Shown here in pieces: positions 1 through 64,000 of a stretch of DNA of 64,000 bases (position 1 is the stretch's first letter; each line of letters begins with the position of its first letter). The DNA comes from a virus, in the IMG/VR virus record IMGVR_UViG_3300028595_000011, positions 1-64,000 of that record. One strand, 5' to 3'. The notes under the pieces are model-generated. The model saw nothing but the letters and a program-made list of their open reading frames with translations. It had not been told where the DNA came from and did not search any database. Both the position numbers and the translations under genes were made by a program.

Positions 1-1385
1 TAGACTACAATGACTTTGTTCTCTGTCACATCTTCGCCACCAACATCACCGCCGACGATGGGACGGGGCCAAAGTACATCGCCATCCAAGGGCAGAACGA
101 GTACAACACTATAGGGCTAGCGCGAGACGGTGCTTTGGTGGAAATCAACGCCATCGCTTACGGGACGCTCCCGCTTGAGGAGATCGTCCCCATCGCCACA
201 GTCATCTACCAGACCTCAGGCGGGGACACAAATAAGGTCAAAGCGAGAACTCAGCCCACTGACTCCGGGGCCGATTGGGTGGACTGGTTGACAAACGAGC
301 CCGGCGAGGGCAGCGCCTCGGATCACGGCAGCTTGGCTGGCCTTGGCGACGACGACCACACGCAATATCTCCTTGCCGATGGAACGCGGGCGCTGACTGG
401 TGCATGGTCCGCTGGTCAAACAATCACAGCACCAGGGTTTGTGGCTTCTGTCGGAAATGATTTTGAGGTAAACAGCGGGGCGTTTAAGGATTCAGTCATC
501 GGGGACATGCTCAAGTATGAGTCCAGCGGAACACCGCGCACCATTGTTGGAAACACTGGAGCCTGGGTAGAGCTTGCCTCAAATGGACTCGTAAACATAG
601 CCAGCGCCGACATTCTGCTTGCTATCGACAAATACTTACAGGCGTTCAGCGGTTCTACCAAAAACCTGATTGGTCTTTCGGCCAGCGGTGTTGAGGTTGG
701 GAATTCAGGAGAAACACTTCTGCTCAAGTCCACGGACTATGCCACCTTCGATTCATGTGAACCGCTGCTACAGAATGCTAAATATCTTAAGGGGATCAAC
801 ACATCAGCCGCCATCAAAGATCTTCTTGGGATCAACGGATCTGATGAGGTCATTCTTGGTGACACCGATCAGTCTATGCAAATTAAGGCGTATACTGATT
901 CTGGGATGTATGTCTACGGAGACAGCTTTCACCGATTTGAGCGTGAAATGCAAACTGGTGGGACGATTACTTCTACCCAAGCGTCCATGGTCTTGGCCAT
1001 GGCTTCTGATGGTTCAACGTCTATAGGCAATGATGGTGGCCCCGACTTTCTGTTTGAGTGTGAGAACGCTTCCGGTACAGCCAAGTATCTTGCTCGCATT
1101 GCTGCCCTGTGGGAAAACTCAGCCGCCGGGTCAGAAGCGGGTTACTTGAAGTTCATGATCAGGGGCGGCTCAAGTGTTGCCTTTGCCACGACTTTTGGGA
1201 TGAAGATCATTCCTGGTGTGCATGTTGTTCAGGCTTGTGATAGCTCGGCCCCGGCAGATGCGGACATGGAAAACGAATCCTACTGCTTCTACTATGACGG
1301 CAGCGCAGGGACTAAGTATTTGAAGGTGAAACACAAAGACAGTGGTGGTACAGTACGTACTGGCACTGTTGCAACAGTAGCATAA
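1..1385 (+). CDS. Tail fibre/spike protein, C-terminal part (5' end outside window)
   Basis: The frame is open from base 3 with no credible start, so this is the C-terminal part of a longer virion protein; a TTG at 135 is only an internal codon. It contains a collagen/fibre-like linker with HGSLAGLGDDDHTQYL (about residues 100-115 of the visible part), a signature often seen in phage tail fibres, followed by a beta-rich region. The last ~45 residues (ADADMENESYCFYYDGSAG ... GTVRTGTVATVA) closely match the end of the protein at 59220-60128, so they are probably a shared trimerisation or attachment tip. The next gene starts 15 bases downstream. The gene at the right edge has the same HTQY signature and could be the N-terminal part if the molecule is circular. 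Tail-fibre role is confident; the receptor is unknown. Confidence 0.75.
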   Translation, partial: DYNDFVLCHIFATNITADDGTGPKYIAIQGQNEYNTIGLARDGALVEINAIAYGTLPLEEIVPIATVIYQTSGGDTNKVKARTQPTDSGADWVDWLTNEPGEGSASDHGSLAGLGDDDHTQYLLADGTRALTGAWSAGQTITAPGFVASVGNDFEVNSGAFKDSVIGDMLKYESSGTPRTIVGNTGAWVELASNGLVNIASADILLAIDKYLQAFSGSTKNLIGLSASGVEVGNSGETLLLKSTDYATFDSCEPLLQNAKYLKGINTSAAIKDLLGINGSDEVILGDTDQSMQIKAYTDSGMYVYGDSFHRFEREMQTGGTITSTQASMVLAMASDGSTSIGNDGGPDFLFECENASGTAKYLARIAALWENSAAGSEAGYLKFMIRGGSSVAFATTFGMKIIPGVHVVQACDSSAPADADMENESYCFYYDGSAGTKYLKVKHKDSGGTVRTGTVATVA

Positions 1386-1400
1386 ACAAAGGGGGAGAAA

Positions 1401-1592
1401 ATGAAAGTAGAAAATATCGCTGAGTATTTGCAGGAGCGAATGAATATACACGTTGCCAACATTCAGGACAAGATTCAAGCCGTTGAAAACATGAAGGTTG
1501 CCATTATCGCAGAGCGCGGCAAGGTAGAGGAGATTAAGTATCTCCTCAGCGAGCTTCATGCCGCCGAAAGTGAGAAGCCCAATGAAGGTTGA
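1401..1592 (+). CDS. Small coiled-coil protein, unknown function (63 aa)
   Basis: The start is preceded by a strong GGGGGAG ribosome site just after the fibre stop. The protein is almost wholly helical by eye, with heptad-like hydrophobic spacing (NIAEYLQERMNIHVANIQ...), and has no signal peptide or membrane span. It overlaps the start of the next gene by 11 bases, so the two are probably translationally coupled. It sits directly behind a fibre gene, so a fibre chaperone or accessory role is possible but only inferred. Confidence 0.65.
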   Translation: MKVENIAEYLQERMNIHVANIQDKIQAVENMKVAIIAERGKVEEIKYLLSELHAAESEKPNEG

Positions 1593-2052
1593 GCTTGTTA
1601 ATTTTGCCGCAAGGAACTGTCACGAGTACGGGCCAGCGCTATTGTATAGGGCCGTTAAGTTTAGTCGTGACAATGACTTAGACTCAGACCCGGAGACCCT
1701 GTATCAGACCATGGCGTATGAAATGATGCGGGAAAATCCAGACATGATTGTGCTCGCGGCGATAGAAAGAAAGAAGGTTGTTGGGCATCTTCTCGCAAGG
1801 GTAGTCAATATTGATGGAACCATTATGATTCTTGTGACCCAACTTGAGATTGACAAGAAGTATCGAGATGGCAGGCAGGACACGATCCTTAATGGGTTTG
1901 ACATCATCAAACAATTTGCCGCCAGCAAGGAAACAAATAAGATCCGCTGCTGGGCAATGAATGAAAATGTTGCTAAGATATTTGAAAGGCTTGGGTTTAA
2001 GCCTAAATCACACATCCTGATGGATGCAGTAATGGAGGAAGAAGATGGCTAG
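1582..2052 (+). CDS. GNAT-like acetyltransferase fold protein (156 aa)
   Basis: Chosen start is the ATG at 1582, overlapping the upstream stop. The central part (MIVLAAIERKKVVGHLLARV, then an ILVTQLEIDKKYRDG segment) and the C-terminal NENVAKIFERLGFKPKS follow the usual GNAT order: exposed-strand/VGH strand, beta4 leading into the acetyl-CoA loop, and the ending 'N..a...fErlGF'. The R/Q-x-x-G-x-G/A pyrophosphate loop is degenerate here (KKYRDGRQD), so activity is uncertain. Similar small GNAT-like genes occur among tail genes of many phages with unknown targets. It overlaps the downstream structural gene by 8 bases. Confidence 0.6.
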   Translation: MKVELVNFAARNCHEYGPALLYRAVKFSRDNDLDSDPETLYQTMAYEMMRENPDMIVLAAIERKKVVGHLLARVVNIDGTIMILVTQLEIDKKYRDGRQDTILNGFDIIKQFAASKETNKIRCWAMNENVAKIFERLGFKPKSHILMDAVMEEEDG

Positions 2053-2878
2053 AAAAATCGCAGTGACATGGACGAACTCCAAGACATCTGCGGTGGTTGC
2101 TCTCAATGGCGAAGACATTGTCGCGTTCTGGGATCGAGATGACAAGCTCTCGGGCGGATCGCTAACTGTCAAGACATCCGACGAGAGTGCTGGCACGTAT
2201 CTCAGCGACCCTGTTGTTGATTCTGCCGACGCCACCACAGCACTAACAATTGACCTCGACGCTGGGAGCCACAACTTTGTGCAGGTTGCGCCAACGAAGT
2301 TCTCTGGCATTCTGCGCTATGCGTGGTTTGTTTCAGACAAGGTGGAGGGCGTTAGCTCATACACAACGCAGGCGTCAACTTTCTGCAAGGGTGATGATGG
2401 TGGGTCTTTTGCTGACCTTGCGACCATCAGCGGTGAGGCTGGGTATACTTCCAACTGGCAGATTTTCCCTGATGCTCCTGCAGATGATGATGCTGTGTAC
2501 TTCGGCGCTGCTGATGTGTTCGATGCTATCAGTTGTCCATTTAGCGCCACGCTCCAGACCTATGATGCTGCCGGCGTCCTTGGTTGGGAGTACTACGACG
2601 GGGACTCCTGGGAAGCTCTGACGATTGTGCAGGATAATTCTGGGTCTACAGCCACTGATGGCACCTATTTTGGTGAGCAGGCTGGCACGCTACACTTCAC
2701 TCAGCCGAGTGACTGGGCTGCGAGCACTGTTGATTCTCAGGAAGCATATTGGATTCGGGCCGTTGTCCAGACTGGCAAGGCAGCTAACATGACTCAGGTT
2801 GGACTTCTGACCGATGAGCACGCCGTGGCAACCTCAGAGGCTGAGACGGCATACGTGGTCGTTAGGGACCTGAAGTAA
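2045..2878 (+). CDS. Virion surface/tail-associated protein sharing a domain with the 56750 protein
   Basis: A 277-residue beta-rich protein without signal peptide. Residues about 140-245 contain VYFGAADVFD, GWEYYDGDSWEALT, SGSTATDGTYFGEQAGTL and AYWIRAVVQ. The same ordered motifs are present in the protein encoded at 56750-57892 (VYFGGAVPFG, GWEYYNADGSWDSLT, GSNATDGTYSFEQTGTM, AYWIRAKLL). One module is therefore used by two virion-region genes. The N-terminal ~70 residues look like an Ig-like/all-beta domain. The stop overlaps the next ATG (TAATG), consistent with coupled expression. Decoration or baseplate-type structural role is inferred from position and shared domain. Confidence 0.65.
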   Translation: MARKIAVTWTNSKTSAVVALNGEDIVAFWDRDDKLSGGSLTVKTSDESAGTYLSDPVVDSADATTALTIDLDAGSHNFVQVAPTKFSGILRYAWFVSDKVEGVSSYTTQASTFCKGDDGGSFADLATISGEAGYTSNWQIFPDAPADDDAVYFGAADVFDAISCPFSATLQTYDAAGVLGWEYYDGDSWEALTIVQDNSGSTATDGTYFGEQAGTLHFTQPSDWAASTVDSQEAYWIRAVVQTGKAANMTQVGLLTDEHAVATSEAETAYVVVRDLK

Positions 2879-3954
2879 TGGGCAACAAGAACCTTCTTCG
2901 CTGGATGGGCGTTGCCGCCGGGATACAGAATCCTGTTGGCGGTGGTGCTGCCTCCACCTACACGGTTTCCGGCACCGTCACGGGAGATGTGGTCGAGGAT
3001 GTAACCGTCACTCTCAGCGGGGATGCTGACGATTCCACAATGACAGCGGGTGACGGTACGTACTCTTTCACCGGGGTTGCCGATGGCTCCTACACCGTGA
3101 CGCCAACGAAGACCGACTGCTCGTTTACGCCAACCTCCAGCGCGGTCAATGTAAGCGGAGCAGACAGCACGGGCAACGATTTCACGTCTACCAGCATCTT
3201 TGCCATCCTCCCGCTGCTTCACAGGGTCTCAACCACACAGACGGTCGGGGAACCGCTCACGTCGCCGTGGTTCGGCCAAACGTCAGTGGACGGGTACAGC
3301 GGCGACCTAGAATACGCGCCAGCCGTTGTGAACGGAACCACCCTCGTTGTTCAGAACCCCGGAGTCACTATCCGCTGTGGGAACGATGCCAACGATGGAA
3401 CCAGAGTCTTTCTGGACATCGGCGGCTACCTCCCGCGCGAAGGCTTCCGGATGCAGGTGAGGGCGGCTTACATCGACAACAATGCCGAGGACAATCTGCG
3501 GTGGGGGCTTTGCGAGGAGCCGTTTACGAATGATTCTCTGGCCAGCTACCCGAATCTGATCTACTGTCACTCAAGTAAGGTCAATCACAAGATCAGCGTG
3601 TATTTCCTGGGAGATGAGGTCAACGATCCGCTGGGTTGGGATTCCGCGAATACCGACAATACGGTCGGTGCTAAGTTTGGCGCTTCGTGGCACATCTGGA
3701 ATTGGGAGTACGACTTCTCGGACAAGGTCAAGTGCGAGCTATACCGGAGACAGGATTCCGGCATCTGCCACTCAGGGACTATCGGCACCGGTTACGACAT
3801 CTCCGGGCTGTCGTTCAATGGTGGCTCGCAGAACCTTCGATATTTCTGGTTTATGAACAGCAGGGCCTTCAACGTCTACTGCAAGCGTACCGAAATTCAA
3901 CTGGTCTGGTTTGGGTCGCTGACGGATTCGTTCCCGGCCTACAATGCGTACTAA
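2878..3954 (+). CDS. Structural protein with carboxypeptidase-regulatory-like (Ig-like) domain and lectin-like C-terminus
   Basis: 358 residues. Residues about 28-105 match the carboxypeptidase-regulatory-like beta sandwich family: SGTVTGDVVEDVTVTLSG, AGDGTYSFTGVADGSYTV, then a SFTPTSSAVNVSG strand. Such modules are common in bacterial surface proteins and in phage fibres and capsid decorations. The C-terminal ~230 residues (GYSGDLEYAPAVV ... YFWFMNSRAFNVYC) look all-beta, resembling a carbohydrate-binding or jelly-roll domain, but I do not recognise a specific family. It overlaps the upstream gene by 1 base. Adsorption apparatus is the likeliest role, by inference. Confidence 0.65.
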   Translation: MGNKNLLRWMGVAAGIQNPVGGGAASTYTVSGTVTGDVVEDVTVTLSGDADDSTMTAGDGTYSFTGVADGSYTVTPTKTDCSFTPTSSAVNVSGADSTGNDFTSTSIFAILPLLHRVSTTQTVGEPLTSPWFGQTSVDGYSGDLEYAPAVVNGTTLVVQNPGVTIRCGNDANDGTRVFLDIGGYLPREGFRMQVRAAYIDNNAEDNLRWGLCEEPFTNDSLASYPNLIYCHSSKVNHKISVYFLGDEVNDPLGWDSANTDNTVGAKFGASWHIWNWEYDFSDKVKCELYRRQDSGICHSGTIGTGYDISGLSFNGGSQNLRYFWFMNSRAFNVYCKRTEIQLVWFGSLTDSFPAYNAY

Positions 3955-3967
3955 AAAGGAGAAAGAC

Positions 3968-4087
3968 ATGAAGAATGCACTGTACAAAATTCGTTGGTAT
4001 TTCAAGAACCTTGCGACCGGAATCATGTACGGCTTTGCTGGTATTGAGGTCGTTCGCAACTACATGAACGGCAAGTATGACGACTAG
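3968..4087 (+). CDS. Small protein, unknown function (39 aa)
   Basis: A short reading frame with an excellent ribosome site (AAAGGAGAAAGAC) 7 bases before ATG. The product begins MKNALYKIRWYFKN, is basic at the N-terminus, carries a short hydrophobic stretch (LATGIMYGFAGIEVV) and ends KYDD. It fills the space between two structural genes. The hydrophobic stretch is too short and interrupted for a confident membrane span. Confidence 0.55.
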   Translation: MKNALYKIRWYFKNLATGIMYGFAGIEVVRNYMNGKYDD

Positions 4088-4130
4088 AAGTTCTTTGTTG
4101 TCTGTGGTTTAATATTAACAGGAGGCAATT

Positions 4131-5183
4131 ATGGCCGGTGGCGGATCACAAACGAGTACAAGCAATCCTCAGCTACCACCAGAGTTGAGGCGAGTATTTG
4201 GTTCAACGGCTGACGAGGTTCAGGGCGTCTTTGACAACTACAACTTGACTGACGCCTTTGGCATTGGTCCTCGTCAGGTTGCTGGCGCTGACCCTCTTGA
4301 GAGCGCAGCCTATGACCAGGTTGGGCAATTCTTTGAGCCAACCCAGTCTGCTCAGGCGGCATTCCAGGGGGCGGCTGCATTGGCACAGCCTTCTCAGTAT
4401 CGGGGCGTCGATCTTTCTGGCATTGGAAGCTCGGCTGATTATGGCGTTGGTGGCGGATCTGCTGGTGGCCCCGGTGGAGCTATGCCACGAGAGGCGCAGG
4501 CTTCTAATCAGGACAGGATTGACAGCGCGATTGAGAACATTGACTTTGCTAATCACCCCGCCCTTCGCTCAGCCATGGCAACGTTTGAGCAGGCTGCTCT
4601 GCCTGGGATTGCGAACCAAATGGGCGCTGCTGGGTTGTCGAGATCCGGCGCTGCAGGTTCTGCGATCACCCAAGGCAAGGCGCAGATGGCCATGCCGATC
4701 ATGCAGCAGCTTATCAGTAGCTCCGTGCAGGAAAGGCAACAGGACATCGGGCAGCGTGAGCAAGATCAACAGTTTGATCTCGGGCAGCGTGGTCAGGATG
4801 TGACACAGCGTGGCCAAGATCTCAATCAACTTCTTCAAAACGCAGGACTTGGGCTTCAGGCTAGAGGGCAGGATATCAATGCTCTCTTGCAGCAGGGTTC
4901 GCAGGGGCTGCAGGCCAGAGGTCAAGACATTAACTCTCTCATTGCTGGCACGCAGTCATTCAACCAGCGTGACGCGCAGGATCTCGCCAGGCTGCAGGGT
5001 GGCATGGGTGCCGCCGCACAGATGGGTGGTTTGATGAGAGGCATTGAGCAGGAGGGCTTGAATGCGCTTTACGACGCTGCCATTCGTGACTCAGATCTTC
5101 TTGCTCAGATTGGACTTGCGCCGCTTGGAGGTCTTACATCTCAAATCGGGACGCGGACTACCACAAGCGGAGGAGGTAAATAA
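4131..5183 (+). CDS. Internal virion / ejection-type protein with Gln-rich repeats
   Basis: 350 residues, rich in Gln, Gly and Ala, without membrane span. Residues about 195-290 hold imperfect repeats built on the units RGQDVTQRGQDL, LQARGQDINALLQQ and LQARGQDINSLIAG. A start with AGGAGG seven bases upstream is clear. It is followed by two other Gly/Ala-rich proteins and the giant gene, an order typical of the internal, DNA-ejection proteins of podoviruses. Function is inferred from composition and context, not from a recognised catalytic domain. Confidence 0.6.
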   Translation: MAGGGSQTSTSNPQLPPELRRVFGSTADEVQGVFDNYNLTDAFGIGPRQVAGADPLESAAYDQVGQFFEPTQSAQAAFQGAAALAQPSQYRGVDLSGIGSSADYGVGGGSAGGPGGAMPREAQASNQDRIDSAIENIDFANHPALRSAMATFEQAALPGIANQMGAAGLSRSGAAGSAITQGKAQMAMPIMQQLISSSVQERQQDIGQREQDQQFDLGQRGQDVTQRGQDLNQLLQNAGLGLQARGQDINALLQQGSQGLQARGQDINSLIAGTQSFNQRDAQDLARLQGGMGAAAQMGGLMRGIEQEGLNALYDAAIRDSDLLAQIGLAPLGGLTSQIGTRTTTSGGGK

Positions 5184-5236
5184 TGGCTGGTCTGAGGAAG
5201 AGAAAGTGCAAAAAGAAAAAGGGCAAAAAGAAGTAG
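5183..5236 (+). CDS. Tiny Lys-rich peptide (17 aa), tentative
   Basis: ATG overlaps the stop of the preceding gene (TAATG), and the upstream gene's end (GGAGGAGG) doubles as a ribosome site. The peptide is MAGLRKRKCKKKKGKKK, with 11 basic residues of 17. The next ejection gene at 6009 also starts with a run of lysines (MAQKKKKKKNFKG), so the basic head may recur. It may be a genuine DNA- or RNA-binding peptide or merely a chance frame. Confidence 0.35.
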   Translation: MAGLRKRKCKKKKGKKK

Positions 5237-5265
5237 CTCAATGAACACAAGCGATGAGGTGACTC

Positions 5266-6009
5266 ATGGTCAGGTTCTTCGACCCAAAGAAAACAAAAGA
5301 GGAATCCGAGAGGGCGCTCCAAAAGAAGGGGGGCGGCTTCGGCATTATGGATTTAGCAGAAATAGCTGCACCTATTGCCGGAATGGCTTTCGGCGGTCCT
5401 CTTGGCGCAATGGCAGCAGGAGCTGCGGTTACTGCCATCAAGGGTGGAGTCGAGGGCAAAGGCGTTGGTGACATCTTTAAAGACGTTGCCATTGGTGGCG
5501 GCATTGATGCGCTAACAATGGGCGCTGGTGGCGGCTTCAAGGGTGCTGGTAAGGCTGCTGCCAAGGGTGTAACCAAAGAGGTTGCAACAAAAACGCTAGG
5601 CAAGGGCATGGTTGAGCAGGCTGTTGACCAGGGCGCTAAGAATGCGCTTGGTCTTGGTCTTGGGCAGGCTACTAACAGGGGGCTTGCTGGGCTGAAAGGT
5701 GGGATAGGTGCTGGACTCGACATGGGTGTCAGTGGTGGAGCACCAATCACGGAAGCAGTTACCACCAGCCTCAAGAGTGCTGCTGCACCAGTTACCCAAA
5801 CCGCAAAACAAAGGTTCCTTGATGAAGCAGGAAACCTTGCAACCATGGGCCTTAACACATATAGTCAGGTACAGGCTGAGAGCGAACAGAAGCGCAGGTT
5901 CGCAGAAGCGCAGAGCATGCAATTCATGCAGAACTTGCAGAACGCTTCAATGGGAGGTGGCTTCACCCCACCCAGTTCCAGGTTCTATCAGCCATACGGA
6001 GGGGTGTAA
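5266..6009 (+). CDS. Gly/Ala-rich internal virion / ejection-type protein
   Basis: 247 residues. The N-terminus is charged (MVRFFDPKKTKEES), followed at about 25-60 by a hydrophobic small-residue segment (IAAPIAGMAFGGPLGAMAAG) that could insert in a membrane or act as a glycine-zipper. The middle is a Gly/Ala/Lys repeat-like stretch and the C-terminus a Gln-rich helix. This is the composition of small pore-forming ejection proteins in podoviruses; assignment rests on this and on the neighbours. Its stop overlaps the next ATG (TAATG). Confidence 0.6.
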   Translation: MVRFFDPKKTKEESERALQKKGGGFGIMDLAEIAAPIAGMAFGGPLGAMAAGAAVTAIKGGVEGKGVGDIFKDVAIGGGIDALTMGAGGGFKGAGKAAAKGVTKEVATKTLGKGMVEQAVDQGAKNALGLGLGQATNRGLAGLKGGIGAGLDMGVSGGAPITEAVTTSLKSAAAPVTQTAKQRFLDEAGNLATMGLNTYSQVQAESEQKRRFAEAQSMQFMQNLQNASMGGGFTPPSSRFYQPYGGV

Positions 6010-7295
6010 TGGCGCAGAAGAAGAAAAAGAAGAAGAACTTCAAGGGTGTCACAGGGATCAAGTTTAATGACCTGATCCTTCCGCTCGTTCTCGGCGGCGT
6101 TGGATCTTACAGCAACGCTGCTGGGCGTGGTGTGAACCTTGGGCTTCAAGCGTTTCGGACTCTGCAGGCCGGAAGAGAGTTTCAAGCAGAGCGTGATCTG
6201 GGCGTGGAACAGTCGGAGAACCTCAGCGGATACGCTGACTCCCTACGCCAGCAAGCGGAAGCACTAAACATTCCAGAAGAGGAGTTCACCCAAGTTCTGC
6301 AGGAAGAGGCAACCAAAGAGCGGGTGCTTCCGACTGAAGGGCAGGCTCCCGAAACAGTGCAGGTTGACTTGGAAGCCCTTTACGGGAAGGGCGATAACAT
6401 GGCCGCACAACCAGGTGCCACATTTGCCGAGCAATTCGGACTTGTGGAGCCGACCGTAGCTGGAGCGGAAGAACAGCAGTTGGAACAGCAGGCTGCCGTC
6501 GTTGAGCAAGAGGGTGCGGCTCAAGGCGAAGACTATGCTGGTGCTATACTCGGCGCAAAAAAGTTGAGGGATCAACAGGCGAAAGACCTCGGTATTCTTC
6601 AGGACCGGATCACATTCTATGACCAAATGGCTGGGCTATCTAAAGTTAACCCTTCATCCGCCGGCTATCTCATTGGCCAGGAGATGCTGGGAAGAGCAAG
6701 AAGCCAGCAGAGCTTAGATCAGATTGCTGCCACCGGCATAATGTATGCAGAAAACAATGCCGACAAATCAAGGCGAGAGGCGCTGGCTCAGGCCGCGAAG
6801 CATGGACACGTCATGGCTGAAATTAGACTCCGTGCTGAGCTTGAACCAGAATTCACCCCATTCCAGGGACCGTTTGGCCTCATCAATGTCTGGAAGAAGG
6901 GGCCGCTCGCTGGCAAGATGACGGATGCGGACAACAACATTGTTACGCAACAGCAAATACAGGCTGCAATCAATAACAGCAACAATCCACAGATTAGAGA
7001 CGACTGGAGGAATGGATACTTTGCCTCATGGCAAGATTATGTGGATGGTCAAAAGATGCTTGCGGATGGTCAGATCGGTCAAGAAGAAGTAAACAGTGCC
7101 AAGGCTATTTGGATGAGCTACTGGAACGGCATGCCCCCTTGGATGAAACAGAAAATGGCAATGCTATATGAGAGCGGGAAGACTCCAGTGCCGCCACCAG
7201 GGTATGAAGGGGACAAGAAGCCAGAGCAGCCGAATCCCCTTGATATCGCAGCCAACAATTATGGAGTAGATCCTTCACCGTACATTGTACAATAA
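6009..7295 (+). CDS. Internal virion / ejection-type protein (428 aa)
   Basis: Begins with a basic head (MAQKKKKKKNFKG) and a short hydrophobic segment (LILPLVLGGVGSYS), followed by long, Gln/Glu/Ala-rich helical sequence with coiled-coil character to about residue 260, and a Pro-rich end. No enzymatic motif was seen. It is the last small member of the ejection-type set, 15 bases before the giant gene. By analogy with podovirus internal proteins it may form part of a trans-envelope channel; this is inference. Confidence 0.6.
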   Translation: MAQKKKKKKNFKGVTGIKFNDLILPLVLGGVGSYSNAAGRGVNLGLQAFRTLQAGREFQAERDLGVEQSENLSGYADSLRQQAEALNIPEEEFTQVLQEEATKERVLPTEGQAPETVQVDLEALYGKGDNMAAQPGATFAEQFGLVEPTVAGAEEQQLEQQAAVVEQEGAAQGEDYAGAILGAKKLRDQQAKDLGILQDRITFYDQMAGLSKVNPSSAGYLIGQEMLGRARSQQSLDQIAATGIMYAENNADKSRREALAQAAKHGHVMAEIRLRAELEPEFTPFQGPFGLINVWKKGPLAGKMTDADNNIVTQQQIQAAINNSNNPQIRDDWRNGYFASWQDYVDGQKMLADGQIGQEEVNSAKAIWMSYWNGMPPWMKQKMAMLYESGKTPVPPPGYEGDKKPEQPNPLDIAANNYGVDPSPYIVQ

Positions 7296-7310
7296 GCGCC
7301 GAGGTGAGCT

Positions 7311-10300
7311 ATGACAACCCATGATGCCCTCTTCATGTTCAAGGACAAGAAGTGGAAAGAAAACACACCGCTTCAGCTTCAGTATGCAGCATTTGCGACA
7401 GCCCTCAAGAACGATCCGGGCTGGAAGAAGATGCCGCCAGAAGTAAAGGCCAAGGTTTATAAGCAGAACTTTGGGTTTGAGAGTCCATTTGAACTGATCA
7501 ACAATCCCGAATTCGAGTTTGATTCCTTTGATGTGGAACAGCGTGAGCGGATCTTTGATGCTGTCACAATCAACGATGACAATTGGCACAACCTTGGCGA
7601 CGAAGAGAAGCGTTTAATCAAGGGCAAGAAGATCCCCGAGGTTGGGCAGAGATTCCTTGAGGCTGAAGCTGCTGGTGTACAGGAGCCGGTCGAGCTACCG
7701 AAGGATGAGCAAGGAAGGATCGAGGTTCAGCCGAATGTACCGCATCGTCCACAGATAGATGGACAGTATGTTGTGCCTCCGCTGCAAAGGCCCGACGACT
7801 ATAGCGACCAGCCCATCAAGGCCTCTCCTCCAGAGGGTGAGGGGATGTACTTCCCCGAGGTCAGCAACCAGTTGCCGCCCGAGGTTGTCGAAGATATTGT
7901 CAACGCGCCTGAGTCAGTCCGACCGTATCTTGAGAGCGAGTTCGGGGACAAGCCATTTGTTTCGCAGAGAGAATATGACCAGAGTCTTAGGGCCATGGCA
8001 ATGGAGCAGCCGGACGCCCCGCTCCCGCACGGCAACATCAACATCGGATCACCCAAAGATCCGGTCATTCTTTCTGGATCTCGCATTGAAGTCGGCACCC
8101 AGAGGGGCGTCATTGAGATCACCCCCGAAGAGGGGGAGAGGATGTTCAATCGTGGTGTCATTAGGCACCATGTCGAAACACCGAACGGTGTTGTCATGCT
8201 TCGTGACCCCTCAAAGCTGTCAGAAGAGGAGCTTGCCAAGGCCAGAGAGCTTGACTATGTGCGCCCTGAGTTGATGAAGAATCCCGCCGTGGCCGCATAC
8301 ATGAAGTTCAATCAGGGTGCTGGCATTGATGATGTGCTCAACTGGGCTGCAAGCAAGGGCGAGCAAGTCATTGATAACAAGACACTTGCTGGACTTGCTG
8401 AGTTTGGTATCACGAGCCAAGAGCAGGCCATCAAGATGTTGGCAAAGAAGGGGCATCGGGAAGCGATGATGGATCAGATCACTGGCGCTCCTCTTAGTCC
8501 AGAGTTCCATGGTCTGAGCAGGGCGAGCCAGGTCAAGTTCATCATGGATCGCGTCCCGCTTGAGAGCGAAGAAGACAAGCGAGAGTTCACCAAGAAATTC
8601 ATGGAACAGTTCGTTGATCCAGTCAAGAAAGACTTTGACTCTTTGCCGGACCACCTGCGACCTGAGTATCCCAAAGATCCGATGGAGCGCGGCGTTGAGT
8701 TGCGAAAACACCCGTACTGGAACTCACTGAAGGCTGGAACTGGCGACTTGCTGATGGCTGTTGGTGGGGCGATGTGGCTCACTGGTGACGCCATGGTTCA
8801 GGGCGGCAAAGAAGAGGGCATGGAGCTTATCGAGAAGGGTAAGGAGATCTCAGATAAGTACACAGATACAGAGGTCGAAGCCGACCTTGGGCAGCAATTG
8901 CTTAGAACTGCTCCTGTCAGTGTGCCGCTTATGGTTCCTGCCGCTGTTGTTAGTGCCGCAACTGGCGGCGCTCTTCTTCCTGTTGCCATTGCTGCTGCCG
9001 GTAGTGGTATTGCAGAATCATTCATGGAGGGCGGAAGCACCGCAGCAGAGTCACTGCTGGCTGGCGATCAAGAGGCTGTGGCGAGGTCAAAGGGAATCAG
9101 GGTAACAAGGGATAATCTAATCTACCAGGCTGGCATGAGTATTCCAGAGGCATATGCTGCCTTTGTGCCTACCGCAAAACTCACAGAAGCAGCAGCCAAA
9201 CTGCCAGGACTTAGAAATATAAAGATGACTCCCAAGATGACAGAGGCCTGGAATACAATGGGAAGGGTCGGGGTCACAAAAGCACTTGATACTGCTGGCC
9301 GTATTGCGTTAGACACCACTTCCGAATACGCTGAGGAGTGGTTACAAACATTCTTCCAGCAGGCTGCAGATCAGGACAAGGACACCTTTTCCTGGGACAG
9401 TATTGCTAACGCAACCAACGCAGAGATGGAGGAACGACACGGTGCTGGCGTCGTTGGCGCTCACTTTGGTGGAGGCATGGCGGTTGCTGGCCAGCCGGTT
9501 CAGGCTGTGGCAACTTATTTTTCCAAAGAGGGAACAGCCAATCGCATTCAAAAGAAACTATTTGAGTCTGAGGTCAATCGTCTGGCAGAGAAGTTTGACG
9601 CTAAGCCTTCAGAGATTCGAGCGGACATTGAGGCAGCATACAGAACAGAAGGCTTAATGGATGAGGCTAATACAGAGGTTGAGGTTCTGTCTAAAGAGCT
9701 AAACATTGAGGAAGACGAGGTCAGAGCCGATCTTGATGGCGCTCGCTCTGCTGCCTGGGGTTCTCACGAACAAGAAGATGTGACGATGCTATCTCAGATG
9801 TTCGGGGTTCCAGAGTATTTTGTTCGTCAGAACTGGGATGAGGTTAACGCAGCGGCAGGTCGTGGCGCACTGGATGAAGATACAAAAACGCCAGCGTCTC
9901 CAGAGGAAGCTGCGCTGGAGCCTGGAACAACCTCGGTTCCAGCTGGAGTTTCGGCAGAAGTGGCCACTTCATTTGATGGCATTCCAGACGCTCATAAGGG
10001 ACTTATTGTTGACAGGGCTACTCAGGTGGCTAACATGCGGATTAAGGCGAAGATGGATCAGTATGGTCTTGATGAGAAGACGGCTGATCAGTTCCCCGAG
10101 AATGAGCGTGAGCAGATTGTTAAGGATTCGTTTGAGCAAGTCTGGAGAATCTACGCAGACAGTGAACCTGGCAGAGCCGCTCTTGGCAAGGGTGAGTCTC
10201 AGAAGCCCACAAAACCGCCCACAAAGGCCGAGGAGCCAAAGGCTACCCCCACTACGCAGAAAGGCACAGCGAAGAGCACAGCCCCATCTGTGAAGCTTGT

Positions 10301-13300
10301 GCCGCAATGGAAAGAAGATGTCAACAACGCCACCACCAGAGAAGAGCTAGATGAGGTTGAGAAGCAGTGGCAAGAATCTGACAGGGCATCTTCCGTTGGT
10401 GTGCGTAAGGCTATTGATGCCAGGCGCAAGACGCTTGAGACTGAGGCGGCGGCTGAGATTGGCCTCGATGAGTTTGACTATGACACAACCGGGCAGAAGG
10501 GGACCATTGGTGGTGTAAATGATGGCTCATTTGTCAGGGTGACTACTGAGGATGGTCGGCTGGTAGAGGGCAGGGTGAGAGCAGAGGTGGGTGAAGAGGG
10601 ACTCATCGCCATTGATGATGGCAACAAGCTCGAATACTTTGACCCTGAAACCGAGGTCGATATTCTGGTGCGTAAGCAGAAGCCAGCGCCAAGGGTCCCG
10701 CCCAAGACCAAGCGCAAGAAGGGTAAGTACTATGGAGATCCCGACCTTGAGATGGAGATCTTCGATTACGCCAATGACTTCGAGCTTGCCAACGCAGAGA
10801 AGCCCGATGCCCAAGAGTTGTATGAGTACATGAACGAAGAGGGCGTAGACATTGAGCTTGAAGAGGTGCGTGATGCGCTTGAGAATGAGCCGTTCCTCGG
10901 TCGCACTGCGCTCGGCTGGGTTCAGGCATTTGAGAAGTTCAGTGACCAGGGCATTACTGCCACAAGGCTGAAGGACTTCATCAATAGCTCTGCTGCCCTG
11001 AAGGGCAACAAGAAGATTGACGCTGCCATGGCTCGTTATCTTATGAGCATCGCTGATGTTACACCTGTTCAGGATGTTGATGCTAAGGCTGGTGAGGATG
11101 AGCAACTTGACGTTGAGGAGCCAACCATTCCGACCGCTCCGCCAAGGAGAAGGAAGAGTGACCAGGCTCAGGATAAAACTGACGCCATTGAGTCCATCCT
11201 GAGAGAAGACGCAGAGAAAGCTGGCATCCCTAAGGATGTAGTTGATCGTGTGGTCAAGAAGATTCGGGCCGGAGAAGAGGTTACGAAGGTCATGCAGGAG
11301 GAGAAGGTCCGAGCCAACTTCCGTGGCCCAGCAGTAGAGCAGGCACAGTTCCTTGAGAAAGCAGTAGCTGAGCAGGACGCACTCGAAAGAATGCTGCGCG
11401 ATCCGTTTGAGATCGGCAAGACACCAGCCAGACGAAAGGGTGAGGCTGAGGTCGTCGCACAGACGGAAGCCGAAGAGGCAGCACCAATTAGTCAAGAGGC
11501 TAAGGACAAGATTGCAGATGCTCTTGATGGCACAACAAAGCCTGATGAGGATGTAAAGAAGTACGGCCCGATCAAGATGAACAAGAACGGAACCACGTCC
11601 GCCCGTTCCATGAAGGACCAAATTCGGAAGGCTGACACAATCCAAAGGCTTGATGACCTTGAAGCCATTGAGAGGGAGCAGGTTGTTGATGGTTTGATGG
11701 ACAAGCCTAGAGCTTCCATCATCACAGCGATTGAGAATAGGCGGAAGGAGATGGCTGGCGATTCTGTACCAACTAAGCCGGAGCCTGAAAAGGCTGGCGA
11801 GGTTGTTGAGTTTCCAGGCAGGGATGAAGAGTGGGCAGAGTTTCTGAAGAACGGAAGACTTCTCGCTAAGAGCAAGAAGACAAACGAACAAAAGACAGGA
11901 ACAGTTGTTCTTGATTCCAGTGAAACTAGAGACGGCGCTGTCGATATGGTTAAAGGGATTGTTGGGGGCAAGGGTTCCCTGGCTGATGAGATGACGAAGA
12001 TTTCAAAGAGGAATGGACAGCACATCATCTTCAATCTTCAGGTTTCTGAGAACCCTGACACGGGTCTCTTTGAAGTTCTTGGGCACTATACGCTAACGCA
12101 GAGTCCGCCCAAGATAAAGATTGCCAACTCTACGTATGGGCGAGACATCAAAAACATAGAGAAGTCTAAGTCCATCAAGAGGGCTGCGGTCCTTGAGGTT
12201 CAAGAAAGAACTGCGGCGAGCGCCGCTGTTGCTGAGCAAGTCGGAAGGGTTGCTGAGCGGGCCGATGCGACCGGCGTTTTTGTTGGCGTCGTTCTTGAAG
12301 GGAAAGATGGCAAGATGATTGCCAACTTTTTTGACGTAAATGGCAAGGATCTTGGTGCTGTTTCGTTTAGCAATGGCACGAAAGAGTATGCTGAGCTAAA
12401 GAACATTCTTGACAAGAAGTCTGGCGAAAATGTTGTGGCTGTAGAATTTAGCAAGCCCGAGTCTGAGAAAAACAAAGGCAGGCCAACCAAGCCAGAGGCC
12501 AAGGCTGCAACCAAGAAGGCTAAGGCTAAGAAGAAAACCACTCAGCCTAAGAAGGATCAGATCGAACAAGCCAGGGCTGAGCTTGAGGTGGCGAGGTCAG
12601 AGGTCCAGAGGCTTCGAGATGAGGGCGTTAACGTCTTTGATGATGAGATGCGTGCCGCAATGGACGCTCTCGATGACGCTGACGATAGGCTTGCCACGCT
12701 TCAAAGCAAGGAGGATGGGCAGTCCCCCAAAGACCCAGCCAAGAGGCCAGACAAGAAGCAGGAGAAGTCAACCAAGACTAAGACAAATGATTCTGTCCGG
12801 CCAGACAGCACCCCGTCTCTCAGGAGAGACAAGAATGGTGCCGTGTTTGTTGAAGATTTGCTCAACATCATCAACTCAGCAGACAACATGGAAGTTGTAA
12901 TGGCTGCGCTGGAAGTGTATAAGGCAGACCTTAAGAACGGTCGGCGCAAGAAGGCATCTCGCAAGATTACGAAGATGGCCGAACGCAAGATGGATGAGCT
13001 TGCTGCCTCCGAGATGGATGCAGAAGAGATATCGACTAGAGACTTCGCGTTCGATAAGAACCGGGGCAACGAAGAGATTGACTACATCTATGTGGACAAT
13101 GGGGCTGGAGGGAAGTCTCTTGTCAGAGTGGTTGGTCAAGTAAAGAAGGCCGAGTCAGAAGCAGAGGGCGAAGTTGTTGAGACAGATGAAGAGGCCAGCG
13201 CACGCATGGCAGATGTCATGGCTGCTGAATGGCCGTGGGTGAGTCAGACCGAGGAGCAAAATGAGGCTTATGAATATCTGGACAGCTTAGAGGGTGACGC

Positions 13301-16300
13301 TCAGGCTGCCGAGATCTTTGATGTCATCACTACAAGGTGGAAGTCTACCAACATGATTGATGACATGATTGATCCGACCTTTGTCAACCAAGTCTTGAAT
13401 GAGATGGAGGAACAGGCACCGTCCGTTGCTGGCAATAGACAGCTTGTTGTTGATGCGATCAGGAATGAAGAGCTTCTTGATGATGCTAGAACCATGCGCA
13501 TGTTCCTGTTCCAAGAGTACCCAGGTGCTACTACGCTTCGCAATGCAACTGGCGAGCCGATTAGCAGCAAGCTTTCTCGTTTACCAAGGCGCGCATTCGA
13601 AGACTACTTAGAGCTAGAGTCTGACAGGGTTGAGGACGAGGCCCGTGGCACGACAGCAGAACAGGCGCAGAAAGACATGCGCTCGAAGCCTGGGTTCCAG
13701 GGTAAACCTAAGCGTCCACATCCAGAACATGTGAAGCAAGCTGTCCTGATGAAAGACATTGAGCTTGGGACAATCCAAACGCTCATAGAGAACGGACACG
13801 TTGACAATGATAGCCTGAAGCGGGCCATCAACGAGGAGATTGAGAGGCGCAAGAAGGAAGATCCGAAGCGCAAGTTCCCCTCAACCATGGAAGAGGTCGA
13901 GGCATACCTTGGCGCGGTCGCTGATGCCGCCGGAATGGAGATGGCAGACCTGGTCCGCAAGGTTGTTTCTCTCGCTGATATTAACGAGAGGTCAAAGGCG
14001 GCTAGGTCAGAGCGGCAGGAAGAGGTGAAGGTTGAGAAGGCTGAGGAAGAGGATGAAGTAGCTCCAGAAGACATTGATGCCGAGGAAGAGCGGCTCGCAA
14101 TGCTGAGAGACCTCGACAACATGGGCTTCTTTGAGCTTGCCAGTGGGGAGATCGCACACCCAGGGTTCCCGAAGAAGCTTGGCGGAGAGTCCGGGAAGGA
14201 GATGATCACCAAGCGTGCGCTGGAGAATCTTGGCCCAGGAACTGAGGTTGAAGAAATTCCAGGCGGGTTCCGCATTACGGTACAGAGTGATAATGGTCCG
14301 GTCCCACTGGACATCTTGGTCACTAGCACTGATCGTGCGATCCTCAGAATGCTTGAAGAACTCACGCAGGGCGAGTTGCTCGTTCTTGCCAGAAATCTTG
14401 AGCGCCATCTGACAAGGCAGGGCGAGAGGGGGGAGAACATTCTCCCGACTGCACGCGGTTCAATTAACACAACCGCCAAGCTGATCGCAGCAATTCGAAC
14501 GGCAATGATTTTTGTGGATGTCCAAAAGGGAAGGGGTAACCTTGAGATTCCGCCGATCTCCGCTGGTAGATACGACGCAGACCCAGTTACCGGCAGACAC
14601 CTTGTTGAAATCATCTCAGGCCTTGCGTTTAGGGAGTCTGGATACCATGAGGTTGGTCACTGGTGGCTTAGGAACTTTGTGTCTGATGAAACGTTCCTCA
14701 AGATAATCAATGAGCACGGCTCAGAAGAGGATGCCGTCAACGCAATTGCTGTTGCCCTATCAAGTGCGGCAGATGCTAAAGACCTGAAAAGAAAAGAGAT
14801 GGGAACCGTTGGCAGGATTGCATCCGACATTAAAGAGTTTGCAATCAAGCTGTGGAACACGATCTTTAAGAAGGGTTCCGTTGATCCCAACGAGATCGCT
14901 AAGCTCTGGGCTGACCCGACACTCGACAACATCGTGGAGCTTTTCCAGCGGGGCGAAGCCTTCAAGAAAATGTATCCGATGATCAGCAGAGAGATGCCAT
15001 CAACCCTGACTCCTGCTGGTGTACAGAGCAGGCTCCATGACATATGGGGGACACTGCCAAGGAATAAGGATGTTCTGCGTGGCGAAACTGACAAGCCCGG
15101 ACTAGTGCTCAGCGGAGGCCCAAGGGTGGACAGCAACCCGCTGAAAATTGTTCCTGTTCGGTATGCTCTGCGCTCGTATAGTGAGGGCGACATTGATGCT
15201 GGCAGAAAGATTCTGCTTCAATCCAAGCTGACCAAGCAGGCGCATGAGGTAAGCATTGTCCCGGCAACGCAGTACCTCCAGGACATGGTTGCGCAAGCCA
15301 ACAGGGCGAGCGATGTCCACGACTACGGCGATGTCACACACGTTGTGTTTGTGCGAGAGCCGCGGTTTGGTGACATGTGGATTCCTGTGCAGTTTGTGAA
15401 TGCAAGCAGCACTGCCGCAGCCAGACAGCAGGTCACAGACATGTGGGAATCTGGAGAAGACAGCTTCTTCTGGGTTGGCAACAGCGTTGGCCGTGGCCGG
15501 ATTGGATTCAATCTTGCCGGAAGAAATCCCGAGGATTCAAGGCAGCTTGACGATCTCGCCCGTGTTATTGACTTGCATCTTCCGGAAGATGTCAGCGAGG
15601 CACAGCTTCCCCTTGAGCAAGATGCCGCAGCGAGACAGGGTGGCACCCAGCGGCAGATGGAGCAGCCATCATTCCTCGATAGGATGAAGGCACACAGATT
15701 CCGTGGCATGAAGTCCTGGCTAAATGCTAACCTCAAGCCAGCCAGGGGTTTAGATAAAGAACTGTACCTCACCCTCATTGATCGCAGGCGTGGCGCAATG
15801 AAGGGCAAGGTGATGGGCAAGGCCGCCAACCAGCGCGTGCGTAAGATAATCAAGCAACTCAAAGACAAATTCGGTGAAGAGCGAATCAACAACACCCTGT
15901 CCATGGTTCTTGATGGGCGCATGCCAGTTGATCAGTTCAAGAGGATCTACGGACTTAAGAACGACAACCCAGAAATGGTCGAGCTTCAGAAGATTCTTGA
16001 TGAATCTGCACGGCTGAGGGCCGAGTTGTCTGCCAGCCCAAACATCCCCCAGAAGCTGAGGGATCTCATCCTTTCTAACGAGTTCTATCAAACTAGAATG
16101 TATGCGATCCATGCCCTTGGCAACGGGTATGTTGCACCGCAGGATGCATATCAGGCTGCAGTCGATGCCGTCTTTGACATGCATGAAGAAGAAATCAACA
16201 GGCTCATCACCCGAGCCAACAAAACCATTGGGCGCAGAGAGGTGTTCGATCTTCCTGGGTACATGCAGGCACCAGTTGCACAGAGGCAGCAGATGCTTCA

Positions 16301-18791
16301 GGGTCTCTCACGAACCAAGAAGGCAGCGATTGAGAACCTTGCTAAAGCAATGGACCCATGGATGGAAGTCATTGATTCCCTTGAACTTAGAGACGGCAAC
16401 CTGATTGCTCAGTGGTCTCAGGAATCCTTGAGCAGCATGGCTGCTGATACTGTTGAAGGCTACCTAAGTAGCTCAGCCAACAAAGGCAAGTCTGTGCCTG
16501 GTCCGATTGGCGGCATGCCAATCACACACCAGATGAAGCGCAAGCTGGACGAGACGTTCCGTGAATTGTACGGAGAGATCACAAGTCCGGGCGAGAGGTT
16601 GTCGAGAACCATGGAGGTTCAACACGATCTCCTCGCAGCAAGCGTCATGTTCCAGAAGATCTTCGAAGAAGGCGAAGGTAAGTGGTGGTCACGAGCAAAG
16701 CGTGGCAACTTCTCAGAAAGATTGGCCAGCGGACGTGGCATCACGCCCGCCGACCGCAGGAAGTATGGCAACATGGCTGGGATGTACGTCACGCAAGAGA
16801 CATACGATCTCCTCCATGGCGAAGGAACCTTTGATCAGATTACCGAGGGCTTCGCCCCCACCAGGTGGTTCAACCAACTTCAGGCTGTCACTCGTGCGAC
16901 TAGGTTAATCTGGCCGAAGACAATCCTTCGCAATGGCTTTACTTCGGTGACAGGCTTTGCTGCCAGATCTGGTGATATCTTCAACAAGAACTGGCTAAAG
17001 CACATGAAAGATGGAACAGCCCTCGCCGCCAGAGTTGGCAGGGCCATCATGGCAGATGAGGGCTGGGCACCAGGAAAGCAGGGAGATCCGGAGGCTTTAG
17101 AAATCCTTGCTGACTTGGTAGCCAAAGATGTTTTCGACTTCTCACAAGACTCTATTCTGACTGCGATTGATGCGAACATTAAGATCACTGCTGAATCTAA
17201 GAAGGGTAGCCCGATGCGCATCCTTCGTGAGTCGATGATGCTGTATGCGTTGATCGACCTGCCAGCGAAGTATGCATCCTACTACTCGATGCGTGATGAG
17301 GGAGCGAGCCACGAAGAAGCAGTGCAGCATGTCCGTGACCACTACCAGTACAGGGACTATGTCCCACTTGGCGTGAGCAAGATCAACCGAGCGAGCTTCG
17401 GGGATTACTTCGGTTACACCTTTGATTCCACAAGGACGTGGATCAATAGCATGAATCGGGCAGCAAGAGAAGCCAAGAAGGGCAACCTGAGACCACTCAT
17501 GGGCTTCATGTTGTCTGCAACGATACCGATCTTCCGCTTCGGCTCCGGTGGATGGCTTGCAGCAGCCTCACCCAAGTTGTATACGAGCATCGTTCATGCG
17601 ACTGCGAGTCTTGGGAATCTCTTGACAGCACTCGGCATGAAGGATGATGACGATGATGACACCTGGAAGATTGCAACTGACGAGCAAGTTGCGGCGCTCC
17701 GTGAATCCCTGCCATCATATGATAGGTATCAACCACTCGCTGTCTGGTACGAGAAGAACGAGGATGGTGACTGGAACCTTAAGTGGTATGTGATGGGCAA
17801 CCTTTCGGCATTCCCAATCGAGGATGTAATCATTGGGGCATGGCAGGCATCCAATCAGAACACAGAGCTATCATTCATTGATGCGCTGATTCACAACACG
17901 TCGCAGGCATCCCCGTTCTCTTGGGGCATGACTGTTGAGAACGTGGTCAAGGCAACGACTGGTTATGATATGTCTAGCGGCTGGTCACAGCCTGGGCTGT
18001 GGGATGTATATGACAGCTTCCGTGACTCAAAAGACGGCACTGCCATCAGGCCCGACGCTGGAGAGATAGTAGCCAATAGGCTCTTCGATTTTGTTTCTGA
18101 ATCCTTTGCACCTGGACAAACCGGGAATACAATCCGCACCGCATCTGAAGTCATTCAGGGACGGGAACCTCGTCTTGGGCGGTTCGTCAGGCGCAAGAAA
18201 TTTAGCGATGTGGTGGACATCTTTGCAAGATTGCAACGTAGCTATGATGCCGCACCAGAGGATCAGGCTCGGCTCTTGGATAAGATGACAAGGAACAACT
18301 TTGAAAACCTGGAGATCGCCAAACGGATGGCCGGAACCGCTGGGCGCAAAGAACTGGAGTGGAAGGATGGAGCAGTTCGCAGTGAGCTACTCCGAACCGA
18401 GCGCGGCCAACGCGCATGGCATCGTGCGCTGCTCAACATCCAGAAGAAGGTTCAAAACTTTAGAGTCTTGACCAACGGTAACTTCAGTGACCAGGAGATC
18501 AAGGACATGTTGCGATCCTTCGGCACTATCAGGGCAGCCGAGGCTGACCACATTGTAAGAGGAACAGTGGAGCAGATGACTGCATCCGAGTTCGAGATCA
18601 AGAGTAGACCATTACCAACACAGCGTGGTGATGACAAGGTCCTTGAATACTTCGAGCAGACCAAGGGTGGCCAGGTATTATACAAGCCGCTCTGGGAAAG
18701 CATGAAGGAACAAGGCTATGCTGTTGGTGAACTCAAGTCATTTAGAACCAGAGCTAAGAAACTACGCAAGGATTGGATGAAGCAGCAGTAG
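7311..18791 (+). CDS. Giant polyvalent virion protein with HEVGH metallopeptidase motif (3826 aa)
   Basis: A single uninterrupted 11.5 kb frame starting with ATG after a GAGGTGAGCT site. Visible parts: soluble N-terminus; hydrophobic small-residue segment about 527-583 (VPLMVPAAVVSAATGG...) followed by a TTSEYAEEWLQTFF helix at about 668; a long charged, low-complexity linker region of roughly residues 940-2150 with Lys/Glu and Pro-rich tracts; a zincin-type motif at 2446-2450 (YHEVGHWWLRNF); helical region with RNGFTSVTGFAARSGD at about 3207; a hydrophobic stretch 3394-3442; an Asp run at about 3444; basic C-terminus. This layout matches the large polyvalent proteins described in phages and conjugative elements, which are injected with DNA and carry several effector domains. 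I saw no RNA polymerase motifs. The gene ends immediately against the minus-strand block. Confidence 0.75.
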   Translation: MTTHDALFMFKDKKWKENTPLQLQYAAFATALKNDPGWKKMPPEVKAKVYKQNFGFESPFELINNPEFEFDSFDVEQRERIFDAVTINDDNWHNLGDEEKRLIKGKKIPEVGQRFLEAEAAGVQEPVELPKDEQGRIEVQPNVPHRPQIDGQYVVPPLQRPDDYSDQPIKASPPEGEGMYFPEVSNQLPPEVVEDIVNAPESVRPYLESEFGDKPFVSQREYDQSLRAMAMEQPDAPLPHGNINIGSPKDPVILSGSRIEVGTQRGVIEITPEEGERMFNRGVIRHHVETPNGVVMLRDPSKLSEEELAKARELDYVRPELMKNPAVAAYMKFNQGAGIDDVLNWAASKGEQVIDNKTLAGLAEFGITSQEQAIKMLAKKGHREAMMDQITGAPLSPEFHGLSRASQVKFIMDRVPLESEEDKREFTKKFMEQFVDPVKKDFDSLPDHLRPEYPKDPMERGVELRKHPYWNSLKAGTGDLLMAVGGAMWLTGDAMVQGGKEEGMELIEKGKEISDKYTDTEVEADLGQQLLRTAPVSVPLMVPAAVVSAATGGALLPVAIAAAGSGIAESFMEGGSTAAESLLAGDQEAVARSKGIRVTRDNLIYQAGMSIPEAYAAFVPTAKLTEAAAKLPGLRNIKMTPKMTEAWNTMGRVGVTKALDTAGRIALDTTSEYAEEWLQTFFQQAADQDKDTFSWDSIANATNAEMEERHGAGVVGAHFGGGMAVAGQPVQAVATYFSKEGTANRIQKKLFESEVNRLAEKFDAKPSEIRADIEAAYRTEGLMDEANTEVEVLSKELNIEEDEVRADLDGARSAAWGSHEQEDVTMLSQMFGVPEYFVRQNWDEVNAAAGRGALDEDTKTPASPEEAALEPGTTSVPAGVSAEVATSFDGIPDAHKGLIVDRATQVANMRIKAKMDQYGLDEKTADQFPENEREQIVKDSFEQVWRIYADSEPGRAALGKGESQKPTKPPTKAEEPKATPTTQKGTAKSTAPSVKLVPQWKEDVNNATTREELDEVEKQWQESDRASSVGVRKAIDARRKTLETEAAAEIGLDEFDYDTTGQKGTIGGVNDGSFVRVTTEDGRLVEGRVRAEVGEEGLIAIDDGNKLEYFDPETEVDILVRKQKPAPRVPPKTKRKKGKYYGDPDLEMEIFDYANDFELANAEKPDAQELYEYMNEEGVDIELEEVRDALENEPFLGRTALGWVQAFEKFSDQGITATRLKDFINSSAALKGNKKIDAAMARYLMSIADVTPVQDVDAKAGEDEQLDVEEPTIPTAPPRRRKSDQAQDKTDAIESILREDAEKAGIPKDVVDRVVKKIRAGEEVTKVMQEEKVRANFRGPAVEQAQFLEKAVAEQDALERMLRDPFEIGKTPARRKGEAEVVAQTEAEEAAPISQEAKDKIADALDGTTKPDEDVKKYGPIKMNKNGTTSARSMKDQIRKADTIQRLDDLEAIEREQVVDGLMDKPRASIITAIENRRKEMAGDSVPTKPEPEKAGEVVEFPGRDEEWAEFLKNGRLLAKSKKTNEQKTGTVVLDSSETRDGAVDMVKGIVGGKGSLADEMTKISKRNGQHIIFNLQVSENPDTGLFEVLGHYTLTQSPPKIKIANSTYGRDIKNIEKSKSIKRAAVLEVQERTAASAAVAEQVGRVAERADATGVFVGVVLEGKDGKMIANFFDVNGKDLGAVSFSNGTKEYAELKNILDKKSGENVVAVEFSKPESEKNKGRPTKPEAKAATKKAKAKKKTTQPKKDQIEQARAELEVARSEVQRLRDEGVNVFDDEMRAAMDALDDADDRLATLQSKEDGQSPKDPAKRPDKKQEKSTKTKTNDSVRPDSTPSLRRDKNGAVFVEDLLNIINSADNMEVVMAALEVYKADLKNGRRKKASRKITKMAERKMDELAASEMDAEEISTRDFAFDKNRGNEEIDYIYVDNGAGGKSLVRVVGQVKKAESEAEGEVVETDEEASARMADVMAAEWPWVSQTEEQNEAYEYLDSLEGDAQAAEIFDVITTRWKSTNMIDDMIDPTFVNQVLNEMEEQAPSVAGNRQLVVDAIRNEELLDDARTMRMFLFQEYPGATTLRNATGEPISSKLSRLPRRAFEDYLELESDRVEDEARGTTAEQAQKDMRSKPGFQGKPKRPHPEHVKQAVLMKDIELGTIQTLIENGHVDNDSLKRAINEEIERRKKEDPKRKFPSTMEEVEAYLGAVADAAGMEMADLVRKVVSLADINERSKAARSERQEEVKVEKAEEEDEVAPEDIDAEEERLAMLRDLDNMGFFELASGEIAHPGFPKKLGGESGKEMITKRALENLGPGTEVEEIPGGFRITVQSDNGPVPLDILVTSTDRAILRMLEELTQGELLVLARNLERHLTRQGERGENILPTARGSINTTAKLIAAIRTAMIFVDVQKGRGNLEIPPISAGRYDADPVTGRHLVEIISGLAFRESGYHEVGHWWLRNFVSDETFLKIINEHGSEEDAVNAIAVALSSAADAKDLKRKEMGTVGRIASDIKEFAIKLWNTIFKKGSVDPNEIAKLWADPTLDNIVELFQRGEAFKKMYPMISREMPSTLTPAGVQSRLHDIWGTLPRNKDVLRGETDKPGLVLSGGPRVDSNPLKIVPVRYALRSYSEGDIDAGRKILLQSKLTKQAHEVSIVPATQYLQDMVAQANRASDVHDYGDVTHVVFVREPRFGDMWIPVQFVNASSTAAARQQVTDMWESGEDSFFWVGNSVGRGRIGFNLAGRNPEDSRQLDDLARVIDLHLPEDVSEAQLPLEQDAAARQGGTQRQMEQPSFLDRMKAHRFRGMKSWLNANLKPARGLDKELYLTLIDRRRGAMKGKVMGKAANQRVRKIIKQLKDKFGEERINNTLSMVLDGRMPVDQFKRIYGLKNDNPEMVELQKILDESARLRAELSASPNIPQKLRDLILSNEFYQTRMYAIHALGNGYVAPQDAYQAAVDAVFDMHEEEINRLITRANKTIGRREVFDLPGYMQAPVAQRQQMLQGLSRTKKAAIENLAKAMDPWMEVIDSLELRDGNLIAQWSQESLSSMAADTVEGYLSSSANKGKSVPGPIGGMPITHQMKRKLDETFRELYGEITSPGERLSRTMEVQHDLLAASVMFQKIFEEGEGKWWSRAKRGNFSERLASGRGITPADRRKYGNMAGMYVTQETYDLLHGEGTFDQITEGFAPTRWFNQLQAVTRATRLIWPKTILRNGFTSVTGFAARSGDIFNKNWLKHMKDGTALAARVGRAIMADEGWAPGKQGDPEALEILADLVAKDVFDFSQDSILTAIDANIKITAESKKGSPMRILRESMMLYALIDLPAKYASYYSMRDEGASHEEAVQHVRDHYQYRDYVPLGVSKINRASFGDYFGYTFDSTRTWINSMNRAAREAKKGNLRPLMGFMLSATIPIFRFGSGGWLAAASPKLYTSIVHATASLGNLLTALGMKDDDDDDTWKIATDEQVAALRESLPSYDRYQPLAVWYEKNEDGDWNLKWYVMGNLSAFPIEDVIIGAWQASNQNTELSFIDALIHNTSQASPFSWGMTVENVVKATTGYDMSSGWSQPGLWDVYDSFRDSKDGTAIRPDAGEIVANRLFDFVSESFAPGQTGNTIRTASEVIQGREPRLGRFVRRKKFSDVVDIFARLQRSYDAAPEDQARLLDKMTRNNFENLEIAKRMAGTAGRKELEWKDGAVRSELLRTERGQRAWHRALLNIQKKVQNFRVLTNGNFSDQEIKDMLRSFGTIRAAEADHIVRGTVEQMTASEFEIKSRPLPTQRGDDKVLEYFEQTKGGQVLYKPLWESMKEQGYAVGELKSFRTRAKKLRKDWMKQQ

Positions 18792-18956
18792 CTATCCGTA
18801 CAGATCAAGCTTTCTTGATTCGAGGATTTTGAAAAGCTTCTCTCGGACCTCTTCTGCATCAGGCCAGAACGAGCAGTCTATTTTCATTTCACCTGTTAGC
18901 CATACGACAAATTCTTGCATCGCCCACTGAAACTCTTGTTCTTTGTCTTTGCTCAT
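18792..18956 (-). CDS. Small acidic helical protein (54 aa), last gene of the minus block
   Basis: ATG overlaps the stop of the upstream zinc-ribbon gene (ATGA), indicating coupling. The product (MSKDKEQEFQWAMQEF...) is acidic, helical, rich in Trp and Lys/Glu, with no recognised family. Its stop codon is directly adjacent to the stop of the giant gene on the other strand. Confidence 0.6.
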   Translation of the reverse strand: MSKDKEQEFQWAMQEFVVWLTGEMKIDCSFWPDAEEVREKLFKILESRKLDLYG

Positions 18957-19171
18957 AGCTCTGTTCCACATTTGGGGCAGCGACTCGTGACAGAAGCCGA
19001 AGGGATCTGGTGTCCGCAGTGCAAGCAAAACCTCTTCTTCTCTTTGGGCCTTCGCGTCTTGAGTTCCATGCGCTCCCCGCTGGCCAGGTCTGATCGGCGT
19101 CTTTCGCCACCACGGACGGCTGGCTCCTTGGTGTCTTTCCTCGTCTTGTAGATATCGTCTCTCGTTTTCAT
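18953..19171 (-). CDS. Small zinc-ribbon protein (72 aa)
   Basis: Start chosen at the ATG after TTGGAGGCGAC. Highly charged N-terminal part (MKTRDDIYKTRKDTKE), then a C-terminal zinc ribbon with CLHCGH and CPKCG pairs about 12 residues apart. Likely binds nucleic acid or a protein partner. Its ribosome site lies directly behind a nested hairpin with a T run, so its translation or transcription is probably controlled by that structure. Confidence 0.65.
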   Translation of the reverse strand: MKTRDDIYKTRKDTKEPAVRGGERRRSDLASGERMELKTRRPKEKKRFCLHCGHQIPSASVTSRCPKCGTEL

Positions 19172-19180
19172 GTCGCCTCC

Positions 19181-19260
19181 AAAAAATAGGGGCGGCGGCA
19201 AGGGAGAAGGATGACCGCCCGGAAAGGAGAACGGGCGGGAGGGGAGGTGTGATTGCCGCC
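19181..19260 (-). terminator. Nested GC-rich hairpin with T run, ahead of the 19171 gene
   Basis: Read on the minus strand, an outer stem GGCGGCAA (19260-19253) pairs with TTGCCGCC (19201-19194). Inside it, CCGCCCG (19238-19232) pairs with CGGGCGG (19221-19215). The sequence then runs through CGCCCCTA into TTTTTT at 19186-19181, directly followed by the GGAGG of the next gene. This has the form of an intrinsic terminator or attenuator after recT. Confidence 0.6.
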
Positions 19261-19274
19261 ACCCATCTACTAGC

Positions 19275-20321
19275 TTACGCTAGTTTCTCCGCCTCTTCAA
19301 CCTTCTCCCTGAGAAAGTGATAGAATTCTTCTCTATCTTTTCTGGACCTGATCTCAGTAACAGACTCAAAACCAGACTGACCAAGCAGGTCATACGTAGT
19401 ACGTTCAGCAGCCTGCTGTCCAATTGCCTCTGCGAGTCTGCTTGCCAGACCATCGACAGCCTGTTGGAATTGGTTGTCTTCATCGCTGGAAATTCTTCCG
19501 CTTCCCTCGAAGCTTGGCTCCTCTTCCACAGCTTCTGCGTCCACAACCAGATCTTCAAGCGTTGACTTAGGCTCTTCGACATCGACCTCTCCGGTTTCGG
19601 GGTCAACCCTTTCTTCAAGCAGCTTATGCAGCAGACCACGTTCGGCATACTCGTCCGCCGTGACAGCGGCCTGAACATCCGGTGACAGTGGCAGGTACTT
19701 CATAAGCTTGCGAACTACTGTCTTGCGAGCCATCTCTTCAAAGTCCGTGACCCAAGGTCCGCTCTCTCCGGCTCGGCTGCGCTTCCTGATCTTTTCTACA
19801 TCATCATCATACATGACTTCGAACGCAACCTCACCACTCTCGGTGAATTTGGCAGCAGCATAGACAGCGTGGAACTTGCCGGGTTCTGCGCCGACAGCCC
19901 TGGCTGGTACGTGTGTGAGGAATGGGTCAGCCCCGTATCCATAGCTGAAGTCATCGCCCTCATACACGACCCTCGCTTGAATCCATGCGATCTTCCCGCT
20001 GCGTCTGGCTAGATCAATCAGGCCACGGTAGCCTGGAATAAACTTGGCACTCTTGCCATACGGCAGGATGTAACCATGACCAAGCACACCATCAGGCAGC
20101 AGGCCGAGAGAACTCGCCTCCATCACAGCCTTCATAAGAGATGCCGGTTCACAATCCAGAAGCTTGGGGGTTGTTGTGATTGCTGTCAAGAACACACGGC
20201 TCATCTTCTCTGCCGTGATGTGCGACGGCAGCGCACGCCTGAGATTATCCAATGTCTCAGGGTCGCTCACCAACTTCTTGATTGCAAAGAACTTCTCGTT
20301 TGCAGGTACGATCTGGCTCAT
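19275..20321 (-). CDS. recT: RecT-family single-strand annealing protein
   Basis: 348 residues. The RecT core is clear: KAVMEASSLGLLPDG, HGYILPYGKSAKFIPGYRGL and DLARRSGKI (about residues 65-112), followed by VYEGDDFSYGYG and the conserved KTVVRKLMKYLP near residue 205. The ~110-residue C-terminal extension is acidic and probably disordered. It overlaps the exonuclease gene upstream by 4 bases, the classic pairing in which the exonuclease makes 3' single strands and RecT anneals them for phage recombination and replication. The ATG start overlaps the exonuclease stop. Confidence 0.93.
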   Translation of the reverse strand: MSQIVPANEKFFAIKKLVSDPETLDNLRRALPSHITAEKMSRVFLTAITTTPKLLDCEPASLMKAVMEASSLGLLPDGVLGHGYILPYGKSAKFIPGYRGLIDLARRSGKIAWIQARVVYEGDDFSYGYGADPFLTHVPARAVGAEPGKFHAVYAAAKFTESGEVAFEVMYDDDVEKIRKRSRAGESGPWVTDFEEMARKTVVRKLMKYLPLSPDVQAAVTADEYAERGLLHKLLEERVDPETGEVDVEEPKSTLEDLVVDAEAVEEEPSFEGSGRISSDEDNQFQQAVDGLASRLAEAIGQQAAERTTYDLLGQSGFESVTEIRSRKDREEFYHFLREKVEEAEKLA

Positions 20322-21268
20322 TTCTTCTCCTTCACCCTGCGTAGGGTTTTGAATGTGCCACCCTTGGTGACACCAGGTTTGCGTGTGACGGTACTGACCC
20401 TGAAAGATCCACTACCATCAGGGAGAAAGCCTTCAGTGGCATCGCCAATAGCCTGCCAGATCTTGGCTTCGGCGTCCTTCTTCACCCTCTCCCACTCCTT
20501 GATCTTTTCCTTTGCACCTTGGACTTGAGCCGCCCAATGGATCGAGTCTAACGGTAGCTCGATTTGCTTATCAGGGTCCGGCTCCGCAATGCGCTTGACC
20601 AGATCCAGATCCAAAGCACCAGCTACTGGTTGCTCGTTGTTCTCCACCATCTGCCAGAAGGTTTGAAGCTTCTGGAGCATGCCGCCAATGAATTTCTCAC
20701 TGCGTTCCACTAAAGCCCAAGCAAACCGATTGCCACCAATCAGTGTTGCGATGCAACCAATATCTGCACCCGCAACAAACATTTGATGCTGGCATTGGGC
20801 CTGGTACTTGATCGGCGCTTCTTCAGCCCACTGATCAGCTACCCAGGCGCTGCTGTTTTTTAGCTCTAGTGGTCCCCACTTACCATCAATACACACCCAG
20901 TAATCCAGATTAGCCTGCATGAAGGGGTACTCCGGATGGGCCAAAGTGCGTGGCTCGGGTCGAACCTCATAGCCGGTTCTTTCCCGAAACTCATCAGCGA
21001 TAAGCGGCTCTAGTTTATGTCCAAAGTGGAATAGCTCCATGAGTTCTTCGGAGGGTTCATCATCGAAGATCCCTCGCTTGTCTGCCCACACCTCAAGTGC
21101 GGACCTGAAGGCCCCATCAGCACCTAGAATAGAAGGGGTATCGGACGCCCCTATTCCTCCACGGCGTGCCATAAGCCACTCATCTGATTGAACTTGGAAC
21201 TCTCCAACCACAACAGGCTCATGCATCAACCCCGGAGGGAATAGCATTCCTTCAGTCCATTCACTCAT
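20318..21268 (-). CDS. YqaJ-type (lambda-exonuclease-like) recombination exonuclease
   Basis: 316 residues. YqaJ fold signatures: WLMARRGGIGASDTPSILG near residues 31-49, HFGHKLEPLIADEF (about 81-94), and the PD-(D/E)XK catalytic set D122 (NLDYWV) and E135-x-K137 (LELKN), followed by a QCQHQMFV helix. The C-terminal third is a helical extension (QGAKEKIKEWERVKK). It should digest one strand from double-strand ends in concert with RecT. RecT follows with a 4-base overlap. Start ATG is preceded by GAGGAGTAGAC. Confidence 0.92.
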   Translation of the reverse strand: MSEWTEGMLFPPGLMHEPVVVGEFQVQSDEWLMARRGGIGASDTPSILGADGAFRSALEVWADKRGIFDDEPSEELMELFHFGHKLEPLIADEFRERTGYEVRPEPRTLAHPEYPFMQANLDYWVCIDGKWGPLELKNSSAWVADQWAEEAPIKYQAQCQHQMFVAGADIGCIATLIGGNRFAWALVERSEKFIGGMLQKLQTFWQMVENNEQPVAGALDLDLVKRIAEPDPDKQIELPLDSIHWAAQVQGAKEKIKEWERVKKDAEAKIWQAIGDATEGFLPDGSGSFRVSTVTRKPGVTKGGTFKTLRRVKEKK

Positions 21269-21277
21269 GTCTACTCC

Positions 21278-21577
21278 TCAGTCGATGAACTGTAGTTCTT
21301 CGACTATCTTCGTGCTTCTTGCAGCACGGGTTGCTCTCTCTTCGTTAATGTCTGGGAGATCTGGGGCAAGCACCTTCTGCCACATACCATATGCCCCACT
21401 CTCTTTCTTGATTGTAATCCTTGACGTTCTATATTGCACGCCGAATGTCTCACTCACATATTCAACCGTGACAAGGTGCAGCCTTGGGATGTGCTCCACT
21501 TCGCTGTTGATGGCGTACCCATAGAACAGGTAGACGCCCGGCTTCTTGGGCCACTTCGATGACCAGTCGTCACTCAT
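21278..21577 (-). CDS. Hypothetical protein (99 aa)
   Basis: Begins MSDDWSSKWPKKPGVYLFYG and ends VEELQFID. Single small alpha/beta domain by eye, without membrane span or metal motif. 'PGVYLFYG' loosely recalls small YopX-like or GIY-containing folds, but no catalytic residues follow. Ends 9 bases before the exonuclease gene and overlaps the upstream gene by 8 bases, so it is part of the recombination operon. Confidence 0.65.
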   Translation of the reverse strand: MSDDWSSKWPKKPGVYLFYGYAINSEVEHIPRLHLVTVEYVSETFGVQYRTSRITIKKESGAYGMWQKVLAPDLPDINEERATRAARSTKIVEELQFID

Positions 21578-22025
21578 CTTTCATTCTCCATCCTCGCCCG
21601 TTGCAGTCGGGGCATGGCTCTACCAACTCGCCGTTGATCTGCGATGCTTTGAGGTGGTCACACTCGACGATGTCAGCAAGGGCAAGAACCTCTTTAATTA
21701 CTATGGCAAGGCTTGAGCAACGGTCGTCTCCAGCGATTTTGAGCTTTTCAATATACTCCCACATCTTGTCGATGCGCTCGTAGGGGATGAAAATGGCGTC
21801 AACGTCGTTCATGGCGTCGATCTCTGCCTGAAGGATGGAAGCCGACGCCTCAGCCTGACCCTGATGGTACTCTGCAAGTTTGACCTGCTGCTCCAACTCC
21901 TCGATGCGGGCGCGGAGACGTTCGATCTCATCGGCGGCTTGCCCTTCGACAGTGCTCTCGGGCGTCATCCAACACTCCCTTGCGGCCATCTCGCGCAAGG
22001 CTCTGATCAAAGCATCGTCACTCAT
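21570..22025 (-). CDS. Coiled-coil protein with C-terminal CxxC motif (151 aa)
   Basis: N-terminal MSDDALIRALREMAARE, then a coiled coil (EIERLRARIEELEQQVK), an IPYERIDKMWEYIEKL segment, and a C-terminal CPDCNGRGW, a DnaJ-type zinc-finger-like knuckle. The coiled coil, the IP..(C/R)IDK.W..I element and the GGW/GRGW end also occur in the 22227-22628 gene, so the two are paralogues or have exchanged segments. Overlaps both neighbours by 4-8 bases. Confidence 0.65.
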   Translation of the reverse strand: MSDDALIRALREMAARECWMTPESTVEGQAADEIERLRARIEELEQQVKLAEYHQGQAEASASILQAEIDAMNDVDAIFIPYERIDKMWEYIEKLKIAGDDRCSSLAIVIKEVLALADIVECDHLKASQINGELVEPCPDCNGRGWRMKDE

Positions 22026-22234
22026 AGTCCGACCCTCGCAATTTTCCAGAGGAGCCAGAGAGGTGCGCCGATCGCAACAACGACGAGCAGAATCGCGATC
22101 ATCGCGGGCCAGAAGAACGGAATGAGGATGATAGCCTCAAAGCTCATGTCCGCGAAATCATCCTCGGATCGAGCCTCGACGATGAACATGATTATGAAGA
22201 GAACCAGGACCGACCACAAATAGAATTCAATCAT
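22022..22234 (-). CDS. Small membrane protein, two predicted spans (70 aa)
   Basis: MIEFYLWSVLVLFIIMFIVEAR gives the first hydrophobic span, and a second runs from IILIPFFWPAMIAILLVVVA to about residue 60. A short acidic loop (SEDDFADMS) separates them. No family recognised. The start overlaps the end of the coiled-coil gene upstream. Confidence 0.65.
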   Translation of the reverse strand: MIEFYLWSVLVLFIIMFIVEARSEDDFADMSFEAIILIPFFWPAMIAILLVVVAIGAPLWLLWKIARVGL

Positions 22235-22628
22235 CGCTCATCCTCCAGCCGCCCTCGCCGTCATCGACGATGCCGATGATTTCGAGGGCGCGCTCCATTC
22301 CCTGATGGTAGACAGGCTCCGCTCGCGTTTGAATCTTCGCCCACGCCTTGTCGATGCAGTCGTTGGGGATGGTGACGTGATCTTCCGGGTGGAAGGTTCG
22401 TAGTTCGTGAGCACGAAGGCGAACCTGCTCTGAAACCTTCGCCTCCAACTTCTCGATGCGGCGTCCCTTCTCCTCGTTCGCGTTCATCTCCAACAGAAGC
22501 TCTTTCTCCAACTCCTCGATGCGGGCGCGGAGGCGCTCGATCTCTTTCTTCGCCCCTCTGAGTTCACGCTGCGGTTGGACCACCTGCCTGTCCAGGGCTG
22601 CGTTCCAGCGGTCTGCATAGTCACTCAT
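22227..22628 (-). CDS. Coiled-coil protein (133 aa), paralogue of the 21570-22025 product
   Basis: Start set at MSDYADRW, after GGAGGACGACG. The central part is a long coiled coil (KKEIERLRARIEELEKELLL), followed by IPNDCIDKAWAKI and the C-terminal DGEGGWRMSDD. The coiled-coil coding DNA at 22508-22546 is nearly identical to 21893-21931 in the neighbouring gene. No catalytic motif. Its start overlaps the stop of the zinc-ribbon micro-gene upstream. Confidence 0.65.
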   Translation of the reverse strand: MSDYADRWNAALDRQVVQPQRELRGAKKEIERLRARIEELEKELLLEMNANEEKGRRIEKLEAKVSEQVRLRAHELRTFHPEDHVTIPNDCIDKAWAKIQTRAEPVYHQGMERALEIIGIVDDGEGGWRMSDD

Positions 22629-22716
22629 CGTCGTCCTCCTCCAAGCAGTCAAAGCAAATATCATCGACAGTATCCTCAACGGGAACTTCAGACCCACACC
22701 GACAACAAACAGTCAT
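22621..22716 (-). CDS. Zinc-ribbon microprotein (31 aa)
   Basis: A short frame between two coupled genes. ATG starts one base after the preceding TGA, and the stop overlaps the next start. The sequence MTVCCRCGSEVPVEDT...ICFDCLEEDDDE has two Cys pairs (CxxC 13 residues from CxxC) able to bind one zinc, then an acidic tail. The exact fit between neighbours and the zinc pattern support a real gene. Confidence 0.6.
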   Translation of the reverse strand: MTVCCRCGSEVPVEDTVDDICFDCLEEDDDE

Positions 22717-22717
22717 T

Positions 22718-22909
22718 TCATCGCTCAATGGTTGCCTCCAATTCTCCGATGCGGCGACGATGGGTTTTTATCTCCCTTCTGTATTGGTCAGGCAGGGCTT
22801 GGATACGTTCGTAGTGTTCCAACCGTATGAGAGCGTGAGTAGGGTTGTCGGTTTCTACAATTTTATTGTCAGGCGTTATCGACACTCGTCGTACGTCGTC
22901 GTCACTCAT
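22718..22909 (-). CDS. Hypothetical protein (63 aa)
   Basis: Start at MSDDDVRRVS preceded by GGAGGCCGACG. Charged, ending in a helical, basic-to-acidic segment (RREIKTHRRRIGELEATIER) of coiled-coil type. Overlaps the upstream gene by 8 bases. No family recognised. Confidence 0.6.
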   Translation of the reverse strand: MSDDDVRRVSITPDNKIVETDNPTHALIRLEHYERIQALPDQYRREIKTHRRRIGELEATIER

Positions 22910-23108
22910 CGTCGGCCTCCATTTCATCGAGAATGTCAGGGGTGTATCGTTCAAGAGCAGACCTGAACCGACAATTCTCAGCGCGGAGACGTTCGATCTC
23001 CTTGGCCCCTTCTTCCAGCAGCGCCCCTGCTGGCAGGTAGTGCTGGTCGATCATCTGATTGTTCTGTGCTTCATGGACCATGCGTTCTGGTAGGTCGCTC
23101 ATTTTCAT
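22902..23108 (-). CDS. Small coiled-coil protein (68 aa)
   Basis: MKMSDLPERMVHEAQ at the N-terminus. The stretch KEIERLRAENCRFRSALERY repeats the EIERLRA unit of two neighbouring genes, and the tail is acidic (EMEADDE). The start has GGAGG nine bases upstream. Unknown function. Confidence 0.6.
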   Translation of the reverse strand: MKMSDLPERMVHEAQNNQMIDQHYLPAGALLEEGAKEIERLRAENCRFRSALERYTPDILDEMEADDE

Positions 23109-23250
23109 CCTCCAAGCATTCGAGGGGGGACGCCAAGGCAGTCCGGTAGTTCGACCCGCTCGGCCACCAAAGAAACTTGATGGGAGTGGGGAGGAACCTT
23201 TGTTTTATTTGTTTAACGCCCATCGGCGTGGCGCTACCCCCCTCTTATAA
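23109..23250 (-). promoter_or_regulatory. Intergenic leader with T/A-rich element
   Basis: A 142-base gap in an otherwise tightly packed block. Read on the minus strand it contains AACAAATAAAACAAAGGTTCC and GC-rich stretches on both sides. A related ACCTTTGTTTT element (plus-strand reading) occurs in the divergent control region at 35560, so this may be a secondary promoter or operator. No good -10/-35 pair was found. Confidence 0.3.
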
Positions 23251-23415
23251 CTAGTTTGACCAAGTGATCTCGGCCAACACAACTTTGTATGTGCTAAGTC
23301 CAGCAGACTCAAAGCTTTCCTTTACTTCCTTCGCAGCTTCTGGATCTTCGAAAACATCAACGACTATATCGTCGTCACAGTCCACAAGAACCCACTGTCT
23401 ACTCGTCATCTTCAT
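23251..23415 (-). CDS. Small acidic protein (54 aa)
   Basis: The frame starts inside the end of the nuclease gene (overlap 17 bases). It reads MKMTSRQWVLVDCDDD...VFEDPEAAKEVKESFESAGL and ends ITWSN. It looks like a compact alpha/beta domain with strand, acidic loop, helix and strand. Translation is probably coupled to the upstream nuclease. No family recognised. Confidence 0.55.
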   Translation of the reverse strand: MKMTSRQWVLVDCDDDIVVDVFEDPEAAKEVKESFESAGLSTYKVVLAEITWSN

Positions 23416-23896
23416 TCTTGTCTACCCCCAAGGCCTGTTGAATTAGATCAAATGCTGAACCCATCTTAACGTCTTTCCAATCTACCTCAAGATATGTCCA
23501 GCCCTCAAGGTTTGCGAGGTTGCTCTTGTCCATGTCCCTGCGCCTGCCTTCAGGGGAATGGTGTGCGCCACCTAAGTAATGGACCTTGCCATCCTTTGAG
23601 CGGCGCACAACATAACTTCCTCCGTGGATCTCGACGAGTAGTCTTTCTGTAGGTATTGCGAGATCTGCACGGAACCTTCTCTTCGTAGAGAAAACATATT
23701 CAAGGTACAGAGTCGATGGCTTAACTTCCATTTTGGAATTCCAACGACCACCAAACTCGATCCCCATTTGTTCTAGCTCAATGATCAGGTTCATTAGAGC
23801 CAAGTCTCTGTCACGCTTGGCTTTAGTATCTTTCCTCTTCATCCCCACTTTGCCAGCAAGACGGCGGAACTCTTCAAGCGTTGTGTTCTGATTCAT
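23399..23896 (-). CDS. PD-(D/E)XK-type endonuclease-like protein (165 aa)
   Basis: Start chosen at MNQNTTLEEF (GGGAGTCAAAG upstream) rather than the longer frame. The C-terminal two thirds show the Vsr/DUF559-like nuclease pattern: RFRADLAIPTERLLVEIHGG (candidate D and E of the active site), HHSPEGRRRDMDKSN and LEGWTYLEVDW. The N-terminus is a helical segment that could bind DNA. A single-gene nuclease of this size may process branched or mismatched phage DNA or degrade host DNA; which one is unknown. Neighbouring genes overlap at both ends. Confidence 0.7.
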   Translation of the reverse strand: MNQNTTLEEFRRLAGKVGMKRKDTKAKRDRDLALMNLIIELEQMGIEFGGRWNSKMEVKPSTLYLEYVFSTKRRFRADLAIPTERLLVEIHGGSYVVRRSKDGKVHYLGGAHHSPEGRRRDMDKSNLANLEGWTYLEVDWKDVKMGSAFDLIQQALGVDKNEDDE

Positions 23897-24071
23897 CTTT
23901 GACTCCCACAATAGGATACACAAAGACTTCACAGAATGCAATTGCGAAGAGGATCATGTCACACAGTGTGGACTTGATCCAGCGTAGCACTAAAAGAAAG
24001 AACGCTATCCAGAGGATGAAACCATAATAGATTGCGAAGAGTACGATGGGTGAAACTACCAGCAGTTTCAT
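23874..24071 (-). CDS. Small membrane protein, two or more spans (65 aa)
   Basis: MKLLVVSPIVLFAIYYGFILWIAFFLLVLRW forms one long or two short spans, and MILFAIAFCEVFVYPIVG another. The frame remains open upstream for ~25 codons with further hydrophobic sequence (LLLPAILLGAAVLSFG) but no ATG or GTG, so a non-AUG start or an N-terminally longer product is possible. Overlaps the nuclease start by 23 bases. Confidence 0.55.
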   Translation of the reverse strand: MKLLVVSPIVLFAIYYGFILWIAFFLLVLRWIKSTLCDMILFAIAFCEVFVYPIVGVKDESEHNA

Positions 24072-24138
24072 CCAGGCACTTCCGAAAGAAAGGACCGCCG
24101 CTCCCAGCAGGATTGCCGGGAGCAGCAGTCGATTTAGG

Positions 24139-24576
24139 TTAGCAATAGTCCCGACTGAGGATCGGAGCGTTGCGGTTCACGAGCTTCTCCCAGGAGCGGG
24201 GGAAGGCCTTCTTGAACATGCCGTTGGCCCAGCGGGCGGCGTAACCGGCGGTGCCTTCCGAGGCCGAGGCCATCGGGAATTCACGATTGTCCTCAAGCGC
24301 CTCAGCAAAGAGGCGGAGGTAGGTCATAATGGCGAAGCCGGGGCGCAGGACGATGGTGTCCTGGCCGGAGACGTAGAAGCCACCAGCGTTGGTGGGTTCG
24401 TCGCCATCGGTGTCCACGACGAGATCAATCTCGATCCCATATGCATCACACAGCTCAGCGTGAAACACACGGATCTTCTCGACCCGCTCGTCGAAGTCTC
24501 CCGCCCACGGGCGGTCCTGTGCATACGCCTTCGCAGCAGCGAGTGCGTAGCGGTTGTGCTTGGCAACAAATTCCAT
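24139..24576 (-). CDS. Hypothetical protein (145 aa)
   Basis: Start taken at MEFVAKHNRYALAAAKAYAQ, which has AAGGAGGAATACAA directly upstream; a longer frame begins at 24627. The middle (DTDGDEPTNAGGFYVSGQDT) is followed by a hydrophobic helix (FAIMTYLRLFAEAL). The arrangement recalls small zincin-like proteins, but the HExxH motif is absent, so I assign no function. DNA here is more GC-rich than in its neighbours. Confidence 0.6.
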   Translation of the reverse strand: MEFVAKHNRYALAAAKAYAQDRPWAGDFDERVEKIRVFHAELCDAYGIEIDLVVDTDGDEPTNAGGFYVSGQDTIVLRPGFAIMTYLRLFAEALEDNREFPMASASEGTAGYAARWANGMFKKAFPRSWEKLVNRNAPILSRDYC

Positions 24577-24642
24577 TTTGTATTCCTCCTTGGAATGGTT
24601 GGTTAGTCTTAGAACCGAGTTGTTCATTATGCACTCGCTACT

Positions 24643-25212
24643 CTAGCTCTCCTTTCTAACACCTCCCCTGTTTTCTAGGAGCCACATCGCCTCCCTCAAC
24701 GCTATTGGATAGTCTTCCCTCGATGACCATACGATGCCCATCCGGGGGAAGCTGGATTCAATCCATGCCTTGCATAGATCAACCAGCTTGGCCAATGTAG
24801 TGCGGAGCATGGCAACCTCTAGCTCCTGTCCATGTTTGGGCGGGGCTGGCTCTTCGTTAGCCTCATCAACAGCCTCGGCAACAACTGCCCTGGCAAACTT
24901 TCTTGCCCTGGTAGATGCTCCCTTCGGTGTCAGCGCACCGCCCCATGACTTTCCTCGCCACAGCCTACCGTTGTAGATCATAGCGTAATGAGTGAAGTAG
25001 TTCTTCGCTTCCTCATTACCCATAAAGATTCGGTCGTTGTGTTTAACAGCCTGGCTATACACTATGCCATGCTCTGTAAACGTGATGCTCTCAAGCGAGA
25101 TATCTGAAAGATCCATGCTCATCTTGCCCAGAGCCATCACGTTGCTTCGTGACAGGCCAGGTCGGAACTTGACAGACCACGGCTCCCAGAAGTAGCTCGC
25201 ATCAGCAGACAT
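24643..25212 (-). CDS. Hypothetical protein (189 aa), end of the amidoligase operon
   Basis: MSADASYFWEPWSVKF at the start, a predominantly beta N-terminal half (SDISLESITFTEHGIVYSQ) and a helical C-terminal half (ELEVAMLRTTLAKLVDLCKAW). No recognised motif. The start overlaps the stop of the 118-residue gene by one base, so it belongs to the same operon as the amidoligase and amidotransferase. Confidence 0.6.
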   Translation of the reverse strand: MSADASYFWEPWSVKFRPGLSRSNVMALGKMSMDLSDISLESITFTEHGIVYSQAVKHNDRIFMGNEEAKNYFTHYAMIYNGRLWRGKSWGGALTPKGASTRARKFARAVVAEAVDEANEEPAPPKHGQELEVAMLRTTLAKLVDLCKAWIESSFPRMGIVWSSREDYPIALREAMWLLENRGGVRKES

Positions 25213-25568
25213 TAGTTCTCCTCACCCTCCGGCACGGTGGAATCAACAATCTTCGCAACCATCTTGTTGCTGTTTTGTTCTGTGTATTCCACCATCTCCC
25301 TCATTGAATCCCCGTCAACCCCGAGGTTATGAAGGAACAGCATTTGAGCCAGAAGAATATCATGCCATACCAACCCGACATCCTTGTCGGATGAGGCAGG
25401 GAACCACTCAACCATGGATGCCTGACTTGCTGATGCCCCCTTGCCAATGAAGACAAATACAGCACCATCAATCAGACTTGCATCCTGTTGTTTGGTCATC
25501 TCCAAGAATGACTCAAGCATCATTACATATTCTGGTGTTACTTCCATTTTACTCCCCGCTTCACTCAT
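25212..25568 (-). CDS. Hypothetical protein (118 aa)
   Basis: MSEAGSKMEVTPEYVMMLES; acidic, alpha/beta, with a GAVFVFIGKGASASQASMV strand-turn segment and an acidic tail (VPEGEEN). Overlaps the upstream zinc-ribbon gene by 4 bases and the downstream one by 1, so translation is coupled. Unknown role in the operon. Confidence 0.6.
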   Translation of the reverse strand: MSEAGSKMEVTPEYVMMLESFLEMTKQQDASLIDGAVFVFIGKGASASQASMVEWFPASSDKDVGLVWHDILLAQMLFLHNLGVDGDSMREMVEYTEQNSNKMVAKIVDSTVPEGEEN

Positions 25569-26740
25569 GCGATGTTGAATGCCTGCTCAACATTCTGATA
25601 CATTGAATGCTCTGTCATTGTGAAGGCTTTTGTAATTAGATCAGAGTCGATACTCTGAATCACTTTGTCTGTCGGGAATTGAACATCCCCACTCTTTTTG
25701 ATGATCGACCTTGCTCCAGCCTTCTTCTGTGCAAGAGCATATATGACCCTCAATGTTTCGTTAACTCCGGCGGAGTCAACACGCAACACACCCATACTGG
25801 AGAGTTGTTTTGCAAAGCTTGCGATCTCATCGTTGAACATTGAGTCAATGTAATCTGCACGATAAGAGTCTGCCATTTTTTCATCGAGGATCTGCATCGG
25901 ATCTTCATTGAGCCTCAGGATCAACTGTAAGGCGAGGTTATCAGTTGAAATTCCTAACTGAAGAAACTCACCAGATGGTGTGATCCTACATCCCAACTTT
26001 TTCATCACTTCCGTGTTGACACGCCCTCTAATAAAGTGCTTGCCTCTGTTGGCAAAGGATGGATTATCAGACATCTTGATCTTGAACACAAGCCCACCTT
26101 CATAGCGGACTATCGTGTTGGGTACGTTGTCTTTGATTTGCAGCAACATTCGAGCCTTGGCTGCGTGGGCAAGGCGATTGATGCTTATCTTAGTAGCCAT
26201 CGCAAGCGTTGCAGCAGCCCTTACTTCATGGTCATCAATGTGTTCTGCACGTATTGATGTGACACAATTACAAGATGGACAACAGTAAATATACTTTACC
26301 CCATAATTATCATCTGGCGGAAAAACTGACCCGGCTCGACACGAAGGATTGATGCACACTCCATATATCAGATCTTCATCCCCGTATCGTCTTTTCAAAT
26401 TGTATGCCACAAGCTCATCGAATTGTTTGCAATCAAACAATTTTTGATGGAAGGCGACATACTCGGTTGGTGACATATGCGTTATCGCATTGATGCGTGC
26501 GATGTGTTCTCGTCTCTCGTCAAGAGAGCCAGTGAATCCATCTATCCACTCAATCTCTCTGTCGCCCCTCTGGGCCAGGAGATCAGCAACATCAAGCATG
26601 AATCCGCTCGTGTCTGGATGCCACCAGACAATGCCCGTATATTCACTCAGTGGTTGTTGGTATTCAGACCACCAGTACCACTGAATGGTTTTATGCATCC
26701 TCTTCCATCTGCCCCCATTTTCATGGGTTCCATTGTCCAT
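25565..26740 (-). CDS. Zinc-ribbon protein of the amidoligase operon (391 aa)
   Basis: Aromatic-rich N-terminus (TIQWYWWSEYQQPL). At about residues 128-158 there is a four-Cys ribbon (CINPSC ... CCPSCN), then a long alpha/beta region (MLLQIKDNVPNTIVRYEGG, a SGEFLQLGIS segment) and a helical C-terminus. I do not recognise a family. It lies 14 bases behind the glutamine amidotransferase and overlaps the next gene, so it is likely the third component of the same pathway. The ribbon is shared in type with the other two proteins. Confidence 0.65.
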   Translation of the reverse strand: MDNGTHENGGRWKRMHKTIQWYWWSEYQQPLSEYTGIVWWHPDTSGFMLDVADLLAQRGDREIEWIDGFTGSLDERREHIARINAITHMSPTEYVAFHQKLFDCKQFDELVAYNLKRRYGDEDLIYGVCINPSCRAGSVFPPDDNYGVKYIYCCPSCNCVTSIRAEHIDDHEVRAAATLAMATKISINRLAHAAKARMLLQIKDNVPNTIVRYEGGLVFKIKMSDNPSFANRGKHFIRGRVNTEVMKKLGCRITPSGEFLQLGISTDNLALQLILRLNEDPMQILDEKMADSYRADYIDSMFNDEIASFAKQLSSMGVLRVDSAGVNETLRVIYALAQKKAGARSIIKKSGDVQFPTDKVIQSIDSDLITKAFTMTEHSMYQNVEQAFNIA

Positions 26741-26754
26741 AAACGAACTCCTTT

Positions 26755-27972
26755 CTATGCGTCTTGTTCACCGAAGTACAGCAGCCCATACTCCTGAACT
26801 ATTTCCCAGTGATCTTGGATGTATGTCCTTTTGCTCTGACAGAATGGGCAGAGAACAGCTTTCTCTGTTCCACCACAACTGACCACTTCCCTGGTGTCTA
26901 CTACACCATCATCTTCATGGAAGTATGAGGCACAGTCAAAGCACATCATGCCCTGGTCACTCCAGTCTGCCTCTTTTTCCAAGAAACCCCACCCCTGACT
27001 CTCAGTCTTGACAATCTTTTTGCTTTGACCTTCTTTGTCAAACAGCTTGTCAGCCTCGACTGTTGAGTCAGAGTCACAGTTGGGGCATCGGACAATTTCC
27101 TTGTAGCCCATGTCCCACTTAATAAGTCTCGATTCACCACGCTCGAAGTATCCATGACAATCAACGCAGTAGTAGCTGATGTATTCCTTTGTGTTCTTGT
27201 CCTTGTCGGATCGAAGAACCTTCTTTGTTTCGGAACAATCTATACTAACAGCACACTTGTCCTTGTCGAACGCATTGGTTATTGGGTTTCCAGCAGCGCC
27301 ACCATATCCATAGGTAGCCTTATTCTTGATCTGGTTTCGATTGTACTTATAGTTCTTGCCATAGGTTATGGTCGAAGATTTGTATGGCTTCCAAAGCATA
27401 TTGGAAAACCACACGTCCTTGTACCCCGACACCTGACCCCATGATCCTTGGTGCTCATTCACGATGGCAACATCACCGTTGCTATCCATGAACACCAGCT
27501 TGTTGCCACCGATGAACTTGCCGAGCATCTTATTGATAACACCAACACCGTCAAGTGTTTCAGTTGTGATGCCAGCCACAAGGTCTTCATGTAGTGGATG
27601 CAGGACATCCAGAATGAATGTTTCCGTGTCGCTAATGTCTTCATCCTTTGGCACATCAACGCAACTGAGTACCCCGTTGTGTGCCATGTAGACATCTTCG
27701 GTTACACCGAATGGATGAGTGTTCTCTGGTCGAACACTGCCGTGAGTTGCGATGCGAAAGTGGAGAACAACAGGGAGAGACTTGAATCTCTCCTTGCCCA
27801 TGCGCTTGATGAATCGTTTCATCGAGCGCCATCGCATGAAGCCCTTCTTCACATGCAACTCACCATCCTCAGCGAACATCAGGCCAGCGCCGTCGCTATT
27901 CTTTTTCCAGCACTGCTTCAGAACATCCATGTCTACATCCACATCAGATGGCTTGTAGACGATAACGCACAT
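26755..27972 (-). CDS. Class II glutamine amidotransferase (Ntn hydrolase) with C-terminal zinc ribbons
   Basis: 405 residues. The N-terminal ~200 are a class II glutaminase: Cys2 nucleophile exposed after Met removal (MCVIVYKP), NSDGAGLMF (25-33), HFRIATHG (71-78), ENTHPFGV, MAHNGVL (96-102) and SDTE. These are the residues that bind and hydrolyse glutamine to release ammonia. Instead of a synthetase or isomerase domain, the C-terminal half carries Cys pairs (CVDCHG, RCPNCDSD, CFDCAS, LCPFCQ), i.e. two ribbon-like units. The amidoligase gene ends 9 bases upstream, so the natural reading is an ammonia donor acting in trans with that ligase. The substrate is unknown. Confidence 0.85.
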   Translation of the reverse strand: MCVIVYKPSDVDVDMDVLKQCWKKNSDGAGLMFAEDGELHVKKGFMRWRSMKRFIKRMGKERFKSLPVVLHFRIATHGSVRPENTHPFGVTEDVYMAHNGVLSCVDVPKDEDISDTETFILDVLHPLHEDLVAGITTETLDGVGVINKMLGKFIGGNKLVFMDSNGDVAIVNEHQGSWGQVSGYKDVWFSNMLWKPYKSSTITYGKNYKYNRNQIKNKATYGYGGAAGNPITNAFDKDKCAVSIDCSETKKVLRSDKDKNTKEYISYYCVDCHGYFERGESRLIKWDMGYKEIVRCPNCDSDSTVEADKLFDKEGQSKKIVKTESQGWGFLEKEADWSDQGMMCFDCASYFHEDDGVVDTREVVSCGGTEKAVLCPFCQSKRTYIQDHWEIVQEYGLLYFGEQDA

Positions 27973-27981
27973 GCAATCTCC

Positions 27982-29496
27982 TTACTCCTCACGCTCAAAC
28001 GTCAGCACCTCTGTCGTTTGGTTGAGGCATATGAAATTTTTGTAGGCTGCACCTCTCTCGTGTACGAAATCAATGAATCTTTCGTACGTCGTGTGGTTGT
28101 ACCCACAAGTCTTAGTGAAATCGAATAGAGCTTGAAGAAACTCTACGTTGCCAAAGTATACTGTCGGAGCTAGCGTGCTTCTGAAGATGCGACACTCAAC
28201 AGTGTTCGAATTGCTCGTGTTGATTGCCGATCCCCTGCCGTGTGGTTGTTCTCCTCGTTTGGTTCGAGCGATGCTTAACAGTTCCTTGTTATCACCCAAG
28301 TTTGTGTTGGCCCACTGTCTCAGTCTTTTGGCCGGTCGCCTTGAGATCCTTGTGATGAATGCTTCATTCTCCTTGAAGAACTTCATAAACTTCAACAAGT
28401 GAAAGTTGGTGAAGGCATCGTTGCTCATGTGGACGTGCATCCCACAGTTCTCAGCATCATATCCTTTCATCAGCTTTGCGAGATTGAACATGGGTTTAAA
28501 TGCATCCTCGTTCTTCTTCATCCACTCGTATGTGAATGGATGACTGACCAACTCGAACCCATTCCTGATTGATGAGTCACTCTTGCAGTAGAAGAGACCG
28601 TTCCCTCCATCCTGCTCACCGAGTTGGATCAGTGCAGATTCACGAGGAACACCCTGACCCTTCGCCATTTCAATCTCAACCTCTGTTCCAAAGAACAGCG
28701 CACGTTCATCGAGATTGATCTCGACCTTCCTGAAATCGGGAATAGGTCGATGACTGTAGTTCCTTATCTGATAAGCACCAGCAACTCTGTTACCTGCCCT
28801 TCTGTAACAATCCGGGCAAATGCCAGTGTTAGCACTTAAGTCCCTGACGTAACGACACCGCACCTCAAGCGTGCCTCCAGGCACATCACGATATGCATTG
28901 CTGCAAGATGTACAAGTGTACATCCTCGACCTCATGACGTTTACGTCAAGCTCACAAACCATAGTAAGCGCAGCCTCAACTTCAGCAACATCTCTCGATC
29001 TTCGCTGACGAATGATCGTGTTAATCTGCTGGGCTGCATGAACTCGACACAGCTTTCTACCTTCAACTTCCCACACCCTGGAACGGAGCCGATCACTGTC
29101 ACACTCGGCGCATGGATTCAGTGTATCCATGCAACTGGGACACCAGAGTTCTCCATTTGGTGACTCCATCCCCTCGGTTTGTAGTGTCGGCTGATCACAT
29201 GATGGACAGAAAAAGTATGCGTCATTGAAGCACCTATAACAGAGCCGATTACCTTGAAGGTCTCGCCTCATCTGTTCCTGTGCATCTTCGTCTCGCGGTG
29301 TAAAGCAGAGCCTTTCACAGCCCTCGGCAGAACACTGCTGAACAGCAGGGGACCCTATCTCTACACACTCTTTACAGATAGCAGTAGTATCCTGCCAGTC
29401 GAAGTACACTGGCGCATGATAATCCCGTGGTCCCATGAAGGTAGACTCGCACACACAGCACCTCCACTCACTTCGAGCTTTCGGTACGTGCGACAT
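27982..29496 (-). CDS. Phage-type amidoligase (glutamine-synthetase-like) with N-terminal zinc-ribbon array
   Basis: 504 residues. The first ~230 contain many CxxC pairs (CCVC, CKEC, CYRC, CPSC, CAEC, CTSC, CPDC), several ribbons in tandem. The C-terminal part matches the amidoligase family related to glutamine synthetase: GTEVEIE (270-276), KSDSSI..GFELVSHP (305-320), CGMHVHMS (351-358, metal/nucleotide ligands) and VECRIFRST (433-441). Family members are predicted to form amide or peptide bonds using ATP. It is followed by a glutamine amidotransferase, a coupling predicted before for such ligases. What is ligated (protein, peptide, cell-wall or nucleotide) is not deducible here. Confidence 0.85.
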   Translation of the reverse strand: MSHVPKARSEWRCCVCESTFMGPRDYHAPVYFDWQDTTAICKECVEIGSPAVQQCSAEGCERLCFTPRDEDAQEQMRRDLQGNRLCYRCFNDAYFFCPSCDQPTLQTEGMESPNGELWCPSCMDTLNPCAECDSDRLRSRVWEVEGRKLCRVHAAQQINTIIRQRRSRDVAEVEAALTMVCELDVNVMRSRMYTCTSCSNAYRDVPGGTLEVRCRYVRDLSANTGICPDCYRRAGNRVAGAYQIRNYSHRPIPDFRKVEINLDERALFFGTEVEIEMAKGQGVPRESALIQLGEQDGGNGLFYCKSDSSIRNGFELVSHPFTYEWMKKNEDAFKPMFNLAKLMKGYDAENCGMHVHMSNDAFTNFHLLKFMKFFKENEAFITRISRRPAKRLRQWANTNLGDNKELLSIARTKRGEQPHGRGSAINTSNSNTVECRIFRSTLAPTVYFGNVEFLQALFDFTKTCGYNHTTYERFIDFVHERGAAYKNFICLNQTTEVLTFEREE

Positions 29497-29595
29497 TCAT
29501 TCTCCTTTCTGCAACGTCTCATTCATTTCCCGCTGATGAGTGCGTTGTCTCAATACTCGGCACAGTATGGTGCCTGTCTCAATTGAATAGCTTCC

Positions 29596-29937
29596 TTACT
29601 TCCACCGACACAGTGGAGGAGCGGCAATGTCTTCACTTGTCTTGCTTGGTAGTAGCTGGTCGTCTGTCTGTATGCCCTCCACTCTAAAGGGCAAGTCCCC
29701 CTCCCACGCGGACACGTAGTTGCATGGCAAGCCGTCGATGACATCGAGTCTTACCAATCGGCAGCCAGCCTTTCGTAGCGTTTCCCAAGAGAAACCAAGG
29801 AGAATTTCCGCAACTTCAATGCAGGTAACACCACTATCACTGAGTGTCTGCTCAAAGAATGCCCACTCGGTTTCAGATATCACCTGAACCACACCCCACA
29901 TCATGCCCTTGAACTTGTCATCGAACTGATTGCTCAT
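29596..29937 (-). CDS. Hypothetical protein (113 aa)
   Basis: MSNQFDDKFKGMMWGVVQVI at the N-terminus, an acidic helical middle (ISETEWAFFEQTLSDSG), and a C-terminus with WEGDLPFRVEG. Single-domain cytoplasmic protein with no metal or catalytic motif. Four bases behind the membrane-protein gene. A ~100-base gap separates it from the amidoligase gene; that gap holds nothing I recognise beyond the GAAAGGAG ribosome site. Confidence 0.6.
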   Translation of the reverse strand: MSNQFDDKFKGMMWGVVQVISETEWAFFEQTLSDSGVTCIEVAEILLGFSWETLRKAGCRLVRLDVIDGLPCNYVSAWEGDLPFRVEGIQTDDQLLPSKTSEDIAAPPLCRWK

Positions 29938-29940
29938 TGG

Positions 29941-30180
29941 CTAGTCCAGTTCGAGCCATGCCCGTGTTTCATCCGATGCTTCCCAGGCATCAAAGGTCTG
30001 GGTTGTTTCTTGATAGACATTGAATGCCATAAAGAATCCACAAGCTAAGCCATCAGCTATGCAGTACAGCATCAGCCAGAGGCGACGGCCACGCTTCCCT
30101 TCCCTGGTGATAACCCAGTCATAGAAGCAGCGAAGCATCTTCATTGTCTTGAAATCAAGACGTTCGATGTACCGATACAT
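29941..30180 (-). CDS. Small membrane protein (79 aa)
   Basis: Basic N-terminus (MYRYIERLDFKTMKMLRCF) followed by one hydrophobic segment (LWLMLYCIADGLACGFFMAF) and an acidic tail (ASDETRAWLELD). Ribosome site GAAAGGAGG. Unknown function. Confidence 0.6.
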   Translation of the reverse strand: MYRYIERLDFKTMKMLRCFYDWVITREGKRGRRLWLMLYCIADGLACGFFMAFNVYQETTQTFDAWEASDETRAWLELD

Positions 30181-30192
30181 AGCGCCTCCTTT

Positions 30193-30519
30193 CTAAGTTG
30201 GTATGTTGCGCTTGATTCGGGAGAGCTTTGCCTTCAGTGGCCTCACGCCACCAATCCTCTTCATTTCTGTGTAGCACGTGTGACAGATATACGCACCATG
30301 ATCGAGATTGATTATTAAATCCAGCTTCCAGTCTGCATCTCGACCACACCAGTTCCTGTCTGCTGAATTTTCAGTCGTGTCCCAGTCACTTGCCACCTCG
30401 CATACATAGCCCTGACCAATCGGGTGCCACTCAAAAAGGTGAGCACCAGATTCAACCAACTCTTGTGGTGTTGGCTTGCGTGGTGGCTGGTAGTTTAGAC
30501 GACGTTCAATGTCTGGCAT
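30193..30519 (-). CDS. Small protein with Cys pairs (108 aa), related in design to the next two genes
   Basis: MPDIERRLNYQPPRKPTPQE, then CEVASDW..WCGRDADW and a late ICHTC pair, ending LSRIKRNIPT. The order (acidic/aromatic centre with Cys, a C..C pair near the end, basic IKR..P terminus) resembles the paralogues at 30735 and 31029, but identity is low. Probably a zinc-binding protein. Confidence 0.6.
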   Translation of the reverse strand: MPDIERRLNYQPPRKPTPQELVESGAHLFEWHPIGQGYVCEVASDWDTTENSADRNWCGRDADWKLDLIINLDHGAYICHTCYTEMKRIGGVRPLKAKLSRIKRNIPT

Positions 30520-30534
30520 CTCGTCTCCCTTCTA

Positions 30535-30738
30535 CTACGGTACTTGGTAGTATTCTTCCCACCAATCTTCATACGCTATGTAGTCAGCCCTCCGAAACGC
30601 AGTTCTTATTGACTTGAGCTTCTCAGCCTGGTTGTTGTTGAGGTTTTCGAGGTACTTGATTCTCTCTTTATACCTCACTGTCACGTACGCCAAAGCCATG
30701 CCTTGGAATATGATGCAGCTAATCACAAACAAGTTCAT
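30535..30738 (-). CDS. Small membrane-anchored protein (67 aa)
   Basis: MNLFVISCIIFQGMALAYVTV is an N-terminal anchor, followed by a basic helical cytoplasmic part (RYKERIKYLENLNNNQAEKL) and an acidic, aromatic end (WWEEYYQVP). The start overlaps the stop of the 30735 gene (ATGA), and the ribosome site AAAGGAGG lies within that gene's last codons. Confidence 0.6.
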   Translation of the reverse strand: MNLFVISCIIFQGMALAYVTVRYKERIKYLENLNNNQAEKLKSIRTAFRRADYIAYEDWWEEYYQVP

Positions 30739-31016
30739 GGCAGCCTCCTTTTGATTGCGTTATCAGTAATCATTGCCCTTACTCTTGGCAATCTTAGAAA
30801 GCACTCTTCGCACAGCCACTGAACTGGCTGACTCCTATGTACCCTGCGATAGTTAGCAACATTCGAATCTATCCAATCTTGCTCTTCAGCATTGAACCCC
30901 TCGCACAGTTGATCCTCTTCAATTGCCCTCTCTTGATCATCATCATTAAGCCTGTAGAAATCAAAGCGGCAGATGATACCCTCTTCAATGAGTTGCCTCA
31001 ACCCACGCCTTGGCAT
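30735..31016 (-). CDS. Zinc-knuckle protein, paralogue of the adjacent gene (93 aa)
   Basis: Shares with the 31029-31316 product RQLIE(N/E)G.IC, AEE..WIDSN, Y.RR and a late C..CF.LP, then a closing IKR(K/R)LP. The two arose by tandem duplication and have diverged. Cys residues (IC, LCEECF) suggest a zinc site. No outside family recognised. The IKRRLP codons double as the ribosome site of the next gene. Confidence 0.65.
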   Translation of the reverse strand: MPRRGLRQLIEEGIICRFDFYRLNDDDQERAIEEDQLCEGFNAEEQDWIDSNVANYRRVHRSQPVQWLCEECFLRLPRVRAMITDNAIKRRLP

Positions 31017-31028
31017 AGACTACTCCTT

Positions 31029-31316
31029 TCATGGCAGCTTCCTTTTAATTGGTTCCATCTTTCGATTGCGAGTGGGCGGCAACGCCGTAAAGCAGTCCGC
31101 ACATAGATATCGTACAGGACCTGGACCTGTAGGCAACAGCCCTCTCCTGATGTAATGCACACAATTACTGTCTATCCACTCGCCTTCCTCGGCATCCCAT
31201 GCCTCACATCTAGCGCCAATGTTCTGACCCGAAACGTACTCACTGTATCTGATTATTCGATAATCCTCTTGGCAAATCTCGCCGTTCTCTATCAGTTGCC
31301 TGAAGTCTGCTGGCAT
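31029..31316 (-). CDS. Zinc-knuckle protein, tandem paralogue (95 aa)
   Basis: MPADFRQLIENGEICQEDYR, then WDAEEGEWIDSN, YIRRGLLPTG, YLCADCFTALP and the C-terminal EPIKRKLP. It aligns over its whole length with the next gene downstream (30735-31016). Start placed at the ATG three bases after the upstream gene's stop. Function unknown; a small metal-binding regulator is plausible. Confidence 0.65.
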   Translation of the reverse strand: MPADFRQLIENGEICQEDYRIIRYSEYVSGQNIGARCEAWDAEEGEWIDSNCVHYIRRGLLPTGPGPVRYLCADCFTALPPTRNRKMEPIKRKLP

Positions 31317-31319
31317 AGG

Positions 31320-31544
31320 CTACCCCATCACTGCTCTCGATAGCTCATGCTCACACTGAAGCGGACCACGACCAAGTGACTGGATGTAGATCACTGGCAA
31401 CCCGTGACCGAATTGCACCTGACTCACACCCCGCACGGATCGAACCCGCTTCTCGAACTGGGCCTGAGTTTCGTGATTGTCTGGTAGCTCATGCGCTTCA
31501 ACGAGGAACACGAACGAGCGGCCATTCCGCTTAAGTCCAATCAT
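31320..31544 (-). CDS. Hypothetical protein (74 aa)
   Basis: Start at MIGLKRNGRSFVFLVEAH because its ATG overlaps the preceding TGA (ATGA) and GAAAGGGG lies seven bases upstream; a longer frame lacks a good site. Small alpha/beta domain with two strands around an acidic helix (DNHETQAQFEKRVRSVRG). No family recognised. Confidence 0.6.
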   Translation of the reverse strand: MIGLKRNGRSFVFLVEAHELPDNHETQAQFEKRVRSVRGVSQVQFGHGLPVIYIQSLGRGPLQCEHELSRAVMG

Positions 31545-31849
31545 GCTTTGCCCCTTTCCATGCCATCCTCTATCATTTGCCACTCGATGACACAATACAC
31601 AGTACATACCCATGGTCCACACTGAGCTTCATACATCAGTGCCGAGCCATCTGTGTAGCTTCGCCCGACTATCGTCAGGGGTCTGCTATCAGCACAGTGA
31701 ATCTCACGCTGAAGCTTAACGAAATCCCTGGCCCATGCAGTGGCACGAGTCAGCGATGGGTAGGCACGCATGTCACTGAAGAGATAGTGCCTGTCCTCAT
31801 CGTCAACGTGACCAGGAACACACACAAATGTGACAATCTCCTCGCTCAT
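31541..31849 (-). CDS. Hypothetical protein (102 aa)
   Basis: Start at MSEEIVTFVCVPGHVDDEDR with AAAGGAGGACAC directly upstream. Alpha/beta with a RATAWARDFVKLQREIH helix and hydrophobic strands (LTIVGRSYT, WVCTVYCVIEW). No motif recognised. Preceded by a GGAAC/GTTCC hairpin immediately before the ribosome site. Confidence 0.6.
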   Translation of the reverse strand: MSEEIVTFVCVPGHVDDEDRHYLFSDMRAYPSLTRATAWARDFVKLQREIHCADSRPLTIVGRSYTDGSALMYEAQCGPWVCTVYCVIEWQMIEDGMERGKA

Positions 31850-31863
31850 GTGTCCTCCTTTCT

Positions 31864-31877
31864 GGAACATGAGTTCC
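31864..31877 (-). promoter_or_regulatory. Leader hairpin just upstream of a ribosome site
   Basis: Minus-strand GGAAC-TCAT-GTTCC, followed by AGAAAGGAGG and the ATG at 31849. One of at least five such hairpins in front of ribosome sites in this block; possibly an RNA-processing or stability element. Confidence 0.45.
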
Positions 31878-31964
31878 AAGCAGCCATCCCACCAGACCCG
31901 CATCCTTACCTGATGCTCGGTCTGGCTGCGCACGGGAAGGCTGCTTGCAACCCACGCAGGGCTG

Positions 31965-32057
31965 CTAGTTCCAGTAGTCTGGATCGACTACTGCCTCAGC
32001 TATTGCCACGATCACCACAGCTACAGCCACAGCCACCAGTACAGCGGTCATTAACAT
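31965..32057 (-). CDS. Membrane microprotein (30 aa), overlapping
   Basis: MLMTAVLVAVAVAVVIVAIA is a single hydrophobic span followed by an acidic/aromatic tail (EAVVDPDYWN). GGAG lies eight bases upstream. It is read out of phase with the end of the 31996-32292 gene, overlapping it by 62 bases. The strong hydrophobic pattern argues for coding, though Val/Ala-rich runs can arise by chance in GC-rich frames. Confidence 0.45.
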   Translation of the reverse strand: MLMTAVLVAVAVAVVIVAIAEAVVDPDYWN

Positions 32058-32292
32058 CTGCTGTCTCCTTCCAGTCCACAAGCTTGACGGCCCCCTCATT
32101 GCTGTTGTAGTACATGATGCTTGGATACTTATTCAGATCGCCATTGTGTCCGATATACCAGTCCTTTTCGCCATCCTCGAACTTGATGTTGATAGACAGC
32201 GGACGCCTGGGGTCGTTGCTGTGGTATATTGCAACATGTATACCAGTTGGCTTGATCTCAATCCTCGGCTGCCCCTCGATGTTGATCGACAT
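31996..32292 (-). CDS. Hypothetical protein with Cys-rich tail (98 aa)
   Basis: MSINIEGQPRIEIKPTGIHV; all-beta character through DGEKDWYIGHNG and a Cys-rich end (DRCTGGCGCSCGDRGNS). Overlaps both neighbours. The Cys-rich tail lies where a second frame encodes a membrane microprotein, so one of the two is constrained by the other. Confidence 0.6.
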   Translation of the reverse strand: MSINIEGQPRIEIKPTGIHVAIYHSNDPRRPLSINIKFEDGEKDWYIGHNGDLNKYPSIMYYNSNEGAVKLVDWKETADVNDRCTGGCGCSCGDRGNS

Positions 32293-32530
32293 CAGTCCTC
32301 CTTCCTGCGCCGGTTGGCCCTACTCCCCATCCTTGCTCAGTCTTCTCGATCTGCTGGATCAGGTTACGACCAACCATCCACCCGGTCACCCACACAACGC
32401 TTTCCGCAACAAACCGACCATCAGGGTCCAGCATGTTGCGTATGGCTTCTTTGTCATCAATGTGTTGGTTGCATAACTTTCTCAGACGTTTGACTTCTTC
32501 CTGAAGCTCCGCTTTGGTTTTACCTGCCAT
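32258..32530 (-). CDS. Hypothetical helical protein (90 aa)
   Basis: Start at MAGKTKAELQEEVKRLRKLC (GGAAAGGTGAGACC upstream). N-terminal coiled coil, then a middle with DGRFVAESVVWVTGWMVG and a Gly-rich end. No family recognised. The last 35 bases overlap the next gene. Confidence 0.55.
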   Translation of the reverse strand: MAGKTKAELQEEVKRLRKLCNQHIDDKEAIRNMLDPDGRFVAESVVWVTGWMVGRNLIQQIEKTEQGWGVGPTGAGRRTDVDQHRGAAED

Positions 32531-32534
32531 GGTC

Positions 32535-32630
32535 TCACCTTTCCTTGTCTCTGGCAAACCAGTCAGCCAGAAGCATGTAGATCAGAAGCCACATGCACAC
32601 AGTAAGCAATGTGTTTTGCCAATCTCCCAT
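32535..32630 (-). CDS. Membrane microprotein (31 aa)
   Basis: The frame MGDWQNTLLTVCMWLLIYML...WFARDKER has a hydrophobic segment of ~18 residues and a charged C-terminus. GGAGG is six bases upstream of ATG and lies in the end of the preceding gene. It exactly fills the space between two genes. Confidence 0.5.
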   Translation of the reverse strand: MGDWQNTLLTVCMWLLIYMLLADWFARDKER

Positions 32631-32631
32631 G

Positions 32632-32892
32632 TCATTCCTCCTTCACCCCTCTTAGCAGAGGCATTTTGTGTGCCTTGATAGTCCAAGACAGCACGTCCAT
32701 GGCAAAGAAGTCATCAGTGCCAGGGCCTGGGCGAATGTCGGGCCATCTGTTGTGGAGTATGCTTTGCTCTTGCACCAACCCAATTGCCATTTTGTACATC
32801 TGCTCCTTGGCAACACGGCGCGTCGCGCAGAGCACCAGCTTCTCTGATTTGCCAGTCACATTACGCAGGATCACAGCCCACACATATTGCAT
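32632..32892 (-). CDS. Hypothetical protein (86 aa)
   Basis: MQYVWAVILRNVTGKSEKLV; starts with a beta strand, followed by CATRRVAKEQMYKMAIGLVQ (helix) and a Pro-rich loop. Likely a small alpha/beta protein. GAAAGGAGGAACC precedes the ATG, with a stem-loop just before it. Confidence 0.6.
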   Translation of the reverse strand: MQYVWAVILRNVTGKSEKLVLCATRRVAKEQMYKMAIGLVQEQSILHNRWPDIRPGPGTDDFFAMDVLSWTIKAHKMPLLRGVKEE

Positions 32893-32904
32893 GGTTCCTC
32901 CTTT

Positions 32905-32932
32905 CTAGTAGGCTAGCACGCCAGCCCACTAG
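32905..32932 (-). promoter_or_regulatory. Leader stem-loop before the 32892 gene
   Basis: CTAGT-x-GGCT pairs with AGCC-x-ACTAG around an 8-base loop (minus-strand reading is the same), immediately upstream of AAAGGAGG. Partly competes with the neighbouring CCCACT/AGTGGG pairing, so alternative folds are possible. Confidence 0.45.
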
Positions 32933-32938
32933 AAAAGT

Positions 32939-32958
32939 GGGGCAGGAAAACCTGCCCC
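32939..32958 (-). terminator. Perfect 8-bp hairpin, terminator-like
   Basis: GGGGCAGG pairs with CCTGCCCC around a 4-base loop. On the minus strand it is followed by ACTTTTCT, a weak U tract. It lies between the 26-residue micro-gene and the 32892 gene and may partially terminate or process the transcript. Confidence 0.5.
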
Positions 32959-32966
32959 GAATGTTG

Positions 32967-33047
32967 TTACCTTACTGTGTCCACAACCCATACGAGTCCA
33001 CGAACAACAGCCAATAACAGGGCAAGCAGGATGACATCAACAGTCAC
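32967..33047 (-). CDS. Membrane microprotein (26 aa), tentative
   Basis: GTG start three bases after the preceding gene's stop triplet, so re-initiation is possible. Sequence VTVDVILLALLLAVVRGLVW with a short charged tail is one membrane span. No independent ribosome site, hence low confidence. Confidence 0.35.
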   Translation of the reverse strand: MTVDVILLALLLAVVRGLVWVVDTVR

Positions 33048-33050
33048 TGC

Positions 33051-33281
33051 TTAGACCTGCTCTACGGTAACTTTCAGAAGCTCGGGAACCACAAGCTCGC
33101 CATCCTCATCCGAGTCCAACGCTTCGTGGCGAAGGTACAGGGTCCGGACGTGCGACTTGTTCTGCGCCTTCTTCGTTCCCTTGGCTGTGGTCTCGACGAA
33201 TCGGACCGCACCCTTGGTCACTTTCTCCGGCGCAAAGAACACGGTTCGGGCAGCAAAGCCCTCCTCTTTCTTTTCCGGCAT
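33051..33281 (-). CDS. Hypothetical basic protein (76 aa)
   Basis: MPEKKEEGFAARTVFFAPEK; basic N-terminal half with strands (AVRFVETTAKGTKKAQNKSH) and acidic C-terminal half (DSDEDGELVVPELL). No recognised motif. Preceded by a UUCG hairpin and GGAAAGGAG. Confidence 0.6.
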   Translation of the reverse strand: MPEKKEEGFAARTVFFAPEKVTKGAVRFVETTAKGTKKAQNKSHVRTLYLRHEALDSDEDGELVVPELLKVTVEQV

Positions 33282-33470
33282 GATGCTCTCCTTTCCGGGC
33301 CGAAGCCCTAGTGTATGTACCTCATGCCATAGGTACTAGGCTGTGCCTGCCGAGAGACACAGCTAACTACCTACGTAGTCTTGCTTGGGGCAGGTGCCCC
33401 TTGATTGCCACCCCCTGTATGTGGCTTCAGCTTATATGCTGAGTGCTAATACCAGGTCTGTCTCTTCACG
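33282..33470 (-). promoter_or_regulatory. 189-base leader between genes, containing a UUCG hairpin
   Basis: No open frame worth calling. At 33297-33308 (minus strand) GGGC-TTCG-GCCC forms a stable tetraloop hairpin next to GGAAAGGAG. The rest contains CTAG-rich segments (CCTAGTACCTATGGCATGAGG) that recur in altered form in the leader at 34065-34177. The two leaders look homologous, suggesting a duplicated untranslated element. Confidence 0.5.
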
Positions 33471-33758
33471 CTAACCTCCGTTTCCAAGCACGCACTCCTC
33501 TTTCAACGGGAACCTTTCGAGGTGATCGAAGAGCTGCAATATGATCGGAGCATCCTTTGGAATGCCGAGATCCGTACGAGCTTTGAGCGACCACTTCATG
33601 TTGGTCACGGTGGAGTCGAACTCCTTGCCCGCATCGTTGAGGCTGCGACGCTTGATGCGTTGCACCTCCATCAGATCTCCATCATTGTTCGGAGCGAACA
33701 CGATCACACTGTAGCCCCGTGAGTACCTCGGCAATGGCCGATCATGGGGCTGCTTCAC
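33471..33758 (-). CDS. Hypothetical protein (95 aa), GTG start
   Basis: GTG start after GGGAGGCAAA. The sequence GYSVIVFAPNNDGDLMEVQR suggests an alpha/beta fold, followed by KRRSLNDAGKEFDSTVTNM and an amphipathic C-terminus. No family recognised. Confidence 0.6.
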   Translation of the reverse strand: MKQPHDRPLPRYSRGYSVIVFAPNNDGDLMEVQRIKRRSLNDAGKEFDSTVTNMKWSLKARTDLGIPKDAPIILQLFDHLERFPLKEECVLGNGG

Positions 33759-33770
33759 TTTGCCTCCCTT

Positions 33771-34064
33771 CTACTCCAGCTTGTCGGAGCAGGCGATGAT
33801 GTTAGCGAACACGGCGTCGAACATCTCCCTTGATCTGAACAACGAGACAGTGAGCGAGTCCGCTTTCCCGTTTGGCCACTCGGCAATCGCACCGTAGCAG
33901 CCTCGCATGGAGGGCGGAAGCGCAAGATCTTCCAGTTGCCAAACACGATACGCTGTGTCATCAGCCTCCACGTAGGCTTCTGATTCCACTTCGATGTCTC
34001 GCAACTTGGCACAGATCTTTCTGTCCTTCTCGCTGTCCAAATCCAAGTGCCTTACACTTGGCAT
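33771..34064 (-). CDS. Hypothetical protein (97 aa)
   Basis: Start at MPSVRHLDLDSEKDRKICAK, where GGAAAGGAGTGCTGCC gives a good site. Acidic alpha/beta domain with CYGAIAEWPNGKADSLTVSL strands. No motif recognised. The leader contains a GGGC/GCCC hairpin. Confidence 0.6.
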   Translation of the reverse strand: MPSVRHLDLDSEKDRKICAKLRDIEVESEAYVEADDTAYRVWQLEDLALPPSMRGCYGAIAEWPNGKADSLTVSLFRSREMFDAVFANIIACSDKLE

Positions 34065-34080
34065 GGCAGCACTCCTTTCC

Positions 34081-34093
34081 GGGCATGAAGCCC
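34081..34093 (-). promoter_or_regulatory. Leader hairpin before the 34064 gene
   Basis: Minus-strand GGGC-TTCAT-GCCC directly followed by GGAAAGGAG. It matches the hairpin plus ribosome-site arrangement at 33297-33308, and flanking CTAG-rich sequence is also similar. Confidence 0.45.
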
Positions 34094-34177
34094 AGGCTAG
34101 GCTATGACCTAGCATTGCACGTCCGCGCTGCGATAGTGTTGGCGCTCGTGCCTTTCACGCATAGCCTAGCTCACGCT

Positions 34178-34375
34178 TCACGCTTCGTTGTCTACCCGCT
34201 GCTCTGCGAGTCTGCGACGTTCCACTAACGTCCCATCGTTGGCGTCCATGTGAGCCATAAGCTCACGGATACGAAGCTCACGAGCCGATAGCTCGTTGCG
34301 CTCACTGATGTGAGCTTGAAGAGCTTGCCAATGGGCGTCAGTGCGTACGGATACACTGTATCCTCTGCACTTCAT
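34178..34375 (-). CDS. Small basic helical protein (65 aa)
   Basis: MKCRGYSVSVRTDAHWQALQ, then ARELRIRELMAHMDANDGTL and ERRRLAEQRVDNEA. The 'YSVSVRTDAHWQAL' start recalls a ribbon-helix-helix strand followed by a helix, so a DNA-binding role is possible, but the second helix pattern is not typical. GAAGGGAGAACGGCT is the ribosome site. Confidence 0.55.
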   Translation of the reverse strand: MKCRGYSVSVRTDAHWQALQAHISERNELSARELRIRELMAHMDANDGTLVERRRLAEQRVDNEA

Positions 34376-34395
34376 AGCCGTTCTCCCTTCTAGCG

Positions 34396-34542
34396 TTAGT
34401 CAGTACAGAACCAACGGCGCTTCACATTGCTGTGGTAGATTTGCTGTGCTCGCTCGAAGTTCACGCTGATAACAATGTACTGTTTGCCACAGCGTGCACA
34501 CTGCACATTCACCTTGTACCCACGGGGCCATTTGAATCCCAT
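34396..34542 (-). CDS. Small CxxC protein (48 aa)
   Basis: MGFKWPRGYKVNVQCARCGK, then a strand (QYIVISVNF) and a basic end (VKRRWFCTD). The CARC pair plus a late Cys could bind zinc with other ligands. GAAAGGAGTGCAGC is an excellent ribosome site, and an upstream hairpin separates it from the previous gene. Confidence 0.6.
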   Translation of the reverse strand: MGFKWPRGYKVNVQCARCGKQYIVISVNFERAQQIYHSNVKRRWFCTD

Positions 34543-34573
34543 GCTGCACTCCTTTCGATAGGTTCACACCCAA

Positions 34574-34590
34574 CGAGGGTGCAGCCCTCG
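34574..34590 (-). promoter_or_regulatory. Leader hairpin before the 34542 gene
   Basis: CGAGGG-x5-CCCTCG, a 6-bp stem, between the end of the 229-residue gene and the GAAAGGAG of the next. Without a U tract, so processing or translational insulation is more likely than termination. Confidence 0.45.
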
Positions 34591-35280
34591 TCATTTGATT
34601 CCATGAATGTGCTCAAGAGCATGAAGAGCTTGACGCTCGCTCTTGACACGGCGGATGATGATACTTTTGGAGAACTCGCCATTGCTGACTTGGATTGTGG
34701 CGTCATGGAATTTGGTGACGCCGATCTTGGTCATGGTGACACGCTTTACGCGCCACGTCTCAGGGCTTGAGTCCACCACCTTGGCAGCGCGCTGCGTCAT
34801 GTCCACAGTTGGAGCATCAACGCTGTGCTTATTCTTGATTCCGGGAGCGGTCAGAATGCGGACATTCTTAGCTTCACCGGGATTGTCCTTCTTAGCCTGC
34901 TCACGCTTCACCTTCTCGACGGCCTTCAGTGCTTCACCGTTCTCAAAGTTAGCAATGGGAGCGATGTGGCAGCCAGGGCCGAATGGCAAGGCGGGAGCCT
35001 GCTTATGCCGCTTTTTGCCCGTCCGCTTTTTCAAGCGCGAATCCTTGACTTCAACTGTGGGCAACTCAATCTCGTACGGCCGGAATGGAAATCCAGGGTC
35101 CACACGTACTGTATGAGTCCCGACCACCTTGAATGTCAAGATTTCGGTGACATTCTCAACAGCTTGGGTCATCCGGTGCAAGCGATTGACTCTGGAAAAC
35201 CGCGAGCGATTCCCTCTGCGAGTCTTACGCTGAGTCCCGTCCAGCCTGTCTCGGGTAGGATTGCTGGTAACGTTTGGCAT
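34591..35280 (-). CDS. Basic hypothetical protein (229 aa), first gene of the minus block
   Basis: MPNVTSNPTRDRLDGTQRKT: the N-terminal ~35 residues are strongly basic and Arg/Thr-rich. A beta-rich stretch follows (EILTFKVVGTHTVRVDPGFP), then a basic KKRTGKKRHKQAPALPFG segment, a Lys-rich helix, and a C-terminal WRVKRVTMTKIGVTKFHDAT part ending with ALHALEHIHGIK. The promoter-proximal position and charge suggest a nucleic-acid-binding early protein; no family recognised. Its leader carries a GGGT/ACCC hairpin then GGAAACGGAG. Confidence 0.6.
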   Translation of the reverse strand: MPNVTSNPTRDRLDGTQRKTRRGNRSRFSRVNRLHRMTQAVENVTEILTFKVVGTHTVRVDPGFPFRPYEIELPTVEVKDSRLKKRTGKKRHKQAPALPFGPGCHIAPIANFENGEALKAVEKVKREQAKKDNPGEAKNVRILTAPGIKNKHSVDAPTVDMTQRAAKVVDSSPETWRVKRVTMTKIGVTKFHDATIQVSNGEFSKSIIIRRVKSERQALHALEHIHGIK

Positions 35281-36142
35281 AAGCCTCTCCGTTTCCAGGG
35301 TCGTACCCTCGTTGGCTATGAACCCATCTTCTACTTACCGTGCAGCATTCTCCTCTGCACCCCTGTCTTTCAGCGTCCATCTCCCTAGGTAGCCTGCTTA
35401 CTCTGGTACAGTGTGCACCATTTCAGTATCTTCTGGCTCCATCGCAGTCTCCGGATGGCTGGCCGATCCCTGCTGGCTGTCTCCTCCCGTTGTGGAGGGG
35501 TCCAGCGGTCAACCATAGTTTGGGGTCGAGTAGGGTTTCACACCACAAAACGGCGTAAGTACCTTTGTTTTCAGAAGGTTACAAACGTGCTAATTTTTTA
35601 GCACCTCGTGTCCAGCGGAGTTAAGTTGCTGCAAACAAAGGAGTTAAGGCTAGATACCCATCCGGTCACGGATTTTTTTCTCGCGTATATAATGTCAGCC
35701 GCTGTCCAGGGTCCGATAATAACGATTATGTAAACCTGAGTCGTGCTGCTAAGTCGTTTAAAATCAACAACATCACGAAAATCGGCGCTGAGAAGCTGTC
35801 TCGCAGGACGGCGGATGCGGCGCGCACAATATAACAGTCAGGCCGGGAGGGGGTTCGGCTTCGCCGTGCCTTGCCCCTCCTTTAGTACCCTCCCCAAAAT
35901 GCCGAATCAAAAAATTGAGAAAACCTCCATTTGACACAAACTCATGTATAGTAGGGTGTTAGGGTAGGAACTAGAATACCCCTCTCGCTGCTCAGATGGC
36001 TCTGTACGGGCGCGTAGGCGTGTACGCGGGATAATGCTCGCGTGGAGCTACGTACGCGCACCACGGCGCGTGTGAAGCTGTGGTTCCCGTTTTGTGGACA
36101 AAAGTGGGGGGTGGGACCGATGATGATGGTGGGAGGTGCGGC
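35281..36142. promoter_or_regulatory. Divergent control region, no convincing gene (862 bases)
   Basis: The two transcription blocks diverge from here. Visible elements: hairpin GGGT-x3-ACCC at 35298-35308 ahead of the minus operon; GTCCAGCGG at 35500 and 35610; GGAGTTAAG at 35617 and 35640; an inverted pair CCTTTGTTT (35562) / AAACAAAGG (35633); a perfect hairpin at 35587; TATAAT at 35688 (plus) with a weak -35; GC-rich stem-loop with a CGGC-TTC-GCCG centre at about 35846-35880; TTGACA at 35931 and TATAGT at 35947, too close for a standard sigma70 pair. An origin of replication or early promoters are plausible. Confidence 0.5.
35587..35604. terminator. Hairpin with T-rich loop in the divergent region
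   Basis: GTGCTAA-TTTT-TTAGCAC, a perfect 7-bp stem. The T run is inside the loop/stem rather than after it, so an operator or origin element is as likely as a terminator. Confidence 0.35.
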
Positions 36143-36385
36143 ATGATCCGAGTAACGGTAGAGGTGATTCCCTTTGGGGAAGAGAAGAGGAAGAGAACCA
36201 TTGGTACGATGAAGATTGTGAACGATGGGGAGGGGAACGTGTGGGTTGGTGATTACGACGTGCACGTAGAGGATGAGGCGCGGGAGGTGACGGGGAAGTA
36301 CAAGGATTTCAAGATAAGGAGCTTCAATCGTTCTGGTGGCTTCTGGCGGCTTATAGGTGCTGCTATTGAGGGGATGGAGAAATGA
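36143..36385 (+). CDS. Hypothetical protein (80 aa), first gene of the plus block
   Basis: Start at MIRVTVEVIPFGEEKRKRTI after GGGAGGTGCGGC. Beta-rich (KIVNDGEGNVWVGDYDVHVE), with a short basic segment and a C-terminal amphipathic helix. No family recognised. Its stop overlaps the ATG of the membrane gene (ATGA). Confidence 0.65.
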   Translation: MIRVTVEVIPFGEEKRKRTIGTMKIVNDGEGNVWVGDYDVHVEDEAREVTGKYKDFKIRSFNRSGGFWRLIGAAIEGMEK

Positions 36386-36549
36386 TCTTAGACATTCTTG
36401 CGTTGGTGATCCTGGTGATTCTTTCGGGACTGGTTTTGTTACTCTTGTTGTCATGGGCTGCGGAAGACCCGGATGGTTGCGGGGCTGCATTTATTGTTCT
36501 TGCTCTTGTGATGGCTTTCTTATGGGCTATTTATCGTCTGGGTGGATAA
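36382..36549 (+). CDS. Small membrane protein, two spans (55 aa)
   Basis: MILDILALVILVILSGLVLL (extended to LLLSW) and AAFIVLALVMAFLWAIY are two hydrophobic spans joined by an acidic loop (AAEDPDGCG). The ATG overlaps the upstream TGA, so translation is coupled. Unknown function. Confidence 0.6.
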   Translation: MILDILALVILVILSGLVLLLLLSWAAEDPDGCGAAFIVLALVMAFLWAIYRLGG

Positions 36550-36599
36550 TAATGTTATACATGGTATTCAATTGCACTGGATTAGAAGGGGAGGATGAT

Positions 36600-36794
36600 A
36601 TGGGTAAAGAGAAGCGTCCGGTAAACGTAAACATGGACATGAGTATGTACGAGGAGATTTGCGTAGAGGTGGAGGAGATGAACGATAACTTGAAGAGCAT
36701 GAATATTCCTACGCGGGTGAGCGTGCACGGGTTTATCATTGGTGCGATTCGGGAGAAGCTGGAAAGGCTTGAGGATATGGAGAGGGTGAAATGA
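36600..36794 (+). CDS. Ribbon-helix-helix-like DNA-binding protein (64 aa)
   Basis: Start at MGKEKRPVNVNMDMSMYEEI because GGGGAGGATGAT precedes it. The strand RPVNVNMD, a first helix (MYEEICVEVEEMN), and a second helix beginning VSVHGFIIGAIREKL follow the Arc/MetJ (RHH) order. This would be a dimeric repressor; the 37.1 kb palindromes are candidate targets. It overlaps the next gene by 4 bases. Confidence 0.6.
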   Translation: MGKEKRPVNVNMDMSMYEEICVEVEEMNDNLKSMNIPTRVSVHGFIIGAIREKLERLEDMERVK

Positions 36795-37012
36795 CTACAC
36801 TGGAAAATTTGAAAGAGCTTGTTGAGGCGCTGAAAGAGGCAGATACGCTCATGTACGCGGTAGAGCGTGATGCGAAGGTGAGTTCTTGGCCGCATCAGAA
36901 CAGGGCTATTATGGATCTGGTTGATAGGAATATTGATTTTTTGCATAAGATTATGAAGAAGCTAGACCTGATTTATGTAGAGCATTCCAAGGATCACCGG
37001 ACGGGGCAGTGA
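36791..37012 (+). CDS. Small helical protein (73 aa)
   Basis: MTTLENLKELVEALKEADTL, all-helical, with MDLVDRNIDFLHKIMKKLDL in the second half. No metal or catalytic motif. ATGA overlap with the RHH-like gene, so possibly a partner or antagonist. Confidence 0.6.
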   Translation: MTTLENLKELVEALKEADTLMYAVERDAKVSSWPHQNRAIMDLVDRNIDFLHKIMKKLDLIYVEHSKDHRTGQ

Positions 37013-37039
37013 GCGCTTTACAGTTAATACACTGCATAG

Positions 37040-37072
37040 TTAGTTTTATTAGTTTCGTTAGTTGCGTTAGTT
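37040..37072 (+). repeat. Four tandem 9-bp iterons (TTAGTT core)
   Basis: TTAGTT starts at 37040, 37049, 37058 and 37067, a strict 9-base period with variable linkers. A fifth, imperfect copy overlaps the end. It sits in the 211-base gap upstream of the helix-turn-helix gene, a normal place for initiator or repressor iterons. Confidence 0.6.
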
Positions 37073-37120
37073 AGTGTGCTTTTTTTTCAGGGTGGAAAAA
37101 GTTACACCCGATTTGTCCAC

Positions 37121-37206
37121 TTGACATCGGTCCCGAGGTCGGACATCCGAATTCGGACACACGAATTGAATGAGTAGTTGACACGCTACGTAACGTTATG
37201 TATCGT
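37121..37206 (+). promoter_or_regulatory. Candidate promoter with palindromic operator
   Basis: TTGACA (37178-37183), a 17-base spacer and TATCGT (37201-37206) make a plausible sigma70 promoter 18 bases before the HTH gene. Just upstream lie the perfect palindrome TCCGAATTCGGA (37146-37157), two direct copies of TCGGACA (37139 and 37153), and a second TTGACA at 37121. A T8 run occurs earlier at ~37080. Confidence 0.5.
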
Positions 37207-37223
37207 TAGTAGCGGAGGATTAA

Positions 37224-37676
37224 ATGAATACATACGGAAAGATTTGGAAAAGCATGTTTGAGGGTTCCCTTTATGGTAAGGGGGCTGTAGTACAGGCGTT
37301 GATGGCGTATTCCATTGCGTGTGCAGACAAGAACGATCTCCTTGAATTGAATTCTAGTTTGTTGGCAAACACGATAGGGTGTGACAAGAAGGAGGTTGAT
37401 GCTGCAATTGAGTTCCTAACGTCTCCTGATGAGAACTCACGTTCTAAGGAGGAGGGTGGCAGGAGACTGATTCACCGGGATGGATTCACATATTTCGTAG
37501 TTAACAGGAAGTTCTATTCCTCTGCTACGAGTGACGATGACTACCGAAGGAACTGCAGGATTCGACAGAGGCGTCGCCGGTACAGGCTGTGGTGTGAGGA
37601 AAATGGGGAGAAGTTTTCTGAAGAGAAGTTTCAATTCAAAGACAGGGACTCCTTTCCGCAGGACTGGAAGAAGTAG
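37224..37676 (+). CDS. Phage helix-turn-helix / replisome-organiser-like protein (150 aa)
   Basis: The sequence IWKSMFEGSLYGKGAVVQAL, ADKNDLLELNSSLLANTIGC and AIEFLTSPDENSRSKEEGG, then RRLIHRDGFTYFVVNRKFY matches the winged-helix domain common in phage replication organisers and regulators ('PD..SRS...GRRL...dgf..vN..kY'). A basic, Arg-rich C-terminus follows. The start has GGAGGATTAA. It sits behind iterons and a palindrome, which fits a DNA-binding initiator or regulator. A partner loading DnaB would be expected for an organiser; this is inference. Confidence 0.65.
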   Translation: MNTYGKIWKSMFEGSLYGKGAVVQALMAYSIACADKNDLLELNSSLLANTIGCDKKEVDAAIEFLTSPDENSRSKEEGGRRLIHRDGFTYFVVNRKFYSSATSDDDYRRNCRIRQRRRRYRLWCEENGEKFSEEKFQFKDRDSFPQDWKK

Positions 37677-37788
37677 CGTGTCGTCACGTTACGTCACCCC
37701 ATATAGATATAGATATAAATATACTGTTAGTATTTGTTAGTACGGTTACTGAATACATGCAGTACTTAACCAGTATTTAGGAGGAGCG
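37677..37788 (+). promoter_or_regulatory. AT-rich spacer with short repeats
   Basis: Contains CGTCACGTTACGTCAC and ATATAGATATAGATATAAAT, then TTAGTATTTGTTAGTACGG. No clear -35/-10 pair. The two TTAGTA units resemble the iteron core at 37040. Confidence 0.35.
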
Positions 37789-37983
37789 ATGCTGCTAACG
37801 ATTCTGTGTGCTTTGTATATTGTCGTTTCAGGGGGCGTTTTTGCGTACATCGTTAATGATGGTTCAATTGTGGACTACGATGAAATGGGGACTGCGGTGA
37901 TGCTGGCGTTTCTATGGCCACTCACGGTGCCTATTGCTTTGGTTGGCACTTTCATTTTGTTGCTAGTAGATAAGTTCAGATGA
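37789..37983 (+). CDS. Small membrane protein, two spans (64 aa)
   Basis: MLLTILCALYIVVSGGVFAY is the first span, and MLAFLWPLTVPIALVGTFIL with VTFILL-like continuation is the second; the loop is acidic (DGSIVDYDEMG). AGGAGGAGCG precedes the ATG. Unknown function. Confidence 0.6.
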   Translation: MLLTILCALYIVVSGGVFAYIVNDGSIVDYDEMGTAVMLAFLWPLTVPIALVGTFILLLVDKFR

Positions 37984-37994
37984 TGGGAGGAGTG

Positions 37995-38267
37995 ATGCCG
38001 TACGTAAAAGATAATCCGCCAACCCGCTCGCAAGTTGTAGAGTGGTGGGCGTTGAAGGGCTGCGTGGTAGATAGGAAGGTGCTGCAACAGGCAGATTTGT
38101 TCATTGAGTGGTACGAGGATAGGGGGTGGAAGGATGCGCGTGGTAAACTGCTGAAGGTGTGGCGTGCAGCCGCTACCGGGTGGGCGATTCGTGGGAACTT
38201 CACACTGACCGCCAAGGCGCAGTTTGCTATGGACGACATCGCGGAGAAGTACAATGGGAAACGATAA
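37995..38267 (+). CDS. Hypothetical helical protein (90 aa)
   Basis: Start at MPYVKDNPPTRSQVVEWWAL with GGGAGGAGTG upstream. Rich in Trp and Lys; segments ADLFIEWYEDRGWKDARGK and VWRAAATGWAIRGNF resemble the C-terminal region of phage replication-initiator/DnaT-like proteins ('F..hy...gW.d..G....W...a..W'). This suggests a helicase-loader type role, at moderate confidence. Overlaps the next gene by 14 bases. Confidence 0.5.
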   Translation: MPYVKDNPPTRSQVVEWWALKGCVVDRKVLQQADLFIEWYEDRGWKDARGKLLKVWRAAATGWAIRGNFTLTAKAQFAMDDIAEKYNGKR

Positions 38268-38511
38268 GAAGAGACTGTTGGTGTTGAGCGTTGTGAGGGA
38301 TAGGCTTAAACACATCAGGGAGAAGGAAGCAGAACTGAAACTCCTTTTGGAGCACTACAAAGACTACCCAATTGTCCCGGCAGAAAACCTCGGGAAGATG
38401 ATGGTTGTGATATGCCCACACTGCGGAATCACTGCGTACAATTGCGACGAGCACCTTCACAGGTGCGGGTGGTGCCAAGGTTGGTACTACTATGCTAAGG
38501 TAGAAAAATAA
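38254..38511 (+). CDS. Zinc-ribbon protein (85 aa)
   Basis: Start MGNDKKRLLVLSVVRDRLKH inside the previous gene's end. N-terminal helix, then ICPHCG ... CDEHLHRCGWCQGW, a ribbon with Cys and His ligands. Likely structural zinc. No family name available. Confidence 0.6.
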   Translation: MGNDKKRLLVLSVVRDRLKHIREKEAELKLLLEHYKDYPIVPAENLGKMMVVICPHCGITAYNCDEHLHRCGWCQGWYYYAKVEK

Positions 38512-38520
38512 GGAGAACCG

Positions 38521-38793
38521 ATGAAATATATTGATGGTTCGGATGTTGTGTGGTTCTTGATCTGCATCATTGTTGCTGCTGTCGTGTTCGGGTGGTGCAA
38601 TACTTACGATGCGTGTTGGCAGGAAGAGAGAGATCGCTATATCAGTGATTGCGCAGGGGCGTACCAAGCCGGTGGGCTGCAGATGCCCGCGAGCATGGTC
38701 TTTGAGTCGTGCGCTGAAGCTTTTGATAAAGGGTGGCGCACCAGCTACCCGCTGGCAATTCCTGGAGGAGCAATTGATGAGAATTCTAATTGA
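38521..38793 (+). CDS. Membrane-anchored small protein (90 aa)
   Basis: MKYIDGSDVVWFLICIIVAA followed by VVFGWC is one N-terminal span; the remainder (CWQEERDRYISDCAGAYQAG) is soluble with several Cys, suggesting an exported domain with disulfides. GGAGAACC precedes ATG. Overlaps the next gene by 17 bases. Confidence 0.6.
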   Translation: MKYIDGSDVVWFLICIIVAAVVFGWCNTYDACWQEERDRYISDCAGAYQAGGLQMPASMVFESCAEAFDKGWRTSYPLAIPGGAIDENSN

Positions 38794-39310
38794 CGCAGAT
38801 GGGGTGATCACCAACTTTACTGAAACGTTCGAGACTATCTATGTTGGCTGTGGGGGGAAGATTCCAGAGGGATTCATTTGGGATCACTGGCACGCCATGG
38901 ACAAGTTGGAGAAGGGGATTGTTGAACAGGTGTGGAATGACCCGTACTTGTTCCGTGTGCAGGAGCCGTACTCCGGTGCGCTTGAGGCGCTGGAAAGACT
39001 GAACAAGGAACACGAGGTGTTCATTGTTACGTCAACTCCGCACATGCATGCATGGTCGAGGAGCGACTGGTTTAGGCGGAATGCTCCATTTATTCACAGG
39101 GAAAACCAGATCGTCTTCACGAGCCAGAAATACCTCATTCGCGGAGATGTCTTGGTAGAAGACAATCTCCTCAACCTTGAGGAGTGGCACCGCAACAACC
39201 CGAGAGGGTGGCCGGTCCTGATCGACAGGCCGTGGAACTGGGAAGAAACCCCCTCCTTCGGCTACGAAGTTTACGCCAGCCTTGGTTCGTTTGCTCAGGG
39301 GGTGTGCTGA
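38777..39310 (+). CDS. 5'(3')-deoxyribonucleotidase-like HAD phosphatase (177 aa)
   Basis: Start at MRILIDADGVITNFTET: DADGV gives the HAD motif I (Asp nucleophile and Asp+2 acid). Motif II is VFIVTSTPHMH, and the C-terminal GDVLVEDNLLNLEEW supplies motif III/IV acids. Architecture and length match the NT5C family, which dephosphorylates deoxynucleoside monophosphates. In phages it may tune nucleotide pools or degrade unwanted dNMPs. GGAGGAGCAATTG is the ribosome site. The next gene overlaps the stop (TGATG). Confidence 0.8.
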   Translation: MRILIDADGVITNFTETFETIYVGCGGKIPEGFIWDHWHAMDKLEKGIVEQVWNDPYLFRVQEPYSGALEALERLNKEHEVFIVTSTPHMHAWSRSDWFRRNAPFIHRENQIVFTSQKYLIRGDVLVEDNLLNLEEWHRNNPRGWPVLIDRPWNWEETPSFGYEVYASLGSFAQGVC

Positions 39311-39540
39311 TGAGAATCGTAATCGAGTACAACAGCGACAACGCCAAGGACCGGGAAGCATTTATCCGCGCCCTTGACGCACACAAATGGGCTGATGCAG
39401 TGGCGGAGTTTGATAACATGCTGCTGCGGCGTCAGGTCGGAATGGATGTATGCGATCCGCTGAAGAAGCAGATTGATGACATCCGAGATGATCTCTATAC
39501 AGCATTTGCTGAGGAGGGAATCGACTTGGAGGATCAGTGA
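39310..39540 (+). CDS. Hypothetical protein (76 aa)
   Basis: MRIVIEYNSDNAKDREAFIR starts at the ATG overlapping the nucleotidase stop. Mostly helical with an initial strand; acidic end (EEGIDLEDQ). Similar short 'R..i.....kDreaf..A..a' proteins are common in phages; no function known. Confidence 0.6.
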   Translation: MRIVIEYNSDNAKDREAFIRALDAHKWADAVAEFDNMLLRRQVGMDVCDPLKKQIDDIRDDLYTAFAEEGIDLEDQ

Positions 39541-39541
39541 C

Positions 39542-39790
39542 ATGACACTCAAAGACTGGACTCCCAAAGAGGGTTGGAGAATGGAACGTGCAGTCGAGGT
39601 AACTGATTGCCCGTATTGCAGGGAACCCAGCGAGTTCTATCTGTGCGACGTATTTGGGTGCAGCAATACTGAATTGGTGGCGGGCTTTCTTAATGCGTCC
39701 GCAAGGAGACATGTGCAGGTTTGTGGCAAGCACGCCTGGATAGCATACGGGGAGACAAAGGATGGACCTACAGAGCCTGAAGCTGCATGA
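39542..39790 (+). CDS. Cys-rich zinc-binding protein (82 aa)
   Basis: MTLKDWTPKEGWRMERAVEV, then CPYC, CDVFGC and VCGKH: four or more ligands able to hold zinc. Starts one base after the previous stop. Overlaps the next small gene by 29 bases. Confidence 0.6.
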   Translation: MTLKDWTPKEGWRMERAVEVTDCPYCREPSEFYLCDVFGCSNTELVAGFLNASARRHVQVCGKHAWIAYGETKDGPTEPEAA

Positions 39791-39935
39791 GTTGGAAGAA
39801 CTGATGTGCGAAACAATGGAGAAGATCAAGTCGGCGTGGGCCGAGACTGATCGGCAGCGGATGATCATTGCAGAACTTGAAACGAGAAGGCTTGATTTGG
39901 AAGATCTATTGGAGAAGGTGAGGAACGATGAGTGA
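39762..39935 (+). CDS. Small coiled-coil protein (57 aa)
   Basis: The frame MDLQSLKLHELEELMCETME...LETRRLDLEDLLEKVRNDE is a continuous amphipathic helix. GGGGAGACAAAGG is upstream, and its end overlaps the next start (ATGAGTGA). Its fit between neighbours supports coding. Confidence 0.6.
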   Translation: MDLQSLKLHELEELMCETMEKIKSAWAETDRQRMIIAELETRRLDLEDLLEKVRNDE

Positions 39936-40401
39936 CAACATTGCGGACGATTTGAGTGAATGGATCATATGGCTCCGCGAAAATGCGGACGACGACGGCC
40001 TTTGCAGGGTTAACCAAGAAGAGTTACTAAAAACGCTCCGTATTGCCTCGCAGGCAATCGACGAGAAACGGAGTACAGTGGATGATCTGGACGAAAGTAC
40101 CCACTTGCGGTGGGAAAATCTGCGCCAAGTAGACATCGACAACATCGTATCGGAGTTGCCATTTGCTACGCTGCGCTTCTATGCAAATGACCCAGACTCT
40201 ATGCGGAGGTTTCGCCTGTGTCTACAAGCTGAGGAGATGCACAATCTACTGTTCGAACTTTCCCATAACACCATCCACGATGAGATGGAGTATAGGTGTG
40301 CTGACAACCATGACGGGGAAGTTGCATACAACACTCTTCAGTGGGTGCAGGATCAGATTTGGGCAGAGATTGAAGCGCGTGACATTAGAATGGAGGAATG
40401 A
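39928..40401 (+). CDS. Hypothetical acidic protein (157 aa)
   Basis: MSDNIADDLSEWIIWLRENA; acidic and helical throughout (LLKTLRIASQAIDEKR, then LQWVQDQIWAEIEARD). No recognised motif. Ends immediately before the signal-peptide gene. Confidence 0.6.
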   Translation: MSDNIADDLSEWIIWLRENADDDGLCRVNQEELLKTLRIASQAIDEKRSTVDDLDESTHLRWENLRQVDIDNIVSELPFATLRFYANDPDSMRRFRLCLQAEEMHNLLFELSHNTIHDEMEYRCADNHDGEVAYNTLQWVQDQIWAEIEARDIRMEE

Positions 40402-40402
40402 A

Positions 40403-41614
40403 ATGAAAAAATATCTTTTAACCTTTGCGTTGTTGATGTGTGCCTCACTTGCATTGGGACAAGTCCCATGCAGTGAGTGTCTGCCAGCGGATGATATCAC
40501 TTGCATCATCTCGCCGGAGATTTGCGAAGAATGCTGGGACACTTGCTATCGAGTAAGAATCACAACGCCGGTTGGGCCTGGGCGTCAGGCCGGTGTGGAC
40601 TATATGCTGCATCGGCAGGTCGGCGTGACAGCCATCGACTATGGCCCTAATGATCTTGAGATGACAGAGATCCTTGCTGATGAGGGGTTCCGTACGGTAC
40701 AGCTTTGGACCGACACGGTGCCGTATTGTCCGGGCCACCATGAGCCGCCGTTCCCCAGCACCGAGTGGGTGGTGGACGAGCCTGGCTGCGAGTTCGAGCA
40801 GTTCATCCGGCGCACGAGGGCGAAGCAGATCTTTGTTCGATTGCACGCCTGGGCTGACACCGAAGGCAATGATCAGCCTAACGCATGTAGAATCAACACA
40901 TTAGAACCTGCTGGGCACATTGTTTACCGTCTGTACGAAATGTTCTGGTGGAAGGATATCACCATCGTTGTTACACCGTGGGAGCAGGGATGGTACAGCC
41001 TTGGCTGTTGGGACTGTCCAGAGCGGGAAGAGTGTTGTCCTGAAACGTATCGGAATGACTGTACCTGGGGCCTGAAGCGGCAGGAGTACATGGTCAGGCA
41101 GGACCGACTTGTCGCCCAGTACGAGCGGCTTATGGTCCATGTAAAGCAGGCGAGGGCGCTGATGATCCAGCGATACCCCAAAGCCAAGCTGAACGTTACC
41201 TTTGCCATGACAGTCAACAAGAGTGGCGGGTACAATGTCCCTGGTCAGCCGCCGAGATACGAGTGGACCGAGGGGCTTCCTACCCTGGCCGAGCGCATCG
41301 GCTGGATGGACAACCCACCAGACTACGTGGCGGTGAGCTACTACGTCTATGGGGTGGACCCGACAATCGTGCTGGACCACATTAAAGAGGCGACTCGTTT
41401 TCCGAAGCACCGCATCTTCATTGCCGAGTTCGGTGGCAACACGCCGGAGTCACAGGTGCAGAGAATTGCGGACTACGTTCCAGCTTTCTGGGACTGGGGC
41501 ATCCGCACCGTTCTGTTGTGGGTCTATTACCAACCAGAAGACACGCCGTGGATGCTCACCGACGAGGCATTGGACGAGGCCCGGCGATTGAACATTGAGG
41601 CGATTTCATGGTGA
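40403..41614 (+). CDS. Secreted glycoside-hydrolase-like protein (403 aa)
   Basis: Start at MKKYLLTFALLMCASLALGQ after GGAGGAATGAA. This is a clean signal peptide: KK, hydrophobic core, A-L-G cleavage. The mature part has a Cys-rich N-terminal region and a TIM-barrel-like series of strands with Trp-rich loops: VTAIDYGPNDLEMTEILADEG, QIFVRLHAWAD, ITIVVTPWEQGWY, KLNVTFAMTV, YVAVSYYVYGVDP, RIFIAEFGGNTPE (candidate catalytic Glu at strand 7) and IRTVLLWVYYQPEDTPWM. This resembles cellulase/beta-galactosidase-type clan A barrels, but I cannot name the family. A phage protein with a cleavable signal is unusual; it may modify envelope glycans. Confidence 0.6.
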   Translation: MKKYLLTFALLMCASLALGQVPCSECLPADDITCIISPEICEECWDTCYRVRITTPVGPGRQAGVDYMLHRQVGVTAIDYGPNDLEMTEILADEGFRTVQLWTDTVPYCPGHHEPPFPSTEWVVDEPGCEFEQFIRRTRAKQIFVRLHAWADTEGNDQPNACRINTLEPAGHIVYRLYEMFWWKDITIVVTPWEQGWYSLGCWDCPEREECCPETYRNDCTWGLKRQEYMVRQDRLVAQYERLMVHVKQARALMIQRYPKAKLNVTFAMTVNKSGGYNVPGQPPRYEWTEGLPTLAERIGWMDNPPDYVAVSYYVYGVDPTIVLDHIKEATRFPKHRIFIAEFGGNTPESQVQRIADYVPAFWDWGIRTVLLWVYYQPEDTPWMLTDEALDEARRLNIEAISW

Positions 41615-41886
41615 AATACGAAATTGAATACTATCCCGAGGTTGCGTGTGATGACTGTGGTAGAATAGGTGTCTACGATGTGGATGGGCAGTACGTTTGC
41701 ACTTATTGCCTAAACGCCTGTATCCGTGCAGAGGAGTTGTTTGATGATGGATCGCTACAAAACGGATTCGAAGGGGAACTTGGTGGACTTGAATCCGCCA
41801 GTGAAGAAAAACCAAACAATCAAGAGGGGAACAGCGGAGTGGGTCTACTCGATCCCAAGAAAATACGCGAAGGCTCTTCTGGCTGA
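41608..41886 (+). CDS. Zinc-ribbon protein (92 aa)
   Basis: The ATG lies inside the end of the secreted-protein gene. ACDDCGRIGVYDVDGQYVC followed by TYC forms a clear ribbon (two CxxC pairs). The C-terminal half overlaps the next gene out of phase by 143 bases and is low-complexity acidic sequence (EGELGGLESASEEKPNNQ). The extent of the product is therefore less certain than its N-terminus. Confidence 0.6.
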   Translation: MVKYEIEYYPEVACDDCGRIGVYDVDGQYVCTYCLNACIRAEELFDDGSLQNGFEGELGGLESASEEKPNNQEGNSGVGLLDPKKIREGSSG

Positions 41887-42022
41887 CATAGAGGGGAGGA
41901 AACCACATGCCTCGAAGAAGGAGCGGCTACGACGGATTCAACAACTGGAATCAGGGGTTCTCAAGCGGGAACACTTTTCGAGATGTAAACCAGCAATTAG
42001 GAGCGATGAATCAATGGAATAA
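41744..42022 (+). CDS. Small basic protein (92 aa), overlapping
   Basis: Start at the double ATG (MMDRYKTDSKGNLVDL) with GAGGAG seven bases upstream. The segment KRGTAEWVYSIPRKYAKALL and RLRRIQQLESG looks like a genuine soluble protein. It overlaps both neighbours by more than 100 bases in other frames. Either these are true overlapping genes or there is a sequencing indel near 41.7-41.9 kb. Confidence 0.45.
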   Translation: MMDRYKTDSKGNLVDLNPPVKKNQTIKRGTAEWVYSIPRKYAKALLADIEGRKPHASKKERLRRIQQLESGVLKREHFSRCKPAIRSDESME

Positions 42023-42302
42023 CACGGCAACGCATGAGTTCCAAACATTCACATATGAGCAAATGGCTCGGGCTTTTGGTGTGCAAACCCAAGCCCAACA
42101 GCAGCAGTATCAAAATATTTATGCATCAGTGCGGGAGATGGAACAGGCGCGACAGCCAACAACAGACGAAAGAAGAGACAGAAACACATGGCCAGAGTTC
42201 CTGACATCAGTTTCGGAATCAGACATGCACTGGGAGTGGGCTGAACCTGAGAAGGAACATGTTGTAAAGTGCTCTCCGATTAAACGAAGACTTCCAAAAT
42301 AA
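41907..42302 (+). CDS. Gln/Asn-rich protein with IKRRLP tail (131 aa)
   Basis: Start at MPRRRSGYDGFNNWNQGFSS after GGGGAGGAAACCAC, a strong site. The middle is Gln/Asn/Ala-rich (QTQAQQQQYQNIYASVREME) and probably disordered or coiled; the end is CSPIKRRLPK. The same IKR(R/K)LP ending occurs in two minus-strand proteins. No family recognised. Confidence 0.65.
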   Translation: MPRRRSGYDGFNNWNQGFSSGNTFRDVNQQLGAMNQWNNTATHEFQTFTYEQMARAFGVQTQAQQQQYQNIYASVREMEQARQPTTDERRDRNTWPEFLTSVSESDMHWEWAEPEKEHVVKCSPIKRRLPK

Positions 42303-42312
42303 GGAGGAAGAG

Positions 42313-42573
42313 ATGCGAGTATTCAAAGCTAAGAAGAAGAAACAACTTGATGGTCGTGACAAGCCGCTGTGGATTGACGTTGGGTTCACCATGCTCCAGG
42401 GCGAGTATGATGGCAGGGAAACTTATACTCTGATTGATGAGCGAACAGGAGAGAAGTATTCCTTGTTCGCTATCGAAAGAAAGCAGGAGCCGTCACAGCA
42501 GCCGTCGTATGGAGACATCCCGACGAGCGGCCCCGTCCCCACTGAAGAGGGAGCAGGTGACGTACCGTTCTGA
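42313..42573 (+). CDS. Small protein with SSB-like C-terminal tip (86 aa)
   Basis: Starts MRVFKAKKKKQLDGRDKPLW with AAGGAGGAAGAG upstream. N-terminal basic/beta part (WIDVGFTMLQGEYDGRETYT), Pro/Gly-rich linker, and an acidic-hydrophobic end TEEGAGDVPF. Bacterial SSBs end in D-D-D-I-P-F, which docks many replication and recombination proteins, so this tip may recruit such partners. The N-terminal part is too short for a full OB fold I can verify. Confidence 0.6.
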   Translation: MRVFKAKKKKQLDGRDKPLWIDVGFTMLQGEYDGRETYTLIDERTGEKYSLFAIERKQEPSQQPSYGDIPTSGPVPTEEGAGDVPF

Positions 42574-42964
42574 TGGTCCCGGTAGCTACGTTTGTGAGCA
42601 GTGTGGTCGATGGGAACCGTGGCCCATTGACCCCTGCCCACAATGTACAAATAACAAAGAGGTTCTGGGAATGTCCATCAACGAGCGATACAAGCTCGGG
42701 CTTTACCAAACCAGGAGGATAATAGAAGAATGTTGTGGAAGGAATTCAAATGCAAAGCCTGCGGGCATGTCATCGAAAACTTCTCCTGCAGGCCAGAAGA
42801 CACCAGCATCGAATGCAAAGAGTGCGGTGGTGAAGCCAGGGTTGTCATCACCCCCAAGCCGACAAGGTTCAAAGGGGCGGGGTGGCAAACCAAAAGGCCA
42901 ATCGAAACGTTCCCAGACGAGCCGGACGACCCGGCGAAGTGGGACAAAGACTCACACGGAGTAG
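42557..42964 (+). CDS. Zinc-ribbon protein, GTG start (up to 135 aa), long overlap
   Basis: GTG at 42557 inside the previous gene. A convincing ribbon follows: YVCEQCGRWEPWPIDPCPQC, then MSINERYKLGLYQTRRIIEE. After ~80 residues the frame runs out of phase through the next gene as Ser/Lys/Thr-rich low-complexity sequence. The real product may end near 42720 if the terminal part is an artefact or a base is missing. Confidence 0.4.
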   Translation: MTYRSDGPGSYVCEQCGRWEPWPIDPCPQCTNNKEVLGMSINERYKLGLYQTRRIIEECCGRNSNAKPAGMSSKTSPAGQKTPASNAKSAVVKPGLSSPPSRQGSKGRGGKPKGQSKRSQTSRTTRRSGTKTHTE

Positions 42965-43005
42965 AAGCCTCGCTTAAGCGTGGCCAAACATATGACAGCT
43001 ATTAG
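42730..43005 (+). CDS. FmdB-like zinc-ribbon protein (91 aa)
   Basis: MLWKEFKCKACGHVIENFSC and ECKECGG with RFKGAGWQTKRP match the FmdB/CxxC ribbon pattern (Cx2C..Cx2C, then 'f.G.GW'). The acidic, Asp/Pro-rich rest (ETFPDEPDDPAKW) is probably disordered. FmdB-type proteins are small putative regulators. GGAGGATAATAGAAGA precedes the start. Confidence 0.65.
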   Translation: MLWKEFKCKACGHVIENFSCRPEDTSIECKECGGEARVVITPKPTRFKGAGWQTKRPIETFPDEPDDPAKWDKDSHGVEASLKRGQTYDSY

Positions 43006-43014
43006 GAGTAGAAA

Positions 43015-43593
43015 ATGACAAAGGATGAAGAGAACCTTGTTGCGAGGGCGCAAGAGGTTTGGCAGAACATCTTGACCAGAGAGGCCGCCGTGCCGCAGCC
43101 GCCATCAGAGCGTGGTGGTCGGGCGATCACCATTACCGTTGCTGCTGACATCGCTGGCTTAGTAAAAGACCCCGAGCTTGTGAGGGAGCTTGTTCTTGAC
43201 TTTGCCGCAAGAGACGACATGGGCTTTAAGAAGCACAAGCAGAACCTTGAGGTCGGTGATGGCAGGGATACGGAGTACGACCTTTACCAAGAGCTTCTGG
43301 ATGCAGTCCAGTACAACAAGAAAGCAATCCTGGAAAATGATCCCGCGACCGGAATTGGTCATTTCTATGTTGAGATCTATGAACGACTGATAGAGCTTGT
43401 TGCTCAGGTAAAGCATCAGCTTTTGGCCAGGCCCGAGTACGAAGACGCAATGGATTTCAAAGATTGTTCAAGGAGAACCACCAATGACAGTGACAACTCA
43501 GGATGTGAAGAGACTTCTAGCTACCAGCGGTTCGATGCCACCGAAGGAAATTCTGGACCATTTCCACGAATCTTCCTTGCAGGAGATCAGTGA
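43015..43593 (+). CDS. Hypothetical protein (192 aa)
   Basis: MTKDEENLVARAQEVWQNIL; the first ~155 residues are convincing (QELLDAVQYNKKAILENDPA; helical C-terminal part YERLIELVAQVKHQLL). The last ~36 residues overlap the next gene out of phase and look like random sequence, so the natural product may be shorter. Not recognised. Confidence 0.6.
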   Translation: MTKDEENLVARAQEVWQNILTREAAVPQPPSERGGRAITITVAADIAGLVKDPELVRELVLDFAARDDMGFKKHKQNLEVGDGRDTEYDLYQELLDAVQYNKKAILENDPATGIGHFYVEIYERLIELVAQVKHQLLARPEYEDAMDFKDCSRRTTNDSDNSGCEETSSYQRFDATEGNSGPFPRIFLAGDQ

Positions 43594-43681
43594 TATCCTT
43601 TGGCAACTTATTGACAATGGTGAAGTTGACATCACACCCTACAAAGAAATCAAACTGAATGGAGAACACACGGATGAGTGA
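43484..43681 (+). CDS. Winged-helix DNA-binding protein (65 aa)
   Basis: MTVTTQDVKRLLATSGSMPP, then EILDHFHESSLQEISDILWQ (helix 2-3) and LIDNGEVDITPYKEIKL (wing) is a compact winged helix. AAGGAGAACCACC precedes the ATG. Probably a small regulator. Confidence 0.6.
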   Translation: MTVTTQDVKRLLATSGSMPPKEILDHFHESSLQEISDILWQLIDNGEVDITPYKEIKLNGEHTDE

Positions 43682-43925
43682 TGAAAAATATGAGGGAGTT
43701 AAGGATGGTGAGGCGATTGACATTGACTGGCGCAGTGGAGAAGCTATACGGTTTTCTTGCTGCGATTGCGGCTTGGTGCATCAAATTAACGTTGTTGCTG
43801 CGGGGCCGAAAATTAGAATGAGATTCTACAGGATGGAACGGGACACTCAACAGCGAAGGGCAGAGAGGGGCATCATCCTCGAAGGGTATGTGCCTCCTCC
43901 AATTGGGCCTGGGGAGTTGAATTAG
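43674..43925 (+). CDS. Hypothetical Cys-containing protein (83 aa)
   Basis: Start at MSDEKYEGVKDGEAIDIDWR. A strand-rich part with CCDCGLVHQINVV (possible zinc knuckle) and a charged C-terminus (RDTQQRRAERGIILEG). The helicase gene starts at its stop (TAGTG). Confidence 0.6.
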   Translation: MSDEKYEGVKDGEAIDIDWRSGEAIRFSCCDCGLVHQINVVAAGPKIRMRFYRMERDTQQRRAERGIILEGYVPPPIGPGELN

Positions 43926-45241
43926 TGAGCACACTAGACTCCATTGATACAGAAGTGGCCGTGCTTAGCGCGGTCTTTGCTGATCCAGCAACGCTTTGGG
44001 ATGCCATGTCTATCGTTGAGTCTGACCATTTCAGGGACAGAAGGAATCAGTATATCTTCAGTGCGCTCAGTAGTTTAGCTACAAATGGAATGCCGTACGA
44101 CATGTCGGCTGTAAGGACGAAGCTTCGCCAAGATGGAGACATGTTTGTGGTTACTGAGTCGCACCTGTCTTCTTTGGAGGATCTGTCACCCGACACCACA
44201 AACGTTGCATGGTACGCCAACAAAATCAAAGAATCGTTCGTTAGGATTGAGGCGATCAAAGAAACCAATCGCCTTAAGGCTCAGCTTGAACAAGGTGGAA
44301 ACTTAAAGGAGATTCTCGATGACCACAGTAAAACGTTGCTTGACCTGCACGGCGGTCTTGCCGCTAGATCGGAAGCCGTCCATATCTCGCGCCCAGTCGG
44401 AGAGGCAATGGATCTGTTGGCAAAAATGCGTGCTGGAGATATTTCAGGACTTGGTGTTCGAACTGGAGTTGGCGTCCTCGACGACAGGTTCAGCTTCTTT
44501 GCCCCAAAAAATGTCTACGTTATCTGCGGTGGAGTCTCTGCTGGAAAAAGCGCTCTCGCAGACCAAATCGCAGACTACGTGGCAGGGAATGGTTCAAATG
44601 TCTATGTTTCGTGCCTTGAGATGTCCGCGATGCAACGCGCTCAGCGATTCATCTCAAGGAGGGCAAGAGTATCGTTGAAGGCTTGGCAGGCGAAGGACAT
44701 GTTGAGCAAGGCCGCTGAGGAGAGCCTGCAGAAAGCGGCAGCGGAGTTCAGGAAGCCGCCCATTTACATTGATGACGCTCGTGGTTTAACGGCGCTCGAC
44801 ATCATGGCGAAGGCTCGGCGGTTTAGAGACACGCACGGTCTCGGCATGCTCATCATTGATTATCTGCAATTGATGAAGCCGCTGCGTCGTGGTCCACGGG
44901 AGCAAGAGGTTGCTGAAATGTCTGGCGCTGTGCTTGATATATCTGGCGATCTTGATGTTCCGGTGATCCTTGTGTCGCAGTTATCGAGAACACACCAACA
45001 CGAGAACAGGGAGCCGGAGCTTCGTGATCTTCGAGAGTCTGGCCGGATTGAGCAAGACGCCTTTGGTGTTGTTGCCATCTACAGGCCCCACCTTGAAGAG
45101 CCTGAGAGCAAGGTCATTGTGTTGAAGAACAGACAGGGTCCGCTTGGTCGCAGACAGATGCGATTCATTGGAGAACAGGTGCGCTTTGAGGAGATCCAAT
45201 CTACAGACGTATACTACAAGGAGGCCTTTGGTGGCAATTAA
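43925..45241 (+). CDS. Replicative DNA helicase, DnaB type
   Basis: 438 residues, GTG start overlapping the upstream TAG. N-terminal DnaB domain (DTEVAVLSAVFADPATLWDA) and C-terminal RecA-like ATPase: Walker A GGVSAGKSAL (202-211), Walker B GMLIIDYLQLM (about 311-321), VILVSQLSRTHQHENREPEL (motif H4) and a C-terminal RHLEEPESKVIVLKNRQGP-like arginine-finger region. This is the ring helicase that unwinds the phage fork in the 5'-3' direction. No fused primase, and no separate primase in the window, so the host primase may be used. Confidence 0.93.
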   Translation: MSTLDSIDTEVAVLSAVFADPATLWDAMSIVESDHFRDRRNQYIFSALSSLATNGMPYDMSAVRTKLRQDGDMFVVTESHLSSLEDLSPDTTNVAWYANKIKESFVRIEAIKETNRLKAQLEQGGNLKEILDDHSKTLLDLHGGLAARSEAVHISRPVGEAMDLLAKMRAGDISGLGVRTGVGVLDDRFSFFAPKNVYVICGGVSAGKSALADQIADYVAGNGSNVYVSCLEMSAMQRAQRFISRRARVSLKAWQAKDMLSKAAEESLQKAAAEFRKPPIYIDDARGLTALDIMAKARRFRDTHGLGMLIIDYLQLMKPLRRGPREQEVAEMSGAVLDISGDLDVPVILVSQLSRTHQHENREPELRDLRESGRIEQDAFGVVAIYRPHLEEPESKVIVLKNRQGPLGRRQMRFIGEQVRFEEIQSTDVYYKEAFGGN

Positions 45242-45431
45242 GGAAATTCACCTGGTTGTTAAGCACCCACAGGTTGGGCAGTTCATTGCTCGAAAGATAA
45301 CTGATCCAGAGCAATTGAATGATGATACGTTTATTGATCGAACTGTAAATAATCTTGAACGACAACTAAAGAACAAGGGCGGGTGGGGCGACTGTCCGCC
45401 CGCAGTGTTCTGTCGGAGGATTGAAGAATAA
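45231..45431 (+). CDS. Hypothetical protein (66 aa), GTG start
   Basis: Start at GTG after AAGGAGGCCTTTG, giving VAIKEIHLVVKHPQVGQFIA. Alternative longer frame from 45144 is less likely. Alpha/beta with a Gly/Trp-rich turn (NKGGWGDCPPAVF). Overlaps the helicase stop by 11 bases and the next gene by 1. Confidence 0.55.
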   Translation: MAIKEIHLVVKHPQVGQFIARKITDPEQLNDDTFIDRTVNNLERQLKNKGGWGDCPPAVFCRRIEE

Positions 45432-45676
45432 TGGGCGGAAGGTATAAGTCCACATTCACTGAGCAGGAAGTGCTTAATGTCATCAAGCAGAATCCTGGCA
45501 TTACGGCAACTCGGTTGGCCATTAGGTTTTCCGTGAGTCGGCAAGCCATGCACCATAGGCTGAACAAACTTATAAGGAAGGGGTTTCTGAAGATCGACAA
45601 TGGTGCCGGTCGAAGACCCAATGGGTACTACACGCTAGATCCAACACCTTGGAGAAGGAAAAGGTTTCATGGCTAG
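45431..45676 (+). CDS. Winged-helix transcription regulator-like protein (81 aa)
   Basis: MGGRYKSTFTEQEVLNVIKQ, then ITATRLAIRFSVSRQAMHHR (helix-turn-helix) and LNKLIRKGFLKIDNGAGR (wing) give a MarR/ArsR-type winged helix. The end is basic. Probably a promoter-binding regulator of late or early genes. It overlaps the next wHTH gene by 8 bases. Confidence 0.7.
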   Translation: MGGRYKSTFTEQEVLNVIKQNPGITATRLAIRFSVSRQAMHHRLNKLIRKGFLKIDNGAGRRPNGYYTLDPTPWRRKRFHG

Positions 45677-46058
45677 TATTATGCAGTCAGAGGCTGGGCT
45701 TATGCTGTTGGCGGAGGAGTTTGATTTCCTTCGGAGCAAGAAGGTTCTGTCAATACTCCTCCTCCTCGCCACTCGTGGTCCGCTCACAAAAGAACAAATA
45801 GCAAAGTCCGGTATTGGAAAACCGTACAAGCTGAGGAAGAGACTGGACTTCCTGGTTGATCAGGGGATTCTTGTCCTGTCGAAACAGGTGTACAAAAAGG
45901 CACCACACATTCCGCCCAAAAACTACACACTGTACTACATGGCTGACGAGTTTATTGGAGAGGCCATAGTTGAAACCGCGAAGCTGTTGCAAAGATCTCA
46001 CCAGGCGTACGCTGACGGCTTCCGCGTTTTGCGTAACCAGTTGAAACCACTACCGTAG
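45669..46058 (+). CDS. Winged-helix regulator-like protein (129 aa)
   Basis: MASIMQSEAGLMLLAEEFDF, then SKKVLSILLLLATRGPLTKE, QIAKSGIGKPYKLRKRLDFL and VDQGILVLSKQVYKK is a second winged helix of a different kind. The C-terminal helix (AIVETAKLLQRSHQAYADGF) could dimerise. Two adjacent wHTH genes directly before the terminase suggest control of the late module. Confidence 0.65.
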   Translation: MASIMQSEAGLMLLAEEFDFLRSKKVLSILLLLATRGPLTKEQIAKSGIGKPYKLRKRLDFLVDQGILVLSKQVYKKAPHIPPKNYTLYYMADEFIGEAIVETAKLLQRSHQAYADGFRVLRNQLKPLP

Positions 46059-46089
46059 CAATGTATCATTGTTTCGTAGGAGGTCCGTC

Positions 46090-46758
46090 ATGGACGAACA
46101 AAAAGCTGTTGAGCTAATGAAGGAACTCGGGGTCAGTTGCGAGATCGGAACCGAGACCTACGAAGCAATGCTTGAACATCCGACCGTTGCCGCCTTTATG
46201 AAGGGTGAGGTTAGCATGAGCCAGGCTATCTTTGTTGAAGAGTATCTAGCCAATGGCTTTAATGCTTCTAGGGCAGCCAAGGCTGCCAAATACAGGGCAT
46301 TCAATAAGGGCGGGTTCTCAAGTATTGGGAGCGTCGTGATGAAGAGCAAGAGGGTTAAGTCTCTGATTGCCAGGCGCATTACCGAGAGGGCAATGAATGC
46401 TAATGAAGTGCTTGATCGCTATAGAGATATTGCTGACGGCACCATCGGTGCCTTCTTGAGTGACGACTACAGTGCTGTTGATTTAAGGAAGGCTGCCGAT
46501 GAAAACAAATTGCACTTGCTCAAAGACTTGAAGATTGATTCCGAGGGCAACGTGCAAATCAAGATTCGAGACCAGGATCACGCGCTGGATCAGCTTGCGC
46601 GATCTCTTGGGGTGTTCGAAAAAGACAACACGTCGAAGCTCCCGCCGGAAATCATTGCCCTCCTTGGGCTGTCTCCGCAAGAGCTACAGGCCAGGCAGGA
46701 TGCGTATAGAGACATGAAGTCCGAGTTGGAGGGCGACAATGCAGCCGATGCCGGTTAG
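46090..46758 (+). CDS. terS: Terminase small subunit
   Basis: Start at MDEQKAVELMKELGVSCEIG after AGGAGGTCCGTC. Residues about 40-110 match terminase small subunit family 2: FVEEYLANGFNASRAAKAAK (helix-turn-helix), IGSVVMKSKRVKSLIARRIT, and NEVLDRYRDIADGTIGAFLS. This protein recognises phage DNA and regulates the large subunit. C-terminal part is helical (ALDQLARSLGVFEKDNTS). It overlaps the large-subunit ATPase gene by 20 bases. Confidence 0.88.
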   Translation: MDEQKAVELMKELGVSCEIGTETYEAMLEHPTVAAFMKGEVSMSQAIFVEEYLANGFNASRAAKAAKYRAFNKGGFSSIGSVVMKSKRVKSLIARRITERAMNANEVLDRYRDIADGTIGAFLSDDYSAVDLRKAADENKLHLLKDLKIDSEGNVQIKIRDQDHALDQLARSLGVFEKDNTSKLPPEIIALLGLSPQELQARQDAYRDMKSELEGDNAADAG

Positions 46759-47485
46759 TGATGAAGAACTAACAGCACTAATCACAAACCACCAAGTAAT
46801 TGACGAGGCGCTTGCCAAGGATTGCTGGAAGTGGTGCTGCCATCTTGTTGTCACTGTAGACGAGGCGGCAGACGAGGGCGTCTCTCGTCGTCGTCGATGG
46901 CCAGCCCGCCTCAAATATATTCAGGAAGCAATGCAAATCCTTAAGAATGAAAGGTTTGTGATCTTCCCGAAGTCTCGCCGCATGATGGCCACCTGGCTCA
47001 TCTGTGCCTACCTGCTACATGATACACGCTACACGCCGGACTCGGCAAACTTCATCCTGTCTGAGACGGAGCAGAAGGCCGCGTTCTGTATTGACAAGCG
47101 TTGTTACCATATGGAAACCAATCTACGATTCCCAGAATTCCAGAAAGAAGTCCACACCCTAAGAACCAAGACTGGCCTTATCGGGCGCATGACGTATCCC
47201 CACAACGGCTCGTACCTTTGGGGTCTCGCTAGCACTGGAGATGCGCTGCGCGCTTATACCGCCACCAAGGTTTTCGTGGATGAAATTGAATTCATTGAAC
47301 AGGCCCCGGCGCTCACCCGCGCACTTGTGCCGCTGATCGAGGGCGGGGCGCAGGCAATCTTTGCATCGTCCAGCAATGGCCCAACAGGAATCATTGCGGA
47401 GTATTGCAGAGATGTCTCCTTTCACAAATGGGAAGATCTTGCTAAACTAAATGCTGAAGACGTTGGAATTATGTACGCAAGTTAA
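46739..47485 (+). CDS. terL-N: Terminase large subunit, ATPase half (248 aa)
   Basis: Contains the packaging ATPase: FPKSRRMMATWL (76-87, a Walker A variant of the KSRR type), ETEQKAAFCI, Walker B VFVDEIEFIE (178-187) and motif III FASSSNGPTG. The frame ends at MYAS* without nuclease. The nuclease half is encoded at 48971-49867, after two other genes. Usual TerL is ~450-550 residues in one chain; 248+298=546 fits a full enzyme in two pieces. Confidence 0.85.
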   Translation: MQPMPVSDEELTALITNHQVIDEALAKDCWKWCCHLVVTVDEAADEGVSRRRRWPARLKYIQEAMQILKNERFVIFPKSRRMMATWLICAYLLHDTRYTPDSANFILSETEQKAAFCIDKRCYHMETNLRFPEFQKEVHTLRTKTGLIGRMTYPHNGSYLWGLASTGDALRAYTATKVFVDEIEFIEQAPALTRALVPLIEGGAQAIFASSSNGPTGIIAEYCRDVSFHKWEDLAKLNAEDVGIMYAS

Positions 47486-47500
47486 TCAAGGAGGCATATC

Positions 47501-48190
47501 ATGGGTGGCGCAACAGGACAAGGTCAGTTGGGACAGGCTGCAAATCCGCAGCAAAGTGATCCGATGCAGAATCTAAACAGAGGCGGGATGCCGAATGTAG
47601 CACAGCCTCGGTTAATGGACACCTACTCTGGGAGCGTTGCTGATGCTCCGTCTTGGATTCGGGGCGGCATAGAGGCTAACAGGCGTCAGGTAAATACGCC
47701 TTCGCAAGCGCTGCAGAACATGGGCTTTGCCAACAATAGGATGCTTGGCGGCTCCCAGCAAGCCCAGGGCAAGGTTGGCAAGATCGCGGCTCCTGGCACT
47801 GACGGGCTGCCGGGGTCCGGCAATTCTTATGGAATGGCTAATGCTGGCCTGGGGAACCCCATCCGTCAGGACCGGCATGGAAGCAATATGATTGCCTCGC
47901 AAGGACAGCCGGTGCAGCTTGGTAACAATGCTGGTCGCGCCTCGGCTGGTGCTCCAGAGTTCGGTCGCTTCTGGAACCCGAACGACTGGAATGCGGCGAA
48001 TCCGATGAGCAACTTCGAATCGCCCGAAGCCAGGCAGGCTGCGCGTCAAGGCGCTAGGCAAGACGCCAGACAAAATTGGAGAGATGCAGGAGGCTTAAGT
48101 ATGCGGCCTGAAAATATGAACATCGGGCGGCAGGAACCGCGAGCCGGTGCGCCGCCAACCCCAGGAGGTTCGACTGGCGCAGGGAAATAG
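47501..48190 (+). CDS. Disordered Gly/Gln/Asn-rich protein (229 aa) inside the split terminase
   Basis: MGGATGQGQLGQAANPQQSD; long low-complexity sequence without hydrophobic core, ending GAPPTPGGSTGAGK, with a basic AARQGARQDARQNWR helix near 185. AAGGAGGCATATC precedes the start. Composition is that of a minor virion protein. It separates the two terminase halves, together with the exonuclease gene. Confidence 0.6.
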   Translation: MGGATGQGQLGQAANPQQSDPMQNLNRGGMPNVAQPRLMDTYSGSVADAPSWIRGGIEANRRQVNTPSQALQNMGFANNRMLGGSQQAQGKVGKIAAPGTDGLPGSGNSYGMANAGLGNPIRQDRHGSNMIASQGQPVQLGNNAGRASAGAPEFGRFWNPNDWNAANPMSNFESPEARQAARQGARQDARQNWRDAGGLSMRPENMNIGRQEPRAGAPPTPGGSTGAGK

Positions 48191-48200
48191 GGGAGATTGC

Positions 48201-48974
48201 ATGAGTAAAGTTCGGCGCTTGTTTTGGGATATAGAGACTTCACCTAATGTTGGTTTTTTCTGGTCATCTGGATACAAAGTAAACATTCCGCCCGATAACA
48301 TCATTCAAGAGCGGGCCATCATTTGTATCTGCTTTAAGTGGGAGGGAGAAAAACAAGTACACTACCTTCAGTGGGATGGTGGATGCGACAGGGAAATGAT
48401 CCGTGAGTTTATCGAGGTTGCATCGTTTGCAGACGAGATGGTTGCTCATAACGGAGACAAGTTCGACATGGCCTGGTACAACGGTCGGCATCTGATTCAT
48501 GGGTTTGATCCTATGCCTAACCACAAGACCGTTGATACGTACAAGATGGCCGCGAAGAACTTTAACTTGAACAGCTACAAGCTGGATTATCTTTCAAAGA
48601 TCCTTCTTGGAGAGGGCAAGATCCATGCTCCGTTCCAGTTGTGGGAGGATATCGTTAAGTCGAATTGCCCGAAGGCAATGAAGAAGATGATCGCCTATTG
48701 CAAGAAGGATGTCGTCCTGCTTGAGAGGGTGTGGCAAAAGCTGAGCGCATACGAGGAGCCGATGACACACGCCGGCGTTTACAAGACGGGAGACGTGAAA
48801 AAGCGGTGGACCTGTCCGCATTGCGGTAGCGAGAATGTGTACAAATCAAAAACAAATGTCACCAGAAAGGGCATGGCCCACCACCAGATGCAGTGCAATG
48901 ACTGCGGCAAGTACTACACGATTGTCGGTCTGGTGTACAAATGGTATAGAGAGGCAAGAGAAGCAACCGTATGA
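48201..48974 (+). CDS. DnaQ/PolB-like 3'-5' exonuclease with zinc ribbon (257 aa)
   Basis: Start MSKVRRLFWDIETSPNVGFF after GGGGAGATTGC. Exo I motif DIET (10-13), Exo II region VAHNGDKFDMAW, and Exo III YCKKDVVLL (YxxxD) are all present, so the RNase H-fold active site looks complete. A C-terminal ribbon follows: CPHCGSENVY ... CNDCGKYY. There is no polymerase domain. This exonuclease may trim ends during packaging or replication. It lies between the terminase halves and overlaps the nuclease half by 4 bases (ATGA). Confidence 0.8.
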   Translation: MSKVRRLFWDIETSPNVGFFWSSGYKVNIPPDNIIQERAIICICFKWEGEKQVHYLQWDGGCDREMIREFIEVASFADEMVAHNGDKFDMAWYNGRHLIHGFDPMPNHKTVDTYKMAAKNFNLNSYKLDYLSKILLGEGKIHAPFQLWEDIVKSNCPKAMKKMIAYCKKDVVLLERVWQKLSAYEEPMTHAGVYKTGDVKKRWTCPHCGSENVYKSKTNVTRKGMAHHQMQCNDCGKYYTIVGLVYKWYREAREATV

Positions 48975-49867
48975 GCATCTTAAAGGTTCTTCGGCATCGA
49001 GGCGGAGCCGCCATTGTCCCGATCCATTATAGTATGGACCCGGACAAAGATGTCGTGTGGGCCAGCAAGATGAAACAAAAGGCCGCGAATGAAACTGATT
49101 GGCTTATGGAAATGGAAATCTCGTTTGAAACAACCGTTGGCACGAAGTGCTTTGAAAGCTTTAGCATGCTGGCCAACGTTGATGATTCAGTTGAGTATGA
49201 CCCGTCCCTGCCAATCAGGCTATGCTGCGACTTCAACGTCGAACCCATGGCCTGGGTGATTGCCCAGGTTCATGGGGATGTTGTTCACTTCATTGACGAG
49301 ATCTATCTCCCGGAGGGGGATACCATTGAGGCGTGTGAAGTTTTCCTCGACAGATACGGGGATCACTACGGCGACGTGTATGTGTATGGTGATGCCAGTG
49401 GCAAATCGAGATCTTCGAAAGACTACGGATCGAACTACGACGAGATCAAGCTTCGCACAATGGGCCGTCCATTCAAGCTCAAGATGCGGGTGCCGCGCTC
49501 TAACCCATCCAATGTCAATCACGTTCGCAGTTTTAACCGCAGGCTCAGCGACGAGTTCGGCAATCCAAAGATTCTGATTCACCCGAAGAAGTGTAAGAAC
49601 TTGATTTTAGATCTTTTACAGGTAATATGGGAACCAGAGGGTAAGCGAATTGCGAAGAGTCGCAAACGCGATGACCCATATTTCTGGCGTGGACACTGTG
49701 CGGATGCGGCAATGGCGCTCATCTACAGGCACTGGCCCACGCGCAAAGAGGTTTCGAGGATGTCTCAGGGCGAACGAGAGCATGACGCGGAAGTCAAGCG
49801 TCGGAAAATGCGGAACCGCAGGAAAAAGAAACTTATCGGGGCGTTCCCGTTTAGAGGAGGTAAGTAA
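48971..49867 (+). CDS. terL-C: Terminase large subunit, nuclease half (298 aa)
   Basis: Starts MSILKVLRHRGGAAIVPIHY with VPIHYSMDPDKDVVWASKMK, the normal TerL linker after motif III. RNase H-type nuclease residues follow: RLCCDFNVEPM (D87), VYVYGDASGKSRSSKDYG (D141) and FWRGHCADAAMALIY (third Asp). The ATPase half is missing and is encoded at 46739-47485. The C-terminus is Arg/Lys-rich. It overlaps the portal gene by one base (TAATG). Confidence 0.85.
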   Translation: MSILKVLRHRGGAAIVPIHYSMDPDKDVVWASKMKQKAANETDWLMEMEISFETTVGTKCFESFSMLANVDDSVEYDPSLPIRLCCDFNVEPMAWVIAQVHGDVVHFIDEIYLPEGDTIEACEVFLDRYGDHYGDVYVYGDASGKSRSSKDYGSNYDEIKLRTMGRPFKLKMRVPRSNPSNVNHVRSFNRRLSDEFGNPKILIHPKKCKNLILDLLQVIWEPEGKRIAKSRKRDDPYFWRGHCADAAMALIYRHWPTRKEVSRMSQGEREHDAEVKRRKMRNRRKKKLIGAFPFRGGK

Positions 49868-51873
49868 TGCCTGACATGGGATTGATCGCTGAACAGGCAG
49901 GACTTCCTGAGCCGCCCGATGGGGCGGAACGGATTGCCTATGGAGAGGATGCTCCGATTGAGATTCGGCTTGAACCCGGAACTGATCTCCATAAAAAGCT
50001 TTTGAATGAGCTTAAGCACCGCAGGGACTTCTCCAGAGAGTACATGAAGGACCGACACGACGACTGGGACAGGGTTCGAGAGCACCAGAAGATGTATTTG
50101 AACCTTGATCGCAACGCTCGGGGCGGAAATCGTGAAGACATCTATGGTGAAACCGAGATGCCATTCCAGAGATCCGTTACAATTCCGCTTTCGAAGGCAA
50201 CACTTGAGGTTCTTTTGACTCAGGTGATGTCCATTTACGCTGCTCGTGACCCCATCATCCAGATTATGGCCGACAATGGCGGCTCTCCGTTCAGGGCGAA
50301 GCTTGTAGAGGCCATGATTGCCTACGATTTGATCCAAACTAAAGCGTATTCAGTACTTTACGCCATGTTTGGTGATGCATTTCAGTTTGGAAACGGCTAC
50401 ATCTACGATTCTTGGGAGTTAGAAGAGGGCGTGACCTACGAATTCGAGCCTCTTGCCGCCCCAGGCGTCCCCCCGGAGCTTCAGCGTGCCGTTCTTGGGC
50501 CGCTGGCGTACACTCCCGTCCGCAGAATCGGAATTCAGCGCGAATTTTGCAAGTGGACACCCATTTCTGCGTACGATATGCGCCCAGACCCACGGGTTTC
50601 GCAGTGGGCAATGCAAGAAGGGGAGTTTTGTGGGCATAAATGGAAGAGTTCTAAGCTTGCATTGATGAAAAGGTCTGGTGAGAAGGGACCGTACTTCAAT
50701 ATCGACCAACTTCCCGACAGATCGCTGCCTGGGGTCATGGATAGTGAGCGATCTAACAGTTCTGACCCGTTCAATCCACACCAAGGCTCTCAAGAGCTAT
50801 TGAAATCAGAGGCTCCGGCATGGTTGAACATGGAGACCATGGTTTGGGAGCTTGTTCCTAGAGATTTCGAGCTTGGCGAGAGCGACTTCCCGGAAAAGTG
50901 GGTGTTTTCGTGGGCTGAAGACAAGGTTATCTGTCGTGCGCACCCGCTCATCAACAAGCACCAGCAGTTCCCCTACGCTGTTGCTGAGCCTGAGCCGAAT
51001 TTCTTCGATCTGTTTTCGCCAGGAACCATGGAGCTTATCGAGCCGCTCCAAAGATTCATTAACTGGTTGTATAACAGTCACATCGAGAACATCACCCGCG
51101 TCCTGAATAACCAGTGGGTGTATTCTCCGCAGTTCATTGAAGAATCGGACATTGAGTTTGGTGGACCTGGCGAGAATGTCAGGATGACACAGGACGCCGT
51201 AGATGCAATGCTCAACGGGGAGATCCAAAGCGTTCAACAGTTCCTGTATCAGATGCCGGTCCAAGATGTCACTGGCCCAACGTACATGAATGCCATTCAG
51301 TACACATATCAGATGGCTCAGGTTATGACCGGGGCCAATGATCCGCTCAGCGGCATCCAGTTGCCGACGCAGCGATCCGCGACGGAGGTCGGGACCATTA
51401 CCGCCAAGGCTTCTGAGCGCATGGCAATTACCGCTCGGCTCATGGACGAGAATGCGATTCAGGATTTAGTGAGGCGGTCCGTTCACAACCGCCAACAGTT
51501 CACGAGCATTGGAAGATACTACGAGATTGGCGGCAGGCTGGCGCAAGACCTCGGGATGGACAACATATTCGCTGATCTTGAAGACATCCAGGGTGATTTC
51601 AAGTACAAGCCGATTACCGGGATTCTCCCACAAGATCCGGCGAGGTCTGCTGCGAACTGGAGCAACCTCTTGTCTGCCGCTGGTCAGATTCCACAGTTGC
51701 AGCAGCCGGGTCCAGATGGTCGCGCCCTTGATTTCCGAGAGATCTTTAATGTGATTGCTGAGAAGTCAGGAATCCAGAACATCGACGATTACTACATGGA
51801 AGTCCAAGTTATGCCAGATGAAGAGCTTGCACAGCAGGCCCAGGCTGGTAACGTGGTTCCGGTCGGGGGTTAA
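49867..51873 (+). CDS. Portal protein (668 aa)
   Basis: Position right after the terminase and length support a portal. Helical, with segments such as LSKATLEVLLTQVMSIYAAR, a core near ERFINWLYN-type sequence (LQRFINWLYNSHIENITRVL), and the late GANDPLSGIQLPTQRSATEV followed by a long helix (ASERMAITARLMDENAIQDL). This is the P22-type/large podovirus portal pattern. It forms the dodecameric ring at the capsid vertex that docks terminase and tail. Confidence 0.85.
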   Translation: MPDMGLIAEQAGLPEPPDGAERIAYGEDAPIEIRLEPGTDLHKKLLNELKHRRDFSREYMKDRHDDWDRVREHQKMYLNLDRNARGGNREDIYGETEMPFQRSVTIPLSKATLEVLLTQVMSIYAARDPIIQIMADNGGSPFRAKLVEAMIAYDLIQTKAYSVLYAMFGDAFQFGNGYIYDSWELEEGVTYEFEPLAAPGVPPELQRAVLGPLAYTPVRRIGIQREFCKWTPISAYDMRPDPRVSQWAMQEGEFCGHKWKSSKLALMKRSGEKGPYFNIDQLPDRSLPGVMDSERSNSSDPFNPHQGSQELLKSEAPAWLNMETMVWELVPRDFELGESDFPEKWVFSWAEDKVICRAHPLINKHQQFPYAVAEPEPNFFDLFSPGTMELIEPLQRFINWLYNSHIENITRVLNNQWVYSPQFIEESDIEFGGPGENVRMTQDAVDAMLNGEIQSVQQFLYQMPVQDVTGPTYMNAIQYTYQMAQVMTGANDPLSGIQLPTQRSATEVGTITAKASERMAITARLMDENAIQDLVRRSVHNRQQFTSIGRYYEIGGRLAQDLGMDNIFADLEDIQGDFKYKPITGILPQDPARSAANWSNLLSAAGQIPQLQQPGPDGRALDFREIFNVIAEKSGIQNIDDYYMEVQVMPDEELAQQAQAGNVVPVGG

Positions 51874-51874
51874 C

Positions 51875-52156
51875 ATGAAGTGGTGGAAGGAAAATGCTGG
51901 CTGGACATCTGCATTCGTCGCTGTCCTTCTTGTTGCTGTTGGTTGGCTAAGCGGTCTTTTTGAGCACGTTGTCGAGATTGAGGCTAAGCCAGCAATTCAA
52001 AAAGAAATATATTTGCACGAACTTGAGGTAGAACCCAGGCTGCAAAAGATTGAAACGACCAGCACATACAACAAGGAAGAGATCCAAAAAATTCAAGACA
52101 AGCTTGATGACAGTCTAGTAATACAGCAAAAAATTCTTGATAAGGTGAGTGAATAA
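51875..52156 (+). CDS. Small membrane protein with coiled coil, holin candidate (93 aa)
   Basis: Start at the ATG one base after the portal stop. WTSAFVAVLLVAVGWLSGLF is one N-terminal span, then a helical, acidic-basic part (KIETTSTYNKEEIQKIQDKL). Its ATG-overlap with the amidase gene and the membrane span make it a holin or signal-anchor candidate. Confidence 0.55.
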   Translation: MKWWKENAGWTSAFVAVLLVAVGWLSGLFEHVVEIEAKPAIQKEIYLHELEVEPRLQKIETTSTYNKEEIQKIQDKLDDSLVIQQKILDKVSE

Positions 52157-52716
52157 TGAAGATTTGCATTGACCCTGGTCACGGTGGGCATGACCCAGGA
52201 GCCATTGGTCCAACTGGGCTAAAGGAAAAGGTCGTGGCCCTTTATGTCGCACAAGAGTTGAGCGATCTGTTCGAGCTTGAAGGCTGCGGCATTGAAACAT
52301 ATCTCACCAGGTTTGATGATGAGTTTGTGTCTCTCCAGGGTAGGTGCGATGCTGCCAACCAGAATGGCGCAGATTTGTTTATCTCTATTCATTGCAACTC
52401 TTTCCATAAGCCACAGGCCAGCGGCTTTGAGGTTTGGACCTCTGTTGGCTGGACCCCGGCTGACAAGTATGCATCGCATGTGTTCCAGAAGATTCGCTCA
52501 TACTTCCCGTTCAAGAGGGGGCGCGTTGATATGAGTGATGGCGATGAAGACAAAGAGGCGCAGTTCAAGGTTCTTCGAGGAACTAAGATGCCAGCCATCC
52601 TTGTTGAGTTGTCCTTTATTTCTAATCCATACGAAGAGCACGAGATGAAAGACCCTGAGTGGAGAGACACGATGGCACGCGCAATCTATGAGGGGGTGTG
52701 CAGTGCAAGATTCTAG
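52156..52716 (+). CDS. Endolysin: N-acetylmuramoyl-L-alanine amidase (Amidase_3)
   Basis: 186 residues. KICIDPGHGGHDPGAIG carries His9; Glu24 (LKEKVV) and His79 (SIHCNS) complete the zinc triad, and Glu151 (ILVELSFISN) is the catalytic acid. No signal peptide or cell-wall binding domain, so release must rely on a holin. It cleaves the bond between muramic acid and the stem peptide. Neighbouring membrane and spanin genes complete a lysis cassette. Confidence 0.93.
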   Translation: MKICIDPGHGGHDPGAIGPTGLKEKVVALYVAQELSDLFELEGCGIETYLTRFDDEFVSLQGRCDAANQNGADLFISIHCNSFHKPQASGFEVWTSVGWTPADKYASHVFQKIRSYFPFKRGRVDMSDGDEDKEAQFKVLRGTKMPAILVELSFISNPYEEHEMKDPEWRDTMARAIYEGVCSARF

Positions 52717-52972
52717 GCTGCTGAGCCGAAAGTTTTGGCTGATTGTCGGAGCACTCGCAGGAAGCCAGGCGCTTGTCGTTGGCATGTTTCAGACTTTCTC
52801 TGCACTCTTAGAGAAGAAGTTGATTACGGATGTTATCTATGAGAGGCTTGTATCAACGCTGATGTTCAACGACGCGATGCTAATGGCTGGTCTCGTGGGT
52901 TTCTACTTCGGCGTCAACTACTTCCAGAACAGGCTGTTCAAGGGGGGAAGAGATGTGGATGATAGCTCTTGA
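52703..52972 (+). CDS. Membrane protein, second holin candidate (89 aa), GTG start
   Basis: GTG start after AGGGGGTGTGCA, inside the amidase end. FWLIVGALAGSQALVVGMFQ is one span and MLMAGLVGFYFGVNYF a second; the loop is acidic (EKKLITDVIYERL). Size and two spans fit a class II holin. Confidence 0.55.
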   Translation: MQDSRLLSRKFWLIVGALAGSQALVVGMFQTFSALLEKKLITDVIYERLVSTLMFNDAMLMAGLVGFYFGVNYFQNRLFKGGRDVDDSS

Positions 52973-53378
52973 ATTTCTTAAAGGCATTCCCTGGGGAAAG
53001 GTATTGCCATTGCTGGCTGTGCTTACTTTGGTCGTTGGCGGCTTTCTTTATGTCGATAATCTTCGTGACGAGAATGAGAAACTGAAACTTCAGATTGAAG
53101 TTCTCAATCGAGATTATGGGCAATGTAAGGCTAATCGAGAAGCCCAGGATGAAATCATTGCTGAGTACTCAAAGAATGCTGAAGATGCAGCAAAAAGGAA
53201 AGAGGAATTGGACGAGGCTTTGGACAGGATTGCAACGCTTGTTGCCAGCTTGATTAAGGCCAAGGCCCAACTCGCTGATGTTAGCAAGAAGTATGACAAG
53301 CTTCGACAAGAGGCCGGGGAGATCCCGCTGTGCGCCACCTATGAGAACGTGCTACGGGCAATGGCCGGGGAGGAGTAA
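52953..53378 (+). CDS. Inner-membrane spanin subunit, Rz-like (141 aa)
   Basis: MWMIALEFLKGIPWGKVLPL and LAVLTLVVGGFLYV give an N-terminal signal-anchor. The rest is a long coiled coil (NLRDENEKLKLQIEVLNRDY ... KAKAQLADVSKKYDKLRQEA) with late Cys. This matches the Rz topology. Together with the lipoprotein gene it would join the inner and outer membranes after wall loss. Overlaps the previous gene by 20 bases and the next by 1. Confidence 0.7.
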   Translation: MWMIALEFLKGIPWGKVLPLLAVLTLVVGGFLYVDNLRDENEKLKLQIEVLNRDYGQCKANREAQDEIIAEYSKNAEDAAKRKEELDEALDRIATLVASLIKAKAQLADVSKKYDKLRQEAGEIPLCATYENVLRAMAGEE

Positions 53379-53689
53379 TGCGTAAAGTATTGATTCTATT
53401 AGCCTTGTTTGCCGTCGGCTGCGGGAGCACCGTGCCTCCAGAGCCAATCATCAAATATGAAAAAATCTATGTTGATCGCTATATCTATCGTTGCGTTGAT
53501 ATACCTGAGTGCGGTATGCACGAGGAGATCCCCCCGTTCCCCAGGAACGGAACTGATGACGAGAAGGCGCTTTGGGCTATTAACGTTGGCGAAATTAGAG
53601 ACAAGAATCAGGCACTTGATGAGGGGTGCATTCACGCCTTAAAGCTTTTGCTCCTGGAGATTAACTCGGAGTGCCAAGATGGACAGTAG
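53378..53689 (+). CDS. Small lipoprotein, o-spanin candidate (103 aa)
   Basis: MRKVLILLALFAVGCGSTVP: type II signal with lipobox ...FAVGC, then Pro-rich PPEPIIKYEK and PPFPRNGT. Position directly after the Rz-like gene fits an outer-membrane spanin, though typical Rz1 is shorter. Two late Cys may form a disulfide. Confidence 0.6.
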   Translation: MRKVLILLALFAVGCGSTVPPEPIIKYEKIYVDRYIYRCVDIPECGMHEEIPPFPRNGTDDEKALWAINVGEIRDKNQALDEGCIHALKLLLLEINSECQDGQ

Positions 53690-54056
53690 GCTTGAGAAAA
53701 GGATTGAGGAACTGCAGCGAGACCTGGACATCTATGGGCAGGTCGTGCGGCAGGCGCGTGCTCGTGTTGCTGGGGAGGATGAGGAGTGGAACAAGGAGCG
53801 AGACAAACTCATCGAGACTATTTGTGATCTGGTTGTCGCGTTCAAGCCAGATGATCAGCCCAGCAAGGCTGTTCACATACTTGGGCAGATTAACGCATCT
53901 GCCGAAAAGCTTCGCGCCCCAAAGAGAATTTGTGTAGAGTTTGACAATAAGTCTAAACTATTGCATACTTTACGTGATCAACAGCAAAGGCATGAAAATG
54001 CAGTTGCTGGTGCTCGTGAGGCACTGAAGCAAAACAAATGGTATGCGAATGGCTAG
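53679..54056 (+). CDS. Hypothetical coiled-coil protein (125 aa)
   Basis: MDSRLEKRIEELQRDLDIYG; Arg/Glu-rich coiled coil at both ends (LLHTLRDQQQRHENAVAGAR), with a middle domain (DDQPSKAVHILGQINAS). Overlaps the lipoprotein gene by 11 bases. No function deduced. Confidence 0.55.
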   Translation: MDSRLEKRIEELQRDLDIYGQVVRQARARVAGEDEEWNKERDKLIETICDLVVAFKPDDQPSKAVHILGQINASAEKLRAPKRICVEFDNKSKLLHTLRDQQQRHENAVAGAREALKQNKWYANG

Positions 54057-54150
54057 CGCCCCGCCAACAGGGGCATGTGACTACCCGATGGGAAAGGGAT
54101 CACCAACAGTAGCAGACGACCTGGAACGCGGGATCTGCGAAGGAGATTAA
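54049..54150 (+). CDS. Small protein (33 aa) filling the gap before scaffold
   Basis: The frame MASAPPTGACDYPMGKGSPT...GICEGD runs from inside the previous gene to two bases before the scaffold ATG. No obvious ribosome site (AAAACAAATGGTATGCGA), so initiation may be coupled. The codons coincide with a GCCCC/GGGGC hairpin at about 54058-54074. Ending and spacing support a real gene. Confidence 0.5.
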   Translation: MASAPPTGACDYPMGKGSPTVADDLERGICEGD

Positions 54151-54151
54151 A

Positions 54152-55312
54152 ATGGCTGAGGAGAAAACAGACGAACAGTTGGAGCAGGAGGCACAAGATG
54201 CTCTCGACTTCGGTGGTGGCGGAGTTGAAGACAACCGTCCTTGGGATCAAGAAGAGGAAGAGGTTGTTGAAGACAATGCTGATGACGGAGAAGAGCAGGA
54301 GGCCGACGACGAAGAGGTAGCTGAAGAGGAAGATGCTGAACAGGATGTAGCGACCGAGAGTGACGAGGATGACGGGAGCGACGAAGAAGGCTCAAGTACT
54401 TTCACCCTTGATGGGAAGAAGTACACAGCCGAAGAAATCGCCGCCGACCCCAAACTCCTGTCAAAAATGGCTACGCACTACAACCAGGTTGGTAACTTCC
54501 AGAAGATCGCAGATGAGCGCAACGACCTAATCAAAGAGCGAGAAGAGCGCATCGCACAGCTTGAGGCTGAGAACCGCAAAGTCATGGACGAGTGGACTCG
54601 CAACCGCATGCTGAATGAGCAGAAGCAGCGAGAAGAAGCGGAAAAGGAAGCGGCAGCAGCCGCCCAGCCTCCTCCGCGACCGCCCGCTGACCAGCTTAAG
54701 GCGCACTTCAAGCCCCATATTGATCAGCTTGTAGAGCAGGGTCGTTTGTCGGTTGATGAGCTTGATGAGCATAGTGGCTTGGTTGCAGAATATTTGTACG
54801 ATACCGCTACCACTCGTGATCTCATCACCAAGGTCGTTTCTCATTTCGCCCAAGAGATTAACAGCATCAGGGGATTCATTGATCCTGCTGTCAAAAGCTG
54901 GGACGAAGAGAAGGCGGTTCGCGCAGATGCTGAGATTCAAAAGGCTGCCGCAGAACTCGAAGGCTACGACGAGCTTTCTGATCCAGAAATCTGGCAGCAG
55001 TTGAAGCAGTTTGTTGCAGATAAAGTTATGGCGAGTCCCAAAGATGCTGATGGGAACCCGACGTTTAACCCGATCTTCGACGGACCCACGATGGCTTCCA
55101 TGTATGATGCAATGACAGGATCTACATTAAGGAAAGCCCTTGGTGGGAAGAAGAAGAAAGCTAAACAGCAGATTGAGTCTGATAGACGCAAGGCTGGTGG
55201 AAGCGCAACGGGTGGGGGCAAGAAGCCCACGAAGCGTCCGAAACCCAAGCAGCCCAAAACTGAGGCTGAAGATGCACTCGACTGGGGCGACTCAGGCTAT
55301 GCAACAGGTTGA
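54152..55312 (+). CDS. Capsid scaffolding protein (386 aa)
   Basis: Very acidic N-terminus (EEEEVVEDNADDGEEQEADD), a small domain with YTAEEIAADPKLLSKMATHY, a central coiled coil (ERNDLIKEREERIAQLEAEN), and a basic C-terminus (KPTKRPKPKQPKTEAEDALD). This is the usual layout of scaffolding proteins, which line the procapsid and bind the coat through a basic end. It lies directly before the capsid gene. Confidence 0.8.
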   Translation: MAEEKTDEQLEQEAQDALDFGGGGVEDNRPWDQEEEEVVEDNADDGEEQEADDEEVAEEEDAEQDVATESDEDDGSDEEGSSTFTLDGKKYTAEEIAADPKLLSKMATHYNQVGNFQKIADERNDLIKEREERIAQLEAENRKVMDEWTRNRMLNEQKQREEAEKEAAAAAQPPPRPPADQLKAHFKPHIDQLVEQGRLSVDELDEHSGLVAEYLYDTATTRDLITKVVSHFAQEINSIRGFIDPAVKSWDEEKAVRADAEIQKAAAELEGYDELSDPEIWQQLKQFVADKVMASPKDADGNPTFNPIFDGPTMASMYDAMTGSTLRKALGGKKKKAKQQIESDRRKAGGSATGGGKKPTKRPKPKQPKTEAEDALDWGDSGYATG

Positions 55313-55345
55313 CTAATTTAAACAACTCTGCCTTTGGAGGCAAAA

Positions 55346-56680
55346 ATGGCAGAAGCTATTCTCGGCATGCGTGGCACTGGCTCCTGGGGCCTTAGCTCCA
55401 ATGAGCGTCCTACTAACTTCCGCGAGAAGATCCTTCGGGAATACCCGAATGGTCCTGCGGTTTTCATGGGCCTTCTGGGTATGCTCAAGTCCGAAGATGT
55501 GGATGACGTGAAGTTTACCATCTTCGAGCAGACTTTCCCGGATCAGATTCATGCGCTCGTGGCCACTGGCGATGTCACCGATGATGGTGACACGGCATCG
55601 ACCCCGACGACCTCAACCGGCACCACTGACCAGTATATTGTTCTTGGTACGACTGAATACACCAATCCTGAAAACTATTTCAAGGTTGGTCACATCATCA
55701 AGAACGAGACCACTGGCGAAGTGATGCTTGTTGTTGGTAAGGGCTCTACCCTGGCCAACTCACTGAAGGTTATCCGCAACATCGGCGCGTCGGCTACTTA
55801 TGGCGACAACAGCGGCTCGGTTGGAACCGGCGTTGCTCCCAGCAACAGCCAGGTCATTACCATTATCGGTAATGCCAACATCGAGGGTGACAACTACCCG
55901 ACCGCAATCGCCTATCAGCCGAGCGAGCGGTGGAACTTTATCGAGACGTTCCGCACCGCGCTTGAGTTGACCGACGATGCTGCCCAGACCTACTTCCGCA
56001 CCGGAAAGGTTCTGGACAACCTGAAGTACGACGCTGCGATGCAGCACTCCATGGAGATGGAGAAGGCGTTCTGGTTTGGTAAGCGCGAGCTTCTCCAGAG
56101 CGGAACCGGCTCTGACACCGTCCCATATCCGATCACCCCGACCATCTCTGGGCGGACCTCGACCCAGGATCAGCGGTTCATGGGTGGGTTCAACTTCTTT
56201 GTTGATTCCAACTATACGACCGACTTTTCTAGCGGCCTGAGTCGCGCTGCGTTCCTTGAGTTCCTGCGCCCGATCTATACCATTCCTGGCATGTCCATGA
56301 ATAAGATCGCGTTCTGTGGTTCTCAGGCTCTCGGTGTGATGACTCAGTACGCTGAGGATCTTGGGCAGATCTTCCTGGAGCCTTCGGACAAGACCTACGG
56401 TCTGCAGATCCGGACCCTCGTGCATGCTTGGGGCGAACTGAAGATGGTCAACCATCCTCTGTTCTCCGAGCATCCCTCTTGGGCCAAGCGGATGCACATT
56501 GTGGACACGAAGAACGTGATGTATCGCTTCCTTCGTGGCCGCGACACCCGCTTCCTGAAGGACCGCCAGGGCAATGGCGAAGACAAGACCGTCCACGAGT
56601 TTATGACGAAGGCCTCGCTTGAGTTGCGCCACCCGCGCACCCATGGCATCGCCACCGGCATCGACGCTTTCGTGGGCTAA
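55346..56680 (+). CDS. Major capsid protein, SU10/DUF5309 type (444 aa)
   Basis: Start at MAEAILGMRGTGSWGLSSNE because TTTGGAGGCAAAA lies just upstream; a TTG 12 bases earlier contains that site and is rejected. The fold matches the SU10-type HK97 capsid proteins: KFTIFEQTFPDQIHALV strand, GHIIKNETTGEVMLV, the helix HSMEMEKAFWFGKRELLQSG, and FCGSQALGVMTQYAEDLGQI. Such capsids occur in several podo- and siphoviruses. The strong codon use and UUCG hairpin after the gene fit high expression. Confidence 0.9.
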   Translation: MAEAILGMRGTGSWGLSSNERPTNFREKILREYPNGPAVFMGLLGMLKSEDVDDVKFTIFEQTFPDQIHALVATGDVTDDGDTASTPTTSTGTTDQYIVLGTTEYTNPENYFKVGHIIKNETTGEVMLVVGKGSTLANSLKVIRNIGASATYGDNSGSVGTGVAPSNSQVITIIGNANIEGDNYPTAIAYQPSERWNFIETFRTALELTDDAAQTYFRTGKVLDNLKYDAAMQHSMEMEKAFWFGKRELLQSGTGSDTVPYPITPTISGRTSTQDQRFMGGFNFFVDSNYTTDFSSGLSRAAFLEFLRPIYTIPGMSMNKIAFCGSQALGVMTQYAEDLGQIFLEPSDKTYGLQIRTLVHAWGELKMVNHPLFSEHPSWAKRMHIVDTKNVMYRFLRGRDTRFLKDRQGNGEDKTVHEFMTKASLELRHPRTHGIATGIDAFVG

Positions 56681-56702
56681 TATTAACTAGCTATGACCGC
56701 AA

Positions 56703-56722
56703 GGTGGGGCTTCGGCCCCACC
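56703..56722 (+). terminator. UUCG hairpin after the capsid gene
   Basis: GGTGGGGC-TTCG-GCCCCACC, a perfect 8-bp stem with the very stable TTCG loop, 22 bases after the capsid stop. No U tract follows (CTGCCGTC), so it may protect mRNA ends or slow RNA polymerase rather than fully terminate. Confidence 0.6.
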
Positions 56723-56749
56723 CTGCCGTCCATCTACTGGAGGTAGATC

Positions 56750-57892
56750 ATGGCGCTCTCCTTTTCTAATGTGAAGACGCTCAAGCCGATCCGGGGACTC
56801 CGGGAGGCTATCATTGACATCACTCTTGATGAGAACTATGCGGCTGGTGGCTGGGCCATCACTGCTGCAAATCTCACTAACTACAGCGGCATTGGCTCGA
56901 TCATCTACGATCTCCAGCCCGGCAAAGTTAACGGCTACGGCTTTGAGTGGGACACCACCAACGGCAAGCTGAAGGCTCTTGTTGGCGCTGCTGATCAGGA
57001 AGTCACCGTTGATGCTCTTGCAGAGTACACGATGGTTCCAGCGTATACCGGGACCGAACAGGCCGCTGCGCTTTGCAAGGTGTACAACTCGACCGCAGCC
57101 GCGTATGAGAATCTGGCTGACTCCGCCGACCTTGGTGACGACGTAACCAACGACTACCAGCCGTGGCCCGATGCTGCGGACGAAGCGATTGGTGACATGG
57201 TCTACTTTGGTGGAGCCGTTCCCTTTGGGCAGATTGCGTTCACCATTACCACTGGAGCGGTGTACGGCGCAGCCGACTCGGTTGGATGGGAGTACTACAA
57301 CGCTGATGGCTCGTGGGATTCCCTGACATCCGCAATCATCTACGATGGTAGTGGTTCGAATGCGACTGACGGAACCTACTCTTTTGAGCAGACCGGGACC
57401 ATGACGATTGTTCCACCGCAGGATTGGGGATCTTCGGATGTTGATGGTCAGACCGCTTATTGGATTCGGGCGAAACTTCTGAAGGCTCAGGTTACGACCA
57501 CTTCAGTTTTCACCTCGGAGCATGACTTCAACATCCCCGACACTGGTTACGTTGCGGCTCGTACTGGCGTGATCAATGGCGTGTCGCTTCTTGATACGTC
57601 AGACACCCCTCATTCTGCGAATGATATTGAGTTCTACGTGATCAACACAACCAACGGAGAAAGCTCCGGCGTGTGTGCATTCCCGCAGGACATCACAACT
57701 TATGACTTTGCGTTCCCGCATTCTGTTCGGGTTTCTGCTGGCGATAAGCTGGCAATCGTTTGCACCCAAGAAGATGAGACTAACGAACTTGACAGCGGCT
57801 TCTGGACTTTCCATTACGGAGAGGCCGAAGCTCTTGCTGGAGACGGAAGTCTCGCTGGTCAGGTTGTTCGTTGCCGTGTTCTTGGTAGCTAA
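56750..57892 (+). CDS. Capsid decoration-like structural protein (380 aa)
   Basis: MALSFSNVKTLKPIRGLREA; beta-rich, with a middle domain (about 140-245) shared with the 2045-2878 protein: MVYFGGAVPFG, GWEYYNADGSWDSLT, SGSNATDGTYSFEQTGTM and YWIRAKLL. Position directly after the capsid protein suggests a capsid surface protein. The N- and C-terminal parts are unique. GGAGGTAGATC precedes ATG. Role inferred from position. Confidence 0.7.
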   Translation: MALSFSNVKTLKPIRGLREAIIDITLDENYAAGGWAITAANLTNYSGIGSIIYDLQPGKVNGYGFEWDTTNGKLKALVGAADQEVTVDALAEYTMVPAYTGTEQAAALCKVYNSTAAAYENLADSADLGDDVTNDYQPWPDAADEAIGDMVYFGGAVPFGQIAFTITTGAVYGAADSVGWEYYNADGSWDSLTSAIIYDGSGSNATDGTYSFEQTGTMTIVPPQDWGSSDVDGQTAYWIRAKLLKAQVTTTSVFTSEHDFNIPDTGYVAARTGVINGVSLLDTSDTPHSANDIEFYVINTTNGESSGVCAFPQDITTYDFAFPHSVRVSAGDKLAIVCTQEDETNELDSGFWTFHYGEAEALAGDGSLAGQVVRCRVLGS

Positions 57893-57902
57893 GATTAACC
57901 CA

Positions 57903-57961
57903 GGCGGGGGTCGGAGGCTGCATGGTGATGGCTATGCTGAAATCCCACCCCCGCCATTTTT
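57903..57961 (+). terminator. Large-loop stem with T run before the next gene
   Basis: GGCGGGGGT (57903-57911) pairs perfectly with ACCCCCGCC (57947-57955), then ATTTTT, then AGGAGGGG, the next ribosome site. An intrinsic terminator or attenuator whose U tract abuts the ribosome site, as at 19181-19260. Confidence 0.6.
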
Positions 57962-57972
57962 AGGAGGGGAAA

Positions 57973-58455
57973 ATGGCTAACTATTATTCGTATCAGCCCG
58001 GACTCGGACTCGCCATTGGCGGGACCGTTATCCGTTTCAAGGGTCATTGGTTGACCCTTGATGATGTGCAGCTTGAAGCCGAGCTTCGCTCTCATCCCAA
58101 TTATGGGAACCTGTTTCTTTCTGAGGAAGACAAGCGTGAGAGGGAAAAGCCTGACCCAAAAGTGGAAGAGGATCTGCTAGCGAAGGCGATGGAAACCCTG
58201 AAGAGCATTCCGGGAGTGGCCCCCGCTCAGATCCTAGAATCCGAACCAAGCCAGGAGCCATCGTTGGAGCAGTCGGAACCAAAAGCTAACATGTTCACTG
58301 CTGAGGCAAAGCTCCCCAGTTTGACCGAGGTTACTCGGATGAAGAAGGACGAGCTTATTGGTCTTGCCGAGATCATGGGTGTGGACTTTGACGAGAACGA
58401 CACCGCTGCTATAATTAGAAGGAAGGTTCGGAGTGAAATAAAACAACGAACCTAG
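57973..58455 (+). CDS. Hypothetical virion-module protein with HeH/Rho-N-like end (160 aa)
   Basis: N-terminal MANYYSYQPGLGLAIGGTVI is beta-rich ('irF..h.l...d..~...l~~'), then a Pro/Glu linker. The C-terminal SLTEVTRMKKDELIGLAEIM and GVDFDENDTAAIIRRKVRSE make a LEM/HeH-like three-helix domain found in phage head and neck proteins. Possibly a head completion or neck protein. Confidence 0.6.
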   Translation: MANYYSYQPGLGLAIGGTVIRFKGHWLTLDDVQLEAELRSHPNYGNLFLSEEDKREREKPDPKVEEDLLAKAMETLKSIPGVAPAQILESEPSQEPSLEQSEPKANMFTAEAKLPSLTEVTRMKKDELIGLAEIMGVDFDENDTAAIIRRKVRSEIKQRT

Positions 58456-58467
58456 TAAGGAGTAGTT

Positions 58468-59220
58468 ATGGCAGACTCGGCTGGAGATATCGTCACTCGC
58501 GTTAAGAAGTGGGCCATTGACGAAGTCGATGACGAAGAGGTTTGGAGCCTCATGGACGAGGTCATTGACGACGTGATGTCTGCTCAAGATCCGTGGTTCT
58601 GCTTTAACTACGGCCAGGTTGCGCGTACCGCATCAAACAACTTCAATGACAACGGCGAGATTCCGCCTGCTAAGCAGGACGGCTCTCTTGTCACGACAGC
58701 AAACATTGCGAGTGGCTCGGCGGTGCCGAACAACATCGAGTACCTCCGGGCCATTCCATTCCCAACCGGATTGGAGAAGCCCATCACGGTCTACTATGGA
58801 GATCTTGAGGATGGCATTGAGCTTGACTACATTAGCTGGGAGGAGATGAATAGTAGATACCCGTTCTCCGCCTCCTCGTCTGGAGACCAGGGAAAGTATT
58901 GGTCCACGTTTGGCAAGACATTCCTTGTTGGACCAGCTCCTCCGCTCGCTGTAACTCTCTCAGTTTATGGGGTTTACAGGCCAACAGCCATTACAGCCAA
59001 CGCAGACACGAACGTGTTTATAGTCAATGCTGACAACCTGCTGAGGTACGGTGTGATGGACAAGCTTATCATGTACAACTGGGAAGAGGATGCTGGTCGA
59101 TGGGGCGGAATTCAGGCCAATTACAGGAAACAATTCAATCAGTTGAAGATGAAAAGCAAGTACATAACTCACAGAGCTAAAAGAGTTAAAGCCCGAAGAG
59201 CCGGGACATGGAGAACATAA
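58468..59220 (+). CDS. Head-to-tail adaptor protein (250 aa)
   Basis: MADSAGDIVTRVKKWAIDEV and DDEEVWSLMDEVIDDVMSAQ helices, then beta-rich sequence (DGIELDYISWEEMNSRYPFS, VTLSVYGVYRPTAITANAD) and a final basic helix (NQLKMKSKYITHRAKRVKAR) follow the podovirus adaptor (gp4/T7 gp11-like) pattern, which binds the portal. Order capsid-decoration-adaptor-nozzle supports this. Confidence 0.7.
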   Translation: MADSAGDIVTRVKKWAIDEVDDEEVWSLMDEVIDDVMSAQDPWFCFNYGQVARTASNNFNDNGEIPPAKQDGSLVTTANIASGSAVPNNIEYLRAIPFPTGLEKPITVYYGDLEDGIELDYISWEEMNSRYPFSASSSGDQGKYWSTFGKTFLVGPAPPLAVTLSVYGVYRPTAITANADTNVFIVNADNLLRYGVMDKLIMYNWEEDAGRWGGIQANYRKQFNQLKMKSKYITHRAKRVKARRAGTWRT

Positions 59221-60128
59221 TGGGAAACTACACTGAAGATTCATTCCCAACCAACAGGTGGACGGATTCAGACACCGGCAACGAGCTTGATTCATGTATT
59301 GCGAGCATTGATGCCGCAATTCGTCACGTTCTCGGAGTGTCTACTAATACTCTAGTTGCACCATTTGATATCACGGACGCTGGAGCGGTCACGGTCACGA
59401 CATCTCTTGCCATCGGCACGAGTGCTGACATGGATGACATTGTGAGCGAGATTCCAGCAACGCCAGGTTCTAGCGAGGATACTGAGCTTGCTACAGTGCA
59501 GGCCATCAGGGCCTTTGTTCTTGCTGGTGACGGGTCTTTTGCCGCATCTAGCGTTAGTGTTGACACATCTAATTTTGGCGGGATCTTTGCCGATGATGAT
59601 GGTCACGACACCGTTCAGGAATGCTTAGATGTCGTGGACGACCACACACACACAGAATCTGACATTACTGACCTCGGATCATATCTTCCACTGGGCGCTG
59701 GCAACAGCTACCCGGTGACTGGCCTTTTGCACTTTGATGCCGCAGGAAGCTCCGGACTCGCCATCTATACTGCGCCATCAAGCTCTGATCAAATCTGCTA
59801 CTTTGCTGCGTCTGAAACCTTATGGCTTACCGACTTCAAGCTATTGAACGACAAGGCTTTGCAGGGTGGCAATGCTGCACAGAATGCTACTTATGATCTT
59901 GTAACTGTTGACAGCAATGATGTTGCGATTTTTGGTAGTATAGACACAAACTCACAGCTTCTCGGGAGAGAGGTTATATTGGGAGCGCAGAATGCGGCCC
60001 CGCTGGATGCAGACCTATCTAATGGAAGTGTTAGCTTTTATTTGGATGAATCTGGGAATAACTTGATGGTCAAGGCAAAATACAGCGGCGGAACTGTGAA
60101 AACAGGGACTGTTTGCGCTGTTGCCTAG
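59220..60128 (+). CDS. Tail fibre-type protein (302 aa) with shared C-terminal tip
   Basis: Start at MGNYTEDSFPTNRWTDSDTG overlapping the adaptor stop (TAATG), with GGAG nearby; the in-frame upstream ATG is less suitable. The middle contains fibre-like linkers (DVVDDHTHTESDITDLGSYL). The end (LDADLSNGSVSFYLDESGNN and GTVKTGTVCAVA) matches the end of the partial fibre at 1-1385. Probably a minor fibre or a fibre-tip protein. Confidence 0.7.
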   Translation: MGNYTEDSFPTNRWTDSDTGNELDSCIASIDAAIRHVLGVSTNTLVAPFDITDAGAVTVTTSLAIGTSADMDDIVSEIPATPGSSEDTELATVQAIRAFVLAGDGSFAASSVSVDTSNFGGIFADDDGHDTVQECLDVVDDHTHTESDITDLGSYLPLGAGNSYPVTGLLHFDAAGSSGLAIYTAPSSSDQICYFAASETLWLTDFKLLNDKALQGGNAAQNATYDLVTVDSNDVAIFGSIDTNSQLLGREVILGAQNAAPLDADLSNGSVSFYLDESGNNLMVKAKYSGGTVKTGTVCAVA

Positions 60129-60136
60129 GAGTCAAT

Positions 60137-62512
60137 ATGAAGAAGATGCCGAGTGCGCGGTTCCCAGATCCACTGGGTGGGGTAATTAGATCTGAGCACC
60201 CACGCAAGGTTGGGATCAATGGCCTGGTTGAAGCAAGCAACTTCATCAGAGAAGACGGAATTCTCCGCTTGAGAAAGGGGCTTGAGAGGGCGAACTATGT
60301 AAACGAAACCGAAGGAAGCTCGGTTATCGGCCTTGGATCATTTGACTACCAGCAAGAAGGAACAACCACAAGAGATGTTCTTGTTGCTGTCACGGAAGCT
60401 GAGATTGATGTCTTTGAAAGCGACATTGGCGATAACGCAAACAACCCCGCGACTCCTACCGACACCGACTGGACGCTTGGCGGAACCTTTGGTCCAGGCA
60501 TTGTTAATGGTCAGTATTGGACCAACGAGCCTGGGTTAACAGTTGATTTCAGCAATATTGATTGGACCAAGTTTGACGCGGATGTTGATTCTGTTTGGAT
60601 TAGATTGTCTATGAGTTTCGTTGTTGGCGGAACCGGAATGGTCATTGACGGATTTGAGGTGACAGATGTCCAAGGCACGCCAGGCACGGCGGAGCTTGCG
60701 ATGGATTGGAACGCCGTTAGTGGCGCATCGACTTACCTTCTTCAGTACACATATTTCCAAGAAACAGATGATCTTGGGAGGGCATTTAGGGTTGATGTTG
60801 GTGGCTTGGACAGTGGCATTAGAGTTCAGGTAAACAAAGTATGGGAAGATTGGTACGATAATTGGAAGGCTGCTGGTGGGACAAACATATCAGACGGCGA
60901 TGACGGCCTGTTTTATTATGCTGCAATTTTTAGATCAGACTCAGACAGGTGGGGTCTCCCCGGTCAGACTGGCGTTGTAAGTGTTGATCGAACAGACAGG
61001 CCCGTGATGAGGGCATGGGATTATGAGCAGCGCACGCATGTTCTTGTTGCCTCTGAGGGAGCATTCCTTTTGGATGTAGATCCAGACCCAACCTCTCCGA
61101 CAGTCACAACCTGTGGCAGCGTTGGCGAGTGTCCAAGAGCGAAGGCTATTGGCATTGGTGCTCAGCGCGTGATTGCTGGCAACGTTTCGTATCTTGACGT
61201 TGAGACAATGCTCAGTGATGGTGGGCTGCCATATAAGGGTGATTTTGAGGATGCTGCAAATAAAGATCCAAACGTAAACTTTCACCAATTCTATAACAAT
61301 GAAACGTTTGCTTATTGGCCAGACGCCGTGGTCTATAGCGGGACCGTGCTTACCGGAGGCCAGAAAAAGTGGTATCCAAGTGACATCTTGCGCCTGGCTG
61401 ATACTCCTGGAGAGGTTGTTGCAATCCAAGAGATGGGCATTCAGCAGTTTGCTGTGTATAAGACTGACGCCATCTATACCCTAACAGCGCAGAGCGGTCT
61501 GTCTCCGTTTGCTCCATACCTTCGAGCGTCCGGAATTCAAGGGCCAGTAAGTCCGAGATCAGTTGTTGCACTCAACGATTCAACGCACATTTACCTTGGT
61601 AGAGACGGCGGGATCTACATGTTCAATGGTGGACTTCCTCAAGATCTTGGTGATCAATTCAGAACATGGATTTCAAGAGAGCTTGATAGGGATAATGTTG
61701 AAAACTCTTTCTTGCTTTTTGACGAAAACCAAAAGCAGGTTCATGTCTTCTACCCAGTCAAAGGTCTTGGCGGAATTGTTCGCAAGGGACTGACCATTGA
61801 TGTTTCAAAGCAGCCTTATACTGGATGGCCAATCCTGTATTCGAAGCAGTCGATGGCTTATGACATGGACGAGATATTAAGTGAAGATGAAAGGCTTTAT
61901 GACCATGGAATCCTTTGTGGTTGTATGCACTATAGGGCAGATCAGCCTGTTGCGCTTGGAAGTCTGACCGTCCCAACATCAGAAGCGCTTGGCGCGATGA
62001 CAAACAAGGAGCGGAGGCTTCTTCTTGGCGTTGAGCATGAACCAACGGAGTCAAGGGCTGGTGTTTCTTATGGGAGCATCTACCAGGTTGGTGATTCACT
62101 GCATGATTATGGTGTGCCGATTGTTGGTGTTCTTGAAAGCGCCATCACGGATCTTGGAGATCCAGACAAGCTGAAGGTTCTCATGGAACTTGAAATCCTT
62201 TCAGACCCGATGAGTGATGTTGACACCTCTCAATACACTTTCCCCGCAGGAGACAATACGCCAGCAATTAGCAACACAGAAGCGGAAATGAAGTTGACGA
62301 TCTATGGTGGGAACTCGGTAAGAAAGCTAAAGCAGTTGTGGCAGGGAACGCTAGACCCGACAGAGAGTCCGATTGTTGCCAAGCCTAGGGTTAAGGCGAG
62401 ATACTTCTCGTATAAGATTGAATTCACCGCGCCAATGACGGCGTCTCCTCTCGGGGACTATGAGTTCTGGGGCATGATTGCTAGGTTCAGGGTTGCTGGG
62501 AGCAGGACATAA
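60137..62512 (+). CDS. Tail nozzle / DNA-stabilisation type protein (791 aa)
   Basis: Start at MKKMPSARFPDPLGGVIRSE with TAGGAGTCAAT. Early NFIREDGILRLRKGLERANY matches 'N...r.dg.l..R.Gl' of podovirus nozzle and P22 gp10-type proteins. Beta-propeller-like repeats occur later: HVLVASEGAFLLDVDPD, QQFAVYKTDAIYTLTAQSG and HIYLGRDGGIYMFNGGLPQD. This fits the tail hub through which DNA and ejection proteins pass. It overlaps the next gene by one base. Confidence 0.75.
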   Translation: MKKMPSARFPDPLGGVIRSEHPRKVGINGLVEASNFIREDGILRLRKGLERANYVNETEGSSVIGLGSFDYQQEGTTTRDVLVAVTEAEIDVFESDIGDNANNPATPTDTDWTLGGTFGPGIVNGQYWTNEPGLTVDFSNIDWTKFDADVDSVWIRLSMSFVVGGTGMVIDGFEVTDVQGTPGTAELAMDWNAVSGASTYLLQYTYFQETDDLGRAFRVDVGGLDSGIRVQVNKVWEDWYDNWKAAGGTNISDGDDGLFYYAAIFRSDSDRWGLPGQTGVVSVDRTDRPVMRAWDYEQRTHVLVASEGAFLLDVDPDPTSPTVTTCGSVGECPRAKAIGIGAQRVIAGNVSYLDVETMLSDGGLPYKGDFEDAANKDPNVNFHQFYNNETFAYWPDAVVYSGTVLTGGQKKWYPSDILRLADTPGEVVAIQEMGIQQFAVYKTDAIYTLTAQSGLSPFAPYLRASGIQGPVSPRSVVALNDSTHIYLGRDGGIYMFNGGLPQDLGDQFRTWISRELDRDNVENSFLLFDENQKQVHVFYPVKGLGGIVRKGLTIDVSKQPYTGWPILYSKQSMAYDMDEILSEDERLYDHGILCGCMHYRADQPVALGSLTVPTSEALGAMTNKERRLLLGVEHEPTESRAGVSYGSIYQVGDSLHDYGVPIVGVLESAITDLGDPDKLKVLMELEILSDPMSDVDTSQYTFPAGDNTPAISNTEAEMKLTIYGGNSVRKLKQLWQGTLDPTESPIVAKPRVKARYFSYKIEFTAPMTASPLGDYEFWGMIARFRVAGSRT

Positions 62513-64000
62513 TGAGCGAATTTACACTACCGCCAATTGCAGACCTCCCGCAACCGCCAGAAGATCTGATTCAAGACATTGATGCGAACATTGATCCAGA
62601 TGTTCTTGCGGCAATACAGGAGCGGGATGACCAGGTTCGAGACATTATCGACTGGTCAAAGAGCCTTATTCAGAAGCTTCAAGCGAGTTACGTGCCTCAG
62701 ACGGATCGTATTGAAAACATGATCATGTCTGGCGCACTAGAGAACAGGCCAGAGCCAAGGGCAACAAGGCGAGTTTTTTTTGATCAAAACACCCAGGTTG
62801 CATATATTGATTCTTATGATGATGGTGGGCAGGCAGCATGGATTCCGCTCAATAGCGTCACGTCCATTTCTCCCAGTGGTGGCGGCGGTGGTGGCGATGC
62901 CGAAACATACAACAGCGTCCAAGCAACAACAAAAAATGAGTTTTTTAAAAGTGAGGAAGATCTTCTCTGGGACATAGAGGTTTATGATTATGGCGACATG
63001 ATGGATGGAGACAACTCAACGGAGTTTACAATCCCCGTTACAGGTGATTATCATTTTGAGTTCTACATTCAATTTGACGGCATTGAAGACGGCGATTGGG
63101 CCTGGGTCTCAACATATATCAACGGGGAAAAAGTTGGCGAACGAACAGCGAGCTATCAATATGATGGAGAAGATCCAGTAATCGAATTTGATGGCACCGG
63201 AACATATGACGCTGGTGACGTAATTGTTTTTGTTGTTGGCTCGGACAGAGACCCCATCCCTGGGTATGGTGATGATAACATATACATTCTTAATGCGAAG
63301 GTAACGATAACCCAGGTTAAGGTTACAGAGAAGGCCACTAGCAAAAGTGTTATTTCTAAGCCGCTTGCTGCTGCTGCTGTTTCTGGTGGAATCCATGCGT
63401 CGTTGTCCGGTCTCCTTAATGACGACCACACCCAGTATCTTCTTGCCTCTGCTGCGACCGATAGGGCGACGTTTGCTGCAAACTGGACCGACCTCACAGA
63501 TGGCGGAGACACCTCTCTCCACATCCATGACAGTAGATATTACACGGAGTCTGAGATTGATTCGTTGATTGGGGCCATAGACCACGGCTCCCTTGGCGGC
63601 CTCCTCGACGACGACCACACGCAGTACGTCCTGCGCTCTGAGTGGGGCCAAAACGGGTTCGAGGATGCGGACGACGTTTCCCTTGCATGGGACGACGGGA
63701 CGCGCACGCTGACTGTCTCGCCAGCCGTGACGAGCTTTTCCTACTTCCTCGGCGGGGTGAAGTACACCGAGACGGGCAACCTCACCGAGACGATCACTGA
63801 CACCGAGGGACTGTGGGTCTTTTACATCGACTCAGAAGGCTCGATCACCAGCGCTCTCAACCCATCTGCGGAGGACGTTGCGAACGTCATCGTCAATTAC
63901 ACCATCATCGCCTATGTCTACTGGGATGCGACGAACAACGATGGTCGCTTGCTTCCTGAGTGGCATGGCGCGAGTATGTCCCCGCAAACCCACCGCTATC
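62512..64000 (+). CDS. Tail fibre protein, N-terminal part (3' end outside window)
   Basis: ATG overlaps the nozzle stop (TAATG). N-terminal helical part (PPQ-rich, MSEFTLPPIADLPQPPEDLI) with AAIQERDDQVRDIIDWSKSL, a Gly-rich linker, a beta domain (ENVYDYGDMMDGDN-like region near 62990, carbohydrate-binding-like), then HASLSGLLNDDHTQYLLASA and DHGSLGGLLDDDHTQYVLRS fibre repeats. The sequence ends at THRY mid-frame. It would continue outside the window. The same HTQY repeat starts the 1-1385 gene. Confidence 0.75.
   Translation, partial: MSEFTLPPIADLPQPPEDLIQDIDANIDPDVLAAIQERDDQVRDIIDWSKSLIQKLQASYVPQTDRIENMIMSGALENRPEPRATRRVFFDQNTQVAYIDSYDDGGQAAWIPLNSVTSISPSGGGGGGDAETYNSVQATTKNEFFKSEEDLLWDIEVYDYGDMMDGDNSTEFTIPVTGDYHFEFYIQFDGIEDGDWAWVSTYINGEKVGERTASYQYDGEDPVIEFDGTGTYDAGDVIVFVVGSDRDPIPGYGDDNIYILNAKVTITQVKVTEKATSKSVISKPLAAAAVSGGIHASLSGLLNDDHTQYLLASAATDRATFAANWTDLTDGGDTSLHIHDSRYYTESEIDSLIGAIDHGSLGGLLDDDHTQYVLRSEWGQNGFEDADDVSLAWDDGTRTLTVSPAVTSFSYFLGGVKYTETGNLTETITDTEGLWVFYIDSEGSITSALNPSAEDVANVIVNYTIIAYVYWDATNNDGRLLPEWHGASMSPQTHRY

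Follow-up and report, generated by a model that had tools for sequence, protein, structure and literature searches.

A Phage-Encoded Pair of a GS-Fold Amidoligase and a Class II Glutaminase-Type Protein as a Putative Glutamine-Dependent Amide Synthetase

Results and Discussion

Organization of the Locus

The stretch of DNA analyzed here (the window) covers 64,000 bases of an IMG/VR virus record that is 64,450 bases long. Judged from its RecT, RecE, DnaB, terminase, portal and capsid genes, the record is that of a tailed phage. A search for kin of this phage based on the capsid protein gave one 69% capsid relative, located on a 15.6-kb contig, and a search based on RecT gave relatives of at most 48% identity. 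The operon described below was absent from the stretches fetched for these capsid and RecT relatives.

On the minus strand a run of five open reading frames encodes proteins of 504, 405, 391, 118 and 189 amino acids. Coordinates, lengths and strand were re-derived and agree with the sequence-only reading from which this analysis started, as does the tight spacing of the genes (gaps of 9 and 14 bases followed by overlaps of 4 and 1 bases). Another open reading frame of 162 codons starts 15 bases beyond the 189-amino acid gene. Shine-Dalgarno-like sequences (AAAGGAG, AAGGAG or GAGGAG) were found ahead of four of the five starts. From the RecE and RecT genes and a strand switch, it is plausible that the run belongs to an early block. 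Neither Rfam nor tRNA features were detected in the window, and PADLOC gave no match to a defence system. The features of the locus are as follows.

27982..29496, minus strand: GS-fold amidoligase, first gene of the pair, 504 amino acids (PF12224, PHROGs, AF2 model, Foldseek)
28807..29460, minus strand: Cys-rich N-terminal region of the ligase, residues 13-230, predicted tandem LIM-like/treble-clef zinc fingers with eight CxxC motifs (shuffle test, Foldseek, profiles)
28057..28713, minus strand: catalytic core of the ligase, residues 262-480 (GxExE 270-274, DxS 307-309, GxHxH 352-356, ExRxF 434-438)
26755..27972, minus strand: class II glutamine amidotransferase-type (NTN fold) protein with Cys2, 405 amino acids (PF13230, GlmS and PurF profile matches)
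27076..27168, minus strand: zinc ribbon 1 of the glutaminase-type protein, C269/C272...C296/C299 (CxxC shuffle test, Zn_ribbon_PaaD)
26839..26943, minus strand: zinc ribbon 2 of the glutaminase-type protein, C344/C347...C375/C378 (CxxC shuffle test)
25565..26740, minus strand: orphan protein of 391 amino acids, co-directional, outside the conserved unit (no relatives found)
26264..26356, minus strand: Cys cluster of the 391-amino acid protein (C129, C134, C153, C154, C157, C159), one possible zinc site (clustering test)
25212..25568, minus strand: protein of 118 amino acids, no Cys, no assigned function (ORF call, Pfam, PHROGs)
24643..25212, minus strand: protein of 189 amino acids, no assigned function (ORF call, Pfam, PHROGs)

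The Ligase and the Glutaminase-Type Protein

The first two gene products had been read as a GS-like amidoligase and a class II amidotransferase with Cys2, and both assignments were borne out. The ligase matches the Pfam family Amidoligase_2 (PF12224) at 4.3e-5 with 23.9 bits and thus passes the curated cut-off of 22. The same family is matched by 46 of 51 aligned ligase homologues, and the PHROGs match (phrog_2443/7469) carries the annotation "amidoligase". The motifs at residues 270–276 and 433–441, on which the initial assignment had been staked, align with those of amidoligases (G270xExE and E434xR). Residues E272, E274, D307, E315, H354, E434 and R436 are kept in 153–155 of 157 homologues, the remainder being gaps except for one K. 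An AF2 model, built from 51 aligned sequences with five rows from annotated phage records left out, reached a mean pLDDT of 78.5, with most of the core above 90. The best PDB matches of this model in Foldseek were Dop, the gamma-glutamylmethylamide synthetase GmaS, YbdK, PafA and glutamine synthetases, with probabilities of about 0.9–1.0, E-values of about 1e-3 and low whole-chain TM scores. A GS-superfamily fold of the ligase is therefore well supported, short of proven, since the Foldseek E-value is only about 1e-3.

The eight CxxC motifs of the ligase exceed chance, as none of 20,000 shuffled sequences reached that number. LIM domains were also among the Foldseek matches of the model, LIM profiles matched the ligase below significance, and PF00412 LIM was found in 3 of the 51 homologues (best 6.2e-9). 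These lines are each weak; they agree and point to LIM-like N-terminal fingers. The number of N-terminal CxxC motifs per homologue spans 0 to 14, and zinc fingers are thus common, not universal, among ligase homologues. A scan of IMG/VR with the single ligase sequence gave no matches.

The glutaminase-type protein matches GATase_4 (PF13230) at 3.3e-7, above the cut-off. It begins with MC, and C2 is present in 160 of 161 homologues; the glutamine-site residues C2, R73, T76, H86, N99, G100 and D115 are kept in 159–160 of them. The profile of the glutaminase family matched the GlmS glutaminase domain (1.2e-13) and also PurF, in the same order when a larger alignment was used, while no EgtC entry was obtained at E up to 1. 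D115 and R73 occupy the positions of the GlmS residues that contact glutamine at its amino and its carboxylate group. The four CxxC motifs of the protein are beyond chance (p 0.00035, shuffle test), and Zn_ribbon_PaaD matched at 5.2e-6, just under the cut-off.

The 391-Amino Acid Protein and the Two Small Genes

The sequence-only reading had placed CxxC arrays in three proteins and had called the 391-residue product a zinc-ribbon protein. The arrays hold for the ligase and the glutaminase-type protein, but not for the 391-amino acid protein, which contains a single CxxC (p 0.14, shuffle test). Six of its eight Cys residues fall within 31 residues (p 0.00025). With one CxxC and one Cys cluster it has only a possible small finger, so that "zinc-ribbon protein" is too strong a name; one possible zinc site stands and the rest of the protein is unlike anything known. 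No relatives were found in phages, plasmids, IMG/VR, PDB, Pfam, PHROGs, NCBIfam or PADLOC. Structure prediction, which had been suggested as a check on this protein, gave a single-sequence model with a pLDDT of 34 that was uninformative.

A single-sequence IMG/VR scan with the 189-amino acid protein gave no matches either. In the neighbourhoods of about 180 homologous ligase-glutaminase pairs, sequence comparison detected nothing related to the 391-, 118- or 189-amino acid proteins. When these three and the 162-amino acid protein were compared profile to profile with 147 neighbour families, no relationship emerged, the best match having a probability of 9.9%. The proposal that zinc ribbons of the 391-amino acid protein hold a target is not supported by these results, as the protein has at most one zinc site and no relative near the pairs. 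The Cys-rich fingers of the locus lie mainly on the ligase itself. The 391-amino acid gene is likely co-transcribed with the pair. It and the 118- and 189-amino acid genes are phage genes that probably share the transcript but have roles of their own.

Pairing of Ligase and Glutaminase across Genomes

IMG/VR was scanned with narrower alignments, since the alignments A1 and A2 were too diverse for scanning. For the 80 loci seeded with the glutaminase the presence of a ligase was not presupposed. A ligase was found directly upstream on the same strand at 71 of them, and an improved profile or inspection by eye revealed it at four more (L061, L062, L085, L087). Of the other loci, two are truncated by the contig end, and no ligase was found at three. 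Consequently, 75 of 78 evaluable loci are paired, a figure in which distant solitary relatives could be under-sampled because both seed alignments were derived from pair-bearing phages. The three exceptions (L033, L036, L044) are phage contigs that carry no detectable ligase, and the glutaminase may thus also act alone. Starting from the ligase, a glutaminase was located directly downstream at 76 of 80 IMG/VR loci and the other four are cut; the partner glutaminase, whose absence from homologous operons had been named as a point against the initial reading, is present at all 76 evaluable loci. This degree of pairing is a firm basis for seeking one shared substrate.

The genes of the pair overlap or are separated by at most 30 bases in 146 of 167 measured pairs. 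With the glutaminase alignment 279 confirmed stretches were obtained from IMG/VR, compared with 19 loci among roughly 85,000 genomes of bacteria and archaea (ligase present at 16 of the 19). Judged with one and the same query alignment, the pair is thus found mainly in phages. At 90% identity the glutaminase sequences form at least 104 clusters. Named phages with the pair are Marvin, MEP402 and MW202733; a Heliusvirales phage carries it with small genes in between. The distances within the ligase family and the glutaminase family correlated weakly (rho 0.15), at a value that shuffling also reached (maximum 0.32). One contig of a metagenome-assembled genome (L176) shows both domains in one open frame. 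It was rejected as proof of a fusion, since Cys2 would then lie away from the N-terminus and the linker resembles a shifted frame.

The recurring unit is therefore the ligase-glutaminase pair, found in a great many unrelated phages, and not the five genes. Of the three genes whose joint occurrence in other phages had been proposed as a check, the first two stay together and the 391-amino acid gene is not shared. With two genes alone as the recurring unit, the biochemical question narrows to two co-expressible proteins.

Relation to Described Systems

Amidoligase-type systems of this kind were reportedly predicted by Iyer and colleagues in 2009, work that most of the phage papers named below cite. 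The sequence-only reading had rightly noted that GS-like amidoligases were predicted to pair with glutamine amidotransferases. Amidoligase and GATase genes have been described in LUZ24-like phages (PMC3890496), in phage tf (PMC3517423) and in a Planctomycetes phage (PMC10945688); the pair of MEP401/402 was named PF12224 and GATase by its authors (PMC10580990). In RIO1-like phages a seven-gene cassette has been proposed to alter peptidoglycan (PMC5498523). Such phage genes have been annotated for more than a decade, and no tested function is reported in the papers cited here.

Such a pair is present in Mycobacterium phage Marvin and in cluster S. In Marvin, gp105 and gp106 are neighbours in the same order as here (matched parts 25% and 28% identical), likewise with zinc motifs at the ligase N-terminus and the glutaminase C-terminus. 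Marvin differs in a gap of 79 bases instead of 9, fewer zinc fingers and a long C-terminal extension of the ligase, and it shares no third gene with the run described here. In the Methylophilales phages MEP401 and MEP402, gp06 and gp07 overlap. The MEP glutaminase is the best phage match of the 405-amino acid protein (35.6% identity over half the protein), but the MEP ligases have few CxxC motifs in the N-terminus, and replication genes follow in place of a 391-amino acid protein.

The larger cassette of LUZ24, phiEco32 and RIO-1 comprises a COOH-NH2 ligase, an amidoligase, a GATase, an ATP-grasp ligase and a gamma-glutamyl cyclotransferase. As in the pair studied here, Amidoligase_2 adjoins the class II GATase in LUZ24 (gp18-gp19). 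The glutaminase families are related (8e-10), whereas the ligase profile matched LUZ24 gp18 at 0.064, below significance. An ATP-grasp ligase lies downstream at 41 of 161 loci and is homologous to LUZ24 gp21 (1.7e-49) and phiEco32 gp80 (1.7e-54), both annotated as RimK-type. These relatives link the two-gene unit to the LUZ24/phiEco32 cassette. The profile that detects gp21 and gp80 gave no match in the window, and no gamma-glutamyl cyclotransferase was found in the 64,450-base record, although the control genomes matched. Thus, the pair belongs with the reduced Marvin/MEP-like form. The COOH-NH2 ligase family PF14395 gave no match in the record and none in the control genomes either. Elsewhere the pair also recurs alone: the cyclotransferase, present in 3 of 45 contigs, and other better-known cassette members are usually absent. 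The pair described here is a divergent addition to the pairs already reported, namely those of Marvin and MEP401/402 and those within the larger LUZ24 and phiEco32 cassettes.

Proposed Function of the Pair

We propose, with a probability of about 0.5, that the first two genes encode a putative two-subunit glutamine-dependent amide synthetase. The protein families, the residues, the predicted ligase fold and the near-obligate pairing are shown by the present analysis, and two-subunit amide synthesis best explains this pairing together with an intact glutamine site and an intact ligase site. Given its complete set of glutamine-site residues, the Cys2 NTN protein would bind glutamine and release ammonia. 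The GS-fold amidoligase, by its fold and residues, would activate a carboxylate as acyl phosphate with ATP and Mg2+ and join it to this ammonia; transfer of ammonia from glutaminase to ligase would be the simplest reading. Docking of the two proteins to each other, or of a protein substrate, would most likely be the task of the ligase's LIM-like fingers and of the zinc ribbons on the glutaminase-type protein; the presence of fingers tips the balance slightly towards a protein target.

The pair would work like MurT-GatD, in which a separate glutaminase and an ATP-dependent ligase act together and amidate wall glutamate (PMC3267633). The comparison is one of function and not of homology; the folds are unrelated, with GatD belonging to the class I glutaminases and MurT having a Mur-ligase fold. 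The initial reading had considered the chemistry unusual for want of a fused synthetase domain. This is unwarranted, because a separate ligase can take the synthetase role, as MurT-GatD illustrates.

Some proteins with the class II fold, EgtC among them, cleave gamma-glutamyl bonds by hydrolysis and do not pass ammonia on. The glutaminase-type protein may act in this way, which would speak against amide synthesis, and published work on the larger cassettes leans towards gamma-glutamyl and peptidoglycan chemistry. In the main rival reading the ligase would add glutamate, another amino acid or a small peptide to a protein or metabolite via an amide, often gamma-glutamyl, bond, and the NTN protein would remove or trim it, as in EgtA/EgtC or PafA/Dop. 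Dop, PafA, YbdK and GmaS, which are among the nearest structural matches, act on gamma-carboxylates, the downstream relatives of RimK-type-annotated proteins fit such tagging, and LIM-like fingers suit a protein substrate. The preference of the glutaminase profile for GlmS and PurF over EgtC, the rarity of the cyclotransferase and the lack of both it and the ATP-grasp ligase in the window count against tagging, which we regard as possible but doubtful.

Another proposal concerns the target and can overlap either chemistry. The pair would alter host peptidoglycan or another cell-surface carboxylate and thereby keep other phages out. This superinfection exclusion was put forward for phiEco32/RIO-1-type cassettes and repeated for MEP401/402 (PMC5498523, PMC10580990), and MurT-GatD offers a precedent for amidation of wall glutamate (PMC3267633). 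However, the papers cited here report no test of superinfection exclusion, the hosts of pair-bearing phages differ widely, and zinc fingers suggest a cytoplasmic protein or nucleic-acid partner. A wall target therefore appears rather unlikely. A single pathway of all five genes, with the 391-amino acid protein presenting the target, is very improbable: tight spacing joins all five, but genes throughout this block are closely spaced, and the three other proteins have no relatives beside the homologous pairs. Returning to the pair alone, a more far-reaching and decidedly speculative idea is that it represents a widespread phage system that would covalently amidate or tag specific host proteins, selected through the ligase's LIM-like fingers, for takeover of the cell or a block of its defence, with the gene packed behind it providing lineage-specific targeting. 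The present survey makes the function of the pair easier to test.

A ligase (Amidoligase_2) was not detectable on three phage contigs bearing class II glutaminase genes (the homologous loci L033, L036 and L044). At L033 (4134-7554) a single class II glutaminase gene was located between thymidylate synthase on one side and dihydrofolate reductase on the other; L044 (3603-6849) carried four class II glutaminase genes in tandem, adjoining dihydrofolate reductase. Both partners were present at two further homologous loci. At L060 (about 3950-6740) a glutaminase gene was found on either side of the amidoligase, and in L176 (4513-6759), which derives from an Atopobiaceae MAG, a single open frame spanned the ligase and glutaminase domains; this one-frame arrangement may have been caused by a sequencing frameshift.

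In the window itself, a single ORF of 3,826 aa (7311-18791) occupied approximately 18% of the genome and gave no Pfam match. The 180-aa protein encoded at 23399-23941 matched phrog_503 (3.3e-18), a family without assigned function. Two paralogous small proteins with an identity of 38%, each containing a CxxC motif, were encoded in tandem at 30735-31016 and 31029-31316.

Matches to TerL families were obtained at two separate stretches, 46739-47485 and 48971-49867. The interval between these stretches held one gene without assigned function as well as a gene of the DNA polymerase exonuclease type (48147-48974). Judged from the TerL matches, the terminase large subunit seems to be split (46739-49867).
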